Source of the DNA: Terriglobia bacterium
GTDB taxonomy: Bacteria; Acidobacteriota; Terriglobia; Bryobacterales; Bryobacteraceae
Direction: 5' to 3'
Assembly: GCA_021324185.1 (NCBI GenBank)
Contig: JAJPJN010000050.1
Location: 1-58,890, forward strand
Length of the DNA: 58,890 nt
Shown: positions 1 through 58,890 of the stretch, piece by piece
Layout of the letters: each line of letters begins with the position of its first letter
How positions within the stretch are numbered: position 1 is the stretch's first letter
The notes under the pieces: generated by a model
Told to the model about the DNA's origin: nothing
Seen by the model: only the letters and a program-made list of their open reading frames with translations
The model's database searches: none
Made by a program: the position numbers and the translations under genes

Positions 1-219
1 AAGGCCGAAAATGGCTTTGTTTCGCAACAGCATGCCGAAGCCGCCGAAAAGCGCCGCGAAAAACGCTCGCAACAGCAGGATGAACTGCACCAGGTGCGTC
101 ACGCCACGGCTCAAATCAACTTCCAGATGAAAGAACAGCGGTATTTGAAAGCAACAGCGGCGTCCGGAGCAGCCAAAACCGCGGACATAGGCGGCGAAAT
201 CCACCAAATCGCCGCCTAA
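1..219 (+). CDS. C-terminal end of an unknown charged protein (partial)
   Basis: An open frame enters from the left edge and stops at TAA 217-219, leaving 72 residues. The visible part is rich in Gln, Glu, Lys, Arg and Ala (KRREKRSQQQDELHQ) and looks like the end of an alpha-helical or coiled-coil segment, followed by a short Ala/Gly-rich tail ending in HQIAA. No membrane segment or catalytic motif is visible. I do not recognise the family and cannot assign a function from this fragment. The reading is based only on continuous frame and plausible composition. Confidence 0.55.
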   Translation, partial: KAENGFVSQQHAEAAEKRREKRSQQQDELHQVRHATAQINFQMKEQRYLKATAASGAAKTADIGGEIHQIAA

Positions 220-306
220 AATCCCTCGACCTGTCACCGCAACGCCCATGCCGCGCCCTAACTCCGTCTTCCTGCTTCCTTACTTTCCTACTTCCTGCCC
301 GCTGCA

Positions 307-400
307 GTGGGGCCGGGCTTTCCAGCCCGCCGCCGGCTTTCCGGCCGGCGCCTTCCTGCTTCGTGCTTCCCGCTTCTTGGCTTCCCGCTTCCTTCTTCTT
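307..400 (+). repeat. Dispersed GC-rich palindromic repeat with a CTTCC-type pyrimidine tail (copy A)
   Basis: The segment starts with GTGGGGCCGGGC, contains two small inverted repeats (GGGCTTTCCAGCCC and GCCGGCTTTCCGGCCGGC) and ends in a tract of iterated CTTCC / GCTTCC units running to about 400. More of the same pyrimidine units lie just upstream, from about 270. A related copy in the same orientation lies at 43583-43635. The two share the frame GTGGGG-C-GGCTTTC-AGCC and an exact CTTCCTGCTTCG. It is non-coding here and precedes the peptidase start at 424. Confidence 0.55.
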
Positions 401-423
401 CTTTCTGTTGTAAATTAGGCGTC

Positions 424-2484
424 ATGCGCGCACCGTACCTCATCGCGATCCTTGCATCCACCGCCGCCTTCGCAGCGCCGCCAAGTGGCCGCCGCCCGCT
501 AAAGCTCGATGATCTCGCTCGAATCCACGAGATTCGTGATCCGCAATGCTCGGCCGACGGTCGTGAAGTCGCCTATGTCGTCGCAACGGTCGACACGAAA
601 GAGGATAAGACCAACACGCATATTTGGGCCGTGAGCTTCGACGGCAAGGACGACCGCCAACTCACATATAGTCTCGAAAGCGAATCGAATCCTCGCTGGA
701 GCCCCGACGGAAAATATCTTTCGTTCACGTCATCGCGTCCCGGCAAAGCCAAAGGCAACCAGGTCTGGCTGCTGCCCCGAGAGGGGGGTGAAGCCTTTCA
801 GCTCACCGATGTCAAAGGGCGGCTGCAGAGTTATGAATGGTCGCCGGATTCGAAGCGGCTGGCGCTGGTGATCGGCGATCCCGATCCCGATGCGGAGACC
901 GGTAGCGATGGCAATGCCGGCGCGGGTAAGCCGAAAACCCCGAAGCCGATTGTGATTGACCGCTACCACTTCAAACAGGACATCCAGGGATATCTGGTCT
1001 CCGGGCGGCACACCTATATCTATCTGTTCGATATCGCGTCCAAAAAACTGGACAGGCTGACCAAATCCAAATGGGACGAATCTTCGCCCTCGTGGTCTCC
1101 GGACGGAACGCGCATTGCATTTCTGAGTAATCATGCCGCCGACCCCGATCGCGATCCCGATGGAGAGCTTTTCGTGGCCAACGCCACGCCGGGCGCAATC
1201 GAGAAGGCGGTTGCCCCCACCGAGGCCCGGCCGGGCCGTGCCAAGCCCGAATGGAGCCCCGACAGTAAGTGGATCGCTTTCTTAGAAGGCGAGGAAAAGA
1301 AGTACCGGGCGTATGGCATGGAGCGCCTGGCAATTGTGCCCTCCGATGGCAGCAGCGCCCCCACGCTGGTGAAAGCGACGGCGGCGCTCGACCGCGGCGT
1401 CTCTTTGCCGCACTTCAGCAGCGACGGAAAATCCATCACCGTCCTGGTCACCGACGACATGTCGGTCTATCCGGCGCGTGTCGATTTGGCGGCTGACATG
1501 GTGCAGAAGGTCTTGCAGCCGCCCGTCGCCTTGACGGCGCTGTCCATGTCGGGCGCCTGCGCAGCGGCTCTCGAAAGTACGGATGTTACGCACGGCGAAG
1601 TGTTTGCTCTCGAAGACGGCAGGCTGCGCCGGCTGACCCATCAAAATGATGCGCTGTTTAGCGAACTTGAAATTCCACCCACGGAAGAAGTGCGCTTCAA
1701 GAGCAAAGACGGCACTGAGGTGCACGGGCTGTTGACGAAGCCGGTAGGCTATACGCCGGGCAGCAAGGTTCCGTTGTTATTGCGCATCCATGGCGGCCCG
1801 AACAGCCAGGATGCGCACTCGTTCAACACGGAGCGGCAGTGGTTCGCCGCCAACGGATATGCCGTGCTCGCCGTAAATTACCGCGGCAGCGCCGGCAGAG
1901 GACAAAAATTCTCGCGTGCCATCGCGGCAGATTGGGGCCACCTCGAAGTCCAGGATCTGCAGGCGGGCGTAGATCGCGTGGTGCAGATGGGCATCGCCGA
2001 TCCCGACCGCTTAGGCGTCGGCGGATGGAGTTATGGCGGAATCCTGACCGATTACATGATCGCGAGCGATCACCGCTTTAAAGCAGCCACCAGCGGTGCC
2101 GGCACAGGATTTACCATCTCGTTTTACGGGACCGATCAGTACATTATTCAGTACGATTACGAAATCGGCCCGCCGTGGAAAGCATTTGATACCTATGTGA
2201 AACTTTCGTACCCGTTCCTGCACGCCGACCGCATCACCACGCCAACTCTGTTTCTGGGCGGCGAGCGCGATTTCAACGTTCCCATTCAGGGCGGGCAGCA
2301 AATGTATGAAGCGCTGAAGAGCCTTGGCATCGATACGCAGTTGATCATCTATCCCAATCAGTTCCACGGCTTGACTCTGCCCAGTTATATTCGTGACCGG
2401 CTCGAGCGCTATGTGGCCTGGTACGACAAGTATCTGAAGAAAGGCGCACAACCGGTCTCTGCGAATGCAGCGAGTTCGCAATAA
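424..2484 (+). CDS. Exported S9 family prolyl-oligopeptidase-type serine peptidase
   Basis: This is a secreted peptidase, probably periplasmic or outer-surface, of the dipeptidyl-peptidase/acylaminoacyl-peptidase group of the S9 family. It would cleave oligopeptides. The 686-residue protein starts with a signal peptide ending near AFAAPP. An N-terminal WD40/TolB-like beta-propeller follows, with repeated WSPDGK/WSPDSK blades. The C-terminal alpha/beta-hydrolase domain carries the triad Ser536 (GGWSYGG), Asp616 (GGERDFN) and His648 (QFHG). I chose ATG 424 because it begins the signal peptide; the frame stays open back to 307, but that stretch is a repeat. A second S9 gene follows 54 bp downstream, so the two are likely one unit. 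Substrate specificity cannot be read from the sequence. Confidence 0.9.
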   Translation: MRAPYLIAILASTAAFAAPPSGRRPLKLDDLARIHEIRDPQCSADGREVAYVVATVDTKEDKTNTHIWAVSFDGKDDRQLTYSLESESNPRWSPDGKYLSFTSSRPGKAKGNQVWLLPREGGEAFQLTDVKGRLQSYEWSPDSKRLALVIGDPDPDAETGSDGNAGAGKPKTPKPIVIDRYHFKQDIQGYLVSGRHTYIYLFDIASKKLDRLTKSKWDESSPSWSPDGTRIAFLSNHAADPDRDPDGELFVANATPGAIEKAVAPTEARPGRAKPEWSPDSKWIAFLEGEEKKYRAYGMERLAIVPSDGSSAPTLVKATAALDRGVSLPHFSSDGKSITVLVTDDMSVYPARVDLAADMVQKVLQPPVALTALSMSGACAAALESTDVTHGEVFALEDGRLRRLTHQNDALFSELEIPPTEEVRFKSKDGTEVHGLLTKPVGYTPGSKVPLLLRIHGGPNSQDAHSFNTERQWFAANGYAVLAVNYRGSAGRGQKFSRAIAADWGHLEVQDLQAGVDRVVQMGIADPDRLGVGGWSYGGILTDYMIASDHRFKAATSGAGTGFTISFYGTDQYIIQYDYEIGPPWKAFDTYVKLSYPFLHADRITTPTLFLGGERDFNVPIQGGQQMYEALKSLGIDTQLIIYPNQFHGLTLPSYIRDRLERYVAWYDKYLKKGAQPVSANAASSQ

Positions 2485-2538
2485 TTCGGCAGACAAACAC
2501 CGAGGTTATCTCGCCAACCCTGGTCAGAAGTTAATATC

Positions 2539-4995
2539 ATGAATCCCATGCGCAAGTCAGTTCTTTCCTGCTTGATTCTGCTGCTCCCCGCCGGACTCGC
2601 CATTGGTGACGAGCCGTACCGCAAACCGCCTGCCGAGATTTTGCGCGTTCTGGATGCGCCGGCGCCGCCGGAGGCGATTGTCAATCCAGCCGGCGCTCAG
2701 ATGTTGCTGGTCGAACGCATTCTCTACCCGCCGGTCTCCGATCTGGCGCAGCCGATGCTGCGGCTCGCGGGCGTGCGCATCAATCCGAGAAACAATGGCC
2801 CGCATAGCGCGCTATTGTTCAAATCGCTAACGCTGCAGACTCTGAACGGCGGAACTGCCATAAAGATTGCCCTCCCTCCGGGCGCAGAGATTACCAGCCC
2901 CGAATGGAGCCCGGACAGCAAGCATTTTGCGTTCACTAATGTTACGGACACCTCCGTAGACCTATATGTGGGCGATGCTGATACGGGACGCATTCACCAG
3001 ATCAAAGGAGTGCGGGTAAACGAGGCATTGGGCGCCGGCGGCGGATTCGGCGGCGCGCAGCGCTTCCCCGTCCAGTGGATGCCCGACAGCCGCACTCTGC
3101 TGGTCGAAACCGTGCGCACGGATCGTGGCGCGTCCCCGCAGGAGCCTCCTGTGCAGCCAGGCCCGCATACGCAGGAGAGCACCGGCAAAGCGGGTCCTGC
3201 TCCCACATATGAAGATCTGCTCAAGAACGCGCACGATGAGGATCTGTTCGAATACTACGCAACGGCGCAACTCGCGTTTATAGATAGCGGCAGCGGCAAG
3301 GTAACCGCGTATGGAAAGCCGGCGATCTTCACAACCATCGAGGCCGCGCCGAATGGGCAGGATGTTCTGATTGCGCGGCTGCATAGGCCGTTCTCGTACT
3401 TCCACCCATATAATGCGTTCGCCAAAGAAGTCGAAGTTTGGGATCGCGCGGGCAAGCTCGCCTATAAGGTGGCGAGTTTGCCGGATGAAGAACGCGTGCC
3501 CATTGGCGGCGTCCCGACAGGCCCACGCGATTATCACTGGATTCCCACGCAGGCTGCTTCGCTCTATTGGGTGGAGGCGCTCGACGGCGGCAACCCGAAA
3601 GAGACCGCGCCGCACCGCGACCGCATCGTGATCGCGAAGATTAGCGGGGCCGCTTCTCAACCCCAGGAACTGATGAAAGTGGAGCAGCGGTTCAACCGGA
3701 TTGAATTCGGCGAATCGGGAACCTTTTCGCTCGTAACCGATTTCGACCGCAAGAAACGTTGGGTGCGCACCTTCAGCGTCGATCTGGAACACCCGGGCGC
3801 GGAACCGAAACTGATCTGGTCGCGCAATAATCAGGATCGTTATAAAGATCCGGGCACGCCCGAAATGCGCCGTTTGGCCAATGGCAAGCTGGCAATCCGG
3901 CAGGATGGCGATGCCATCTTTTTGCGCAGTGTAGGCGCGACTCCGAAAGGCGACCGGCCGTTTCTGAATCGCTTCGACCTGAAAACCGGCGATACAAAGC
4001 AGCTTTTCCGCTGCGACGACACGCACTACGAAACGGTGGAGGCGATTCTGGATGCGAGCGGCGATAAATTGCTTACGCGGCGCGAATCGCAGACTGAGCC
4101 GCCGAACTATTTCATTCGCAACGGCAGCAGCGAGCGCGAGGTCACTCGCTTTACGGATCCAACACCGGAGCTGCGCAAACTAAGCAAGCAACTCGTAACT
4201 TACAAGCGCGCCGACGGCGTTCCGCTATCCTTCACGCTCTACTTGCCGCCCGATTATAAGCCGGGAACAAAGCTACCGACCGTCCTTTGGGCCTATCCGT
4301 ACGAATACAACGATGCCGCTACCGCCAGCCAGGTCACCGGGTCGACAAATCGCTTCACCAGCATCACCGGAGCCTCGGAAATTTTCTATGCGCTGCACGG
4401 CTATGCGGTGCTGGACAATGCTGGCATGCCGGTGATCGGCAGCGATCCCACGACGGTGAATAACACCTACCTCGACCAGATTGTGATGGATGCCAAGGCG
4501 GCTATCGACAAAGCGGCGGAAATGGGCGTTACCGATCCGAACCGCGTGGGCGTGGGCGGCCACAGCTATGGCGCGTTCATGACGGCGAATTTGCTCGCGC
4601 ACTCGAATCTTTTCCGCGCTGGCGTGGCGCGCAGCGGCGCTTACAATCGCACGCTGACCCCGTTCGGGTTTCAAACCGAAGAACGCACCTTGTGGCAGGC
4701 GCCCGACGTGTACATAAAGATGTCGCCGTTTATGTATGCCGACAAGATCAAAGCGGCGTTGCTGTTGATCCACGGCGAAGCGGACGACAACACCGGAACC
4801 TACCCGATTCAATCGGAGCGGATGTATGCCGCAGTGCGCGGAAACGGCGGCATCGTCCGGCTGGTCACCCTGCCCTATGAAGCGCACGGTTATCGCGGGC
4901 GTGAGTCGATTGAAACCACGCTTTTCGAGATGATGAGCTGGTTCGACCGTTACCTCAAGAACGCCGATACGGCGCTGACGGCAACGGCGCAGTAG
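2539..4995 (+). CDS. Exported S9 family peptidase (dipeptidyl-aminopeptidase-like)
   Basis: This is an 818-residue secreted serine peptidase of the S9 family, distinct in sequence from its upstream neighbour. A signal peptide covers the first ~24 residues (hydrophobic LILLLPAGLA). The propeller part includes a WSPDSK blade and a Pro/Gly-rich loop near residue 210. The C-terminal hydrolase domain contains Ser676 (GGHSYGAF), Asp749 (HGEADDNTG) and His783 (AHGYRG). This arrangement is known from acylaminoacyl-peptidase and dipeptidyl-peptidase relatives. The ATG at 2539 begins the signal peptide. It probably works with the upstream S9 enzyme in peptide breakdown. About 160 bp without a gene separate it from the next CDS. 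Confidence 0.9.
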   Translation: MNPMRKSVLSCLILLLPAGLAIGDEPYRKPPAEILRVLDAPAPPEAIVNPAGAQMLLVERILYPPVSDLAQPMLRLAGVRINPRNNGPHSALLFKSLTLQTLNGGTAIKIALPPGAEITSPEWSPDSKHFAFTNVTDTSVDLYVGDADTGRIHQIKGVRVNEALGAGGGFGGAQRFPVQWMPDSRTLLVETVRTDRGASPQEPPVQPGPHTQESTGKAGPAPTYEDLLKNAHDEDLFEYYATAQLAFIDSGSGKVTAYGKPAIFTTIEAAPNGQDVLIARLHRPFSYFHPYNAFAKEVEVWDRAGKLAYKVASLPDEERVPIGGVPTGPRDYHWIPTQAASLYWVEALDGGNPKETAPHRDRIVIAKISGAASQPQELMKVEQRFNRIEFGESGTFSLVTDFDRKKRWVRTFSVDLEHPGAEPKLIWSRNNQDRYKDPGTPEMRRLANGKLAIRQDGDAIFLRSVGATPKGDRPFLNRFDLKTGDTKQLFRCDDTHYETVEAILDASGDKLLTRRESQTEPPNYFIRNGSSEREVTRFTDPTPELRKLSKQLVTYKRADGVPLSFTLYLPPDYKPGTKLPTVLWAYPYEYNDAATASQVTGSTNRFTSITGASEIFYALHGYAVLDNAGMPVIGSDPTTVNNTYLDQIVMDAKAAIDKAAEMGVTDPNRVGVGGHSYGAFMTANLLAHSNLFRAGVARSGAYNRTLTPFGFQTEERTLWQAPDVYIKMSPFMYADKIKAALLLIHGEADDNTGTYPIQSERMYAAVRGNGGIVRLVTLPYEAHGYRGRESIETTLFEMMSWFDRYLKNADTALTATAQ

Positions 4996-5159
4996 AAAAG
5001 CTGCAGCGGCAGTGATTACCGGCACAAGAGCAGGAGCCGTCCAGGCGCGCCTGGCGCTGCAGGACCAGTGAATTCTACTGCTGCTGTAACCTTGAAGCTG
5101 CGCGTTTAGCCTTTTCTTTTCAACGCTAGAAATTTCCAATTCTTCAGGAGATGACAAGA

Positions 5160-8100
5160 ATGCCGCTTAGGCTTCCCCGTGGCCGCCGGTTGGTGCTGCC
5201 TGCCGTCGCTGCCAGTTGCTTTGCTATCGCCGGACTTGTTTGGGCGCAGGTGGCGCTCCGGCCGCCTGCACCCAAGATCAACATGTCCACGGACCCGATC
5301 TTGCGCCCGTTCGAATTCCGCTCGATCGGGCCGGCCGTCATGATGGGCCGGCTGGACGATATTCAGGGCTCGGAAAAAGATCCGATGCTGCTCTATATCG
5401 GCTTTGCCACCGGCGGCCTTTGGAAATCGACCGACGCCGGAAATCACTGGCACTCCTTGTTCGACCAGATGCCTAATGAATCGATCGGCGCAATTGGCGT
5501 GGCGCCTTCCGATCCCAATGTGGTGTACGTCGGCACCGGCGAGGCGAACAATCGCCAGAGTTCTTCAATCGGCGATGGCGTTTGGGGAACAACCGACGGC
5601 GGCAAGACCTGGAATCATCTCGGCCTCGATGATACGCAATCCATCAATCGCATTGCCGTTGATCCGCGCAATCCGAAGATCGTTTTCGTCGCGGCGGTCG
5701 GGCATCTGTTCGGGCCGAACAAAGAGCGCGGCCTCTACCGCTCGACCGACGGCGGCAAGACCTGGAAGAACGTCAAGTACATCAATGAAGACACCGGCTT
5801 CAACGATGTCGCGATCGATCCTTCAAACCCGCGCATTATCTACGCGTCTTCTTTTATGCGCCGCCGCACCTGGTGGGGCTACAACGGCGGCGGCCCCGAT
5901 AGCGCGCTTTGGAAATCGACCGATGGCGGCGACACTTGGGTGAAACTGGACGGACCCGGCTGGCCGAAGCCGAAGGACGGCATGTACGGGCGCATCGCCG
6001 TCGCGATCTTCCGCGCCAATCCTAGAATCATTTACGCGCAGGTAGAGGCGGGGGCCAGTGCGGGCACCGGAAGCGGCACGACAGCTGAAGGCGGCCCGGC
6101 GCCCATCGGTGGCCGCGGCGGCCCGCAAGGCGAATCTGCCGGTCCGGCCGGAGAAGCGGGGGCAACACCCGCCGGCGCGCAAACCGGGCAGGCTGGCCAA
6201 ACCGGCCAACCCGGACAGGCTGGGCAGGGCGGGCAAGCCGCGCGGCGCAATCAACCGCCGCCACCGAATCCGAATGGCAGCGGCGTGTTCCGCTCAGAGG
6301 ACGGCGGCAAGACCTGGACGTTTATGAGCAATCAGAATCAGCGCCCGACGTATTTCAGCCAGATCCGCGTTGATCCCGTCAATGACAAGAAGCTCTTCGT
6401 CGGTGGCACCCCGGCCCAGATGTCCCTGGATGGCGGTAAAACGTGGAAAGGTTTGACGGGCTCGCATACCGACTATCACGCGTTTTGGATTAATCCGAAA
6501 GATCCGCGCATCGTGGCCGTCGGCCACGACGGCGGGCTCGACATCAGCGACGATGGCGGCTTCACGTGGGACTATAAAAACCACATCGCAGTTGGGCAGT
6601 TTTATCAGGTCTCGGCGGATATGCGGCATCCGTATCACGTCTGCGGCGGCTTGCAAGACAATAACGCCTGGTGCGGCCCGAGTGCCCTGCGTTCCTCTGC
6701 CGGTCCTTCCAATATGGATTGGTACACCGTGGCGGGCGGTGACGGCTTCTATACGCGCCAGGACCCGTTAGATTGGGCCATTATCTATGCCGAATCGCAG
6801 GACGGTAACATGAGCCGCCACGATTTGCGCACCGCCACCCAAAAATTGATCCGGCCCACGGTAGCAACTCCGCCGCCGGTGACGCCGACCAACGTGGCGA
6901 ATGAAAATCCGACGCCCGCAAACCCGCAAAGCCGCAATCCAAGCGCCGGATCTGCCCCGGCCGAAGCCGTGCAACGGGCGAACGCCCAAGCGGCAGAAGG
7001 CGCGCAAGCCGGGCAGGGTGGCCGCGGCGGCCGCGGTACAGGACAACGCGCAGCAGCAGGCGGCGCCGCTGCGGAAGCGGGCGAAGTCGGCGCTGGTGGT
7101 GGATTCTTCGGCCGCGGTACCCCTAACGTCTATAACGCGCCGGAAAAAATCGATCCTTTCCGCTTCTACTGGAACGCGCCTTTCGAGATCTCGCCGCACA
7201 ATCCAGCAGTGGTCTATATGGCCGCGCAGTACTTCTTCAAATCGACCAATCGCGGCGACACCTGGTGGATGAACACGACAGATCTGAGCAAGCATGTCGA
7301 TCGCTGGTCGCCGGAAATGGCTATCATGGGCCGCGCCGGCAACTTGCCAATGGTGGCCAAGCACGACGGCTACTCCGCCAGCTCACTCGCCACGCAAGTG
7401 CGCGAATCGCCCGCCAGGCCCGGCGTGATCTGGATCGGTACCGACGACGGCAACTTGCAAATCAGCCAGGATGGCGGCGAGACGTTCACCAACGTCTACG
7501 GCAACATCTCGGGCGCGCCGAAAGGCTACGTTCAGATCTCGCGCATCGAACCCTCGCACTTCGATGTCGGCACGGCCTATGTTGCGCTCGATGCGCATCG
7601 CCTCGACGACTGGGCGCCGTACCTGTTCAAAACTACCGATTTCGGCAAAACCTGGACCAACGTGACCGGCAATCTTCCCGCAAAGGGCAACATCAATGCG
7701 CTGCGCGAAGACGTGGTCAATCCGGACCTGTTGTTCGTCGGTACGGAATTCGGCTTGTTCGTTACCCTTGACGGATGTCAGACCTGGAAGCCGTTTATGA
7801 ACAACTTGCCGAACGTACGCGTGGACGACATCTTGATCCATCCCCGCGACCACGATCTGATCGTCGCCACGCACGGGCGCTCCATCTGGATCATGGACGA
7901 CATCAGCCCGCTCGAGCAGTTAAAGCAGGCGGGCAACAAAGAGGTCGTTCTCTTTGAACCGCGTCCGGCCGTACTCTGGAAGAACGACATCCAGGCCCAG
8001 CGGCACGTCGCCCAGCAGGGCTTTGTCGGCCGCAATCCGCAAGGTGGAACCGCGATTCACATTTTGTCGAAAACCGATCTGGGCAAAACCAAATTGGAGT

Positions 8101-8525
8101 TTCTGCAAAACAACAAAGTTGTCAGCACCATGGATGTGGATATCAAGGCGGGCTTAAACCGTTTTCAATGGAACATGCGCGGCCCTGCGCCAGCCGGAGG
8201 ACGTGGAGGCGCCGGCGGCGGTGGAGGTGGATTCGGCGGCGGAGGCCGTGGTGGGAATCCGCCCGAAATGGTTCCCGAAGACCCCAACGCGCCGCCTATG
8301 ACGCCTGAGCAGATCGCCGAGGCGCGCGCGGCACGCTTGGCGGAGGTTCCGTTTGTAGCGGCAGGGGGCTTCGGCGGTGGCGGCGGAGGCGGCTTCGGGT
8401 TCGGTGCTGCGCAAGGCCCGCTGCTCGCACCCGGCAGCTACATGGTGCGGCTCACTGCCGGCGGCCAGACCCTGACTACATCGGTCGATGTGCTCGAAGA
8501 CGTCTGGATGAACGTCGAGAAGTAA
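5160..8525 (+). CDS. Secreted BNR/VPS10-type beta-propeller protein with collagen-like inserts
   Basis: This is a large exported protein of about 1,121 residues built from Asp-box (BNR) blades of the type S/T-x-D-G-G-K-T-W, at least nine of them, as in VPS10/sortilin-type and sialidase-like ten-bladed propellers. No sialidase catalytic set is recognised, so I do not call it a glycosidase. Two Gly/Ala/Gln/Pro-rich inserts interrupt the propeller (DNA about 6045-6285 and 6900-7120). The first has collagen-like G-Q-x-G-Q periodicity. A Gly-rich region lies near the C-terminus. ATG 5160 is preferred over ATG 5151 because AGGAG (5146-5150) abuts 5151 but lies 9 nt before 5160. A twin-Arg-like, hydrophobic N-terminus precedes VWAQ. 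Two paralogs lie at 33-39 kb. The role may be binding or scaffolding. Confidence 0.8.
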   Translation: MPLRLPRGRRLVLPAVAASCFAIAGLVWAQVALRPPAPKINMSTDPILRPFEFRSIGPAVMMGRLDDIQGSEKDPMLLYIGFATGGLWKSTDAGNHWHSLFDQMPNESIGAIGVAPSDPNVVYVGTGEANNRQSSSIGDGVWGTTDGGKTWNHLGLDDTQSINRIAVDPRNPKIVFVAAVGHLFGPNKERGLYRSTDGGKTWKNVKYINEDTGFNDVAIDPSNPRIIYASSFMRRRTWWGYNGGGPDSALWKSTDGGDTWVKLDGPGWPKPKDGMYGRIAVAIFRANPRIIYAQVEAGASAGTGSGTTAEGGPAPIGGRGGPQGESAGPAGEAGATPAGAQTGQAGQTGQPGQAGQGGQAARRNQPPPPNPNGSGVFRSEDGGKTWTFMSNQNQRPTYFSQIRVDPVNDKKLFVGGTPAQMSLDGGKTWKGLTGSHTDYHAFWINPKDPRIVAVGHDGGLDISDDGGFTWDYKNHIAVGQFYQVSADMRHPYHVCGGLQDNNAWCGPSALRSSAGPSNMDWYTVAGGDGFYTRQDPLDWAIIYAESQDGNMSRHDLRTATQKLIRPTVATPPPVTPTNVANENPTPANPQSRNPSAGSAPAEAVQRANAQAAEGAQAGQGGRGGRGTGQRAAAGGAAAEAGEVGAGGGFFGRGTPNVYNAPEKIDPFRFYWNAPFEISPHNPAVVYMAAQYFFKSTNRGDTWWMNTTDLSKHVDRWSPEMAIMGRAGNLPMVAKHDGYSASSLATQVRESPARPGVIWIGTDDGNLQISQDGGETFTNVYGNISGAPKGYVQISRIEPSHFDVGTAYVALDAHRLDDWAPYLFKTTDFGKTWTNVTGNLPAKGNINALREDVVNPDLLFVGTEFGLFVTLDGCQTWKPFMNNLPNVRVDDILIHPRDHDLIVATHGRSIWIMDDISPLEQLKQAGNKEVVLFEPRPAVLWKNDIQAQRHVAQQGFVGRNPQGGTAIHILSKTDLGKTKLEFLQNNKVVSTMDVDIKAGLNRFQWNMRGPAPAGGRGGAGGGGGGFGGGGRGGNPPEMVPEDPNAPPMTPEQIAEARAARLAEVPFVAAGGFGGGGGGGFGFGAAQGPLLAPGSYMVRLTAGGQTLTTSVDVLEDVWMNVEK

Positions 8526-8543
8526 AGGACCGGTAACAGAGTA

Positions 8544-8580
8544 GGGCAGGCCATCGTTCCCGATGGTCTGCCCCTCTTTT
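8544..8580 (+). terminator. Rho-independent terminator after the BNR/VPS10 gene
   Basis: A 13-bp stem (GGGCAGGCCATCG with CGATGGTCTGCCC, one G-U pair) around a TTCC loop is followed by CTCTTTT. It begins 18 bp after the upstream stop and ends at the stop codon of the convergent PEP-CTERM gene. The T tract is on the + strand side only, so it mainly stops rightward transcription. Confidence 0.9.
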
Positions 8581-10103
8581 CAACCACGCCGCCGGACGAC
8601 GCCGAAACCCAGCAGCATAACTCCGGCGACGAGTTCGCCGAGTGTAGAAGGCTCAGGCACAGCGGATTTTCCGATCACCTCCAGAACCACATCGTTGCCA
8701 CCGCTGAAAGTTACTTGTGAGGGCGAGATGGCGTTACCGTCGTAGCTGATTTCGAACTGGTAGGCGTAACCGCCATAGTCGGCCGAAAAGGTACTGTGTT
8801 GAAAAAGGCCGGCAAAGTGATCTGCGCTATCGAGCGGAATGCCGTCAAGATTATCGATAATTGCGAACAGATCCCCGACGTTCACCGCCGAATCGAGCAT
8901 GACCGAAAGCGTAGGATCATCGAGCCTCGCGCCTCCGGTTACGTCCAGTTGGCTGTAGCAGCCCAGACCATTGCACGCAATCGGGCCGGCAGGATTACGA
9001 TCGATCTCCGCCAGGAACGTCGAACCGGCTTGCATGTTTACACCGCCATTTATGGTGAGGATGCCGGGAGAGCCGTCGCCAGGCCGGAGCGTGCCGCCGG
9101 TCACGGCAACCGCCCCGGTCAGCGAACCTGTTCCGGTCAGGGTGCCGGCTTCAATATCAATTCGAGGTGATTGAATGGAGCCGTCTGCGACCGTGATGCC
9201 GCCGGTTTGGCTGTAGCTCGAAAGAGCTACCTTGGCGCCGGCCGCTGCATTGACTTTATTGCCGTTGATCAGGCTCGCTCCCTTGAGCGTGCCACCTTTC
9301 GGAACATTGATAGCGCCGTTATTTCGCACCCGCCCGGAAATGCCGGTCGTGGTGCGTGCGCCGACGTTATAAGCTCCGTTCACGGTGAGGTCTTTAAGGT
9401 CAACCTCGCCGGTCCCGTTGATCGTTCCTGTTCCTTGAGTATCGAGAAAGCCGCCTTCTACCGCGACTTGGTCCAGATTAACAGTGCTCCCATTGCCTGC
9501 AAAGAGACTTCCTCCCTGCCCGGCTGCATTGGATTTATTGGTAAGCCGGCCGGACAGACCGACCCCGCCCCCAAAAAGCGATAGTGTGCCGCCGCCACTC
9601 GCCTGTAAGGTTCCGCTGTTAATGATGCGGAAGTCGGAAATTTCTAAGGTGGCGCCAGCGACGTTCGAATTAATGGTCGCATTGTTTTTCAAATTAAGTG
9701 TCGTGATCGTTCCCGTGCCCCTGATTGTGTTGTTGTCATTGATCAACGTGCTTACCGCAATGCGGGTCCCGTCACGAGCTTTTGTTTCGATTCCCTTGAG
9801 CGTTCCACCAGCGAGTGCCAGCGGACCGCCTCCCGTAAGCGTTATGACAGTGAGCGGAGTTTGGCCGATCTGGAGAGCTCCTCCTTTGTTGATAGTGATT
9901 GTGCCGCCGTTGTTAATCGTCCCCGTGTTGGCTTTAGCTTTAGGATTCCGGGTACCCTTAACAGTGATTTTCTGACCGCTCGCTATAGTCCGATTCGGCG
10001 GCGTTGTCAGGTTATCGACGGTTTGCGCGTATGCCTGACTGCAAGGAATCGCTGCCGCCAGGTAAGCCCACGCCATAGCGCGTATTTTGATTCTGCTGAG
10101 CAT
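8580..10103 (-). CDS. PEP-CTERM sorted surface protein with autotransporter-type beta repeats
   Basis: This 507-residue exported protein has an N-terminal signal sequence (AYLAAAIPCSQAYAQ) and a long Gly/Thr/Asn-rich body with repeats such as GGTLKG, GTINNGGTI and GGTLRPGDGSPG, typical of passenger-type right-handed beta-helices. The C-terminal tag is VPEPST plus a hydrophobic segment plus RRRG, which is the PEP-CTERM sorting signal recognised by an exosortase and removed during surface anchoring. No exosortase gene is present in the window. A perfect AAGGAGG Shine-Dalgarno lies 6 nt before the ATG, so the start is secure. It probably forms part of the envelope or exopolysaccharide matrix. 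No enzyme motif is visible. Confidence 0.88.
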   Translation of the reverse strand: MLSRIKIRAMAWAYLAAAIPCSQAYAQTVDNLTTPPNRTIASGQKITVKGTRNPKAKANTGTINNGGTITINKGGALQIGQTPLTVITLTGGGPLALAGGTLKGIETKARDGTRIAVSTLINDNNTIRGTGTITTLNLKNNATINSNVAGATLEISDFRIINSGTLQASGGGTLSLFGGGVGLSGRLTNKSNAAGQGGSLFAGNGSTVNLDQVAVEGGFLDTQGTGTINGTGEVDLKDLTVNGAYNVGARTTTGISGRVRNNGAINVPKGGTLKGASLINGNKVNAAAGAKVALSSYSQTGGITVADGSIQSPRIDIEAGTLTGTGSLTGAVAVTGGTLRPGDGSPGILTINGGVNMQAGSTFLAEIDRNPAGPIACNGLGCYSQLDVTGGARLDDPTLSVMLDSAVNVGDLFAIIDNLDGIPLDSADHFAGLFQHSTFSADYGGYAYQFEISYDGNAISPSQVTFSGGNDVVLEVIGKSAVPEPSTLGELVAGVMLLGFGVVRRRG

Positions 10104-10109
10104 AGTTTT

Positions 10110-10116
10110 CCTCCTT
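10110..10116 (-). promoter_or_regulatory. Perfect Shine-Dalgarno AAGGAGG of the PEP-CTERM gene
   Basis: Read on the minus strand, AAGGAGG lies 6 nt before ATG 10103. It fixes the start of the PEP-CTERM gene and suggests efficient translation. It is one of the strongest ribosome binding sites in the window. Confidence 0.85.
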
Positions 10117-10448
10117 TGAATGCTCTTGCTCTCTCCTTCCGCGAGATAGAAACTATTGCGTCTGCACCAGCGGATGAAAAGGCTTGTGCATGTGCCGCCG
10201 TGCCGCTATGCGGCAAAGCGGTGCTGAGTTACTTAGTTTGAATCTCCGTTTGAGTTGTTCTTACTCGCATGAGGCCAGTTGGCCGTGCCGGATCAGTTCA
10301 AGTGGATGCGCTTTACGGTGCATTTTTACTGCCGAACTAAGGATCTGGCCTAAGTTGTTGTGAATGTTGCGTTAGGCTTTGGCGAAGTAAGTCTGTAATA
10401 ACAGATCGAAGATAATTTCGCTAACCACTCTTGATAACCAAAAGCGTT
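10117..10448 (-). other. Non-coding leader/promoter region of the PEP-CTERM gene, with inverted repeats
   Basis: About 330 bp hold no convincing gene. A perfect hairpin GCCGC-TAT-GCGGC (10202-10214) sits inside a longer pairing GCACC (10164-10168) with GGTGC (10220-10224), so the transcript could fold into a structured 5-prime leader about 60-120 nt before the start codon. I looked for the conserved GGGCAAACC and GACGCAAAGCC blocks of c-di-GMP riboswitches and did not find them. At the far end a small GCGTT/AACGC repeat (10444-10455) overlaps the stop of the M28 gene. On the minus strand it is followed by TTTT, so it may be a weak terminator for that gene. Confidence 0.45.
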
Positions 10449-12068
10449 TTAACGCACTCCGCTCTTCTCGCGCGCCGCAAGAAACTCATCGCCGGCTTTC
10501 CAGGTGGGTAGCTTGGGCGTGTTCGCGATATCCAATCCGAGTGTCAGGCCGAACTGCGCGATCTGCTCCATACCGGAAACATCCCAGTCTTCGTGATACT
10601 CGTCGGAAGGCTGATGATACCGGTGAGCGTTGAAATCTTCAAATGCCTGCTTGACGAACGTAGCCGGCTTGCCGATATAGTCCGTGCCCGGCGAGATAGA
10701 AAACGCGGGCACGCCCGCGCGTGCGAGCGAAAAATGATCCGAGCGGTAATAATGGCCCTGCTCCGGCTCGGGATCGGGCGCTATTTCGAGCTTCATACGC
10801 TGGGCATCGCGCTGTACTAAGGGCCAAAGAGTCGTACGCTCGGCGCCTGTTACGCCGATATCGCGCGTCGGCCCATACGGCGAGAGCATGTCAAAGTTGA
10901 GGTCGGCTGCGGTCTGGCCGGCCGGAATCTTCGGGTGCTCGCCATAATATTCCGAGCCAAGCAGCCCCGCTTCTTCCGCGGTCACAAAGAGGAACACGGC
11001 GCTGCGCTTCGGTTTCTCCGGCAATTCGGACCAGATGCGCGCAATCTCCAGCACCACGGCGCAACCGCTCGCGTTGTCGAGCGCGCCGTTATAGATACTG
11101 TCGCCGCGAACGGGAACGCCAATTCCGAGATGATCCCAATGCGCGGAAAAAAGCACCGCCTGAGATTGCATTTGTGGATCTGCACCGTCGACACGCCCAA
11201 TTACGTTCCGGCTCTCGATCTGCCGCAGCTTTACGGCTATGTGCGCGGCAATCCGGACATGTAAGTCGATGGGACTGAAATCGCGTTGATTTGCCAAGGC
11301 GAGTAACTGATCAATCGTTTTGCCGGTGGCGGCGACTAACTTCGCGCCGGCATCCTGAGTAATCCACCCGGCAAAGTTCAGCCCTGCCTGGCCCGGCTTG
11401 AGCCTGAGCTGCACGTTTTCTTTGCCCCACGATCCTGCCACGACGCCCCAGCCGTAGCCTGCGGTCGGCGTCGTATGGATGATGAGCGCCGCCACTGCTC
11501 CGCGCCGGGCCGCTTCTTCGAATTTGTAAGTCCAGCGGCCGTAGTAAGTCAGCGCGCGGCCATTGAAGAAATTGGGATCTTCGGAAGGCGGCTCATTTGT
11601 GAAGAAGACGAGAACTTTGCCTCGGACATCTTGTCCTTTGTAATCGTCCCAGTTGTATTGAGGAGCATAGATGCCGTGGCCTACGAGCACAGCCTCTGCG
11701 TCGAAATCGTTTTGGGGCTGCTGCGACAAAGCTGTACCCACGTAATCCGTTCCCAGTTTCCATTCCACTTGGCCGTGCTGGCTGACGATGTTCATGACGG
11801 AGGAAGGCAGAGTAGTGGCTCCGATCATGGGAACGGCTTGGAAGTACGTCCCGCCATCGCCGGCAGGCTTGACGCCTTCGGCTCGCAACTGGGACGCCAG
11901 GTAATCGGTGGCCAATTGCTCGCCGCGTGTACCGACTCCCCGCCCTTCGAGCTCATCGCTGGCCAGATATTGAATATGGGCGCGAATCCGCTGTCCCGAG
12001 ATGTGCAGTTCCTGGCCAAGAAGGACAGCCGCAAGTATGGGTGCACAAGCACCCAGCCGAGTCCACAT
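10449..12068 (-). CDS. Exported M28 family zinc aminopeptidase with PA domain
   Basis: This 539-residue secreted metallopeptidase would remove N-terminal amino acids from peptides outside the cytoplasm. A short signal peptide is followed by a protease-associated (PA) region at roughly residues 120-250. The M28 catalytic domain shows the two-zinc motif set: His310 (SAHWDHLG), Asp331 (GALDNASG), Glu365-Glu366 (VTAEEAGLLG), Asp393 (NFDML) and a C-terminal His in RYHQPSDE (about 485). An additional SDHF lies at 442-446. Length and motif order agree with bacterial PA-containing M28 enzymes. It lies 64 bp downstream of a tRNA-Pro on the same strand. The gene fits the window's theme of extracellular peptide digestion. 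Confidence 0.9.
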   Translation of the reverse strand: MWTRLGACAPILAAVLLGQELHISGQRIRAHIQYLASDELEGRGVGTRGEQLATDYLASQLRAEGVKPAGDGGTYFQAVPMIGATTLPSSVMNIVSQHGQVEWKLGTDYVGTALSQQPQNDFDAEAVLVGHGIYAPQYNWDDYKGQDVRGKVLVFFTNEPPSEDPNFFNGRALTYYGRWTYKFEEAARRGAVAALIIHTTPTAGYGWGVVAGSWGKENVQLRLKPGQAGLNFAGWITQDAGAKLVAATGKTIDQLLALANQRDFSPIDLHVRIAAHIAVKLRQIESRNVIGRVDGADPQMQSQAVLFSAHWDHLGIGVPVRGDSIYNGALDNASGCAVVLEIARIWSELPEKPKRSAVFLFVTAEEAGLLGSEYYGEHPKIPAGQTAADLNFDMLSPYGPTRDIGVTGAERTTLWPLVQRDAQRMKLEIAPDPEPEQGHYYRSDHFSLARAGVPAFSISPGTDYIGKPATFVKQAFEDFNAHRYHQPSDEYHEDWDVSGMEQIAQFGLTLGLDIANTPKLPTWKAGDEFLAAREKSGVR

Positions 12069-12132
12069 AAGATCAGTGTAGAGACCCGGACAATGGCCGT
12101 TTTCAGGAAGGGAATGTCGATTTTGAGTTAAC

Positions 12133-12210
12133 TGGTCGGGCCGCCGGGATTTGAACCCGGGACCTCTTGCACCCCAAGCAAGCGCGCTAGCCAGGCTGCG
12201 CCACGGCCCG
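12133..12210 (-). tRNA. tRNA-Pro (anticodon GGG)
   Basis: The minus strand folds into a full cloverleaf. The acceptor stem is CGGGCCG/CGGCCCG, the D-stem GCGC/GCGC, the anticodon stem CTTGC/GCAAG with loop TTGGGGT (anticodon GGG) and the T-arm CCGGG-TTCAAAT-CCCGG. The discriminator is A (12136) and the CCA end is encoded (12133-12135). It reads Pro codons CCC/CCU. No integrase or duplicated 3-prime end was seen nearby, so there is no evidence that it serves as an attachment site. Confidence 0.95.
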
Positions 12211-12272
12211 AATTATCTCAAGTCTAGCGCAGGCCGTCCGTTCAATTGAGTCCGAATGGCGGTCCATAGTCG

Positions 12273-12286
12273 GTCAACTGGTTGAC
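12273..12286. promoter_or_regulatory. Candidate TetR operator, perfect palindrome
   Basis: GTCAAC-TG-GTTGAC is a perfect 6+6 inverted repeat with a 2-bp centre. It overlaps a TTGACG that could be the -35 element (12282-12287) of the TetR gene, with a weak CAAACT -10 18 bp later. Its position between tRNA-Pro and the divergent tetR gene is typical of an autoregulatory TetR site. Binding is inferred, not shown. Confidence 0.5.
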
Positions 12287-12317
12287 GGAATACCACCATT
12301 TGCGCCAAACTGATCTT

Positions 12318-12959
12318 GTGGACCGCAATTCCGGCGCTGCCGCTGCAACCCAGCGAACACGGACTCAGGACCGCAAACGCGAGCTCGTGGAAATAGCCTA
12401 CCGGCTCATCGCCGAAAAGGGCCTCGAGGGTTTTCGCATACGGCAGGTAGCCGAAGCGGCCGGTATAGACAATGGCACTCTTCACTACCATTTCTCGAGT
12501 AAAGAAGCGCTGATCCAGAGCGTGGTAGAGCACCTGCTGCAGGATTTAGAGAAGAACCGCTGCGACCGCGGCAACCTCAAACGGCGCACAGCGGTCGACG
12601 AACTACGCATGGAATTTGAAGACATTCGTCTGCGGCTACACGCGTCGCCCGAGCAGTTCGTTGTCTTGAACGAGCTGGCGATCCGCTCCTGGCGCGATCC
12701 GGTGATCGCAAAAATGTTCCGGCGCTTGGACGACGGATGGTACGCGCATCTGGAAACCTTGCTCCGGCGCGGCATCGAGCAGGGCCGGTTTCGCAAAGAT
12801 CTAAGAATAGGGCCGTGTGCGCGAGCAATTATGGTTGCCCTCCGTGGAATCGGTTATCAATCGCGGTTGCCACGCCGCGAACTTGATGCGCTTCTATCGG
12901 AGATCCTCGCCCAGACCGAAGGCTGGATCACTAGCGGGCGTGCGCCGCGCCGCAAATAG
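12318..12959 (+). CDS. TetR/AcrR family transcriptional regulator
   Basis: This is a DNA-binding repressor-type regulator of about 213 residues. The N-terminal helix-turn-helix domain is typical: KRELVEIAYRLIAEKG, then FRIRQVAEAAGIDNGTLHYHF and SKEALIQSVVEHLL. The C-terminal ligand domain is helical and unassigned. The ORF is open from a TTG at 12282, inside the palindrome. I prefer GTG 12318, because the region before it holds the operator and likely promoter. The downstream DUF1772-like membrane gene starts 7 bp after its stop, so the two form an operon. The regulator presumably controls itself and that neighbour in response to an unknown small molecule. Confidence 0.85.
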   Translation: MDRNSGAAAATQRTRTQDRKRELVEIAYRLIAEKGLEGFRIRQVAEAAGIDNGTLHYHFSSKEALIQSVVEHLLQDLEKNRCDRGNLKRRTAVDELRMEFEDIRLRLHASPEQFVVLNELAIRSWRDPVIAKMFRRLDDGWYAHLETLLRRGIEQGRFRKDLRIGPCARAIMVALRGIGYQSRLPRRELDALLSEILAQTEGWITSGRAPRRK

Positions 12960-12966
12960 AAAGACT

Positions 12967-13425
12967 ATGTACGCATTAGAACTGATCGTTACGTTGGTGG
13001 CCGCGCTGGCGACGGGCGGCTTAATGGTAAATTGGACCGGCTTGGCGCGCGCCATGGCGCGTCTGTCGGCCCCCACTTATGTCGAGTTACATCAGAATAC
13101 AAATCGCACCTTCGATCCGTACATGCCGATTGTCGTGGTAGGTGCAATTCTCGGCGGGATTTTGCTTGCCATCACATTCGGTATTCACACGCTCTCCGGA
13201 AAACTCAGCATAGCCGGAGCAGCATGCTATGCAGCCGTAATTGCCATTGGCGTCCCCACATGCGTGCGAATTAATAAGCAGGTCGCGCGTTGGCGCGTCG
13301 AGAATCCACCAGCCGAATGGGCCGCGGTGCGCGCGCGCTGGATCCGCTTTCATATCATCCGCACGCTCTTTTCGGCGCCCGCGTTTGCTTCCTATGTCGC
13401 AGCCCTGATTTTGCGGCGTACGTGA
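12967..13425 (+). CDS. DUF1772-like four-helix membrane protein
   Basis: This 152-residue protein has about four hydrophobic segments: near residues 3-20, 53-75, 80-96 and the C-terminal ASYVAALIL. The features GLMVNWTGLARAM, INKQVARW, NPPAEWAAVRARWIRFHIIRT are those of DUF1772 proteins, which include the anthrone-oxygenase-like family. No reaction is assigned here. I use ATG 12967, 7 bp after the TetR stop, because the upstream extension would overlap tetR and is not membrane-like. Pairing with a TetR regulator suggests inducible expression. Confidence 0.7.
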   Translation: MYALELIVTLVAALATGGLMVNWTGLARAMARLSAPTYVELHQNTNRTFDPYMPIVVVGAILGGILLAITFGIHTLSGKLSIAGAACYAAVIAIGVPTCVRINKQVARWRVENPPAEWAAVRARWIRFHIIRTLFSAPAFASYVAALILRRT

Positions 13426-13469
13426 ATTGTGTTCAGGCAACGCCAATAGCGTCTGCCGGAACAGCGCCG

Positions 13470-15023
13470 TCACTTGGGCAATGAGTCCTGAACGAACTTG
13501 GCCAGATCCGCGTGGTATTTCGTAGCTGCGTTTTGGTCAATGTAGACCATGTGACCGGATTCGTAATAGCCCTTCTCAATATTGTTCTTTTTGATCTCGT
13601 CAGACACGTTGAGATGCGCAAGCACCCACTCATTCGGATAAAAGGGGCAGGCGAAATCGTAGTAACCCATGCCGACAAAAAGGTGCATGTGCAGGTTCTT
13701 CGCAAACGCATTCTCCAGGTTCACCACTGTGTTGTATTGGCCTGACCAGGGTGGCGCGTTGCCGGCAACGTAATAAATATTGTCGTTGTCGTATTTGAGA
13801 TCATTGCGAAGGTAAGCTTCAAACGCGGTCAGAAAGCAATTCTCGATGTTTGCGTTGCTGTAATCGAAACTCGTGTTGGTGGCGCCGGCATCCAGTTGAT
13901 AGCCGGCAAAGCGCGAATCCAGACGAGAGGTCATCAGGTGCTGGTCGCGTAGCAGTTCCGTGCTGAACGGTCCAAGAGGAACACGCAGGTCCATCGCACT
14001 TACGAAAGATTTGGAAAGACCGGTAAGCCGCGCGAAATCGGCCAGCACTTTTTCCCGCTCCGCCTGCGTTGCGCGCGCGCCATCAAACAAATATTCCAGA
14101 TATTCGCCGGATGCAAATTCGCGCGCCCGGTTCGCGATCTGCTCGACGCTGAGTTTCTGCAGCTCGGGCGGCAGCCGCTTGTGGTAGTGCGCGGTCATAA
14201 CTTCGGTTGGAAACGTCTGAAGCTGCCGCTGCTCCCCGGCGGAAGCATCGGAGGAGATCACAGCGGATAGCAGCATCACGCCGTTAATCGGCATGTCGTG
14301 ATCGGTTAGATATCCCGCCAGCCCTGCCGCTCGCGTCGTGCCATAACTTTCACCGCCGACGAATAGGGGCGAGCCCCAAAGGTTGTACTGATTCAGAAAG
14401 CTGCGAATAAATTCGCCGAAAGCTGCAAGATCGTTTTCGACACCGCCAAAATCGGTGCCGTAGCTCGGCTTCTCCGGGCGGCTGAAGCCGGTGCCCATGG
14501 CGTCGATAAATACGAGATCACCGGTGTCGAGTAAGCAGTTCGGGTTGTCGACGTAAGTATAGGGTGGGGGTGGCGCTAAACCGTTCGGCTCCAGCTTCAC
14601 CATCTTGGGGCCGAATGCGCCCATGTGCAGCCAGATAGTTGCCGCGCCCGGGCCACCGTTGAAGAGAAACCACACCGGCCGTTTTGTTTTGTCGGTGACG
14701 TTGTTCTTCGAATAATAAACGTAGAACAGGTGCCCTTGCACAACGCCGCTGGTGGCGTGCTTAATGGGCATGAAGCCGACGTGCGCGGTGTATTGAATCG
14801 TTTGGCCGTGCAGAGTGATCTCATGCTGGCTCGTAATCGGCTGCGCCGGATACTTGATGGGTTGAAGATCTTCTCCGCCGTAGGTGTAATTGAACCGGTA
14901 GAAATCGTTTGTAACCGCCGCCGGACCGCCCCGGCCTCCTTGCGCGAAAGCTGCCACGCTGGTAGCCGCAATAAAAATAAAAGAGAAGCAGAGCTTTTGG
15001 TTCAATAATTCGAAAATTCGCAT
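13470..15023 (-). CDS. Exported S10 family serine carboxypeptidase-like peptidase
   Basis: This 517-residue secreted alpha/beta-hydrolase of the S10 family would remove C-terminal amino acids from peptides. A signal peptide ends near AAFAQ, followed by a short GGRGG tract. The oxyanion region is NGGPGAATIW. The triad is intact: Ser226 in GGESYGT, Asp456 in GYYDFACPFY and His491 in ESGHMVY. ATG 15023 is chosen over GTG 15032 because AGGG lies 7 nt before it. A paralog that has lost Ser and His follows upstream on the same strand (15047-16780), 23 bp away, so the two are likely co-transcribed. Confidence 0.9.
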   Translation of the reverse strand: MRIFELLNQKLCFSFIFIAATSVAAFAQGGRGGPAAVTNDFYRFNYTYGGEDLQPIKYPAQPITSQHEITLHGQTIQYTAHVGFMPIKHATSGVVQGHLFYVYYSKNNVTDKTKRPVWFLFNGGPGAATIWLHMGAFGPKMVKLEPNGLAPPPPYTYVDNPNCLLDTGDLVFIDAMGTGFSRPEKPSYGTDFGGVENDLAAFGEFIRSFLNQYNLWGSPLFVGGESYGTTRAAGLAGYLTDHDMPINGVMLLSAVISSDASAGEQRQLQTFPTEVMTAHYHKRLPPELQKLSVEQIANRAREFASGEYLEYLFDGARATQAEREKVLADFARLTGLSKSFVSAMDLRVPLGPFSTELLRDQHLMTSRLDSRFAGYQLDAGATNTSFDYSNANIENCFLTAFEAYLRNDLKYDNDNIYYVAGNAPPWSGQYNTVVNLENAFAKNLHMHLFVGMGYYDFACPFYPNEWVLAHLNVSDEIKKNNIEKGYYESGHMVYIDQNAATKYHADLAKFVQDSLPK

Positions 15024-15046
15024 GACAGGCACCCTGATTGAGCTAT

Positions 15047-16780
15047 TTACTTGGTTGCAGTGGCTTGCTCGATAAAGCCGCTAAGATCATGTTCTAGCTT
15101 TACGGCAGCTTTACTGTCCATATAAGGCATCTCGCCAGCTTCCAGATGGCTGATGGTGATATTGTGCGCGCGCACTTCCGGCGAAACATTCAGATGAGCC
15201 ACCGTGTACTCGGCCGCATAAAACGGCGAGTTCATATCGTAATAGTTCATCGCAACAAACACATGCATGCCGGGATTCCGGATAAACGCGGCCGACAAGC
15301 TGGTCTCGTCGTTTCCTGTTGAAGTGAACGTGCCGACACCGCCGCTAGTCAGGTAAAAGATGCCTTCTTTATCACGAGCGAAATTCAGTTCACGGCGCAA
15401 ATAGCTTTGATATGCCGCCGCAAATGGCCCGGTAATCGCACTCATATTGAAGTCAACGGGAGGCTGGGCAGCTCCAAAGCCGCCGCGCCCGCCGCCGCCG
15501 AACCCGAAACCGGCTGCCACCGGCTGGAATCCGGTCACACGCACGTCGGAGCGCGAGAGCCCGCGATGCTCATCACGCATCAGTTCGCTGTCATAGCGGT
15601 CAAATGCGAGGCGCAGATTGTTGTTGATGATGACTTGCTTCGGAAGCCCGGTGAAGCGCGAAAGCTCCGCGATCACCTTGTTCCGCTCTTCCGCCGTCAT
15701 CCGGTCGCCTTTATACAGAGCGTGCAGATATTCGCGCGAAGCAAATTGGCGGGCATGCCCGATCAGTTGCTCCATGCTCATGCCGTTCATCTCGGGAGAG
15801 AGCTTTTTGTGATACCAGGAAGAGACAACCAGGCTGGGCAGCAGGGTGATGTACTGCACATCTCCGGCGCCGGCATCCGGAGAGTTCGCCACCGAAAGCA
15901 GAATCACGCCCCGCACTGGAATCATGTGGTCGCTTAGATACGCGGCCAAGCCGGCTACGCGTCCCGTCCCCGCGTCCTCGCCTGCAATAAAGAGCGGGGA
16001 AGCCAACCGGTTGGCGCGATTTATATACAGCCGCACGAACTGCGCCAGCGAAGCAATATCGCCTTGTGTATTCCAAAAGGCGGATGCGTGATTCGGCTGA
16101 ACCGGCACGCTGAAGCCGGTCCCCACCGGATTCACAAACACCAAATCAGCTTCGCCGAGCAGCGTATGCGGGTTGTCACTCCAGCTTCCTTCTGTTTTCA
16201 TCCGCTTGGGACCGAAGCCGCCGAATTCCTGCCATGCCGCTGAAACACCGGGAGCGCCGCCGAAGAAGAACAGGATCGGCCGGCTCGATTCCTCGCTGCC
16301 GTCCTTCATATAAGAGGTGAAGAAGATATGCGCTTCCGTCATGCCAGTGGTCGCATTGACCAGCGGCAGAAAGCCGGCTCGCGCTGTGTACGCGATGGAT
16401 TGCCCGTTGAGAGTGATCTTCTGATGCGTCTCGACTGGCGGTTCTGCGTTGACCCCGAGCCAGACCTGGCTCGCATTGGGATCGAAGTTGAAAAACTCGT
16501 CAGCCGAAGCTGCGGCTGCGCCCCCGCGCCCCCCCTGGCCGGTGCGCCCGGTATTACCTGGTTCTGTTACCGGCGGTGTGCCTGATTGCTGCCGCATTGC
16601 TCCGGTTTGCTGGTTTCCCGTTTGCTGATTGCCGCTCTGCTGCGCTGCTTGCGCCGGTGGCTGCTGCTGAGCCGCCTGGGCGCTTCCACGGCGAGTGCCC
16701 CCTTGACCCCAAAGCAGCGATGAAACGCCGAAGGCCATCCCGCAGAGCATCAAGGCGTTACGTATAGGTTGATATCGCAT
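15047..16780 (-). CDS. Catalytically degenerate S10 carboxypeptidase paralog (putative pseudoenzyme)
   Basis: This 577-residue exported paralog of the neighbouring S10 peptidase aligns with it over the whole fold (GFGPKRM, GTGFS, YYDMNSPFY, VAHLNVSPE). Two of three catalytic residues are replaced. The nucleophile motif GESYG reads GEDAG (Asp269), and the His motif SGHMVY reads AGEMPY (Glu550). Asp515 is kept. The oxyanion NGGPG reads FGGAPG. After the signal peptide there is a Gln/Gly-rich linker (about residues 25-90, QQTGNQQTG, GQGGRGG), and a second Gly-rich insert lies near 424-438. ATG 16780 has AGGA 6 nt upstream; the longer frame to 16858 lacks this. The frame is intact, so this is probably a binding or regulatory protein rather than a decayed gene. 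Confidence 0.8.
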   Translation of the reverse strand: MRYQPIRNALMLCGMAFGVSSLLWGQGGTRRGSAQAAQQQPPAQAAQQSGNQQTGNQQTGAMRQQSGTPPVTEPGNTGRTGQGGRGGAAAASADEFFNFDPNASQVWLGVNAEPPVETHQKITLNGQSIAYTARAGFLPLVNATTGMTEAHIFFTSYMKDGSEESSRPILFFFGGAPGVSAAWQEFGGFGPKRMKTEGSWSDNPHTLLGEADLVFVNPVGTGFSVPVQPNHASAFWNTQGDIASLAQFVRLYINRANRLASPLFIAGEDAGTGRVAGLAAYLSDHMIPVRGVILLSVANSPDAGAGDVQYITLLPSLVVSSWYHKKLSPEMNGMSMEQLIGHARQFASREYLHALYKGDRMTAEERNKVIAELSRFTGLPKQVIINNNLRLAFDRYDSELMRDEHRGLSRSDVRVTGFQPVAAGFGFGGGGRGGFGAAQPPVDFNMSAITGPFAAAYQSYLRRELNFARDKEGIFYLTSGGVGTFTSTGNDETSLSAAFIRNPGMHVFVAMNYYDMNSPFYAAEYTVAHLNVSPEVRAHNITISHLEAGEMPYMDSKAAVKLEHDLSGFIEQATATK

Positions 16781-16953
16781 TCCGATCCTAAATTCGTTCC
16801 CGCGCGCCGTTGTCCGGCAGCGCTCATTCCCTCTGTGCAGGTGTTCAGTATGATACATCGCTCGCGGCAGCGTAATGGTTACACCCTATTTGCATCTATC
16901 CACAGTTTTTGCGTTTGAAAAACCGCCCGGCCTGTCCTTGATACTCTCGACAA

Positions 16954-17511
16954 ATGCTACAGAATCGGACACTCATTCCTTACTTGCTTTGCGCGCTCGC
17001 CTTGTTTTCCGTCCATGCAAAATCGCAGGACCGCGGTGGAGATGAATGGAAGACAATCCTGAAGCAGCGGCTTAAGCTGTATGGGCATCGCAACTGGATT
17101 GTGGTTGCGGATTCAGCCTATCCAGACCAATCAGCCGACGGAATCGAGACCATCGTTTCGAACAGCTCGCAGCTAGACGTGCTGAAAGAGGTGCTCGCTG
17201 ATATTTCGGCGTCCAAGCATGTACGTGCGATTCCACACATCGACAAAGAACTGAAGTTTCTGGGCGATTCGGATGCGCCCGGCGTGGACGCTTACCGGGA
17301 ACAGCTATTCGCACTCTTGCCGGATGCTCAGACGAACGCGCAAATGCACGAGAGCATCATTAATAAGCTGGATCTTGTCAGCAAGTCCTTTCACGTGCTG
17401 ATTATTAAGACCAATATGACGGTGCCGTACACCTCTGTATTTCTTGAACTCGATTGCGCTTACTGGAGTAGCGGTGCAGAGCAGGTGCTGCGTTCAAGAA
17501 TGGCGCGTTAA
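16954..17511 (+). CDS. Exported RbsD/FucU-like (sugar mutarotase-fold) protein
   Basis: This 185-residue protein has a signal peptide (IPYLLCALALFSVHAKS). The mature part begins with LYGHRNWIVVADSAYP and ends with IIKTNMTVPYTSVFLELDCAYW. These two blocks resemble the GH-(D)-xx-DA-xxP start and the RTGE-x-TPYxNxxL end of RbsD/FucU sugar pyranase-mutarotases, including the His after Gly. Known RbsD/FucU enzymes are cytoplasmic, so an exported form is unusual. The middle part is longer than in RbsD. A GATACT -10-like box at 16940-16945 leaves almost no leader. Its stop overlaps the stop of the convergent tlpA-like gene by 4 bp. The family call is by motif only. Confidence 0.5.
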   Translation: MLQNRTLIPYLLCALALFSVHAKSQDRGGDEWKTILKQRLKLYGHRNWIVVADSAYPDQSADGIETIVSNSSQLDVLKEVLADISASKHVRAIPHIDKELKFLGDSDAPGVDAYREQLFALLPDAQTNAQMHESIINKLDLVSKSFHVLIIKTNMTVPYTSVFLELDCAYWSSGAEQVLRSRMAR

Positions 17512-18023
17512 TACTGCTCCTGCTCCTCCGCGCTCAATCCGGCTTTCGCCAGCAGCCGCCGTAACGGGCGTTCGCCGCCCGCGCCTCGCTGAACTCCCAC
17601 CACGTCGCCGTCGCGGTTCACCGCCACGTACATCGGATAAGCGTTCGCATCGCAAATGGCTGCGAGCGTCGTATCCTCCGCCAGCACCATTTTGGCGGAA
17701 CGCGGCGAGTTTTCCAGATACTTCTTCACCTTGCGGCGCGGCTCGCCCATATTCACCGCCAGCACAATCAGCCCGTCTTTTTCGAATTCTTTCGTAAGCT
17801 TTTCCACCACCGGTTCGTCGCTCTTGCAGGGCTGGCACCATGTGGCCCAAAACTCCAGCAGCAAAACTTTGCCTTTCACCGATTCGGTGGTGATTCTCTC
17901 GCCGTCCATGGTTTTCGCCACGAAATGAGGCAAGGGCTTGTTCAAATCCAGCGCCAGGGCGCAGATGGCGCCGAAACAAGCTACCAATAGAAAAATGCTT
18001 TTACGCCCGAACAACGCCGCCAT
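17508..18023 (-). CDS. TlpA/ResA-like exported thioredoxin-fold protein
   Basis: This 171-residue protein has an N-terminal hydrophobic signal or anchor (IFLLVACFGAICALAL) and one thioredoxin domain with the active site WCQPC (Cys63, Cys66). The cis-Pro region is AYPMYV. This is the AhpC/TSA-TlpA type used for periplasmic disulfide reduction or cytochrome maturation. No cytochrome-c maturation gene is next to it, so the partner is unknown. It is convergent with the RbsD/FucU-like gene, the two stop codons sharing TTAA. It is divergent from the cupin gene, with only 37 bp between starts. Confidence 0.85.
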   Translation of the reverse strand: MAALFGRKSIFLLVACFGAICALALDLNKPLPHFVAKTMDGERITTESVKGKVLLLEFWATWCQPCKSDEPVVEKLTKEFEKDGLIVLAVNMGEPRRKVKKYLENSPRSAKMVLAEDTTLAAICDANAYPMYVAVNRDGDVVGVQRGAGGERPLRRLLAKAGLSAEEQEQY

Positions 18024-18060
18024 ATCAGCAATATAGTACTGAATTAATAGGACTACTCAA

Positions 18061-18519
18061 ATGAAAATAGTGGGATGCATTCTAACCCTGTTCGTCACCG
18101 CGACTGCTCTCATGGCGGCCGACCGCGATGTGGATATATATACGGTGAAAGATTTGCAAGTACTCAGCCAGGCGCTCGCAAAAACAGGCAAGCCGTTCGC
18201 CAGCCGCGATCTGGCGCGCTACACAAATCACTACACCATGATGGCCATGCGCGAGAGCACAGGTTCCTCCGAGGTGCATGAGCACGAAGCGGATGTTTTT
18301 GTTGTCGAAAGCGGTAGCGCCACAATCGTTACGGGCGGCAAAGTCGTCAACCCGCACACCCAGAAAGAGGGCGAGATTCGGGGTACATCGATTTCCGGAG
18401 GCCAGCGGCACAGGCTCGAGACCGGAGACATCATTCACATCCCCGCCGGCGTGCCGCATCAACTGCTGATCGAAAAAGCGCCGTTTGACTACTTCGTCAT
18501 TAAAGTAGCCGGACAGTAG
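18061..18519 (+). CDS. Exported small cupin protein
   Basis: This 152-residue protein has a signal peptide ending near LMAADR and a single cupin barrel. Cupin motif 1 reads HEHEADVFVVESG (His73, His75) and motif 2 GDIIHIPAGVPHQ (His133). The usual metal-binding Glu of motif 1 is not in its normal place; Asp78 may replace it. Metal binding is likely, but the reaction is unknown. It is divergent from the TlpA-like gene and ends 8 bp from the convergent pheT, with no clear terminator between them. Confidence 0.75.
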   Translation: MKIVGCILTLFVTATALMAADRDVDIYTVKDLQVLSQALAKTGKPFASRDLARYTNHYTMMAMRESTGSSEVHEHEADVFVVESGSATIVTGGKVVNPHTQKEGEIRGTSISGGQRHRLETGDIIHIPAGVPHQLLIEKAPFDYFVIKVAGQ

Positions 18520-18527
18520 CGCCAGCC

Positions 18528-20885
18528 CTAATCGCCTCTGAACTCGTAGCCCAATCCGCGCATCCCCTCGATGATGCGGCTGCGAATTTCCGCCACCTCG
18601 TCGGCCGTCATGGTGCGGTCCAGCGCGCCCACTTCCAGGTGATACGAAACGCTCTTTTGACCCGCTTCGAGTGGAGGGCCATCGTATTGCCGGATAAAAT
18701 CAATCGCTGCCAGCGCCGGTCCCGCCAGGCGCGTTAACTCATCCTGAATCTGTGCGACAGGTTTTTCCCAGTTCGTCACTACCGATAAATCAAACCCGCT
18801 TGTCGGATATTTGCGCAGCGGCGTGTACTTCGTTTCAACGGCAGATGTGAGTTGTTGCGCAAGCTGTAGGTTAACATCGAACAGAATCGCGCGGCCCTCC
18901 ACGCCTTCATCCGCCAGCAGCGACGGATGCAACTCAAAAAGCCTCCCGATCACCGATCCGCGCCAATGAACCTCAGCCGCGCGTACCGGATGCTCATATC
19001 CTCGCGCCCGTGTTGCCGCCATTCGGGCATTGCGAAACAGGCACTCCAGCACGCGCTTCATTTCGAAAAAATCCTGCTCATCGCCGCGCGAGTTGTACAG
19101 CGCGGCGACAACATGCGTGACCTCATCCGGAAGACCGGCGCCGGATTTCGGATGAATCTCATGCCCGATTTCGAAAATCCGAAACTCCGGAAAATGCCGC
19201 ATATTGCTGATGATGTTTTTGTAGATACCCGGCAGCAGGCTGCGCCGCAAATGCGTCAGCTCAGATGCAATGGGGTTTCGAATCTCTATATGCTCGCGAA
19301 TATCCGGTCCGAAAACTTTGACATCGGCTTGCGCAACAAAGGAATAGTTGTAAACTTCCGTGAAGCCCTGATCGGCTAACTGGGTGCGCACGCCGCGCGC
19401 ATACAACCGCATCGGGTTCGAATAGGGCGGTACGGCAGCGGCCACTGGCGCCTCAGGCGTGATCTCGTCGTAGCCGATCATCCGGCCAATCTCTTCCACC
19501 AGGTCGTCTTTCAGGCTGATGTCTTTGGTAGCGCGCCACGTCGGAACTGTCACGGTCAGCAGACCCGGTGAGGTTTCGCGCGATTGGAATCCCAAGGCAT
19601 CCAGAATGCGCGTGACTTGCTCATAGCTCACCGGCGTGCCCAGTTTGCGCGTCACAAACTGCAGCGGCAGCGCAATGGGCTGCGTGCGGGGCAACGGCCC
19701 GCGAGTATCAATCACACCACCGCGCACCGTCATTTCCGGGCACACTTGCTTGAACAACTCAATTGCCCGGGCGAGCCCTCGAATTGTATTCTCCGGATCG
19801 AGCGCTTTTTCAAAGCGCATCGATGCATCCGTTCTCAATTTGTGGCGCGCCGAAGTGAGCCGCACGCTCGCGGCCTGAAAATTTGCGCTCTCCAGCACGA
19901 TGCGCGTCGTGGTCTCAGAAATCGCAGTGTCTGCGCCTCCGATCACGCCGGCAAGTCCTACCGGACCGGATTCATCTGCGATGACCAAATCTGCCGCCGT
20001 GAGGTCGTACGTCTCGCCGTTCAGCGCTCTCAAGCTTTCGCCCGCGCGCGCAGTTCGTACAAAGATCGTGCCACCTTTCAGCTTGCCGGCATCGAAAGCG
20101 TGCATCGGCTGCGGCAACTCGGCCAGTATAAAGTTCGTCACGTCAACAATGTTGTTGATCGTGTTCATGCCCAGGCTCTCCAGCCGCGCCTGTAGCCAGA
20201 GCGGCGACGGCCCCACGCGCACGTTTTCAAAGACAAGAGCGCTGTAGCGCGGGCAGAGCACGGTATCGGCAATATCGATCGTGATCGCCGCTTCGCCTTG
20301 CGGCAGCACCTCAGTGTGAACCGGATCGTGCAGCGTGCCACCGGTAATCGCCGCCACTTCTCGCGCCATTCCGAAATGGCCCCAAAGATCGGGCCGGTGC
20401 GTCAGGCTCTTGTTGTCGATTTCAATGATCCAGTCGGGCCTCAGTTCAGGCAGCGTTTGGCCGGGTTCTACATTCGAAAGCTCGAGCAAAGCCGAATGGT
20501 CACGATTGATTCCGAGTTCGGCCGCGCTTGCCAGCATGCCTTCGCTCTCGAGGCCATCGATCACGGCACGGCCGATCATTTTGCCCTGCAGGTTGGTTCC
20601 CGGCGGCACCCACGGCGCTAACATTCCCACTTGCACATTGGGCGCGCCACATAAGACGGACGCGGTTTTGCCGCCGCCCGCATCAATTCGCACAAGCTTG
20701 TTTTTGCCTTTGCCAGCCGGCTCGATGGCGACAACACGCGCCGCCACCACTTGCGCGAAATGCGCCCCGAACGGCTCAATGCCCTCGCATTCCGCCGTTT
20801 TCATGGTGATGAGGCGCTGCAAACTTTTGGGCTCGGTGGCAAGCCCCGGCACGAGTTCACACAGCCACTGGTATGAAAATTTCAA
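18528..20885 (-). CDS. pheT: Phenylalanyl-tRNA synthetase beta subunit
   Basis: The 785-residue beta subunit of the cytoplasmic heterotetramer PheS2PheT2 attaches Phe to tRNA-Phe and edits mischarged Tyr-tRNA. In order, it shows the N-terminal tRNA-binding OB domain (VVAIEPAGKGKNKLVRI, CGAPNVQVG), the B3/B4 editing region with WIIEIDNKSLTHRPDLWG, the B5 domain, the synthetase-like core and the C-terminal anticodon-binding FDX domain (KYTPLRKYPTSGFDLSVV). Length matches the family. It follows pheS by 73 bp and is the last gene of an apparent four-gene minus-strand operon. Confidence 0.96.
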   Translation of the reverse strand: MKFSYQWLCELVPGLATEPKSLQRLITMKTAECEGIEPFGAHFAQVVAARVVAIEPAGKGKNKLVRIDAGGGKTASVLCGAPNVQVGMLAPWVPPGTNLQGKMIGRAVIDGLESEGMLASAAELGINRDHSALLELSNVEPGQTLPELRPDWIIEIDNKSLTHRPDLWGHFGMAREVAAITGGTLHDPVHTEVLPQGEAAITIDIADTVLCPRYSALVFENVRVGPSPLWLQARLESLGMNTINNIVDVTNFILAELPQPMHAFDAGKLKGGTIFVRTARAGESLRALNGETYDLTAADLVIADESGPVGLAGVIGGADTAISETTTRIVLESANFQAASVRLTSARHKLRTDASMRFEKALDPENTIRGLARAIELFKQVCPEMTVRGGVIDTRGPLPRTQPIALPLQFVTRKLGTPVSYEQVTRILDALGFQSRETSPGLLTVTVPTWRATKDISLKDDLVEEIGRMIGYDEITPEAPVAAAVPPYSNPMRLYARGVRTQLADQGFTEVYNYSFVAQADVKVFGPDIREHIEIRNPIASELTHLRRSLLPGIYKNIISNMRHFPEFRIFEIGHEIHPKSGAGLPDEVTHVVAALYNSRGDEQDFFEMKRVLECLFRNARMAATRARGYEHPVRAAEVHWRGSVIGRLFELHPSLLADEGVEGRAILFDVNLQLAQQLTSAVETKYTPLRKYPTSGFDLSVVTNWEKPVAQIQDELTRLAGPALAAIDFIRQYDGPPLEAGQKSVSYHLEVGALDRTMTADEVAEIRSRIIEGMRGLGYEFRGD

Positions 20886-20958
20886 CGCTTATCCTTATGA
20901 GATTTCCGGTTCGATGAGATTTCCAATTCGCTATGCGATTCCCGGCCGCACGAATTCT

Positions 20959-21981
20959 TCAAAACTGCGTCAGAAAACGCAGATCGCCGCCTTGCAACTG
21001 CCGGATATCGTCGATTCCATAGCGCATCATCGCCAGCCGCGTCAGCCCCAGGCCGAACGCAAATCCGCCCCATTCGTCTGGATCGATATTGCTCGTCCTC
21101 AGCACGTTGGGATGAACTAAACCGCAGGGTAGCAGTTCCACCCAGCCGCTCTGTTTGCAAACCGCGCAGCCGCTGCCGTTGCAGATCAGGCAATGTATAT
21201 CCAGCTCAAATCCAGGCTCGACAAACGGAAAGTATCCCGGCCGCAGCCGCACTGTCACATCGCGCTTGAAGATGGAGCTCAGCAGGGTTTTCATGAAGTA
21301 AATCAGATTTGCCACCGATACTTCGCGATCCACCATCATGCCTTCGAGCTGATAGAACGTGTGCTCGTGCGAGGCGTCCACCTCCTCATTGCGAAACACA
21401 CGCCCGGGCGCAATCATGCGCAGCGGCGGGCCGAATTGCCGCATCCCGCGCACCTGAACCGGCGAGGTGTGCGTGCGCAGCAGATGCCCGTTTGATAGCC
21501 AGAACGTGTCCTGCATGTCGCGCGCCGGATGCGTGGGCGGAATATTTAATGCATCGAAATTGTGCTCTTCGGTTTCAACTTCCGGGCCATCCAAAATCGC
21601 GAATCCGAGCGAAGTAAACAGATCCTCAATTTCCTGCTGCAGTTGCGTGATGGGATGCAGGCTGCCGGGTCGAATGCCGGGCGCAGGCAGCGTAACGTCA
21701 ATCCATTCTTTCGCCAGCCGCGCCGCCAGTTCGGATTCTTCGAAACGTTGTTTTTTGTCCTGGTAATCGGTCTCCAGGTCCTCTTTCACCGCATTCAGCA
21801 GCTTGCCGAGTGACGCCTTTTCCGCCGGAGCGAGCTTTCCAAATTCTTTGCTGATTTGCGCCAGCGTGCCTTTGCGGCCCAGCGCCCCGACACGCGCTTC
21901 TTCCAGTTCTTCGAGCGAAATCGCCGCTGCAAACGCCGCCAGAGTTGCGCGCCGCAGCTCTTCCAGTTTTTGTTCCAGCAT
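20959..21981 (-). CDS. pheS: Phenylalanyl-tRNA synthetase alpha subunit
   Basis: This 340-residue class II synthetase alpha subunit forms phenylalanyl-adenylate and charges tRNA-Phe with PheT. The N-terminal coiled coil (LEQKLEELRRATLAAF) is followed by the catalytic core with motif 2 (GRVFRNEEVDASHEHTFYQLEG) and motif 3 (GFAFGLGLTRLAMMRYGI). The usual HPITQL start of the core is present. It begins 5 bp after the ankyrin gene's stop, so translation is likely coupled with that gene. pheT follows. Confidence 0.97.
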   Translation of the reverse strand: MLEQKLEELRRATLAAFAAAISLEELEEARVGALGRKGTLAQISKEFGKLAPAEKASLGKLLNAVKEDLETDYQDKKQRFEESELAARLAKEWIDVTLPAPGIRPGSLHPITQLQQEIEDLFTSLGFAILDGPEVETEEHNFDALNIPPTHPARDMQDTFWLSNGHLLRTHTSPVQVRGMRQFGPPLRMIAPGRVFRNEEVDASHEHTFYQLEGMMVDREVSVANLIYFMKTLLSSIFKRDVTVRLRPGYFPFVEPGFELDIHCLICNGSGCAVCKQSGWVELLPCGLVHPNVLRTSNIDPDEWGGFAFGLGLTRLAMMRYGIDDIRQLQGGDLRFLTQF

Positions 21982-21986
21982 GTTGG

Positions 21987-22655
21987 CTACAGCCTGGCCC
22001 CCAGCTCCTCCAGGAGCGCCGCAACATCTCCATGCCCCTTTGTTAACGCCAGATCCAACGGCGTTTGATTATTCTCTGCACGCGCGTTCACGTGGGCGCC
22101 GTTTGCGAGCAGAACTTCAACCATCTCCCGGTTACCCGCTTGCGCTGCCGCATGCAACGCCGTCCACCCACCCTGTTGCGTCGCATTGGCATCCGCGCCG
22201 CGGTTCAACAACAGGCCGGCAATCCCGGTGTTCCCACCCGCTGCGGCCGCGTGCAGAGGCGTGTTCTTCATTGCGTTCGTGGAGCGCGCGTTTACACCCG
22301 CGCCGCCATCGAGCAAAGCACTCGCCAGCTCGGCATGGCCGAAAAACGCCGCCAGATGCAAAGGCGTCCAGCCGTCTGGATTCTGCGCCTCCAGCAGAGC
22401 CGGCTTTGCGCGAATCTCATCCAGCACTTGCCTGGTCTGGCCGGCAACACAGGCCTCAAAAACATCCAGCGTTGGGCTGAGGCTCAAAAGATAAGCCGCG
22501 GTCTCGCGTTGCCCGTAGTACATGGCCAGGAGAAATGCGCTCTGGCCCGCCTCATTCCTGGCCTCGAGCAGCTCGCGATTGTCTGCGAGCGCGGCCTGCA
22601 CCGCCCCCAAATTGCCCTTTTTCACGCTCTCGTGAAAAGTCTTTACGTCAGTCAT
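21987..22655 (-). CDS. Ankyrin-repeat protein in the pheST operon
   Basis: This protein of about 222 residues consists almost entirely of ankyrin repeats. Three are clear, near residues 90-200 (DGWTPLHLAAFFGHAELASALL, NTPLHAAAAGGNTGIAGLLL, GGWTALHAAAQAGNREMVEVLL), flanked by weaker ones. There is no signal peptide or enzyme domain, so it is a cytoplasmic protein-binding scaffold with an unknown partner. I use ATG 22655; a GTG at 22658 is equally possible and overlaps the upstream stop by one base. It lies between an unknown gene and pheS with 5 bp to pheS. This placement inside an essential synthetase operon is notable. Confidence 0.85.
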   Translation of the reverse strand: MTDVKTFHESVKKGNLGAVQAALADNRELLEARNEAGQSAFLLAMYYGQRETAAYLLSLSPTLDVFEACVAGQTRQVLDEIRAKPALLEAQNPDGWTPLHLAAFFGHAELASALLDGGAGVNARSTNAMKNTPLHAAAAGGNTGIAGLLLNRGADANATQQGGWTALHAAAQAGNREMVEVLLANGAHVNARAENNQTPLDLALTKGHGDVAALLEELGARL

Positions 22656-22657
22656 CA

Positions 22658-24500
<1,843 letters not shown>

Positions 24501-24545
24501 CGCTCGCTTCGCAACGCGGTTTAAACTACCAGCGGGAGTATCTTC

Positions 24546-25193
24546 ATGCCATCTCAAGCACGTCCCTGGATGGACGTTTCCGTTCCGCTAACCAGCGGCA
24601 TGGCCCATTGGCCCGGTGAACCCGCCCCGAACTTCGATCTCATCTCTGATATGCAAAACGGCGCCGAAGCGAACGTCACCTTTTGCCGCATGGTGGTCCA
24701 CACCGGAACCCACATGGATGCGCCGTATCATTTCCTCGTAGATGGAAAGGGCATCGATTCATTTCCGCTTGATTACGGCATCGGGCGCGCTCGCGTGATT
24801 GAGGCTTCGAACGTGGACGTGGTAACGCGAAAAGAACTGGAAGGCAAGGGCATTCAACCGGGCGAGCGCGTTCTGATCAAAACGCGGAACTCAAAACTGC
24901 AATGGGCGCCGCTCGATTTTCATGAAAATTACGTCGGCATCGATTCTTCGGCCGCACAATTTCTCGTCGACAATCGCGTGCCGCTCGTTGGCGTCGATTA
25001 TCTTTCCATCGGCGTTTACCAGGGCGACAATCCTGAGACGCACAAAATCCTGCTTGGCGCGGGCGTCTGGATTCTTGAAGGCCTGGCGCTGGGCTCAGTG
25101 AATGAAGGTTTGTACGAGCTGATCTGCCTGCCACTGCGCATCACCGGGTGCGATGGCTCGCCTGCGCGCGCAGTTCTGAGGAGTATCGATTGA
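24546..25193 (+). CDS. Cyclase-family metal hydrolase (kynurenine-formamidase-like)
   Basis: This 215-residue cytoplasmic protein belongs to the cyclase/KynB fold family. It begins WMDVSVPLTSGMAHWPGEP and contains the metal-binding signature HTGTHMDAPYHF (family pattern HxGTHxDxPxH). Known members include kynurenine formamidase and isatin hydrolase; the substrate here cannot be fixed. A GGGAG ribosome site lies just before the ATG. It follows purA by 45 bp on the same strand. A tryptophan-dioxygenase-like gene lies 3 kb downstream and a second cyclase at 49 kb, which makes a role in tryptophan catabolism possible but unproven. Confidence 0.8.
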   Translation: MPSQARPWMDVSVPLTSGMAHWPGEPAPNFDLISDMQNGAEANVTFCRMVVHTGTHMDAPYHFLVDGKGIDSFPLDYGIGRARVIEASNVDVVTRKELEGKGIQPGERVLIKTRNSKLQWAPLDFHENYVGIDSSAAQFLVDNRVPLVGVDYLSIGVYQGDNPETHKILLGAGVWILEGLALGSVNEGLYELICLPLRITGCDGSPARAVLRSID

Positions 25194-25220
25194 AGTCGCC
25201 GTATCGAGTCCTGAGATAAT

Positions 25221-25297
25221 CGCAGACGACCAGATCCCCCTCTCGCGGATCTATGGGGACGTGCGGCTGGAGGAAGACTAAGGTCCCGCCCGTCTGC
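25221..25297. other. Candidate folded RNA element: nested inverted repeats after the cyclase gene
   Basis: An outer pairing CGCAGACG (25221-25228) with CGTCTGC (25291-25297) encloses two inner hairpins. These are GATCC (25232-25236)/GGATC (25247-25251) and GGGAC (25256-25260)/GTCCC (25283-25287), so the segment could form a three-way junction. It starts 28 bp after the cyclase stop and lies upstream of the nrdJ promoter. It could be a 3-prime structure of the cyclase transcript or a small RNA. No match to a known riboswitch was recognised, and no B12-box consensus was seen. Confidence 0.35.
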
Positions 25298-25322
25298 AAT
25301 AGTGGGGACGAAACGGAGCTGC

Positions 25323-25338
25323 CTACTTTATCTAGTAC
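25323..25338. promoter_or_regulatory. NrdR-type box 1
   Basis: CTACTTTATCTAGTAC matches most core positions of the NrdR-box consensus (acaCwAtATaTwGtgt). It lies exactly 31 bp (start to start) upstream of a second box, the phased spacing typical of NrdR boxes. NrdR is the ATP/dATP-sensing repressor of ribonucleotide reductase genes, which fits the nrdJ gene downstream. Confidence 0.6.
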
Positions 25339-25353
25339 TTTTTGACAGCTAAT

Positions 25354-25369
25354 CCACAATATCTAGGGC
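25354..25369. promoter_or_regulatory. NrdR-type box 2
   Basis: CCACAATATCTAGGGC matches the NrdR consensus core CwATATnTwG better than box 1. Together with box 1 it forms a phased pair upstream of nrdJ. Both boxes lie upstream of the best -35/-10 pair, so repression might act through looping or a second promoter. The window contains no nrdR gene. Confidence 0.65.
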
Positions 25370-25388
25370 CTATGAGTTAAAATCTGTA

Positions 25389-25417
25389 TTGACGCCTTCC
25401 TCAAACAGGTCTTTAAT
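25389..25417 (+). promoter_or_regulatory. Sigma-70-type promoter of nrdJ
   Basis: TTGACG (25389-25394), a 17-bp spacer and TTTAAT (25412-25417) give a five-of-six match at both elements. Transcription would start near 25424, about 70 nt before the nrdJ ATG. Confidence 0.65.
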
Positions 25418-25495
25418 AGCAGTTGTTGGTAGCGCGATTGGCTTTGAATCGTCAACCCGCATTCCCCGTTAGAAAGGCCTGGAACAGTCGCTCGC

Positions 25496-28315
25496 ATGGG
25501 ACAGCTCACCGCTAATTTTCCTTTAAAAACCAAAGACTTGCCGAAGTCTAGAAAAAAAGAAGAACGGACCGGGGTGTCATTCCCCCGCTTCTTCACTGCA
25601 AAGCTCGAACCGGGTGCCACACCCTATGACCAGGTGCAGTGGGAGCTACGCACCGCCACCATCGGCAACGAAAAGGGAGCCGTCATTTTTGAGCAGCGCG
25701 ATGTGGAGGTTCCTGCCGACTGGTCCCAGACGGCGACAAACATCGTCGCCAGCAAATATTTTCATGGGCGCATGGGCTCGCCCGAGCGCGAGACGAGTGT
25801 TCGCCAGCTCGTCCATCGCGTAGTCGACACCATTGCGGATTGGGGCTTGGCGGGCAACTATTTTGAAACGCCCGAAGACGGTGAGAACTTCCGTTCGGAG
25901 CTGGCCCATCTGATGCTGACCCAAAAGGCGTGCTTCAATTCGCCGGTCTGGTTCAACGTCGGTGTGACGGAGGCGCGCGGCTACGGCTTTTATTACGACG
26001 AAGCGCAAGGCGTGGTCAAAAAACTGCTGCCCGGCGATACGCGGCCGCAGTGCTCGGCCTGCTTTATCAACTCGGTAGGCGATTCGCTCGAATCGATACT
26101 CGATTTGGCCAAGACGGAAGGCATGCTCTTCAAATGGGGATCGGGAACGGGCACAAACCTTTCAGCCATCCGCGAGGAAGATGCGCATCTGTGGGGCGGC
26201 GGGCGCGCTTCCGGACCGCTGAGCTTCATGAAAGGGTTCGACGCCTTCGCCGGCGTCATCAAGTCAGGCGGCAAGACGCGGCGCGCGGCCAAGATGGTGA
26301 TTCTTAATTCGGATCACCCCGACATTGAAAAATTCATCTGGTGTAAAGCAAAGGAAGAAAAGAAAGCGCACACGCTGATCGATGCCGGCTATGATCCGTC
26401 ACTCGATGGCGAAGCCTATAGCTCCATCTTTTTCCAGAACGCGAACAATTCGGTTCGCGCCACGGACGACTTTATGCAAGCCGTGGTGGACGACCGCGAA
26501 TGGTGGACCCGAAGTGTCACCAGCGGGGAGAAGCGAGACCGCTACAAAGCGCGCGAGCTGATGCGCCAAATCGCCGAAGCGACGCACCAGTGCGGCGACC
26601 CCGGCATGCAGTTCGACACCACTATCAATAAGTGGCATACGTCGAAGGCGACGGCCCGCATCAACGCCTCCAATCCCTGTTCCGAATACATGTTCCTGGA
26701 TGATTCGGCCTGCAACCTTTCATCACTCAATCTGATGAAATTTACCGGCCCGGATGGCGCATTCGACGTCGAGGCCTTCCGGCACGCTGTCGACACCATG
26801 ATTGTGGCGCAGGAAATTATCGTAGATAACGCCAGCTACCCGACGGAAAAGATCGCTAAGAATTCGCATGATTACCGGCCGCTCGGTTTGGGCTACGCGA
26901 ATTTAGGCGCGCTGCTGATGTCGCTCGGTCTACCTTATGACAGCCCGGAAGGCCGCGATTTTGCAGCCGCCATCACCGCCATTATGTGCGGCCAGGCCTA
27001 TCTGACCAGCGCTCGCATGGCAGAAGGCGTGGGACCGTGCCCGGGTTATCCGCAGAATGAAGAATCGTTCCTCGATGTGATCCGCATGCACTGGAACGCA
27101 GTGAACCGCATCGATAGCAAACACGTTCCGGCCCACATGTTCAGGGCAGCCGAAGAGTGCTGGCGGCTCAGCTACGAAGTAGGCTCGAAGACCGGCTATC
27201 GCAACGCGCAAGTCACGGTTCTCGCGCCCACGGGAACCATTGGGTTCATGATGGACTGCGATACCACAGGCATTGAGCCCGACCTTGCCCTCGTGAAATA
27301 CAAGAAGCTGGTAGGCGGCGGCGTCATCAAGATCGTGAACAACACGGTTCCGCAGGCGCTCATCAAACTCGGCTACACGGCGGAGCAGACGGAGCGCATC
27401 GTCGCTCATATCGATTCCACCGGCACCATCGAAGGCGCGCCGTATCTCAAACCCGAGCATCTTGCGGTGTTCGATTGCAGCTTCCGCCCGCAGAATGGAA
27501 CGCGCTTCATCCATCACATGGGGCACATTCGCATGATGGCGGCCGTGCAGCCCTTCATCTCCGGCGCAATTTCGAAAACGATCAACATGCCGGAAGAATC
27601 CACGGCGGAAGACATCATGGACGCTTACATCGAGAGCTGGAAACTCGGCTTGAAAGCGGTTGCCATCTATCGCGACGGTTCAAAGCGCGTTCAGCCGTTG
27701 AGCTCCGGCACCGGTAAGGCGGAAAAGAAGGCGTCAGTACCGGCCCTAGCGCAGCCGCAAACGATTGAGAAGATCGTGTACAAACCGGTGCGCCGGAAAC
27801 TGCCGGATGAAAGAGCGTCCATCACGCACAAATTTTCCATCGGCGGCCACGAGGGCTACATCACGGTAGGGTTATACGAAGACGGCACTCCCGGTGAAGT
27901 CTTCATTTCGATGGCGAAAGAAGGATCGACCATTTCCGGCCTGATGGACACGCTCGCCACTTCCATCAGCTACGGCCTGCAATACGGGGTGCCGCTGAAG
28001 TTCTTCGTGGACAAGTTCAGCCATGTCCGCTTCGAGCCGAGTGGATGGACCGGTAATCAACAGGTGCCCTATGCCAAATCGATTATCGATTACATCTTCC
28101 GCTGGTTGGGCGCGCGCTTTCTTGGAATCACCGAGCTGAATGAGGCAGGCGATACTCCCAAGCTTCGCCCCACCGAACCCGAGCCGCAGCAGGCGCTGCC
28201 GTTTGACGCCTCCAGCGGCGACGCCCCGCTGTGTTCGGAATGCGGCAGCATCATGACCCGCAACGGCTCCTGCTACAAGTGCCACAACTGCGGCGGCACC
28301 AGCGGCTGCTCGTAA
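25496..28315 (+). CDS. nrdJ: Adenosylcobalamin-dependent ribonucleotide reductase (class II)
   Basis: This 939-residue cytoplasmic enzyme reduces ribonucleotides to deoxyribonucleotides using a B12-generated thiyl radical. Visible family blocks are CFNSPVWFNVG, CSACFINSVGDSLESI, the glycine-rich KWGSGTGTNLS, NPCSEYMFLDDSACNLSSLN and APTGTIGFMMDCDTTGIEPD. A C-terminal TSCPD-type domain (about 760-890) follows, and the final Cys-rich end CSECGSIMTRNGSCYKCHNCGG is likely zinc-binding or a redox tail. Length matches the long B12-dependent form. The start ATG 25496 has only a weak ribosome site. Upstream are a good promoter and two NrdR-type boxes. A bidirectional hairpin separates it from the convergent gene. 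Confidence 0.95.
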   Translation: MGQLTANFPLKTKDLPKSRKKEERTGVSFPRFFTAKLEPGATPYDQVQWELRTATIGNEKGAVIFEQRDVEVPADWSQTATNIVASKYFHGRMGSPERETSVRQLVHRVVDTIADWGLAGNYFETPEDGENFRSELAHLMLTQKACFNSPVWFNVGVTEARGYGFYYDEAQGVVKKLLPGDTRPQCSACFINSVGDSLESILDLAKTEGMLFKWGSGTGTNLSAIREEDAHLWGGGRASGPLSFMKGFDAFAGVIKSGGKTRRAAKMVILNSDHPDIEKFIWCKAKEEKKAHTLIDAGYDPSLDGEAYSSIFFQNANNSVRATDDFMQAVVDDREWWTRSVTSGEKRDRYKARELMRQIAEATHQCGDPGMQFDTTINKWHTSKATARINASNPCSEYMFLDDSACNLSSLNLMKFTGPDGAFDVEAFRHAVDTMIVAQEIIVDNASYPTEKIAKNSHDYRPLGLGYANLGALLMSLGLPYDSPEGRDFAAAITAIMCGQAYLTSARMAEGVGPCPGYPQNEESFLDVIRMHWNAVNRIDSKHVPAHMFRAAEECWRLSYEVGSKTGYRNAQVTVLAPTGTIGFMMDCDTTGIEPDLALVKYKKLVGGGVIKIVNNTVPQALIKLGYTAEQTERIVAHIDSTGTIEGAPYLKPEHLAVFDCSFRPQNGTRFIHHMGHIRMMAAVQPFISGAISKTINMPEESTAEDIMDAYIESWKLGLKAVAIYRDGSKRVQPLSSGTGKAEKKASVPALAQPQTIEKIVYKPVRRKLPDERASITHKFSIGGHEGYITVGLYEDGTPGEVFISMAKEGSTISGLMDTLATSISYGLQYGVPLKFFVDKFSHVRFEPSGWTGNQQVPYAKSIIDYIFRWLGARFLGITELNEAGDTPKLRPTEPEPQQALPFDASSGDAPLCSECGSIMTRNGSCYKCHNCGGTSGCS

Positions 28316-28334
28316 TTCCTGACTTCGCAAAGCA

Positions 28335-28378
28335 GGCGGTTCGGGATTCAGTGACCCGTCACCGAATCTCGAACCGCC
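28335..28378. terminator. Long perfect-stem hairpin between nrdJ and the convergent haem-enzyme gene
   Basis: GGCGGTTCGGGATTC pairs with GAATCTCGAACCGCC (one G-U), and an inner GTGAC-CC-GTCAC extends the stem to about 20 bp. It lies 20 bp after the nrdJ stop and contains the last codons and TGA of the convergent gene. There is no strong T tract on the + side and only a short T-rich stretch on the - side. It probably acts as a shared, bidirectional terminator or transcript-end stabiliser. Confidence 0.65.
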
Positions 28379-29085
28379 CCATACTGTCTGCCCCACGCGT
28401 CTGTCATGCGATTTCGAATCTCCCACAACTCCGGGAAAAATTGCACGCGCAGCCCGTTTTCGAGCAGTTCAACCGATCGTCCCTTCAGTGATTTTGCGCC
28501 CAGTCCTATAGTGCGATGGATCAGTTGCAGGTGGTGATAGCGAAATTTTTGAAATAGCTCGTCGAATTCGGCCATAGCCTCCGCAACAACATAGGCATCG
28601 GAATGGCTGTATTCGCCGTCGTAGATCTTCTCCACCGTCAGACCGTGGTTTTCCAGATAGTGTTTCTGAAACGAGTCCCACAACGGCTGATGCATCTTGA
28701 GCAACACGCGAAATCCCGGAGATTCCTGCCCGCTGCCGTGCCCAAGCTGTAAACGAATTTCCTGATACTCTTTCGGAGACATCGTTTCGAGCAGCCTCAG
28801 TTGGTCAGTCATGAGCTGCAGCGTCAGATGCACGCGGCGGAATAACGTCAGTACCCGGTTTGTGTTTTCCTGCTGTATGTAGTCGTCAATATCGAGCAGC
28901 GTGTAGCCGGCCAGTTTCATCCAGAGTTCTTCCACCTGGTGAACAATCTGAAACTGTAGTTCATCGCGGTTACAAAATTCGCCAAATGCCTTCTGGCAGG
29001 AAAGCAGTTGGCGTGTATTCAGGTAGACCTCGTAATCGAAGGTCCCTTCGCCGTTCATCAGCGAGTAAAAATGATCGCGATCCAT
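28348..29085 (-). CDS. Tryptophan 2,3-dioxygenase-like haem-dependent aromatic oxygenase
   Basis: This 245-residue cytoplasmic all-helical haem protein is of the tryptophan dioxygenase superfamily. Recognisable blocks are FDYEVYLNTRQLL, FQIVHQVEELWMKL (distal-side His49), RLQLGHGSGQESPGFR, FRYHHLQLIHRTIG (proximal His candidates 184/185) and FFPELWEIRNRM. The substrate-binding loop of canonical TDO (GTGGSSG) is missing. After RTIG the sequence reads LGAKSLKGRSVELL. The substrate may therefore not be L-tryptophan, since the superfamily also includes haem oxygenases acting on other aromatic amino acids. It starts 33 bp after the TonB receptor on the same strand and is probably in its operon. 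Family confidence is high; substrate confidence is low. Confidence 0.8.
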   Translation of the reverse strand: MDRDHFYSLMNGEGTFDYEVYLNTRQLLSCQKAFGEFCNRDELQFQIVHQVEELWMKLAGYTLLDIDDYIQQENTNRVLTLFRRVHLTLQLMTDQLRLLETMSPKEYQEIRLQLGHGSGQESPGFRVLLKMHQPLWDSFQKHYLENHGLTVEKIYDGEYSHSDAYVVAEAMAEFDELFQKFRYHHLQLIHRTIGLGAKSLKGRSVELLENGLRVQFFPELWEIRNRMTDAWGRQYGAVRDSVTGH

Positions 29086-29117
29086 ATTGGGGTGCCCAAG
29101 GTCCGGATCTCACGGGC

Positions 29118-32100
29118 CTAGAACAAATATCGCAGCCCCAAAAGGACCCGGCGCGGATTATTGGCCTGGCTGGTAAAGACGCCGAAGTTCGTCGGGCTAT
29201 TCAGATTCAGCGAAGGATTGTTGAAATTGACGACATTAAACAAGTTGAGAAATTGAGCGGAAAATTCGATGCTCTGACGCTCCGTGATTCTTAGCTGCTT
29301 AATCGCGGAGAAATCCACGTTCCAGCGCGGCAGCGCCCGCAGCTCATCAAACGGAATCTGGCCGTTCACGCTTAACAAAGGCCGCGAGCAGGAACTGAAG
29401 ACGGCCGCCGGATTGGCGAACAGATTCAGACCGCTGCCGCCCGTCGCCGGGTTTCCGGACGTCCCAATATTATTCGCCCCCGCGACGCCCGCGTTTTCAC
29501 CTTCCAGACCCAGCAGGTTGGAAGAGCAGATTGCGGCGGTCCCGTTGCTTTCATAGGCTCCGTAGTCCCCATTCGCAACGATATGCATCGGAGTTCCGGT
29601 AAAAAAGGTGAAAATTCCCGATACCGACCAGCCTCCGATTACACGGTCCAGTACCGGATTGGACAAGTGGTGAGCCGTTCCAAACGGCAGTTGATAGTAC
29701 CACCAGAAATTAATTACGTGGCGCCGGTCGAACGGCTCAGAAGATTTATCCAGACTCAGATTATAGGGACTGTTCGCCGACGAGCCACTCTGTTGATCCA
29801 CGCCCTGATTTCCAATCGCGTGACTCCAGGTCCAATTCGCCTGAAACTGCAGTCCATTGGACAAGCTCTTGACTATGCTGACGAAACCGGCATTGTAGTT
29901 AGAAAATCCTCTGTCCGTGATTCCGTAGGACTGGAACGACTGAATATTGTCCACCGGCACGGGAGTAACTTTGTCGAACTCATCCAGCGAAAATAAGTTG
30001 ATTGATCCGTTTACCAGGTCGGTCGCGTCCTGCTTGGCCACCATCGCGCTGCAGTTAGGGAAACCGGCTGCCTGGCACTTAGCCAGCCCAATCTGGTTGT
30101 CGAAGAATGGCTGGCTTGGAACCGAATTGGCCGCGGCTCCGTTCCTCAGCGCTACCGCAACAGCATCAAAGGCCTGCGCGTAAGTCTGTCCGCTGAGTTT
30201 GTCTTTCATCAGATAGTCACTGGAGTTGAAGGCAATATCCTGCGGTAGATTGCGGCTGAATCGTCCGATATACCCGACTTCCAGCACGCTGTGGCCGGGC
30301 AATTCCCGCTGGATTGTGAAATCAATGCTGTGGTCGTGCCCCGGAATGGCAAAGTAGTCGAGACCGCTTTGCATAAAGAGCCCGAATGGAGCCGCTGCGG
30401 TTCCACTTGCTACATAGGGGATCGGTTCCGCTGTCGGCGTAGGAATGGGAACGATGCTGCCGTCCGTACCGATCCTGAATGCATTCGCCGGGGTGGTAGC
30501 GGCATTGGTGCAATTTACTTGGCCGCCCGCGGGCACCGGCCCGCCACATGCATCCACGTCCAGCAAGCCACCGGTAGTCAAGGGCAGCGACACCTGATTG
30601 ATATCGCTCATTCGTTCGTAAATCATCGCGTAGCCGCCCCGAATTACCGTCTTCTTGTCACCGAAAAACCAGTTGTGATACGGCACTTGCCAGGCAACCG
30701 ATACGCGTGGCGCGAATTGATGCCAGTTAGTGGTCCGCAATGTGCCGGTATACGGGCTGGGCAGATAGTTCACAGGCGTGACGCCAAACAGCGGATTAAA
30801 AGCCTGTCCCTGGGCGACGCCATTATTTAGCGAAGTCGCGCGTTGCGATATGTAGCCCCAATAATCGACAGGCGTGTTATTCGCCGCGTAAACTAAGACG
30901 TCGTACTTTCCGTTTGCTTCTGTCGGCGAAGGCTGTACGCCCCAATTGAGTCCCAGCGTGATACTTAGTCCCTGCTTTACTTGCCACACATCTTGAATAA
31001 AACTATTCACCGCGTTGATTCCGGTCCGAGAAAAAGCGGGAGTGCCCAATGGATTCGGCTGGAACGAGCCATTTCTCGTAATCACCTGCGAGCTGCGGTC
31101 CACTAAGCCCAGCATCGTCGTGTAGAGCTCATTCCATCGCAGTAAGTCGGTAGAGCGCAGGCAGTTCGCCGTAACAGCACCGCCGCACGGGGTGGGCTCG
31201 TAGGAGCTGCTAATGGTCAGATACTCGCCGCTGCCATTGCCGGTCGATTCGCTGTAGAGAAGCGGGCCTGCGGTCAGGCCGCCGGCATAATTGTCCGTCT
31301 TCATGAAGAAGTCGTTGTTCACATAGCCGGAAGCCCCAAATTGCAGCAGATGTTTGCCCTTCAGCAAGCTGAAATCCTGCCCGAAATACCATTTGTGGCC
31401 GTCGAAGATGCGCCCGCGCGCCGACTGCGTGGCCAGGTTCACCGGATCGGCTAATAGTTTCGCCGTGCTGTTCGATGTGCCTGAACCTTCGCCCGCGAGC
31501 ACCAGCGCCTGCTGTGTTCCACCAACCAAAGGCGTCGGAGGCAGGCGATTCCAACCCCACCAATCGCGCAGATAAGACGCGTGCGTTACTGACGTGAAAT
31601 TCGGTGTAAGTTGGCCGGTTAGTTCGAATGTATATACATACGGCAGAATGGGATCCGTAGCGGTCGAGTGAGGCGTGCCGAGAAGCGTATATTGCTCCGT
31701 TCCCACTCGATCCGTCTTTGCGTAATGGTACGTTGCAAAGGCTCGCCATCTGTCGTTAATCGTGCCGTCCAATCGCACGACTCCTAAGTTCTGGATGATC
31801 GGTGTTGGAGCGTTGAAGGTGTATCCGACAGTGTTCAACCCATCCCCGAGACTCGTGTTATTGCCCGCCGGGTAAAGCGCTAACTGGTTCTTTATTACAG
31901 GATTAAAACCCAGATTGCGCGGGTCGCACGAGGAGCCGCCGCACGCCGTCGTGATACTTCCAGGCAGGAATGAGTAGCTGTTCACATTACCGGCCGCATC
32001 TCGAAACTTAAGAATGCCTGCCTGCATCGACGGTGTAGGAACGATGGCATTGAATAACGTGTCGTCGTAAAACCGGCGTCCTTCGTAGTTAGTAAAGAAC

Positions 32101-33017
32101 CATACCCGGTTTTTCCAAACCGGTCCCCCGACACTCGCGCCGAAGCGGTTATCGACACTGTGCGGTTTATGCAGGTGGTTGAAATTGTTCGTCCATCCAT
32201 TGGCATTCAGCCCGTCGTCGTTGTGATACTCATACAGGCTTCCGTGAAATGCATTGGTGCCGCGCTTTGTGAGCAGCGCCACCTGTCCGCCTGAGGAACG
32301 GCCAAATTCAGCGTTCGGATTCGTTGTGGCAACCTGAAACTCCTGCGTGCTTTCAATGGGCACCGGAACCGTCGGCGAAGGGCTGGGCTCGCCCGGAGGT
32401 GCAGCATAGGAATTGTTTCCCTCCAGGTCGCTGGTGATGTCGCCGCCATCCAGATTGAACGTCACCTGCTCGTCCCGCGCGCCCGCAATCTGCCCGCTTG
32501 GACTAACTGCCGGCTGGTAAAACATCAGTGCACTGGCGCTGCGTGTAAAGACCGGCAGCTCTTCGAGAGCCTTCCCGCCTAGTACCTGACCCACCGTTGC
32601 GCTGTTTGTTTGCAGTTCCGCAGTAGGCGCTTCCGTGACCGTGAGAGTTGTCTGCGTGCTGCCCACCTTCAACTGCGCATTCTGCGTGTACGATTTCAGT
32701 ACTTCCACCTTAATGTCATTCACAATTACCGTCTCGAAACCTTTGGCAGAGAATGACAGCCGGTAGTCGCTGGGGGCAACGGCGGGAAACACGTAATAGC
32801 CCTGGGCATCCGTCACCGTCTTGCTGAGCGTATTCGTGCCGATCTGCTCCAGCGTCACCTCCGCGCCCGGAATCACAGCCCCCGAAGTATCGGTCACAAC
32901 TCCGGAAATGAGGCCGGCTGTGGCTGACTGTGCGTGAGCCGGCGCCGGAAATTCAGCCATGACTGCGAGGAAGAGAGCTGCGAGACCTACGCGCGAAAAG
33001 ATGTGCTTCCCAAACAT
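29118..33017 (-). CDS. Oar-like TonB-dependent outer-membrane receptor with carboxypeptidase-regulatory domain (1)
   Basis: This outer-membrane transporter of about 1,299 residues starts with a signal peptide (AALFLAVMAEFPAPAHAQS). Residues about 35-120 form a CarboxypepD-regulatory Ig-like domain (GLISGVVTDTSGAVIPGAEVTL). A plug domain (GRSSGGQVALLTKRGTNAFHGSLYEYH) and a long beta-barrel follow, ending in LGLRYLF; a terminal aromatic residue is the usual barrel-assembly signal. I choose ATG 33017 with GAGG 6-7 nt before it over GTG 33023. Such receptors in Acidobacteriota take up large nutrients such as peptides or glycans with TonB energy. A haem aromatic oxygenase gene follows immediately, hinting that its cargo may be an aromatic amino acid or peptide. 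Confidence 0.9.
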   Translation of the reverse strand: MFGKHIFSRVGLAALFLAVMAEFPAPAHAQSATAGLISGVVTDTSGAVIPGAEVTLEQIGTNTLSKTVTDAQGYYVFPAVAPSDYRLSFSAKGFETVIVNDIKVEVLKSYTQNAQLKVGSTQTTLTVTEAPTAELQTNSATVGQVLGGKALEELPVFTRSASALMFYQPAVSPSGQIAGARDEQVTFNLDGGDITSDLEGNNSYAAPPGEPSPSPTVPVPIESTQEFQVATTNPNAEFGRSSGGQVALLTKRGTNAFHGSLYEYHNDDGLNANGWTNNFNHLHKPHSVDNRFGASVGGPVWKNRVWFFTNYEGRRFYDDTLFNAIVPTPSMQAGILKFRDAAGNVNSYSFLPGSITTACGGSSCDPRNLGFNPVIKNQLALYPAGNNTSLGDGLNTVGYTFNAPTPIIQNLGVVRLDGTINDRWRAFATYHYAKTDRVGTEQYTLLGTPHSTATDPILPYVYTFELTGQLTPNFTSVTHASYLRDWWGWNRLPPTPLVGGTQQALVLAGEGSGTSNSTAKLLADPVNLATQSARGRIFDGHKWYFGQDFSLLKGKHLLQFGASGYVNNDFFMKTDNYAGGLTAGPLLYSESTGNGSGEYLTISSSYEPTPCGGAVTANCLRSTDLLRWNELYTTMLGLVDRSSQVITRNGSFQPNPLGTPAFSRTGINAVNSFIQDVWQVKQGLSITLGLNWGVQPSPTEANGKYDVLVYAANNTPVDYWGYISQRATSLNNGVAQGQAFNPLFGVTPVNYLPSPYTGTLRTTNWHQFAPRVSVAWQVPYHNWFFGDKKTVIRGGYAMIYERMSDINQVSLPLTTGGLLDVDACGGPVPAGGQVNCTNAATTPANAFRIGTDGSIVPIPTPTAEPIPYVASGTAAAPFGLFMQSGLDYFAIPGHDHSIDFTIQRELPGHSVLEVGYIGRFSRNLPQDIAFNSSDYLMKDKLSGQTYAQAFDAVAVALRNGAAANSVPSQPFFDNQIGLAKCQAAGFPNCSAMVAKQDATDLVNGSINLFSLDEFDKVTPVPVDNIQSFQSYGITDRGFSNYNAGFVSIVKSLSNGLQFQANWTWSHAIGNQGVDQQSGSSANSPYNLSLDKSSEPFDRRHVINFWWYYQLPFGTAHHLSNPVLDRVIGGWSVSGIFTFFTGTPMHIVANGDYGAYESNGTAAICSSNLLGLEGENAGVAGANNIGTSGNPATGGSGLNLFANPAAVFSSCSRPLLSVNGQIPFDELRALPRWNVDFSAIKQLRITERQSIEFSAQFLNLFNVVNFNNPSLNLNSPTNFGVFTSQANNPRRVLLGLRYLF

Positions 33018-33073
33018 GAACACCTCAAAGAAGGCCGTCGTACTGATTGGGGTTTACTGTATTTCATGAGCCG

Positions 33074-33083
33074 TGAAATGTCA
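33074..33083. promoter_or_regulatory. Weak relative of the CTGACATGTCAG palindrome
   Basis: TGAAATGTCA differs by one base from the core TGACATGTCA of the palindromes at 39404 and 47862. It lies between the divergent TonB receptor 1 and the BNR/VPS10 gene starts. It could be a degenerate site of the same regulator or a coincidence. Confidence 0.25.
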
Positions 33084-33104
33084 AGCGCGAGAGTTGGTAG
33101 TAGA

Positions 33105-36100
33105 ATGGGCGCACTGAATATGCTCCATCACCGGGTCCGGCTGCTTTACGCCCGTCTGTCCCTAGGCGCAATCGTCGCGATGATACTTGCATCATCGAGC
33201 TTTGCCCAAAACATCGATCCCTCTTTGTTTAACGGCATGCGCTGGCGCCAGGTAGGCCCCTTTCGCGGCGGCCGCGCGGAAACTGCGGCTGGAATTGCCG
33301 GAAATCCGCTCGTTTACTACTTTGGCGCTGTCGCCGGCGGCGTTTGGAAGACGACAAATGGGGGCGCCTCCTGGACGCCCATCACCGATCGCCAGGGAAT
33401 ATTCTCTATCGGCGCCGTTACCATCGACCCCACAAATCCCAATGTCCTCTATGTCGGAACAGGCGAACCGTGTCTGCGCAATGACATTTCAGAGGGCGAC
33501 GGCGTCTATAAATCCACCGACGGCGGAAAGAACTGGACCAATATCGGTTTGCGGGATTCCCGTCACATCGCGGATATATTGGTCGACCCCGAAGATCCGA
33601 AAACCGTCTTTGTGGCCGCAGTGGGACACGCTTTCGGTCCCAACGAAGAGCGCGGCGTGTTCCGGTCGCGAGATGGCGGCCAGACCTGGCAGAAGATTCT
33701 CTACGTGGATGACAAGACGGGCGCCACCGATCTGGTGATGGATCCGCATAATCCCAAAATTCTGTTCGCGGCGATGTATGAGGTGCGCAGAACCGCCTAC
33801 AGCATGATTAGCGGCGGCCCGGGCAGCGGCTTATATAAATCCACCGACGCCGGCGAAACCTGGAAGCACATCGAAGGGCATGGGCTTCCGGGCGGCATCC
33901 TCGGCAGAATCGGCGTCGCCATTTCGGGAGCCGATTCGAATCGCGTCTACGCCATGATCGAAGCCAAAGAAAACGCGCTCTATCGATCCGATGATGGAGG
34001 CCAGAACTGGCAGATGGTCAATAACGAACCCATCTGGGTGCGGCCCTGGTACGGCAATCACGTCTTTGCAGACCCGAAAAATCGAGACCTGGTTTACATC
34101 CTCGATCTCGGCGCCATGCGCTCGAGCGATGGAGGCCACAGTTTTTCCGCGATGCCGGTGCCGCATAGCGATGACCATCACCTCTGGATCGATCCGGAAA
34201 ACCCCAAGCGTATGATCGAAGCCGATGACGGCGGAGCCTCCATTTCTCAGGATGGAGGCGTCACCTGGAGTCCGGAAAACAATCAGCCCACAGCGCAGTT
34301 CTATCACGTGGCAACGGATAAGGCCTTCAACTATACGATCTACGGATCCCAGCAGGACAGCGGCACCGTAGCCATTCGGAGCCGCACGGATTCCGGCTCT
34401 ATCACCGATCGTGATTGGCGCCCGGTGGGCGGGGGAGAATCCGGCTTCAACTGGCCTGATCCTCGCGATTCAGCCATTGTTTACGGTGGTGATCACAACG
34501 GCCACTTTACGCGCTATGACGGCCACACGGGACAAGTGCAGGACATCGCGCCCTGGTTTGGCGCCCGCGCGCATCCACCCGCCGAGCTGAAGCACCGCTT
34601 CCAGTGGACTGCGCCGATGCTGATCTCTCCCCATGATCCTGGTGTGCTCTACATTGGCGGAGAGGTGCTGTTCAAAAGCACAACCGGCGGCCAGAGTTGG
34701 ACCATTATCAGCCCCGACCTCACGCGCAACGATAAATCGAAACAGCAGTCAAGTCCCACACCGCTCACCCCGGACAATTCCAGCTCTGAATATTACGACA
34801 CCATCTTTGCGATCTCCGAATCGCCTCTGCAAAAGGGCTTGATCTGGGTGGGAAGCGACGACGGGCTGGTGCACATCACGCGCGATGGCGGAAAAACCTG
34901 GAGCAGGATCACGCCTCCGCAATTGCCGGAATGGGCGTGCGTCAACATCATCGAAGCATCTCCGTACAGCGCGGGCGCCGCATATCTGGCTGCGGACCTG
35001 CACTTTTCAGATGACTTTCGCCCGATGATTTTCAAAACGGACGATTACGGCAAGACCTGGAAGGAGATCACGCACGGCATTCCCGCCAGCGACTACGTCC
35101 ATTCCGTTCATGCCGACCCCGAGCGCAAAAGCTTACTCTACGCCGGCACCGAGACGGGCATCTTCGTCTCCTTCGATGATGGCGAAAACTGGCAATCGCT
35201 GCAGTTGAATCTGCCGCACACTCCGGTATTTGACACCGCGATTCACGCCAATGATCTGATCGCCGCCACACACGGGCGTGCCTTCTGGGTGCTCGACGAC
35301 ATCACTCCCCTGCGGCAGGCTAGCTCGCAAGTCTCAAGCTTATCCGCCTATCTATACAAGCCTCCAAGCGCGATTCGCGTGCATGCCGGCGGCCCCGGTG
35401 GCGGGCGCGGGGGCGGCAACGCCGGCCAGAATCCTCCTGCCGGCGCAATCATCGATTATTACTTGAGAGCGGCCCCCGCGGGCCCGGTCACTCTCGAAAT
35501 TATGGATTCCACCGGCCGCGTCCTGCATCGCGTCACCAGCGCTCCAGCAGGGCAGCAGGCGGAGGCTCCCACTGGTGGACGTGCCCGGAACAACATGGAA
35601 AACAGCTTGCCTGCGCACGCCGGAATGAACCGTTACGTATGGAATTTGCGCGTCAACGGGCCAGAACCGCTGCCGGGCATCTTCATTATGGAGATTCGCG
35701 GAGGACCGATTGTCCCGCCCGGGACTTACCGCGTCCGACTCACCGTAGACGGCAAGCAGTCCGCCGCGCCGCTCGAAATCAGGCTGGATCCGCGCGTGCA
35801 TGTCACCCTGGCCGATCTGCAAAAGCAGTACGATTTTGCCATCGAACTGCGCGATCGCGTAACCGAGGTTCACAATCTGGTGCTGCAAATCCGCCAAGCG
35901 CGAGCGAAACTCGAAACTGCCCGCAATGGCGCCGATCGCTCGCGGCAGCAGGCTATCGCAGATCTCGCTTCGAAACTCGATGCCCTGGAGCAAAGATTGA
36001 CTCAGGTCAAGTCCACCAACCCAAGCGCCGCCCTCGTCTATCCCATCATGCTCGACGCGCAGTACGCCGATCTCGGCAACGTGCTGGAGACGGCAGATTC

Positions 36101-36230
36101 CGCGCCTCCCGAACAGACCTATCAGGTGTTTCAGGAGTATGAGCGCCGCCGCAAGGACATCGAAGCGCAATGGAAGCAGTTGCAGCCGCAGGTAGAACAA
36201 ATCGCGCATCTCACTACAGCGCAACGCTAA
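33105..36230 (+). CDS. Secreted BNR/VPS10-type beta-propeller protein (2)
   Basis: This exported protein of about 1,041 residues begins with a signal peptide (IVAMILASSSFAQ). The mature start, MRWRQVGPFRGGRAETAAGIAG, is shared with its neighbour at 36250. Many Asp-box blades follow (TTNGGASW, STDGGKNW, SRDGGQTW, STDAGETW, TRDGGKTW), then a Gly-rich GGGRGGGNAGQ insert and a C-terminal helical tail. The tail starts LDPRVHVTLADLQKQYDFAIELRDRV and looks coiled-coil. The frame is open back to 32934 over the divergent receptor gene, but the signal peptide supports ATG 33105 or 33120. It is a tandem paralog of the next gene, 19 bp apart. Its function is unknown; sortilin-type propellers bind peptides, which would suit the peptidase-rich context. 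Confidence 0.82.
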   Translation: MGALNMLHHRVRLLYARLSLGAIVAMILASSSFAQNIDPSLFNGMRWRQVGPFRGGRAETAAGIAGNPLVYYFGAVAGGVWKTTNGGASWTPITDRQGIFSIGAVTIDPTNPNVLYVGTGEPCLRNDISEGDGVYKSTDGGKNWTNIGLRDSRHIADILVDPEDPKTVFVAAVGHAFGPNEERGVFRSRDGGQTWQKILYVDDKTGATDLVMDPHNPKILFAAMYEVRRTAYSMISGGPGSGLYKSTDAGETWKHIEGHGLPGGILGRIGVAISGADSNRVYAMIEAKENALYRSDDGGQNWQMVNNEPIWVRPWYGNHVFADPKNRDLVYILDLGAMRSSDGGHSFSAMPVPHSDDHHLWIDPENPKRMIEADDGGASISQDGGVTWSPENNQPTAQFYHVATDKAFNYTIYGSQQDSGTVAIRSRTDSGSITDRDWRPVGGGESGFNWPDPRDSAIVYGGDHNGHFTRYDGHTGQVQDIAPWFGARAHPPAELKHRFQWTAPMLISPHDPGVLYIGGEVLFKSTTGGQSWTIISPDLTRNDKSKQQSSPTPLTPDNSSSEYYDTIFAISESPLQKGLIWVGSDDGLVHITRDGGKTWSRITPPQLPEWACVNIIEASPYSAGAAYLAADLHFSDDFRPMIFKTDDYGKTWKEITHGIPASDYVHSVHADPERKSLLYAGTETGIFVSFDDGENWQSLQLNLPHTPVFDTAIHANDLIAATHGRAFWVLDDITPLRQASSQVSSLSAYLYKPPSAIRVHAGGPGGGRGGGNAGQNPPAGAIIDYYLRAAPAGPVTLEIMDSTGRVLHRVTSAPAGQQAEAPTGGRARNNMENSLPAHAGMNRYVWNLRVNGPEPLPGIFIMEIRGGPIVPPGTYRVRLTVDGKQSAAPLEIRLDPRVHVTLADLQKQYDFAIELRDRVTEVHNLVLQIRQARAKLETARNGADRSRQQAIADLASKLDALEQRLTQVKSTNPSAALVYPIMLDAQYADLGNVLETADSAPPEQTYQVFQEYERRRKDIEAQWKQLQPQVEQIAHLTTAQR

Positions 36231-36249
36231 CCGGCAGAGGAGTTACATC

Positions 36250-39200
36250 GTGGTTCGTTATTCAGTTTCGCGGGCTCATACCGCTGTGCTTTTTCTTTTT
36301 TCGTGCGGATTCATCGCGTCAGCGCAGGTGGATCCCAAACTGTATCAGGCCCTGCGCTGGCGCTCCGTCGGACCGGATCGCGGCGGGCGCGTAACTACCG
36401 TAGCGGGTCTGCCGAACGATCGTCTCGTGTACTACATGGGCGCAACCGGCGGCGGTGTATGGAAGACGGTCAACGCCGGTATAACCTGGATGCCCATCTC
36501 CGACCGCTACTTCAAAACCGGTTCGGTCGGCTCGATTGCGGTTGCCCTTTCCGATCCAAACACCATCTACGTCGGCATGGGAGAAGCTTGTCTTCGCGCC
36601 AATATTTCACACGGCGATGGCGTCTACAAAACCACCGACGGTGGCCGGACCTGGCGCAACATCGGCCTGCGCGACACCAGCCAGATCGGCAAAGTATATG
36701 TCGATCCAACGGACGCCAACCTGGTCTACGTTGCGGCGATCGGCCATCCATATGGGCCAAACCAGGAACGCGGCGTGTTTCGTTCGAAAGATGGCGGCCA
36801 GACGTGGACCAAAATTCTTTTTGTGAATGAGAAAACCGGCGCTGCCGATATCGGTGCCGATCCTGCCAATCCGCGCATCATGTACGCCTCCACATGGCAA
36901 GTCCTCCGCACGCCCTGGGACATCTATGAGTTCGGACCCGGAAGCGGGATTTATAAAACCACCGATGGCGGCGATACTTGGACACTTCTGAAAAACGGCT
37001 TGCCAAAAACTCCTATGGGCAAGATTGGACTCGCGGTCTCCCCCGTCGATCCGAATCGCGTCTGGGCCACCATCGGCGGCGATGACGGCGGCATTTATCT
37101 TTCTGACGATGCCGGGCAGAATTGGAAGCTGATCAACGGCAGCTTTGAAATGCATTCGCGCCAGTACTACTATGGCCACATCTTTGCTGATCCGAAGGAG
37201 CGCAATACCGTCTACACCTTCGTCGCGAAAGATTTCTACAAATCCACGAACGCTGGAAAAACCTGGACAACCCTACAGACCCCCCACGGCGATTATCACG
37301 ACCTCTGGATCGATCCCAACGATAACCAGCGCATGGTAAACGCCAACGATGGCGGAGCCACCGTCACCTTTGATGGAGGGAAGAGTTGGAGCTCGGAAAT
37401 GAATCAACCAACCGGGCAGTTCTATACCGTTCGCGCGGATAACAACTTCCCTTACAACATCTATGGCGCGCAGCAGGACGACACGACCGTCTCCATTTCC
37501 AGTCAGGCGATCGGCGGGGCTGCCGGCCGCGGCGGCCTTACCGGCTCTGCGGATTTTACGGAAGTAGGCGGCGGGGAATCAGGATACGTCGTTCCTGATC
37601 CTAAAAATCCCGACATCATTTATGCCGGCGCATATTGGGGCTTGTTGACGCGCTATGACAAGCGCACAGGCATTACGCGCAATATCTCGGTTTGGCCCGA
37701 CATTCCCGGAGGGCGTAGCGGCGTAGATACGAAGTATCGTTTTCAGTGGACCTTCCCGATTGCCATCTCTCCCGCCGATCCGGCCGCCATCTATGTCGGC
37801 GGCAATGTCGTCTTCAAATCCATCAACCAGGGTCAAAGTTGGAAGAGCATCAGTCCCGATCTCACCAGAAACGATAAAACCCGCGAGGCCGGAGGGCGTC
37901 TCGAAGACATCTACGATACCGTCTTCACCATTGCGCCCTCACCGCTCGACAAGAACGTGATTTGGGCCGGCTCCGATGATGGACTCATCCACCTCACCCG
38001 CGATGGCGGCGCCACTTGGAGGAACGTGACTCCTCCTGCAGTGCAGCCGTGGACCAGAATAAATGTGATCGAGGCATCTTCGCACGATCCCGCAACCGCA
38101 TACGTCGCTGCCAATCGCTATCAGCTCGATGACTTCAGGCCGTATATCTATCGCACCCACGATTACGGCAAGACCTGGACGCTGGCGGTGCAGGGCATTC
38201 CGGAGGACACCTTCGCCCGTTCTGTGCGGCAAGATCCCGTGCGCTCTGATCTGCTCTACGCGGGCGCCGAGACCGGAGTCTACGTCTCGTTCGACGATGG
38301 CGATCACTGGCAGAGCCTGCAACAGAATCTGCCGGTAGTTCCCATCACCGATCTCACCATCAGGAACGGAGATCTGATCATTTCTACCCAGGGGCGCGCG
38401 TTCTGGGTTATGGATGACATCACTCCCCTCGAACAAATTAGCGGTGATACGAATGCCGCCTTGCATCTGTTCGCTCCACGCCCTGCTTATCGCGCCGGAC
38501 GCGGCCGGTCCTTTGGCGCCAGTGGAACGCTCGATCGCGTCATCGTGGATTACGAACTCGCCAGCGCGCCCGCGCCGCCCGTTACCATCGAGTTTCTCGA
38601 CGCGAACGGCAAACTGGTCAAGTCGTTTTCAAGCGTGCAAAAAGACGCGCCCAATCAGGCAACAGGCAGGCGCGGCGGAGGCGGCCGCAGTGGCGGTGCT
38701 GAAGCTGCTGTCGGTGTGCAGCCGGGGCTAAACAGATTTGCCTGGGACATGCGTTATCCCGACGCGACTGGAATTGAAAGCGGCACCTTCCTGCTCGGCG
38801 GCAACTTGCGCGGTCCGGAGGCTGCGCCCGGTAGTTATCAGGTGAGAATCACCGCCAATGGCGCCACCGCCACGCAGAAGTTTGAAATTCGAAGAGACCC
38901 GCGTGTCCCAACCACTGACTTGGATTACCGGAAGCAGTTGACCTTTCTGCTCACCGTGCGCGACCGGCTTTCAGAAACAGACGCCGCCATCAACCGCATT
39001 CAAAAAGCGCAGCGGCAGGTGAATTCTGTTTTGCAGAAGGCAGGCGCGCAAACCTCGCTGGTTGCCGAAGGCCGTAAGCTCTCTGCTGCCCTGGAATTCG
39101 AAGCGGAGCAACTTTTTCAGCCGCACTTCACCGGCTTCGACGATCAGACGCTCATCTATCCGCTGGGGCTGAACAATCGCTTTGCCGCGCTTGCAAGCTA

Positions 39201-39369
39201 CGCTCAAGGTGACTATCCGCCGACCGATCAGGAAATCGCGGTTCTCCACGAACTCTCTGCGGATATCGAGCGAATTCTGGCCAAAACCAAACAGACTCTC
39301 GAAATTGACCTTCCCGCTTTCAACAAAGACTCGGAAGCAGCCGGATTGGCCGAACCGTCCGGCCACTGA
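36250..39369 (+). CDS. Secreted BNR/VPS10-type beta-propeller protein (3)
   Basis: This 1,039-residue exported paralog of the preceding gene has a GTG start with GAGGAG about 9 nt upstream. The signal peptide is AHTAVLFLFSCGFIASAQ. The mature start LRWRSVGPDRGGRVTTVAG and the Asp-box series (TTDGGRTW, SKDGGQTW, TTDGGDTW, TRDGGATW) match gene 2. The GRRGGGGRSGG tract and the helical tail with RRDPRVPTTDLDYRKQLTFLL also correspond. The pair is a tandem duplication that has diverged. The next gene's operator palindrome starts 35 bp after its stop, so this gene ends the unit. Confidence 0.82.
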   Translation: MVRYSVSRAHTAVLFLFSCGFIASAQVDPKLYQALRWRSVGPDRGGRVTTVAGLPNDRLVYYMGATGGGVWKTVNAGITWMPISDRYFKTGSVGSIAVALSDPNTIYVGMGEACLRANISHGDGVYKTTDGGRTWRNIGLRDTSQIGKVYVDPTDANLVYVAAIGHPYGPNQERGVFRSKDGGQTWTKILFVNEKTGAADIGADPANPRIMYASTWQVLRTPWDIYEFGPGSGIYKTTDGGDTWTLLKNGLPKTPMGKIGLAVSPVDPNRVWATIGGDDGGIYLSDDAGQNWKLINGSFEMHSRQYYYGHIFADPKERNTVYTFVAKDFYKSTNAGKTWTTLQTPHGDYHDLWIDPNDNQRMVNANDGGATVTFDGGKSWSSEMNQPTGQFYTVRADNNFPYNIYGAQQDDTTVSISSQAIGGAAGRGGLTGSADFTEVGGGESGYVVPDPKNPDIIYAGAYWGLLTRYDKRTGITRNISVWPDIPGGRSGVDTKYRFQWTFPIAISPADPAAIYVGGNVVFKSINQGQSWKSISPDLTRNDKTREAGGRLEDIYDTVFTIAPSPLDKNVIWAGSDDGLIHLTRDGGATWRNVTPPAVQPWTRINVIEASSHDPATAYVAANRYQLDDFRPYIYRTHDYGKTWTLAVQGIPEDTFARSVRQDPVRSDLLYAGAETGVYVSFDDGDHWQSLQQNLPVVPITDLTIRNGDLIISTQGRAFWVMDDITPLEQISGDTNAALHLFAPRPAYRAGRGRSFGASGTLDRVIVDYELASAPAPPVTIEFLDANGKLVKSFSSVQKDAPNQATGRRGGGGRSGGAEAAVGVQPGLNRFAWDMRYPDATGIESGTFLLGGNLRGPEAAPGSYQVRITANGATATQKFEIRRDPRVPTTDLDYRKQLTFLLTVRDRLSETDAAINRIQKAQRQVNSVLQKAGAQTSLVAEGRKLSAALEFEAEQLFQPHFTGFDDQTLIYPLGLNNRFAALASYAQGDYPPTDQEIAVLHELSADIERILAKTKQTLEIDLPAFNKDSEAAGLAEPSGH

Positions 39370-39403
39370 TTTCGTGAGCGTTCACAACGCCCAAAAAAAA
39401 TTT

Positions 39404-39415
39404 CTGACATGTCAG
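39404..39415. promoter_or_regulatory. Palindromic operator CTGACATGTCAG (site 1)
   Basis: This is a perfect 12-bp palindrome 22 bp before the ATG of the PLP-enzyme/permease/GntR operon. Its left half CTGACA also resembles a -35 element. The identical 12-mer occurs at 47862-47873 just upstream of TonB receptor 2. Two identical palindromes at two promoters of one functional region suggest a shared regulator, most simply the GntR fusion encoded in this operon. Confidence 0.65.
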
Positions 39416-39437
39416 CTCAACGATACGCTAAAAAACT

Positions 39438-40685
39438 ATGCCCCTGAGACAGCTTGTGCCCGCCAAGGTGCGCGCCTGCTTCCCGGCGCTGCAACGGTCT
39501 GACTTCATCTTTTTTGATAACGCGGCTGGAGCGCAGATTCCGCAACAGGTGCTCGATGCCGTAACTCACCACCTGCTGGAGTGCAACGTACAACGTGGCG
39601 GCCGTTACCAAAAGAGCCGCGAGGTGGACGCCGCAATTGCACAAGCGCGAGAAAGCGTCGCGCTGCTCCTCAACGCCAATCATCCCGACGAGGTTGCCTT
39701 TGGCATGAATGCAACCTCCTTTATTCGCCTGGTTAGTTTGGCCATCGGCCTCACGCTTCGCCCGCGCAACCAGATTGTCGTCACCGACATGGATCATGAA
39801 GCGAACATTGCTGCCTGGCTGGCGCTCCAATCCAACGGCGCAATTTTCCGCTGGTGGCGCATGCGCGAAGATGGCAAATTGCACGTCGAGGACTTGGAAC
39901 CGTTGCTCGGGCCGCGCACCCGCGTCGTGGCTCTCCCGGCGGCATCCAACGCCATTGGTTCCATCGTCGACGTCGCGAGTGTATCGAAAGCCGTTCACCG
40001 CTTCGGTGGCGAAGTGTTCGTCGACTGCGTTCACTACGCGCCGCACGGGATCATTGATGTTCAGGCGCTCGGCTGTGATTACCTGGTGTGCTCGGGATAC
40101 AAGATCTTTTCGCCCCACATGGGATTTCTTTGGGGCCGGCGCGAGCTGCTCAAAAAACTACCGGCCTTCCGGGAAGACTTTATCCCGGATGAACCTCCCG
40201 GAAAAATCGAGGCGGGAACTTTCATCTACGAGAATGTTGCCGGCATGGATGCCGCAGTGCGCTACATCGAGCAACTGGGTCGAGACCTAACCGAAGAAAG
40301 CGCCAACGGCTCGCGACGCAACAACCTCCTCGCCGGCATGAGCGCCATTCGAAATTATGAGGAGATGCTCTCCCTCGACTTCTTGCGCCTCTTGCGCGAC
40401 TCAGGCGCGCAGGTCTATGGAATAACGGACGAACACCGGCTCAGTGAGCGCGTCCCCACGTTTTTGTTCAATTTGCCGGGTGTATCTCCAGAGCGATTGA
40501 CCGATACGATGGCCGCTGCTGGAATCGGAGTTCGTGACGGGCACATGTACTCACCGAGGCTCATGCAGCGCCTCGGCCTGCCTTATCCTGAGGGCGCCGT
40601 TCGCGCATCGCTCGTGCACTACAACACTAAGGAAGAGATCGCCCGGTTCGGTCAGGTGCTGGCGGCCATAACTCCGGATGCCTGA
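39438..40685 (+). CDS. Class V PLP enzyme, cysteine-desulfurase-like (SufS-like subgroup)
   Basis: This 415-residue cytoplasmic fold-type I PLP enzyme matches the cysteine-desulfurase-like branch of class V by TDMDHEANIAAWLAL, PAASNAIGSIVD, EVFVDCVHYAPHG (Asp196, His199) and the PLP lysine in CSGYKIFSPH (Lys222). True cysteine desulfurases have a mobile Cys loop; I do not see a convincing equivalent, so the substrate may be another amino acid. The permease ATG overlaps its stop by 8 bp, a coupled arrangement. A palindromic operator lies just upstream. It is likely the catabolic enzyme of a permease-linked amino-acid utilisation unit. Confidence 0.8.
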   Translation: MPLRQLVPAKVRACFPALQRSDFIFFDNAAGAQIPQQVLDAVTHHLLECNVQRGGRYQKSREVDAAIAQARESVALLLNANHPDEVAFGMNATSFIRLVSLAIGLTLRPRNQIVVTDMDHEANIAAWLALQSNGAIFRWWRMREDGKLHVEDLEPLLGPRTRVVALPAASNAIGSIVDVASVSKAVHRFGGEVFVDCVHYAPHGIIDVQALGCDYLVCSGYKIFSPHMGFLWGRRELLKKLPAFREDFIPDEPPGKIEAGTFIYENVAGMDAAVRYIEQLGRDLTEESANGSRRNNLLAGMSAIRNYEEMLSLDFLRLLRDSGAQVYGITDEHRLSERVPTFLFNLPGVSPERLTDTMAAAGIGVRDGHMYSPRLMQRLGLPYPEGAVRASLVHYNTKEEIARFGQVLAAITPDA

Positions 40686-42081
40686 CCAATCTCCCGCCGT
40701 ATCGCTTTCGCCTCCCGATGCACTGCGCCGCAACTTGACGCAGCGGCAGCTCAGTATGCTCGCCATCGGCGGCGCCATAGGCGTCGGCCTGTTTCTAGGC
40801 AGCAGCGTCACCATCGGACTGGCTGGGCCCGCGGTTTTGCTGTCGCATGTATTTTGCGCCATCATCGCCATGATTGTGGCCTATGCGCTGGCGGAAATGG
40901 CCGTCGTACATCCCGTGGCCGGATCATTCGGCGTCTATGCCGAAAAATATCTCGGAAGCTGGTCTGGCTTTGCCGTGCGGGCCACGTACGCAGTCGTCCA
41001 GATCATTGCCATCGGTGCTGAAGTTACCGCTGTCGCCATCTACTTTTCGTTCTGGTTCCCCAATGTTCCCCAGTGGATCTGGGTCGTCGCCGTTTCCATC
41101 GGCCTAGTCGCCATCAATACCATGCAGGTGGGCCGCTTCGGCGAATTTGAATATTGGTTTGCATTGATAAAAGTACTCGCCATCATTGCATTTATTCTCA
41201 TCGGCGCCGCCCTCATATTCGGCTTCGGATTCCGGCACGCCATCGCCCTTTCCAACTTGGTCGCGCACGGCGGTTTTTTCCCAAAGGGGTGGAAAGGAGT
41301 CTGGCTTGCGCTCAGCCTCACATTGACCAGTTACATGGGCGTCGAAGTCGTCGCAGTCACTGCAGGCGAAGCGGAGCAGCCGGAAAAATCCATTCCGCGG
41401 GCCATGCGCACCATCGTCTTTCGACTCATTCTTTTCTACTGGCTCGCCATGACCGTCATTCTGGCCATCCGGCCCTGGAATCAAGCTGGAAACGCCTTGA
41501 CCAGCAGCCCCTTCGTGCAGGCCTTTGCCACCGCCGGTATCCCTTACGCCGCCACCGTCATGAACCTGGTCGTGATCACGGCGGCATTATCGAGTTCCAA
41601 TACGGACTTGTATCTCACTACCCGAATGCTCTTCTCGCTCGCCCGCGGCTCTTATCTGCCGGATTCGCTCGGCCGCCTGAATCGCAACGGAGTTCCTGGC
41701 CCCGCTCTGGCAGTCTCATCAGCCGGAATGCTGGCCGCCATTCTGCTGGCTATTTTCTCTCCGGGCAGGGCATTTCTATTGCTATACGGCGTCGCTGTCG
41801 CTGGTATGTTCTTTGTGTGGTTGGTTATTCTGGCTACGCATTTGCGTTTCCGGCGCGCGCTCGGCAGCGCCGGCGTTGCGGCACTTCCCATGCGGTTGCC
41901 GTTTTTCCCCGTATCTACTCTACTCGGAGGATTTGCGCTCCTCGCAATTGCTCTCGGCACCTTCTATGTCGATGGCCTGCAGTACACGATTCCCGCCTTT
42001 CTCCCCTTTCTGCTGGTGATCTCCATTTTGTACTTCAAAACGAGAAAACGCCTTCGCGCCGCCCGCGCGCACGCCGCCTGA
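40678..42081 (+). CDS. Amino-acid permease of the APC superfamily
   Basis: This 467-residue inner-membrane transporter has about 12 hydrophobic segments. The N-terminus carries the APC signature LSMLAIGGAIGVGLFLGSS. VAGSFGVYAEKYLG and SLTLTSYMGVEVVAVTAGEAEQPEKSIPRAM are typical of the amino-acid/GABA/aromatic permease group. It overlaps the PLP enzyme gene by 8 bp, so production is coupled. It precedes the GntR-fusion gene by 60 bp. It most likely brings the substrate of this operon into the cytoplasm after outer-membrane passage. Which amino acid is carried cannot be read. Confidence 0.88.
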   Translation: MPDQSPAVSLSPPDALRRNLTQRQLSMLAIGGAIGVGLFLGSSVTIGLAGPAVLLSHVFCAIIAMIVAYALAEMAVVHPVAGSFGVYAEKYLGSWSGFAVRATYAVVQIIAIGAEVTAVAIYFSFWFPNVPQWIWVVAVSIGLVAINTMQVGRFGEFEYWFALIKVLAIIAFILIGAALIFGFGFRHAIALSNLVAHGGFFPKGWKGVWLALSLTLTSYMGVEVVAVTAGEAEQPEKSIPRAMRTIVFRLILFYWLAMTVILAIRPWNQAGNALTSSPFVQAFATAGIPYAATVMNLVVITAALSSSNTDLYLTTRMLFSLARGSYLPDSLGRLNRNGVPGPALAVSSAGMLAAILLAIFSPGRAFLLLYGVAVAGMFFVWLVILATHLRFRRALGSAGVAALPMRLPFFPVSTLLGGFALLAIALGTFYVDGLQYTIPAFLPFLLVISILYFKTRKRLRAARAHAA

Positions 42082-42141
42082 ACCCTGTAGTACTTCGCGA
42101 GTTGCTTGTAAGTCAGGAAGATATGCGATACTTCTTCGTGG

Positions 42142-43413
42142 GTGCTCCTCGAAATAGCGAAACGACCAGCGTCTGAGCCCCGCTCGGGCCAGCCGCAGCT
42201 CAACCGGATCGCATTCGACCGCATCAAACAGGACATTATTCGCTGCGCTCTGCAGCCCGGCAAGCGTGTCACCGAGGCGCAGTTGTCCGCCCGCTACGCG
42301 ATGGGCAAAGCGCCTATCCGCGCCGCGCTCCGGGGGCTATGCCAGGCCGGTTTCGTGCGCGCCATCCCGCGCCGGGGATATGTCATCATCCCGGTCACCG
42401 TGCGTGACGTTCAGGACATCACGCAAGTAAGACTGCTGCTCGAACCGACTGCTGCGCGGCTTGCCGCCGGTAGAATTGCAGCCGAGCAACTCGCCCGCCT
42501 AAGCGCTTTGTGCCAGGTCCGCTACACCCCCGGTGAGCGCCCGCGCGAAGCGGCAGTTTCCGCCCACCGGGAGTTTCACCTGCTGATTGCCAGCGCATCC
42601 GGCAACGAAAAGCTGGCCGAACTCCTGTCAGGCTTGTACGACGAAGTCGAGCGGCTCATCCATCTTTGCCTCTCCCGTGTCATTCCCGATGAGATGCTGG
42701 GCTACCGCCCTTTGGTCGAAGCGCTTGCTACCGGCGATGGCGAAGCTGCTTCCCGGCTCATGATCGAGCAGATTGAGTTAGGGCGGAAGCGAATCATGGA
42801 TGCCTTGCTCTCTACCTCGCCCGATGCCGAAATCGACATCAGCGACGGCTCGAATAAAAAGGAATTGAGCCTGCCGGAATTCGTCCACCAGCTCAACGAA
42901 ATCCTCGCCCTGAGTCCCGGAAACGAAGTGCCGTTTCGTGTCGCCCGGCGGCTTCCCCGCCTCTTGCGGACCGCCGATCTGCTCACCCCCGAGCAGCGTG
43001 AATCCAGTTCGCATTCTTACCGCAGGCACACGCTGTTTGAGGATCCCGACGGGCGCTACACGATTGAAGCGCGCGTCTGGCAGGCCGCACAGAGCACGCC
43101 GCTATACAGCATTCCATTCTGGTCGGTGATTGGGATTTACGAGGGCGAATTGCGCGAAAGCTGTTACCGGCGCCTGGAACGCCCGGACGGCGCCATTCGC
43201 TTCATCCCCAACGGTGTAACACACCATCGCTCCGGACAGGTGACCTATATCGATCCGGCGGGCAGCACCTTACACAGGTTCGACAATCCAACTTCCGAAT
43301 CCACTATTTCGATACATGTCTTTGGTACCGATACACGCAGCTCGGAAAGACTAACGGATTGTTACCTGCCGGAAGATTACCCCGGCGCTGCCGCCGACCT
43401 GCCAGGATTGTAA
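42142..43413 (+). CDS. GntR/FCD regulator fused to a degenerate cysteine-dioxygenase-type cupin
   Basis: This 423-residue protein has three parts. Residues 20-82 form a GntR winged helix (VTEAQLSARYAMGKAPIRAALRG, RAIPRRGYVI). Residues 90-215 form a helical FCD-type domain in which most usual metal ligands appear replaced (for example YRPLVEAL where EHxxIxxAL is normal). Residues 250-400 resemble a cysteine-dioxygenase-type cupin: YTIEARVWQ, VIGIYEGELRES, GSTLHRFDNPT, SIHVFG. The HxH iron motif that should precede WSVIGIYEG reads YSI (322-324), while His378 and His392 remain. A sensory rather than catalytic cupin is likely. The start is a GTG. It probably controls its own operon and others through CTGACATGTCAG. 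Confidence 0.75.
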   Translation: MLLEIAKRPASEPRSGQPQLNRIAFDRIKQDIIRCALQPGKRVTEAQLSARYAMGKAPIRAALRGLCQAGFVRAIPRRGYVIIPVTVRDVQDITQVRLLLEPTAARLAAGRIAAEQLARLSALCQVRYTPGERPREAAVSAHREFHLLIASASGNEKLAELLSGLYDEVERLIHLCLSRVIPDEMLGYRPLVEALATGDGEAASRLMIEQIELGRKRIMDALLSTSPDAEIDISDGSNKKELSLPEFVHQLNEILALSPGNEVPFRVARRLPRLLRTADLLTPEQRESSSHSYRRHTLFEDPDGRYTIEARVWQAAQSTPLYSIPFWSVIGIYEGELRESCYRRLERPDGAIRFIPNGVTHHRSGQVTYIDPAGSTLHRFDNPTSESTISIHVFGTDTRSSERLTDCYLPEDYPGAAADLPGL

Positions 43414-43432
43414 AGAATCCGTACCCGGCAAA

Positions 43433-43536
43433 CTACTGCGGCTGAGGTCGCTTAGGATCGTAGTCGAGCCGCACCGAAATCGTCGTCGCTTCAGAAGACG
43501 TACATATTAACTCGTTCGGTTTGGCAGTAACGGCTG
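43433..43536 (-). other. Possible gene remnant between the GntR fusion and the MBL gene
   Basis: One minus-strand frame, open without an ATG from inside the MBL gene's end to TAG 43433-43435, reads AIRVTAVTAKPNELI, then CTSSEATTISVRLDYDPKRP before a short tail. The amino-acid pattern is protein-like (beta-strand alternation), but there is no start codon or ribosome site of its own. It may be the displaced original end of the MBL gene, a remnant of another gene, or chance. The 123-bp gap holds nothing else that I recognise. Confidence 0.25.
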
Positions 43537-44535
43537 TTACTCGTATCGCTGGCTGCTGCTGCCCGAAAGATCTGCGCTTTTTGTGGGGTCAGGCTTTCGA
43601 GCCGGCGCGCTTCCGGCTTCGGGCTTCCTGCTTCGATCTACCTCCCCCTTCATCTCCCCATACAGAACCCGGGCATTGTCTTTAATAGTCGCGTGAAAAT
43701 TAGGAAATTGCCGGAAATCAGAGAATGCTTGCATATGCAGATTCCGGGCTACCTCGTCCCAACTCGCTCCTGCTTTAACTTGAGTAGAGATCTGGTCGCG
43801 CAGCGCCGCTAAATAATCGTGGAATCGTTGCAGATCCTGTCGCGAGCCCACTTCGAAATGCCCGGGCACAAAAGTCTGTGCCGGGGTCGCCAGCAGTTGC
43901 TCCAGAATCTGAATCCAGTTCAGTACGCGGCCGTGGTCCATCGCAGGCGAACTGTGATTCAAAAACAGATCGCCCGTCGCGATGACTCGCTGTTCCGGAA
44001 ACTCCACAATCAGATCGCCCATCGTATGCGCCGGCCCGCGATACTCGATGTGCACCGGATGATTATCAATGTAGATGTCAGCTTTGTCTGTGGTTATTGT
44101 GGCAACGCGGTAAGCGACAGAGTCGAGCGAAGCGAGCGCTTCGCCGGTCAGGCGCTCTTTTAGCCGGGGCAGATCGTTTTGTAAAAAAGCGAGTGTCGCG
44201 CTGCGAGTGAACGCGGTCGTAATGATTTCCGCCTGGGGTCCCACGATTCCATTCGCAGCCTGATGATCGCGATGATAATGCGTGTTGATGATGTAGCGCA
44301 CCGGCAAAGGTGAAATCGCGCGAATCGCCCGAAGCAACTTTTCGCCTGCCGTACCGTCAAAACCCGTGTCGACAACCAGAATGCATTCCTTGCCGGCAAG
44401 AAACACTGAGTTCGAACTCGCAGCATTGTCCGAGATATACGCAAACAGCCCGTTACCCAAACTCTGAGTTTTCGGGCCCGCAGCAGTTATCGTGCTTAAT
44501 GCCCCAACCAGAAGGACAGCGCCGCAGAATCTCAT
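43537..44535 (-). CDS. Exported metallo-beta-lactamase-fold hydrolase
   Basis: This 332-residue exported protein has a signal peptide (AVLLVGALSTITAAG) and a full MBL metal site: His86, His88, Asp90, His91 (THYHRDH), His170 (GPAHTMGD), Asp189 (ATGDLF) and His226 (VPGHFEVG). The general form resembles periplasmic MBL hydrolases of the SoxH/quinoprotein-relay type; the substrate is unknown. Its ATG overlaps the TonB receptor stop by one base (TGATG), so it is coupled to the receptor and probably processes its cargo in the periplasm. The last ~30 residues (Lys/Pro/Ala-rich) are unusual; residues 301-318 are encoded by a dispersed repeat. Confidence 0.85.
   Translation of the reverse strand: MRFCGAVLLVGALSTITAAGPKTQSLGNGLFAYISDNAASSNSVFLAGKECILVVDTGFDGTAGEKLLRAIRAISPLPVRYIINTHYHRDHQAANGIVGPQAEIITTAFTRSATLAFLQNDLPRLKERLTGEALASLDSVAYRVATITTDKADIYIDNHPVHIEYRGPAHTMGDLIVEFPEQRVIATGDLFLNHSSPAMDHGRVLNWIQILEQLLATPAQTFVPGHFEVGSRQDLQRFHDYLAALRDQISTQVKAGASWDEVARNLHMQAFSDFRQFPNFHATIKDNARVLYGEMKGEVDRSRKPEAGSAPARKPDPTKSADLSGSSSQRYE
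43583..43635 (+). repeat. Dispersed repeat copy B inside the 3-prime end of the MBL gene
   Basis: This begins GTGGGGTCAGGCTTTCGAGCC, with 18 of the first 21 bases like copy A at 307, and ends in the identical CTTCCTGCTTCG. It lies antisense within the MBL gene and encodes residues 301-318 of that protein. Confidence 0.55.
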
Positions 44536-47500
44536 CAGAACATCAACTTTAACGCCAATTGGATGAGCCGGGGGCCGCCAGAGCCCAACCCCACATTGTT
44601 CTGCGCCACATCCGGAGTCTCATAAACACCACCGAAATTCGGCGCCGACTCCACGTTGTTTGGTATCGCAAAATTCGGGTGGTTGAACAGGTTGAAGAAC
44701 TCGGCCCTAAACTGCACGGTTGTCCGTTCGCCGAAATGAGTGTTCTTGATGGCCGAAAAATCCACATCGTGAAAGCCGGGACCGGTCACAATATTCCGGC
44801 CCGCGTTTCCAAAGGTCAAAATGGTGTTGGGAACAAAGGCAGCCGTATTGAACCATCGTTCCGCCGTGTGCGGCCCGGTATTCGGGTTCGTAATTACGTT
44901 AGGCCGGTCGTTTCCTTCACCCGTCCGGCTGTTATTCAGCCCGGTCAAAACGGAGAACGGCTGCCCGGTCTGCAACGTAACAATCCCCGCTACCTCCCAG
45001 CCGTTGACCAACGCAGCCGCGGGTCTCGATAAAGACTGCTTTACCGGCAGTTGATAAATGAAGGAAGCGCTGAAGCGATGCCGGATGTCGAAGTCCGATA
45101 GCCCTCGCTCCCCCGCCAGAAGGTTGAAATTGTTCTGCGGCAGTACCGTAGTTCCGTTCGCGCCCGAGCCATAGAAATCCGAAGCCTCGTCGATTGATTT
45201 TGAAAACGTATAGTTGGCCTGAAATGAGACGCCCTGAGCCAGTTGCTTCGAAAGCGTAGCCTGCAAGCTGTTGTATTCCGAGTTCACGTTCGTCACAGCG
45301 GTCAGGATCTTCGGAAAGCCGAAATACTGGTTCCGCACAATGCCCGGAAGGTTGCCGATATTGCTCTCCAGAATCGGAATGAGCGGGGCTGGGACGCCGA
45401 TCATCGCCAGTCGTTGGCTGAGAGACGGCGTCAACGTATTCAGTTGCGCCTGCGTAATGTCGGGTTGGTTCGCGTCGGTGAAGCGAGTGAGATGGGTTCC
45501 ATGCGTTCCGACGTAACCCACCGTGGCCAGCATGTTCCACGGCAGCTCTTGCTGAATATTGAAGTTGTAGTCCTGCGCGTACGGTGTCCGGATTTTCGGA
45601 TTCACCGCCGTGAGCACCGGAAAGGCAGTAGGCCCGAATGCATTGGGCCAACCGATAGAAGGCGCCGAATTGTAGTAATCGGGTAGATACGGCGGGTTGA
45701 GCGCAACATTGCCGGGTATGTTCCCGATAATCGTGTCATAGAAAATGCCATAGCCGATGCGGAACACAGTGTGATATCGCTGCCCCAGGCTATATGCGAT
45801 ACCCGCTCGCGGCGCAAAGTTCAAATGATTGCCTTGATAAATGCTGGCCTTACTTTGTAAGAGAACGCCGGATGCTTGTAGAGCTGCTACATCGGTCTGA
45901 CTCGCCGTCGGCGGGAAATAGGTTTGAAAGTCTTGCGGAAAGAAGTTACTCAACAGCCCGTTTACATCGTGCAGTACGGTATTCAACTCATAACGCAAGC
46001 CATAATTGATGACCAGATTCCGATGCCACTTGAACGTATCTTGCGCGAAAAAGTTGAAACTCGATGTCCTTAGGCCGCGTTCAGAGTCCCCCACAAATTG
46101 CAATGAACTCTCAGGCAAGCCCTCCATAAAATCCACCAGCGCGTTCGCGATCCCCTGCGGATTCCGCGCTCCATCGAATACCAGCTCGCCGCTGAACGCA
46201 AGATCGTATATTCGATTGATCTGCAGCCGGCGGATATCGGTCCCAAACTTCCAGGAGTGGCGCCCGGCTGTGTAGGAAAACTGATCTACATATTGAAATG
46301 TATTGTTCGTCGAACCGGACGGGTTGTTATCGCTCCCGCCCAGATTGGAAACGGCGCTGCCGCCCGACACCAGCCCGCCCGAAAAAGTAATGAACGGAAT
46401 GTTTCCCAGTCCATTCGGTGTGCCTGCGGCATAGCCTGTGTTGATGCCGTATGTGGCTGCCTGCGGCCCCTCCTGGTTAGAGCTTAAGTAATGCTCGCGA
46501 TTGAACCCGAAACGAGCCTCGTGTAACGCATGCGGGCCGAACGACTTTATATAGTTAACCGAGATCAGAATACCCGACACCGGGCTGATAATTCCGTATC
46601 CCGGAATCGAGGTGGAACTCTGGCCCGGTGTAAATGGATAGAAAATGGTCTGGCTTGATTCGCTATAGCGGAGAGAAAGAATGTCGCTGTTGCTGAAATG
46701 GTGATCAATCTTAATCAGCCCCTGATCCGTGTGCTGCGTCAGATTCGGGCTCGAAAAGAAATTGCCCAAGGCGCTGTTCAGGTTCGGCGCGGGATAAAGC
46801 TGGATGAGCCGCGCACTGACCGGATTCACCGGCGCCGCGACAGTTTGGCCGTTAGCAGTCGGAAAGATGCCTTGCCGTTCGGCTAATGTCGGAACGTTGG
46901 TGATCAGCGTAATACCGGCTACGCGCCGGAACCCCTCGTAATTCACAAAGAAGAACGTCCGGTCCTTTTTGATTGGGCCGCCCAGTGTCCCGCCGAATTG
47001 ATTCAGCCGCAACTCCGGCGTGGCAAATCCGGCCGGATCGAAAAAATTCCTGGCATCCAGCGCATCGTTTCGAAAGAACTCGTAAAGCGATCCGTGCAGA
47101 TCGTTGGTGCCGGAGCGCGTTATCAGATTGACGATTGCACCGCTGTTGCGGCCGTACTCTGCCGAAAACGTGTTGGTCTGCACATTGAACTCTTCAATCG
47201 AATCGATGGAGGGCTGAATCGCAACCGCGCCCGCAACGTAGTTATTGTTGTCCACCCCATCGATCAAAAAATTGTTAGAACTGGACCGTTGCCCGTTCGA
47301 CGAAAAATTCGAAACGCCGCCTTCGCCGCCCTGCTGGCCGCCGCCTCCGCCGGAAGAAGCCACGCCTGGTTGTATCCGCGCCAGTTGCATGAAATCGCGT
47401 CCGTTCAGGGGCAGTTCCACCACGTTCCGGTGATTCACCACAGCCCCGAGTTGGGTGGTCTCCGTATTCACGTCCTCCACAGCGCCTTGAACCGTCACCT

Positions 47501-47846
47501 GTTGGCTCTGCGCGCCGACATTCATTGTGATGTCAACCGTGCGTACCTGGTCCACCGCCACCGTGACGTTCGCAACCGCTGTTTGAAACCCGGTCTTCTC
47601 CGTTCTCAATTTGTAGGCTCCGTAGGGCAGCGCCGCAAGCGTATATTCGCCACTCGCGCCCGTCGATATCTGCCGTTCCAGCGCCGTCGCTGTATTTCGA
47701 ACCGTGACCGTAACTCCGCTCATCAGCGCGCCGCTCTGGTCGCGAACCGTTCCCGAGATCATCCCGGTCACAGTCTGCCCCGCCGTCACCCGAACCAGCA
47801 TCATCGCTATCGCAAACCCAAATCCGAAACTCCTGCGCATCAGCAT
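44535..47846 (-). CDS. Oar-like TonB-dependent outer-membrane receptor with carboxypeptidase-regulatory domain (2)
   Basis: This 1,103-residue outer-membrane receptor has a signal peptide (FGFAIAMMLVRVTAGQ) and a CarboxypepD-regulatory domain (GMISGTVRDQSGALMSGVTVTV). The plug follows (NVVELPLNGRDFMQLARIQPG, YGRNSGAIVNLITRSGTNDL), then a barrel ending LALKLMF. It differs clearly from receptor 1. It is coupled to the MBL hydrolase by a one-base overlap. A promoter-like pair and the palindrome CTGACATGTCAG lie upstream, so it seems to be repressed by the same factor as the PLP enzyme/permease operon. The long aromatic-catabolism operon starts divergently 207 bp away, which suggests that its cargo feeds that pathway. 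Confidence 0.92.
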   Translation of the reverse strand: MLMRRSFGFGFAIAMMLVRVTAGQTVTGMISGTVRDQSGALMSGVTVTVRNTATALERQISTGASGEYTLAALPYGAYKLRTEKTGFQTAVANVTVAVDQVRTVDITMNVGAQSQQVTVQGAVEDVNTETTQLGAVVNHRNVVELPLNGRDFMQLARIQPGVASSGGGGGQQGGEGGVSNFSSNGQRSSSNNFLIDGVDNNNYVAGAVAIQPSIDSIEEFNVQTNTFSAEYGRNSGAIVNLITRSGTNDLHGSLYEFFRNDALDARNFFDPAGFATPELRLNQFGGTLGGPIKKDRTFFFVNYEGFRRVAGITLITNVPTLAERQGIFPTANGQTVAAPVNPVSARLIQLYPAPNLNSALGNFFSSPNLTQHTDQGLIKIDHHFSNSDILSLRYSESSQTIFYPFTPGQSSTSIPGYGIISPVSGILISVNYIKSFGPHALHEARFGFNREHYLSSNQEGPQAATYGINTGYAAGTPNGLGNIPFITFSGGLVSGGSAVSNLGGSDNNPSGSTNNTFQYVDQFSYTAGRHSWKFGTDIRRLQINRIYDLAFSGELVFDGARNPQGIANALVDFMEGLPESSLQFVGDSERGLRTSSFNFFAQDTFKWHRNLVINYGLRYELNTVLHDVNGLLSNFFPQDFQTYFPPTASQTDVAALQASGVLLQSKASIYQGNHLNFAPRAGIAYSLGQRYHTVFRIGYGIFYDTIIGNIPGNVALNPPYLPDYYNSAPSIGWPNAFGPTAFPVLTAVNPKIRTPYAQDYNFNIQQELPWNMLATVGYVGTHGTHLTRFTDANQPDITQAQLNTLTPSLSQRLAMIGVPAPLIPILESNIGNLPGIVRNQYFGFPKILTAVTNVNSEYNSLQATLSKQLAQGVSFQANYTFSKSIDEASDFYGSGANGTTVLPQNNFNLLAGERGLSDFDIRHRFSASFIYQLPVKQSLSRPAAALVNGWEVAGIVTLQTGQPFSVLTGLNNSRTGEGNDRPNVITNPNTGPHTAERWFNTAAFVPNTILTFGNAGRNIVTGPGFHDVDFSAIKNTHFGERTTVQFRAEFFNLFNHPNFAIPNNVESAPNFGGVYETPDVAQNNVGLGSGGPRLIQLALKLMF

Positions 47847-47861
47847 AGACTTTCTTTGCTC

Positions 47862-47873
47862 CTGACATGTCAG
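47862..47873. promoter_or_regulatory. Palindromic operator CTGACATGTCAG (site 2)
   Basis: This perfect palindrome is identical to site 1. It is 15 bp before the TonB receptor 2 ATG and downstream of its likely transcription start, a typical roadblock or repressor position. Further TGACA/GACAT half-sites follow directly (47874-47884), so more than one dimer could bind. Confidence 0.7.
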
Positions 47874-47893
47874 TGTCAGATGTCGAGGGCTGC

Positions 47894-47922
47894 ATTATCT
47901 CACGCCTCACAGTGTGATACAA
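47894..47922 (-). promoter_or_regulatory. Likely promoter of TonB receptor 2
   Basis: On the minus strand TTGTAT (47917-47922), a 17-bp spacer and GATAAT (47894-47899) make a plausible sigma-70 promoter. Transcription would begin near 47887, placing the palindrome about 14-25 nt into the transcript. Confidence 0.55.
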
Positions 47923-48053
47923 GAGTTATAAGGCAAAAATCAAGATTCGACGTTGACTACCCACTGCGGCTGTGAAATTCTAGCTGAGGTTTCCCGGCTC
48001 AAACCCCGGGTTCCCGCTCGACGGATCGCCTGCGTGAAGACGCCCATTAGCCA

Positions 48054-49223
48054 ATGCTTACTACCAGCGAAGCCGCTGTGTTGACGGACGAACGAATCGC
48101 GGAGCTGCGGCAGCAGTTCCCCATTCTCGAAAACAGTACCTATTTATACAACTGCTCGCAAGGCGCGCTCTCGAAAGCCGTACAGCGCGGCATGCAGGAA
48201 TATGCCGAGAGCTGGCGCACTTCGGCTGCTCCCTGGGACGAGTGGATGCTCAAGTGCGATGCCATCCGCGCCGAATTCGCCCGCTTCATTAATGCCCATC
48301 CTGACGAAATCGCCATTCTGACCAGTGCCTCGGCAGGCATAAACCCCATCGCCAACGCGCTTCATTTCGATGGCCGGAACAAGGTCATCATGGGCGAATT
48401 CGAGTTTCCCACCATGGGCCAGATCTGGCTGGCGCAACAGGCGCGCGGCGCAGATGTGCGCTTTCTTCCGGCACAGAAAAATCGCATCCCGGCCGAGGCC
48501 TACGCAAAAGCGATCGACGAAAAGACAATCATCGTCCCCCTGACCCACGTCTCTTTCGTCAACGGATTTCGGTCCGATGTTGCCGCGATTACCCGTCTCG
48601 CGCACGAACGCGGAGCGCTCGTCTTCCTGGATGGTTACCAGGATTGCGGCACGCGCCCGTTGGACATAAAAGCGCTGGGTGTAGATTTCTACGTCACCGG
48701 CACGCTGAAATATCTGCTTGGGCCGCCCGGGGTCGCGTTCCTGTATGTGCGGCGCGGGTTATCCGAGGCATTAACGCCGCCCATCACCAGTTGGTTGGCC
48801 CAGCGCGAGGCCTTCTCGTTTAATCCGAAGTCTCTCGATCCGGCGCCGAACGCCCGCAGATTCGAAGGCGGCTCCCCTCCCATCCCCAGTATTTACGCGG
48901 CACTTCCCGCGCTGCAGTTGCTGCGTGATGTCGGCCTTGCTAACGTCGCAGCCCAAATCAAGACCTTGTCGTCTGCCTTCATCGCTGGTGCGCGCGATCT
49001 CGGCATTGAGATCAAAACGCCGCTCGATTCCGAAGGACCGCTCGTCGTGCTGCGGACAAACGACCCGGCCCGCCTCATCACCCGCTTCACGGATCGCCGC
49101 ATCATCATCTCGGCGCGCCACGATGGAGTCCGCTTCGCGTTTCACTTTTACAACACCATGGATGACGTGGCACGGGCGCTGAGCGCATTGAAAGATAATC
49201 TCGATCTCATGGTTCGGAGCTAA
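48054..49223 (+). CDS. Class V PLP enzyme, kynureninase-like
   Basis: This 389-residue cytoplasmic fold-type I PLP enzyme shows LTHVSFVNGFRSDVAAI, GALVFLDGYQDCGTRPLDI (Asp193, Gln196) and DFYVTGTLKYLLGPPG (PLP lysine 219). This resembles kynureninase and related class V lyases, but it is only distantly similar to the cysteine-desulfurase-like protein at 39.4 kb. In a kynurenine-to-anthranilate route it would release anthranilate and alanine; that is inferred from the neighbours. It is the first gene of a tightly packed + operon, with the cyclase starting 8 bp later, and is divergent from TonB receptor 2. Confidence 0.75.
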   Translation: MLTTSEAAVLTDERIAELRQQFPILENSTYLYNCSQGALSKAVQRGMQEYAESWRTSAAPWDEWMLKCDAIRAEFARFINAHPDEIAILTSASAGINPIANALHFDGRNKVIMGEFEFPTMGQIWLAQQARGADVRFLPAQKNRIPAEAYAKAIDEKTIIVPLTHVSFVNGFRSDVAAITRLAHERGALVFLDGYQDCGTRPLDIKALGVDFYVTGTLKYLLGPPGVAFLYVRRGLSEALTPPITSWLAQREAFSFNPKSLDPAPNARRFEGGSPPIPSIYAALPALQLLRDVGLANVAAQIKTLSSAFIAGARDLGIEIKTPLDSEGPLVVLRTNDPARLITRFTDRRIIISARHDGVRFAFHFYNTMDDVARALSALKDNLDLMVRS

Positions 49224-49231
49224 GCCCGGTA

Positions 49232-50017
49232 ATGGCCGAAAATATACTCGCACAGTTCGCCAAAGCCTTAACCGGCGGTACAGTGCGCGTGGTGGATTTA
49301 ACTCAACCGCTCGAGCCGGCCACTCCGGTTATTCAACTGCCCGAGCAGTTTGGCAAATCCTGGCCGTTTCGCCTCGAAGAGATTTCCCGCTACGATCAGC
49401 GCGGCCCCGCCTGGTATTGGAACAATTTTGCTTGCGGCGAGCACACCGGCACCCACTTTGATGCGCCTGTCCATTGGGTCACCGGCAAAGATTATCCAAA
49501 CAACGCTACCGACACCATCCCGGCCGAAAAGTTCATTGCTCCCGCTTGCGTCATCGACGTCTCGCACCAAGCCTCGAATGATCCAGATTTTCTGTTGACT
49601 CGCGAGCACGTCGAACAATGGGAGCGCGAACACGGCAGGATTGAGGCAGGCTCGTGGGTGCTGATGCGGACCGATTGGTCGAAACGCCGCGATCCGCAAG
49701 CCTTTCTGAACATCGGCCAGGACGGAGCGCATGTGCCCGGCCCTCATCCGGAACTCGTCCCGTTCCTTGCCAAAGAGCGCGACATCATCGGCTGGGGCTC
49801 GGAAGGCGTCGGCACAGACGCCGGCCAGGCGTTTCGCTTCGATCCGCCGTTTCCGTGCCACAGCATCATGCATGGCAGCAATAAGTTCGGACTCGCTAGT
49901 TTGACAAACCTCGATCAGCTTCCGCCCCAGGGTGCACTGCTCATCACGCCACCGCTCAAAATAGTAAGTGGGTCGGGTAGTCCGTGCCGGGTGCTGGCTC
50001 TGGTTTCCTCAGCCTGA
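49232..50017 (+). CDS. Cyclase-family metal hydrolase (kynurenine-formamidase/isatin-hydrolase-like)
   Basis: This 261-residue cytoplasmic hydrolase has the family metal motif HTGTHFDAPVHW, the usual start VDLTQPL and a C-terminal ITPPLKIVSGSGSPCRV block. Related enzymes hydrolyse N-formylkynurenine, isatin or cyclic amides. It lies 8 bp after the kynureninase-like gene and 13 bp before the oxidoreductase alpha gene, so it is part of the operon. Together with the PLP enzyme it would make anthranilate from N-formylkynurenine, but the substrate is not proven. It is longer than, and distinct from, the cyclase at 24.5 kb. Confidence 0.82.
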   Translation: MAENILAQFAKALTGGTVRVVDLTQPLEPATPVIQLPEQFGKSWPFRLEEISRYDQRGPAWYWNNFACGEHTGTHFDAPVHWVTGKDYPNNATDTIPAEKFIAPACVIDVSHQASNDPDFLLTREHVEQWEREHGRIEAGSWVLMRTDWSKRRDPQAFLNIGQDGAHVPGPHPELVPFLAKERDIIGWGSEGVGTDAGQAFRFDPPFPCHSIMHGSNKFGLASLTNLDQLPPQGALLITPPLKIVSGSGSPCRVLALVSSA

Positions 50018-50030
50018 AAGTTGGAAGTCA

Positions 50031-52190
50031 ATGGCAGAACGGTCGTTTAAGAAGGAAGTCGAGAAGCTTCGGTTAGGCGCGGGCCAGGAGTTCCACGGCG
50101 AAGGTATTCTCGCGGTCACCAAGGCGCTGCTTCAATCCGGCGTCTCCTATGTAGCCGGCTACCAGGGCGCCCCGATTTCGCATCTCATGGACGTCCTGAC
50201 CGACGCCACCGGCATCCTCGAGAGCTTAGGCGTTCACTTCGAACACAGCGCCTCGGAAGCCACTGCTGCCGCAACTCTCGCCGCCTCGGTGAATTATCCT
50301 CTGCGCGGCGCCATCACCTTTAAATCGACAGTCGGAACCAACGTCGCTTCCGATGCGCTCGCAAACCTCGCCTCTGGTGGCGTCACCGGCGGAGCGCTCA
50401 TCATCGTCGGCGAGGATTACGGCGAAGGCTCCAGCATCATGCAGGAACGCTCGCACGCATTTGCCATGAAGTCGCAGATGTGGCTACTCGATCCGCGCCC
50501 CAACCTGCCCTCGATTGTCCGCACTATCGAGGAAGGGTTCGCTCTGTCGGAAGCCAGCAATACGCCCGTAATGCTCGAATTGCGCATTCGTGCGTGTCAT
50601 GTCTACGGGCGCTTTATGGCCAAGGACAATGTCCGACCGCAGTTCACGCTCAAAGACGCCATGGAAAAGCCCGTGCGCGACGTGACTCGTATTGTCCTTC
50701 CCCCCGCAAGCTTCCTCCACGAACAGGAAAAAATCCAGAAGCGCTGGCCCGCTGCGCAGGAATTTATCAAAGCAAGAGGCCTGAACGAATTTGTTGCCGG
50801 GGGTGCCCGGGACTTTGGCATCTTGCTCCAGGGTGGAATGTACAACACCGTGATTCGCGCGCTCGAGTTGCTCGGCTTGGGCGACATCTTCGGCAATAGC
50901 CGCGTGCCACTCTACATCATGAACGTCACCTATCCGCTCATCGATGAGGAAGTGAAGCGCTTTTGCATCGGAAAACGTGCCGTGCTGGTCATTGAGGAAG
51001 GTCAGCCGGATTTCATCGAGCAGAATCTGAACACCATCCTGCGCCGCGCCGACATACAAACCAGACTGCACGGCAAAGATCTGCTCCCCATGGCGGGCGA
51101 ATACACCGCGCCAGTCATCATGAAGGGCATTCTGCAGTTCGTTCGCAACTACGCTCCTCATCTCCTCGAAGGTCATTCCCTGCCGGGTGTCCTCCAGCCC
51201 GCTGCTCAGAAACCGGTCCCTGTCCAGAAGGTGGAAGGTGAGGTTCATCCGCGCCCGCCATCCTTTTGTACCGGCTGTCCGGAACGCCCTATCTTCACCG
51301 CGATGAAGCTGGTCGAGCGCGAATTGGGACAGCATCACGTAAGCTGCGATATCGGATGTCATCTCTTTTCCATCCTGCCGCCGTTCAACTTAGGTGCAAC
51401 CACCATGGGATACGGACTCGGATGGGCGGGCGCAGCCGCATTCAACACCTCTGAGTCGCAGAAGCGCACCATTTCGATCATGGGCGACGGCGGCTTCTGG
51501 CACAACGGCTTGACCAGCGGCGTCGGCAACGCCGTCTTCAATAAGAACGACGGCGTTTTGGTAATCATCGATAACGCCTACACTGCCGCCACAGGTGGTC
51601 AGGACATTCTTTCCTCACAGGCAGATAATCGGAACCGCACTACCAAATTGTCAATTGCCGAAGCGGTGCGCGGGGTTGGCGTGAAATGGGTGCGCACGGT
51701 CACCCGCACCTATGACGTGGCTCGAATGCGCGACCTTTTGAAAGAGGCTCTGACCACCGCAGAAAAAGGCCCCAAGGTCATCGTGGCCCAAAGCGAGTGT
51801 ACCCTCAACCGCCAGCGCCGCGTGAAGCCGCTCATGAAAAAGTTGGCGGAACAGGGCAAGCGCGTCGTGCGCGAACGGTTTGGTGTCGATGCCGACATGT
51901 GCACGGGGGATCATTCCTGCATTCGCCTCTCCGGCTGTCCTTCTCTTACCATCCAGCCCAATCCGGATCCACTGCGCAAAGACCCGGTCGCAACCGTCCT
52001 GGACAGTTGCGTCGGCTGTGGCCTCTGCGGTGAGGTCGCTCATGCGGCGGTCTTGTGCCCGTCCTTTTATAGAGCGGATGTGGTCACAAATCCAAGCTGG
52101 TGGGATCGTTCAAAAAACAGTTTCGCCCGGCCCGTCATCGCGTTTCTGCAGCATCGCCTCGACAAGCGTCTCGTGGAGAATGCCGCCTAG
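50031..52190 (+). CDS. iorA: Indolepyruvate:ferredoxin oxidoreductase alpha subunit-like (TPP and Fe-S)
   Basis: This subunit of about 719 residues belongs to a TPP-dependent 2-oxoacid:acceptor oxidoreductase. Known IorA/IorB pairs convert aryl pyruvates to aryl-acetyl-CoA with ferredoxin reduction. The N-terminal PYR-type domain has GYQGAPISHLMD and HSASEATAAATLAASV. The TPP-binding block GDGGFWHNGLTSGVGNA ends in DNAYTAATGGQ. The C-terminal ferredoxin region holds CTGDHSCIRLSGC and CVGCGLCGEVAHAAVLC. ATG 50031 has GGAAG upstream; the frame is open from 49968, inside the cyclase gene. It is followed by the beta subunit 19 bp later. A link to indole or aryl-acid breakdown is suggested by the operon. 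Confidence 0.82.
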   Translation: MAERSFKKEVEKLRLGAGQEFHGEGILAVTKALLQSGVSYVAGYQGAPISHLMDVLTDATGILESLGVHFEHSASEATAAATLAASVNYPLRGAITFKSTVGTNVASDALANLASGGVTGGALIIVGEDYGEGSSIMQERSHAFAMKSQMWLLDPRPNLPSIVRTIEEGFALSEASNTPVMLELRIRACHVYGRFMAKDNVRPQFTLKDAMEKPVRDVTRIVLPPASFLHEQEKIQKRWPAAQEFIKARGLNEFVAGGARDFGILLQGGMYNTVIRALELLGLGDIFGNSRVPLYIMNVTYPLIDEEVKRFCIGKRAVLVIEEGQPDFIEQNLNTILRRADIQTRLHGKDLLPMAGEYTAPVIMKGILQFVRNYAPHLLEGHSLPGVLQPAAQKPVPVQKVEGEVHPRPPSFCTGCPERPIFTAMKLVERELGQHHVSCDIGCHLFSILPPFNLGATTMGYGLGWAGAAAFNTSESQKRTISIMGDGGFWHNGLTSGVGNAVFNKNDGVLVIIDNAYTAATGGQDILSSQADNRNRTTKLSIAEAVRGVGVKWVRTVTRTYDVARMRDLLKEALTTAEKGPKVIVAQSECTLNRQRRVKPLMKKLAEQGKRVVRERFGVDADMCTGDHSCIRLSGCPSLTIQPNPDPLRKDPVATVLDSCVGCGLCGEVAHAAVLCPSFYRADVVTNPSWWDRSKNSFARPVIAFLQHRLDKRLVENAA

Positions 52191-52209
52191 CCGGCCAGAG
52201 GAAACTGCA

Positions 52210-53754
52210 ATGGATGCGAATGTGACGACACAGCCGGCATCCGTTACATCCCCGGACACAAAAGCAATTTCGATTGCCATCCTTGCCATGGGCGGCGAAG
52301 GCGGCGGCGTATTAGCCGACTGGCTCGTCGACCTCGCCGAACACGCCGGCTACTTCGCGCAAAGCACCTCTGTCCCCGGCGTCGCCCAACGTACCGGCGC
52401 CACCATCTACTACGTCGAGTTGTTTCCGGAGACCGAATCGCAGCGCCGCGGCCGCCAGCCGGTTTTAGGATTAATGCCCGTCCCGGGCGAAGTGGATGTC
52501 GTCATCGCCTCCGAGTTGATGGAGGCCGGTCGCGCCATTCAGCGCGGTTTAGTCACGCCCGATCGCACCGTTCTCATCGCCTCCGAACACCGCGTTTACT
52601 CCATCTCCGAGCGCAGCGCCATGGCTGACGGCCGTGTCGATTCTCAAAAGCTGCTCGAAGCGTCCCAAGCCGCCGCCAGGCAATTCGTGCATGGCGACTT
52701 CGCGCGCCTGGCAGACGAGCACGGCAGCGTCATAAGCGCATCTCTGTTCGGCGCTCTCGCTGCGCGTGGCGGGCTGCCCTTCACGCGCGAACAGTTCGTA
52801 GACGCAATCCGTCGCGGCGGCGTCGGTGTGGAATCCAGCTTGGCCGCCTTCGAAGCAGGATACGCAGCCGCGAGCCAGCCCGCGCCAATCAAGCCCCCGC
52901 CCGTTTCATCACCCGCCGCATCCAACCGCACCGGCCGGCTCGCGAATCTGATCACCCGCGTAACCAGCGGCTTCCACGCCGCTAGTCACGACGTGATCCT
53001 TGCCGGAGTTCACCGCCTCGTCGACTTTCAGGACGAGCGCTACGCGCGCGAATACCTCGACTGGCTTGCTCCAATTCGTGATGCCGATGCGCAACATGGT
53101 CCCGGCGCCTTTCTGCTCCTGACCGAAACCGCGCGCTATCTTGCCCTCTGGATGGCGTACGAAGATGCCGTGCGCGTAGCGGATCTCAAGATTCGCCGGG
53201 CGCGTTTCGAAAGAGTGCGCCGCGAAGTGAAGGCCCGGCCCGGTCAAATCGTCCGGATTAACGAATTCCTGCACCCCGGCATCGAAGAGATTACCGACAT
53301 CCTGCCCGCCGGCCTCAGCCGCTTCCTCCTTCGCACCAAACCCTTGAAGCGCCTGCTTGAGAAATTTACCAGCAAGGGACGAATCGTCGAGACAACTTCG
53401 CTCGCCGGATTCCTCATGCTGTACACCCTAGCCTCCATGCGGCCTCTGCGCCGCCGCTCGCTTCGCTTCGAAAGAGAACGCCGGTTCATTCAGCAGTGGC
53501 TCGCTCAGCTTCCCTCGCTCGCAGCCGAAGATTACGCTCTGGCGGTCGAAGCGGCGGAATGCCCGCGCCTCATCAAAGGTTATGGAGAAACTCACGCTCG
53601 CGGCATGCAGAGCTACCTTGCCGTGATGTCTGCCATCCCGCGCCTGCGTGGCAAGCCCGGTGCTGCGGAAGCGCTACGGCGTTTGCGTGAGGCGGCCCTA
53701 AAAGACGAAAGCGGCAGGATCCTCGAGCAAACACTTCAGGAGGTAAACGCATGA
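52210..53754 (+). CDS. iorB: Indolepyruvate oxidoreductase beta subunit family protein
   Basis: This 514-residue partner of the preceding subunit has an N-terminal POR gamma-type domain of about 200 residues (AILAMGGEGGGVLADWLVD, STSVPGVAQRTGATIYYVE). A Pro-rich linker (PAPIKPPPVSSP) leads to a long helical C-terminal domain, as in the large IorB forms of aromatic degraders. ATG 52210 with AGAGGAA upstream is the start; the open frame back to 51880 overlaps iorA and is rejected. It lies within the operon, 22 bp before the flavin monooxygenase gene. Confidence 0.8.
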   Translation: MDANVTTQPASVTSPDTKAISIAILAMGGEGGGVLADWLVDLAEHAGYFAQSTSVPGVAQRTGATIYYVELFPETESQRRGRQPVLGLMPVPGEVDVVIASELMEAGRAIQRGLVTPDRTVLIASEHRVYSISERSAMADGRVDSQKLLEASQAAARQFVHGDFARLADEHGSVISASLFGALAARGGLPFTREQFVDAIRRGGVGVESSLAAFEAGYAAASQPAPIKPPPVSSPAASNRTGRLANLITRVTSGFHAASHDVILAGVHRLVDFQDERYAREYLDWLAPIRDADAQHGPGAFLLLTETARYLALWMAYEDAVRVADLKIRRARFERVRREVKARPGQIVRINEFLHPGIEEITDILPAGLSRFLLRTKPLKRLLEKFTSKGRIVETTSLAGFLMLYTLASMRPLRRRSLRFERERRFIQQWLAQLPSLAAEDYALAVEAAECPRLIKGYGETHARGMQSYLAVMSAIPRLRGKPGAAEALRRLREAALKDESGRILEQTLQEVNA

Positions 53755-53776
53755 GGTCAGGAGGAGTCCGGCCAGC

Positions 53777-54841
53777 ATGAAAATCGTTTGCCTGGGTGGC
53801 GGTCCGGCCGGCTTGTACTTTTCCATTCTGGCGAAAAAGGCCAATCCCGATTGGAATGTGACCGTGATCGAGCGCAATCGCGCCGATGCAACCTTCGGCT
53901 GGGGCGTCGTCTTCTCCGACAAAACCATGGACGGATTCAGAGAGGCCGATCCGGAAACTCATTGCGCCATTACCCGCGCCTTCCGGCACTGGGACGACAT
54001 CGACGTCTTCTTCAAAGGCGCCAAGACAACCTCCGGCGGCCATGGTTTCTGCGGGATCGCGCGCATCAAGCTGCTCCAGATTTTGCAGCAGCGCGCCGCA
54101 GGCTTGGGCGTAAACCTCATCTTTGAAACCGAAGTCAAAGATCCGGACGATTACACCTCGCACTATGACCTCGTTGTTGCCTCGGATGGCGTCTCCTCGC
54201 CCACGCGGCGCAAATACGAAGACGTATTCCGGCCCAACGTTCAGGTTCGGACCAATCGTTTCATCTGGCTGGGGACGCGCAAAAAGCTCGACGCCTTCAC
54301 GTTCGATTTCCGCGAAACCGAATGGGGCTGGTTCAACCTGCACGCCTATCGCTTCGATGAAGATTGGTCCACCTTCATCGTCGAAACTCCGGAGAAGAAC
54401 TGGTTGCGCGCCGGTCTCGACCGCATGGATCTCAGCGCATCCATCGCCTTGTGCGAGAGCATTTTCGCGGAGCGGCTGGATGGAAATCGCCTCGTATCCA
54501 ACGCCCGGCACTCCAGCAGTTCCGCCGTATGGCTGAAGTTCAAGCGCATCCTTTGTGAAAAGTGGCATCACAACAACATCGTTTTAATTGGCGACGCCGC
54601 CCATACCGCGCACTTTGCCATCGGCTCGGGAACCAAGCTCGCCATGGAAGACGCCATGGCGCTGGCGCGCGTTTTTCGTCGCATGAAGGCAATACCTGCG
54701 AATCGCTGCAGCGCTATCAGGAGGAGCGCGAGCTCGAGGCGCTCAAATTGCAAAACGCAGCCCGCAATCGCATGGAGTGGTTCGAAGACATCGAGCGCTA
54801 CGTTCATCTCGATCCGCCGCAGTTCACCTATAGCCTCCTGA
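53777..54841 (+). CDS. 2-aminobenzoyl-CoA monooxygenase/reductase-like fusion, N-terminal FAD monooxygenase part
   Basis: The N-terminal half is a group A flavoprotein monooxygenase acting on aryl-CoA: dinucleotide motif [32 protein letters not shown] and the FAD-contacting [14 protein letters not shown] with [10 protein letters not shown]. This matches salicylyl-CoA 5-hydroxylase and the monooxygenase half of 2-aminobenzoyl-CoA monooxygenase/reductase. After ALARVFRR (about 54682) this frame turns into non-family sequence and stops at 54841, while the expected continuation runs in the -1 frame. So only residues ~1-302 are authentic. As sequenced, the enzyme is broken unless frameshifting occurs. 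It lies in an operon between iorB and an SDR gene. Confidence 0.8.
54674..54684 (+). other. Frameshift site splitting the monooxygenase/reductase fusion
   Basis: Family sequence continues by a -1 shift here: ALARVFRR in one frame, then [17 protein letters not shown] in the other. One missing C in CGTCGCATGAAGG would explain it. A GTTTTTC run sits just before; slipping one base back on TTT would also restore the frame. A sequencing or assembly error, a true mutation and a programmed event cannot be told apart from one sequence. Confidence 0.75.
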
Positions 54842-56064
54842 CCGGCAGTCAAAGAATCGGCCACGAGAATCTTCGCCTGCGCGACGCCCAATATGTCAAA
54901 CACGTGGAGACGTGGTTCGCCGCGCGCTGCGGCTTGAGTTATCCCGTCCCGCCCATGTTCACGCCTCTGCGCGTCCGCAGCCTCGCTCTGAAGAACCGTG
55001 TCATCGTTTCGCCGATGGCCACCTACAACGCCAAAGACGGCATACCGAACGATTTTCATCTCTTTCACCTGGGCGCTCGCGCCATGGGCGGCGCCGCCAT
55101 GGTCATGACCGAGATGACCTGCGTATCGCCCGAAGCGCGAATCACTCCCGCCTGCCCCGGACTGTGGAATGAGCAGCAGCAGCTCGCCTGGACGCGCATC
55201 GTCGATTACGTTCATGAGCATACCGACGCTAAAATCGGATTGCAGCTCGGCCATTCGGGTCGAAAAGGATCCACCCAACGCGGCTGGGAAGCCATTGATC
55301 ATCCTTTGCCTGAAGGAAACTGGCCCCTCATATCCGCTTCTCCTTTGCCCTACATCGAAGGCGTTTCCCAGGTGCCGCGCGAAGCCACGCGGGAAGACAT
55401 GGACATCATCCTGCAGCAGTTCGTCTCAGCCACCGAACGCGGCGCTCGCGCCGGATTCGACTGGTTGGAATTTCACTGTGCCCACGGTTACCTGATTTCC
55501 AGCTTCATCTCGCCGCTGACAAACCGGAGAACCGACGAATACGGCGGTTCGCTCGAAAATCGCATGAGATTCCCGCTCGAAGTCTTTCGCGCCATGCGCG
55601 CCGCCTGGCCTGCCGAAAAGCCGATGAGCGTCCGCATCTCAGCCACCGATTGGGCGCCCGGAGGCAACACCCCGCAGGATGCTGTCCGCATCGCCTGCAT
55701 GTTCAAAGCAGCCGGCGCCGACCTGATCGACTGCTCCGCTGGACAAGTGACCAAAGCCGAGCGGCCTGTCTATGGCCGCATGTTTCAGGTGCCTTTCTCC
55801 GACCGCATTCGCAACGAAGCGAATGTCCCCACCATCGCCGTCGGAAATATTTTCGAAGGCGATCATGTCAACACAATCATTGCGGCCGGCCGCGCCGACC
55901 TGTGCGCCATCGCGCGGCCTCACCTGGCCGATCCCGCCTGGACATTGCACGAAGCCGCCAAACAGGGCTTTTCGGAAATCTGGTGGCCGCAGGAGTATCT
56001 GAATGGTAAAGTGCAGCTCGAACGCAACCTGGCCCGCGCGGCGCTGCTAAAACTTCAGGTATGA
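54682..56064 (+). CDS. 2-aminobenzoyl-CoA monooxygenase/reductase-like fusion, C-terminal flavin-oxidoreductase part
   Basis: The frame that continues the fusion begins with the helical end of the monooxygenase ([18 protein letters not shown]). It then enters an old-yellow-enzyme domain from about [66 protein letters not shown] and RPHLADPAW. In the known fusion this half reduces the dearomatised product of the monooxygenase half with NAD(P)H. The frame is open back to 54562, but that stretch is the shadow of the monooxygenase. A stand-alone start could be ATG 54955. The full fusion would be about 760 residues, close to the expected size. Confidence 0.82.
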
Positions 56065-56074
56065 TCGGCGTCTT

Positions 56075-56851
56075 GTGAACGCAACTTCGCAGTTACAAGG
56101 AAAACACGCGCTCGTATCCGGCGGAGTGCGCGGTATCGGCTTGGCTATCACGCGCATTCTCCTGCAACACGGCGCCCGTGTAAGCGTCACCGGCCGCCAG
56201 CAGCAACCTGCTGAAAGCCTGCGCGAATTCGCAGACGGCGCAATCGCCTACAGCGCTATGGACGTCTGCGATGCGCAATCGGTGAAGCATGCGGTCTCCC
56301 ATGCGCGCGAGCAATTCGGTCCTCTGCACATCCTCATCAACAACGCCGGGCAAGCCGCCTCCGCCGCCTTTCTTAAAACCGATCTCGGCCTCTGGCGCCG
56401 CATGATGGATGTCAATCTCGATGGAACCTATCGCGTCACTCACGCCGTCCTGCCGGACATGCTCGCGGCCGGTTGGGGACGCATCATCAATGTGGCCAGC
56501 ATCGCGGGCCTCGCGGGCGCGCCATACATTTCGGCTTATTGCGCCTCCAAGCACGGTGTCATCGGCCTCACGCGAGCTCTCGCTGCGGAGCTTGCCAACA
56601 AAGGCATCACCGTAAACGCTGTCTGCCCCGGCTATACAGATACGGACATGGCTCGGGATGCGCTCCACAATATCGTCTCGCGCACCGGCCGCACGCCGGA
56701 GCAGGCGCTTGCGGAGTTAACATCACGAAATCCGCTGAAGAGATTGATCACTCCGGAAGAAGTAGCCAACGCCGTCGTCTGGATGTGTTTGCCCGGCAGT
56801 GAAGCCATCACCGGCCAGGCGATCGCCGTCGCCGGTGGCGAGGTCATGTGA
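56075..56851 (+). CDS. Short-chain dehydrogenase/reductase (3-hydroxyacyl-CoA dehydrogenase-like)
   Basis: This 258-residue cytoplasmic Rossmann-fold enzyme has the NAD(P) motif [17 protein letters not shown], catalytic Ser in NVASIAGL, and Tyr/Lys in [21 protein letters not shown] follows. The GTG start is 10 bp after the fusion gene's stop. In aerobic aryl-CoA pathways an SDR of this type acts as 3-hydroxyacyl-CoA dehydrogenase after ring opening; that role is inferred from the neighbouring hydratase and acyl-CoA dehydrogenase. Confidence 0.88.
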
Positions 56852-56864
56852 GGAAAATAGTCTG

Positions 56865-57719
56865 ATGCGCTATCTTCCGGGGGAGCCGCACAATTTACCA
56901 GGCAACCGAACCGCCCTTCGCGCCTACGATGCGAAGCATTTCCGTTACGAAAGCGACGGCAAAGTCGCTCTCATCACGCTGAACCGCCCGGAACGGAAAA
57001 ATCCTCTGACATTCGAGTCTTATGCCGAGCTGCGCGACCTGTTCCGAACTATGCTCTACGCTGCCGATATTAAAGCCATCGTCCTCACCGGCGCCGGAGA
57101 AAATTTTTGTTCGGGCGGCGATGTGCATGAGATCATCGGCCCCTTAACGAAACTCGACATGCCCGGCTTGCTCGCCTTCACACGCATGACGGGCGATGTC
57201 GTCAAAGCCATGCGCGCATGCCCGCAGCCGGTGATTGCCGCAGTCGATGGTGTCTGCGCGGGCGCCGGCGCGCTCCTGGCGCTCGGCTCCGATCTGCGCC
57301 TGGGAACCACCCGCAGCAAAACCGCTTTTCTGTTCACCCGCGTCGGACTCGCCGGCTGCGATATGGGCGCCTGCGCCTTGCTGCCTCGCGTCGTCGGTCA
57401 AGGCCGCGCGGCGGAACTGCTCTACACCGGCCGCGCTATGAGCGGCGAGGAAGCGGAACGCTTCGGCTTCTTTAATCGCTTATGTACACCGGAGTCGCTG
57501 CTTTCTGAAGCGCGGTCTCTTGCGCAGCAGCTTGCCGAAGGTCCCGCCTTCGCGCACGGCATCACCAAAAAAATGTTGCAGCAGGAGTGGAACATGGGCG
57601 TCGACGAGGCGATTGAGGCGGAAGCGCAAGCCCAGGCCATCTGCATGATGACCAACGATTTTCATCGCGCCTATCACGCCTTCGTAAATAAACAGAAGCC
57701 GGTCTTCGAGGGCGATTGA
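56865..57719 (+). CDS. Enoyl-CoA hydratase/isomerase family protein
   Basis: This crotonase-fold protein of about 284 residues has [16 protein letters not shown], the oxyanion-hole block [15 protein letters not shown] and [20 protein letters not shown]. The usual catalytic Glu region of hydratases (G-x-P-E or similar) reads [18 protein letters not shown], so the exact reaction may differ from simple hydration. GAGGAA lies about 10 nt before ATG 56865. The frame extends back to 56799, inside the SDR gene, which I reject. It is in the operon, 14 bp after the SDR and 2 bp before the acyl-CoA dehydrogenase. Confidence 0.85.
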
Positions 57720-57721
57720 GC

Positions 57722-58890
57722 GTGCCTGAGCGCAGCTACCTCGACTGGCCTTTTCTCGAACCGCATCACAAGCAGCATGCGATCGCGCTCGAACACTGGT
57801 GTCCCCGCAATCTCCAAAGCGTCCACGGCGCAAATATAGACGATGAATGCCGCAGCCTCGTGCGCGAACTCGCCTCCGGCGCTTGGTTGAAGTATGCTGT
57901 CGCCGGAACGCAATTTGGCGGCGCAGCGGATACCATCGATACCCGCCTGCTGTGCTTGACGCGCGAGACTCTGGCCTTTCACTCCGGCCTGGCGGATTTC
58001 GCGTTCGCCATGCAAGGACTAGGCTCGGGCGCAATCAGCCTCTTTGGCCACCCGGAACAGAAAGCGCGCTATCTGCCGCGCGTGGCAAACGGCTCCGCCA
58101 TAGCCGCCTTCGCGTTGTCCGAGCCCGAGGCCGGTTCCGATGCGGCTGCTCTGCGCTGCCGCGCGGAGCTAACCGGTGATTCCTACATCCTGAACGGCGA
58201 AAAGACCTGGATCTCGAACGGCGGCATCGCCGATTTCTATGTCGTATTCGCACGCACCGAAGAAGCGGCCGGAGCGCGCGGGATCAGTGCCTTCATCGTC
58301 GAGCCCGACGCGCCCGGCTTTGAGATTACCGAACGCCTCGACGCCATCGCGCCCCATCCTTTAGCTCATTTGACGTTTCGCAACTGCCGCGTTCCCGCCG
58401 CGCAGCGCGTAGGCGAAGCCGGCCAAGGCTTCAAAATCGCCATGGCCACGCTCGATGTCTTTCGAACCTCCGTTGCGGCCGCGGCATTAGGCTTTGCCCG
58501 GCGAGCCCTGCATGAATCCCTCGCGCGCGCCACCTCGCGTCAACTCTTCGGCCAGCTCCTGTCGGATTTTCAACTCACCCAGAGCAAGCTGGCGATGATG
58601 GCGACGGGAATCGACGCTGCCGCGCTGCTCACCTACCGGGCCGCATGGCTGCGTGATCGCGGGCTGCGCATCAGCGTCGAAGCAGCTATGGCAAAGATGG
58701 CCGCTACCGAAACCGCTCAGCAAGTCATCGACGCCGCGGTCCAGATCTTCGGCGGCCAGGGCGTCATGAGCAATCATCCCGTGGAACGCCTCTACCGGGA
58801 AATTCGGCCGCTGCGCATCTATGAGGGCGCCACCGAAGTGCAGCAGTTAATCATCGCCCGAGGCATCATCAAAGCGTTTCAATCAGATCA
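57722..58890 (+). CDS. Acyl-CoA dehydrogenase (right end cut)
   Basis: An open frame from GTG 57722, 2 bp after the hydratase stop, runs to the window edge (389 codons). It has the acyl-CoA dehydrogenase blocks [63 protein letters not shown] and [15 protein letters not shown], with the expected catalytic Glu in the YEGAT motif. Only a few C-terminal residues can be missing. It would oxidise an acyl-CoA to the enoyl-CoA used by the preceding hydratase. It belongs to the same operon, which continues beyond the window. Confidence 0.92.

Follow-up and report, generated by a model that had tools for sequence, protein, structure and literature searches.

The stretch of Terriglobia bacterium DNA analyzed here, called the window below, is 58,890 nucleotides long (contig JAJPJN010000050.1). 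The regulator under study is encoded by the third and last gene of a tight operon with a PLP enzyme and a permease. The features of the window are listed in Table 1.

Table 1. Positions of genes, domains, motifs and candidate sites in the window
Feature	Position	Strand	Basis or remark
Kynurenine formamidase-like gene (the other cyclase)	24546-25193		PDB E 8.9e-36
Tryptophan 2,3-dioxygenase-like gene	28348-29085		PDB E 9.7e-23; PF03301 above cut-off
Palindrome CTGACATGTCAG, candidate operator	39404..39415	.	22 nt before the ATG of the operon
Class-V PLP enzyme, operon gene 1	39438..40685	+	TIGR01976 'cysteine desulfurase-like', above cut-off
APC-type amino-acid permease, operon gene 2	40678..42081	+	Family search
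GntR-FCD-CDO/3MDO-like fusion regulator	42142..43413	+	Single open frame, 423 aa, GTG start
GntR winged helix-turn-helix domain, residues 24-82	42211..42387	+	Pfam PF00392, E 8e-11
FCD domain, residues 92-211	42415..42774	+	Pfam PF07729, E 3.3e-21
Thiol-dioxygenase (3MDO-like) cupin domain, residues 244-411	42871..43374	+	phmmer 6xb9, profile search, shuffle control
YSI replacing the iron-binding HxH (Y322, I324)	43105..43113	+	Alignment
VTHHR	43216..43230	+	Invariant in all four fusions
Retained third iron-ligand histidine, His378	43273..43275	+	Alignment
S-H-F (S390, H392, F394) replacing the catalytic S-H-Y	43309..43323	+	Alignment
Metallo-beta-lactamase-fold hydrolase, after the transporter gene	43537..44535	-	Pfam PF00753
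TonB-dependent-type outer-membrane protein (transporter), candidate target	44535..47846	-	PF25183 736 bits, PF13620, PF07715
Second CTGACATGTCAG	47862..47873	.	15 nt before the transporter gene (-), 180 nt before the kynureninase-like gene (+)
Kynureninase-like class-V PLP enzyme, candidate target	48054..49223	+	Best PDB match kynureninase 1qz9, E 8.2e-28, residues 11-384
Isatin hydrolase-like enzyme, candidate target	49232..50017	+	PDB 5nmp E 2.7e-105; PF04199
Indolepyruvate ferredoxin oxidoreductase-like genes	49968-53754		Under NCBIfam cut-off
Salicylyl-CoA 5-hydroxylase/oxidoreductase-like gene (PRK08255)	53777-56064		Two overlapping frames

Genes at the locus

The PDB kin of the PLP enzyme at 39438..40685 were aminotransferase-like proteins and cysteine desulfurases. 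In an alignment of the window and L092 enzymes, the lysine was found to be kept (CSGYK), and the loop DGHMYSPRL contained no cysteine. We take this loop to match the one on which SufS carries its catalytic cysteine. The initial annotation had placed a cysteine-desulfurase-like gene beside the regulator, a description that agrees with the TIGR01976 name and the PDB kin and does not extend to the SufS-type loop cysteine.

The outer-membrane protein is made up of a carboxypeptidase-regulatory-like domain, a plug and a beta-barrel. In NCBIfam, the kynureninase-like enzyme at 48054..49223 scored higher for SufS (124.6 bits, cut-off 475.1) than for kynureninase (86.3 bits, cut-off 246.4), both under the cut-off. 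Kynurenine formamidase was rejected as the identity of the gene at 49232-50017, which matched that family only weakly in NCBIfam and found isatin hydrolase in the PDB search. The two frames of the PRK08255-like gene cover model positions 1-324 and 303-762, an apparent frameshift or assembly error, and an SDR gene and an enoyl-CoA hydratase gene lie downstream. The salicylyl-CoA hydroxylase/oxidoreductase family includes 2-aminobenzoyl-CoA monooxygenase/reductase. From chemistry only, a route could be drawn for 48054-57719 in which isatin would be opened to isatinate, a 2-oxo acid, and the oxidoreductase could convert isatinate to 2-aminobenzoyl-CoA as the substrate for the flavoenzyme.

Catabolic genes of the tryptophan/kynurenine and isatin/aminobenzoyl-CoA types were seen scattered over positions 24546-57719. 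Two consecutive Sortilin-Vps10/BNR-repeat proteins (1098 and 1039 aa) are encoded at 32934-39369 and end 68 nt before the operon of the regulator.

Domain make-up and metal sites of the regulator

The frame, strand and position of the gene were confirmed. Pfam identified the two N-terminal domains, with 41.9 bits for PF00392 (cut-off 27) and 76.4 bits for PF07729 (cut-off 24.3). The DNA-binding domain is GntR and not XRE. Neither the whole protein nor its last 192 residues alone matched CDO_I or a cupin in Pfam. The CDO_I model is weak for this branch, because an intact fusion from another genome (P0003, also matched by GntR and FCD) scored 22.6 bits against a cut-off of 23 and the 3MDO-like L012 scored 22 bits.

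The C-terminal domain was placed by other searches. With phmmer against PDB sequences, residues 244-411 matched the Azotobacter 3-mercaptopropionate dioxygenase (3MDO) 6xb9 (E 3.1e-12 for the whole protein, 7.5e-13 for the domain), followed by 4qma and the Pseudomonas 3MDO 3uss/4wvz. A profile built from the window protein and its relative L002 alone returned the same four PDB chains (6xb9, E 5.5e-14), and a profile built from all four known fusions also reached CDO type 1 chains, with E from 9.7e-5. Scored with a profile built from 11 3MDO-like rows that are not fusions, the window protein reached 91.9 bits, against at most 1.1 bits for 200 shuffles of the domain. A comparison of the domain to six standalone relatives with hhalign gave a probability of 99.3. 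By these sequence comparisons, homology of the C-terminal domain to the thiol dioxygenases is secure, though Pfam is silent. The fusion of a GntR regulator to a dioxygenase-type cupin, first read by eye, was thus borne out by Pfam, phmmer, the profiles and the shuffle control. The cysteine-dioxygenase type reported with it needs one correction: by sequence, the closest solved structures are 3MDO, of the Gln type, rather than CDO. Predicted structures had a mean pLDDT of 54.8 with a four-row input and 40.5 with a two-row input, too poor for fold comparison, and so the cupin pocket was read from the alignment.

The dioxygenase-domain alignment consisted of 58 rows, with duplicate loci excluded. 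At the columns of Av3MDO His90, His92 and His142, 55 of the 58 rows read HHH, and the truncated L030 had two histidines and a gap. The HxH pair was absent from two rows only, the window protein (YIH; Y322, I324 and H378) and L002 (YTH). The motif itself reads YSI (Y322-S-I324) in the window protein, as initially annotated, and YNT in L002, the 82% identical orthologue. The placement of HxH is not in doubt because the flanks TP, W and GxYEGE align gap-free. A sequencing or assembly error as the origin of the loss was ruled out, since L002 comes from another genome and has the same loss. The iron ligands, all thought to be lost at first, are lost at two of the three positions, and the third, His378, is kept.

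The catalytic Ser-His-Tyr (SHY) motif of MDO, described in excerpts of PMC10966181, is replaced by S390, H392 and F394. The column of its tyrosine, Tyr159, holds Tyr in 48 of the 58 rows and Phe in the window protein and L002 alone; the eight other rows, which are divergent or truncated, hold Thr (4), Leu (3) or a gap (1). At the column of Av Gln63, 36 rows have Arg and 16 have Gln, with Arg in the CDO-type rows. The window protein (Arg295) and L002 have Arg here, and both intact fusions have Gln. This residue, in Av numbering, separates the Gln-type from the Arg-type thiol dioxygenases, the Arg of the latter being numbered 61 (PMC8050391, in the part available). The carboxylate-binding Arg168 of 3MDO looked kept in the pairwise phmmer alignment and was rejected as evidence, as it is not conserved in both the window protein and L002.

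The metal-binding histidines 134, 174 and 196 of TM0439 (PMC6608401, excerpt) were the reference positions for the FCD domain. In an alignment to 3fms, they correspond to H146, Y188 and Q210 of the window protein, and the Asp130 position is H142. L002 has the same residues as the window protein, and the intact fusions have His, His and Glu. According to the same excerpt (PMC6608401), the three-His site is present in the majority of FCD domains. It is not complete in the window protein, whose membership of the FCD subfamily stands because the site is common and not defining. Judged from the alignments, both metal sites of the regulator are cut to one histidine of three. The earlier impression of an FCD domain without metal ligands is right for Y188 and Q210 and wrong for H146.

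Some features would suit a cupin that still binds metal through H378, H361, H362 and H392, and that acts as a sensor of metal, oxygen or a thiol or retains some of its chemistry. These four histidines are invariant across all four fusions, and both degenerate members have Tyr in place of the first ligand. The second ligand position, however, holds Ile or Thr, neither of which is an iron ligand, and the SHY tyrosine is Phe. Also, H361 and H362 were not recruited after the ligand loss because they are found in the intact fusions as well. We consider such a rearranged metal site quite improbable. Within VTHHR, THH was absent from every non-fusion row of the 58, and HHR was also seen in L038.

Relatives, intact sister fusions and selection

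The contig scan yielded a single full-length relative, L002, from an Acidobacteriaceae MAG (82% identity), with the same gene order of PLP enzyme, permease and regulator. L003 and L004 matched residues 20-234 only. L055, from the genome G756, is contained in L002 as its reverse complement, so the two were counted as one genome. A match to the dioxygenase domain was found in 36 of 396 genomes of the phylum and 8 of 399 of the class, own genome included. The only match in the own genome was the window locus itself; CDO_I, a weak model for this branch, found nothing there above its cut-off. Each further sample of genomes contained two with the full fusion, out of 17 for the genus, 237 for the family, 257 for the order (at E 1e-20) and 89 for the family of G398; these samples overlap, and the counts are not additive. 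Other frames matching the dioxygenase domain were L013, L019 and L021 (283-294 aa) and the long frames L029, L050, L025, L023 and L065; neither GntR nor FCD was seen in the latter five. Among plasmids, no full fusion was found, with no record of at least 80% query coverage among those matching P0003 (1170) and P0001 (990). No relative was confirmed among 257 and 88 pattern matches in viral contigs.

Among the matching genomes of the class, two of another family, G398 and G566, were found to carry the full fusion in 416 aa (P0003 and P0004). Both proteins keep HDH, the third His and SHY. The window protein and the G398 fusion are identical at 190 of 411 aligned positions (46%). The gene neighbors at the intact-fusion loci differ from those in the window. 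Conserved linkage is not claimed: P0003 and P0004 each have a neighboring outer-membrane gene of the same type as the window transporter gene, but in those genomes the window transporter finds its best matches elsewhere. In G566, the kynureninase-like enzyme, the PLP enzyme and the permease have homologues next to one another (56, 63 and 65% identity). This PLP-enzyme/permease module has a plain GntR-FCD gene nearby on contig C29, and the intact fusion is apart from it on C111. Module and plain regulator are found at L092:4096-4863 and 8022-12277, and the regulator has D, H, H and H at the metal positions by eye.

A maximum-likelihood tree was built from 53 rows, leaving L030 and L062-L065 out of the 58. 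The four fusion dioxygenase domains formed one clade (91/98), with standalone Streptomyces and Streptantibioticus plasmid enzymes as its sister (88/93), and the wider group included Av and Pa 3MDO (88/84); all three supports are under the starred level of the tree tool. The branch to the window protein and L002 is long (1.22). Most simply, one clade for the four domains suggests that the fusion came first and that the ligands were lost later, on the branch to the window protein and L002. Homologs with a restored HxH and dioxygenase activity had been named beforehand as evidence against a sensor; the first half, a restored HxH, was found in the same fusion (P0003 and P0004). These proteins show the order of events rather than refute the sensor reading.

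In Streptomyces sp. SAT1 (L069:3857-5586), a gene of the cysteine dioxygenase family follows a LysR gene and overlaps one assigned to a putative sulfate exporter family. From this locus, the closest standalone relatives may act in sulfur metabolism.

Selection was estimated from the window protein and L002. Over the whole protein, dN/dS was 0.063 (bootstrap 0.035-0.096). Within the dioxygenase domain (0.085), the cupin core had a value of 0.040 and the less constrained helical start one of 0.182. These estimates are rough because dS has reached saturation (between 1.2 and 2.5 depending on the part, and infinite in the FCD domain and the tail), but the permease (0.069) and the PLP enzyme (0.066) gave similar values. 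The FCD domain was the best conserved part (88% identity, dN 0.070), and the cupin core had 84% identity and a dN of 0.100. The frame is open, and its length is equal in both species. The dioxygenase domain is under purifying selection, with no visible decay.

A cupin that is merely drifting as a decaying pseudo-domain is highly improbable on these data. The lost ligands and the long branch (1.22) would fit such decay, but the dN/dS of 0.085 for the domain and 0.040 for the cupin core, on saturated dS, and the open frame of equal length speak against it. Another possible explanation is that the FCD domain stays the effector domain and the cupin is a structural or dimerizing appendage that tolerates the loss of its iron site. 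The FCD domain is the effector domain in the characterized NanR and HypR (PMC8012715 and PMC6608401, in excerpts), and here it is better conserved than any other part. However, it too lost two of its three metal histidines, and the cupin core is about equally constrained. We regard an appendage role as rather unlikely. The conversion of an enzyme fold into a sensor, as first suggested, is in keeping with the lost ligands and the constrained domain, with the qualification that a single iron ligand and a single metal histidine of the FCD domain are retained.

Candidate operator, signal and proposed function

Only two copies of CTGACATGTCAG exist in the own genome (4,703,675 bases, 184 contigs), both intergenic and flanking the regulator. 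It was absent from 16 other genomes of the genus, several of them incomplete, and from the intact-fusion loci. None was found in G756, the genome of the 82% orthologue, which is 78% complete and in which the operon promoter lies off its contig. The significance of the repeat was estimated with simulated windows, for a palindrome spotted by eye beforehand and a hand-chosen gene list. A repeated perfect 12-bp palindrome was found anywhere in 231 of 700 simulated windows (91 of 300 in a first run), with both copies intergenic in 3 of 700, and with both at most 120 nt upstream of genes in none of 700. A repeated palindrome itself is common by chance, and its placement alone is unusual. There was no sigma-70-like promoter at either CTGACATGTCAG site. 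Exact FadR-type sites, TNGTNNNACNA, were found seven times in the window and never in the palindrome-bearing intergenic stretches. From its sequence and position, CTGACATGTCAG is a candidate operator of the fusion regulator. Just upstream of the outer-membrane gene beside each intact fusion, we observed TGTCAGTGACA (L040:9563 and L041:8004), which has TGTCA/TGACA half-sites in common with CTGACATGTCAG in a different order.

The window protein was compared to four known systems. It resembles 3MDO (PDB 6xb9 and 3uss) over about 160 homologous residues, has the same motif order and retains both the third iron His and the first two residues of SHY, and differs in its fusion to GntR/FCD, in the loss of two iron ligands and the SHY Tyr, and in Arg at the Gln63 position. 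With the FCD-type GntR regulators (FadR subfamily; NanR, TM0439, HypR and CsiR) it shares the order of GntR and FCD and the adjacent catabolic and transport genes, but it has an extra C-terminal cupin of about 170-190 residues and H, Y and Q at the FCD metal site. The XRE-cupin factors of Pseudomonas (PsdR, PauR and ErfA) likewise join a DNA-binding domain to a C-terminal sensing cupin and locally repress metabolic genes next to them (PMC7901475, excerpt), whereas the window protein belongs to another DNA-binding family, has an additional FCD domain and takes its cupin from a thiol dioxygenase. The G398 and G566 fusions have the full architecture, 46% identity and a place in the same domain-tree clade, but their HDH and SHY are complete, Gln is at the Gln63 position and the neighbors are others. 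In the XRE-cupin repressors, as excerpts of PMC7901475 describe, the cupin senses a precursor metabolite of the neighboring pathway and DNA is then released. Such a repressor is the nearest functional model of the window regulator.

We propose that the regulator is a local, metabolite-responsive GntR/FCD repressor that binds CTGACATGTCAG, and that its non-catalytic, 3MDO-derived cupin senses a carboxylate or amino acid; we give this reading a probability of about one half. The regulator would dimerize and bind both copies of CTGACATGTCAG, the one ahead of the enzyme-permease operon to which it belongs and the one ahead of the transporter gene, and perhaps would act also on the kynureninase-like/isatin-hydrolase operon. 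Sensing would have to be done by a metal-independent pocket because both metal sites are degraded. In the NanR FCD domain, a carboxylate ligand is held by Zn (PMC8012715, in part). In the window protein, a small carboxylate or amino acid in the metal-free cupin pocket could release or re-set the regulator, and Arg295, at the column of the carboxylate-binding Arg of CDO, is a possible carboxylate anchor.

The likeliest signal would be an indolic or tryptophan-catabolism metabolite (tryptophan, kynurenine, isatinate or anthranilate) or the substrate of the permease. An indolic or tryptophan-pathway carboxylate fits the neighborhood better than a sulfur compound does. A sensor of a sulfur amino acid or thiol, which the initial annotation had put forward, could draw on the thiol-dioxygenase ancestry, on the overlap of the Streptomyces relative with a putative sulfate exporter family gene, and on the cysteine desulfurase-like family as the nearest named one of the class-V enzyme. 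Yet that enzyme lacks the SufS-type loop cysteine, and thiol binding in 3MDO goes through iron (PMC8050391, excerpt). The identifiable neighbors in the scan are tryptophan dioxygenase, kynurenine formamidase, kynureninase-like, isatin hydrolase and aminobenzoyl-CoA-type genes. Sulfur sensing is not favored because the wider locus is one of tryptophan/kynurenine/isatin catabolism, and it appears unlikely. Among the ligands suggested at the start, kynurenine and anthranilate now look better, and cysteine and taurine less so.

The intact and degenerate proteins could also be two states of one fusion. The intact form may oxidize thiols and read thiol or O2 by turnover, and the metal-free form may sense an indolic or tryptophan-pathway carboxylate via the Arg at the CDO position. 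We regard this extension as less likely than not.

Literature searches, judged by title and start of abstract, found no description of a GntR-FCD-CDO regulator, in agreement with the initial annotation, and no regulator of a tryptophan/indole-type catabolic locus in Acidobacteriota was found among the best 10 of 59 matches. Cupin sensors on regulators are already known (PMC7901475, excerpt). What is new is that two genomes from a different family carry the same full-length fusion with all three histidines of the iron site in place. To our knowledge, a catalytic ancestor is seldom at hand in the same architecture as a cupin-sensor regulator. Since both versions of the fusion are available, one with the iron site and one lacking it, close homologues allow a comparison of the order of events, the change of ligand and the loss of catalysis. 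If the two-state reading is true, the conversion of an enzyme to a transcriptional sensor would have been caught in stages open to reconstruction and testing. For a tryptophan/indole-type catabolic locus in Acidobacteriota, the window would also supply both a regulator and its candidate operator.
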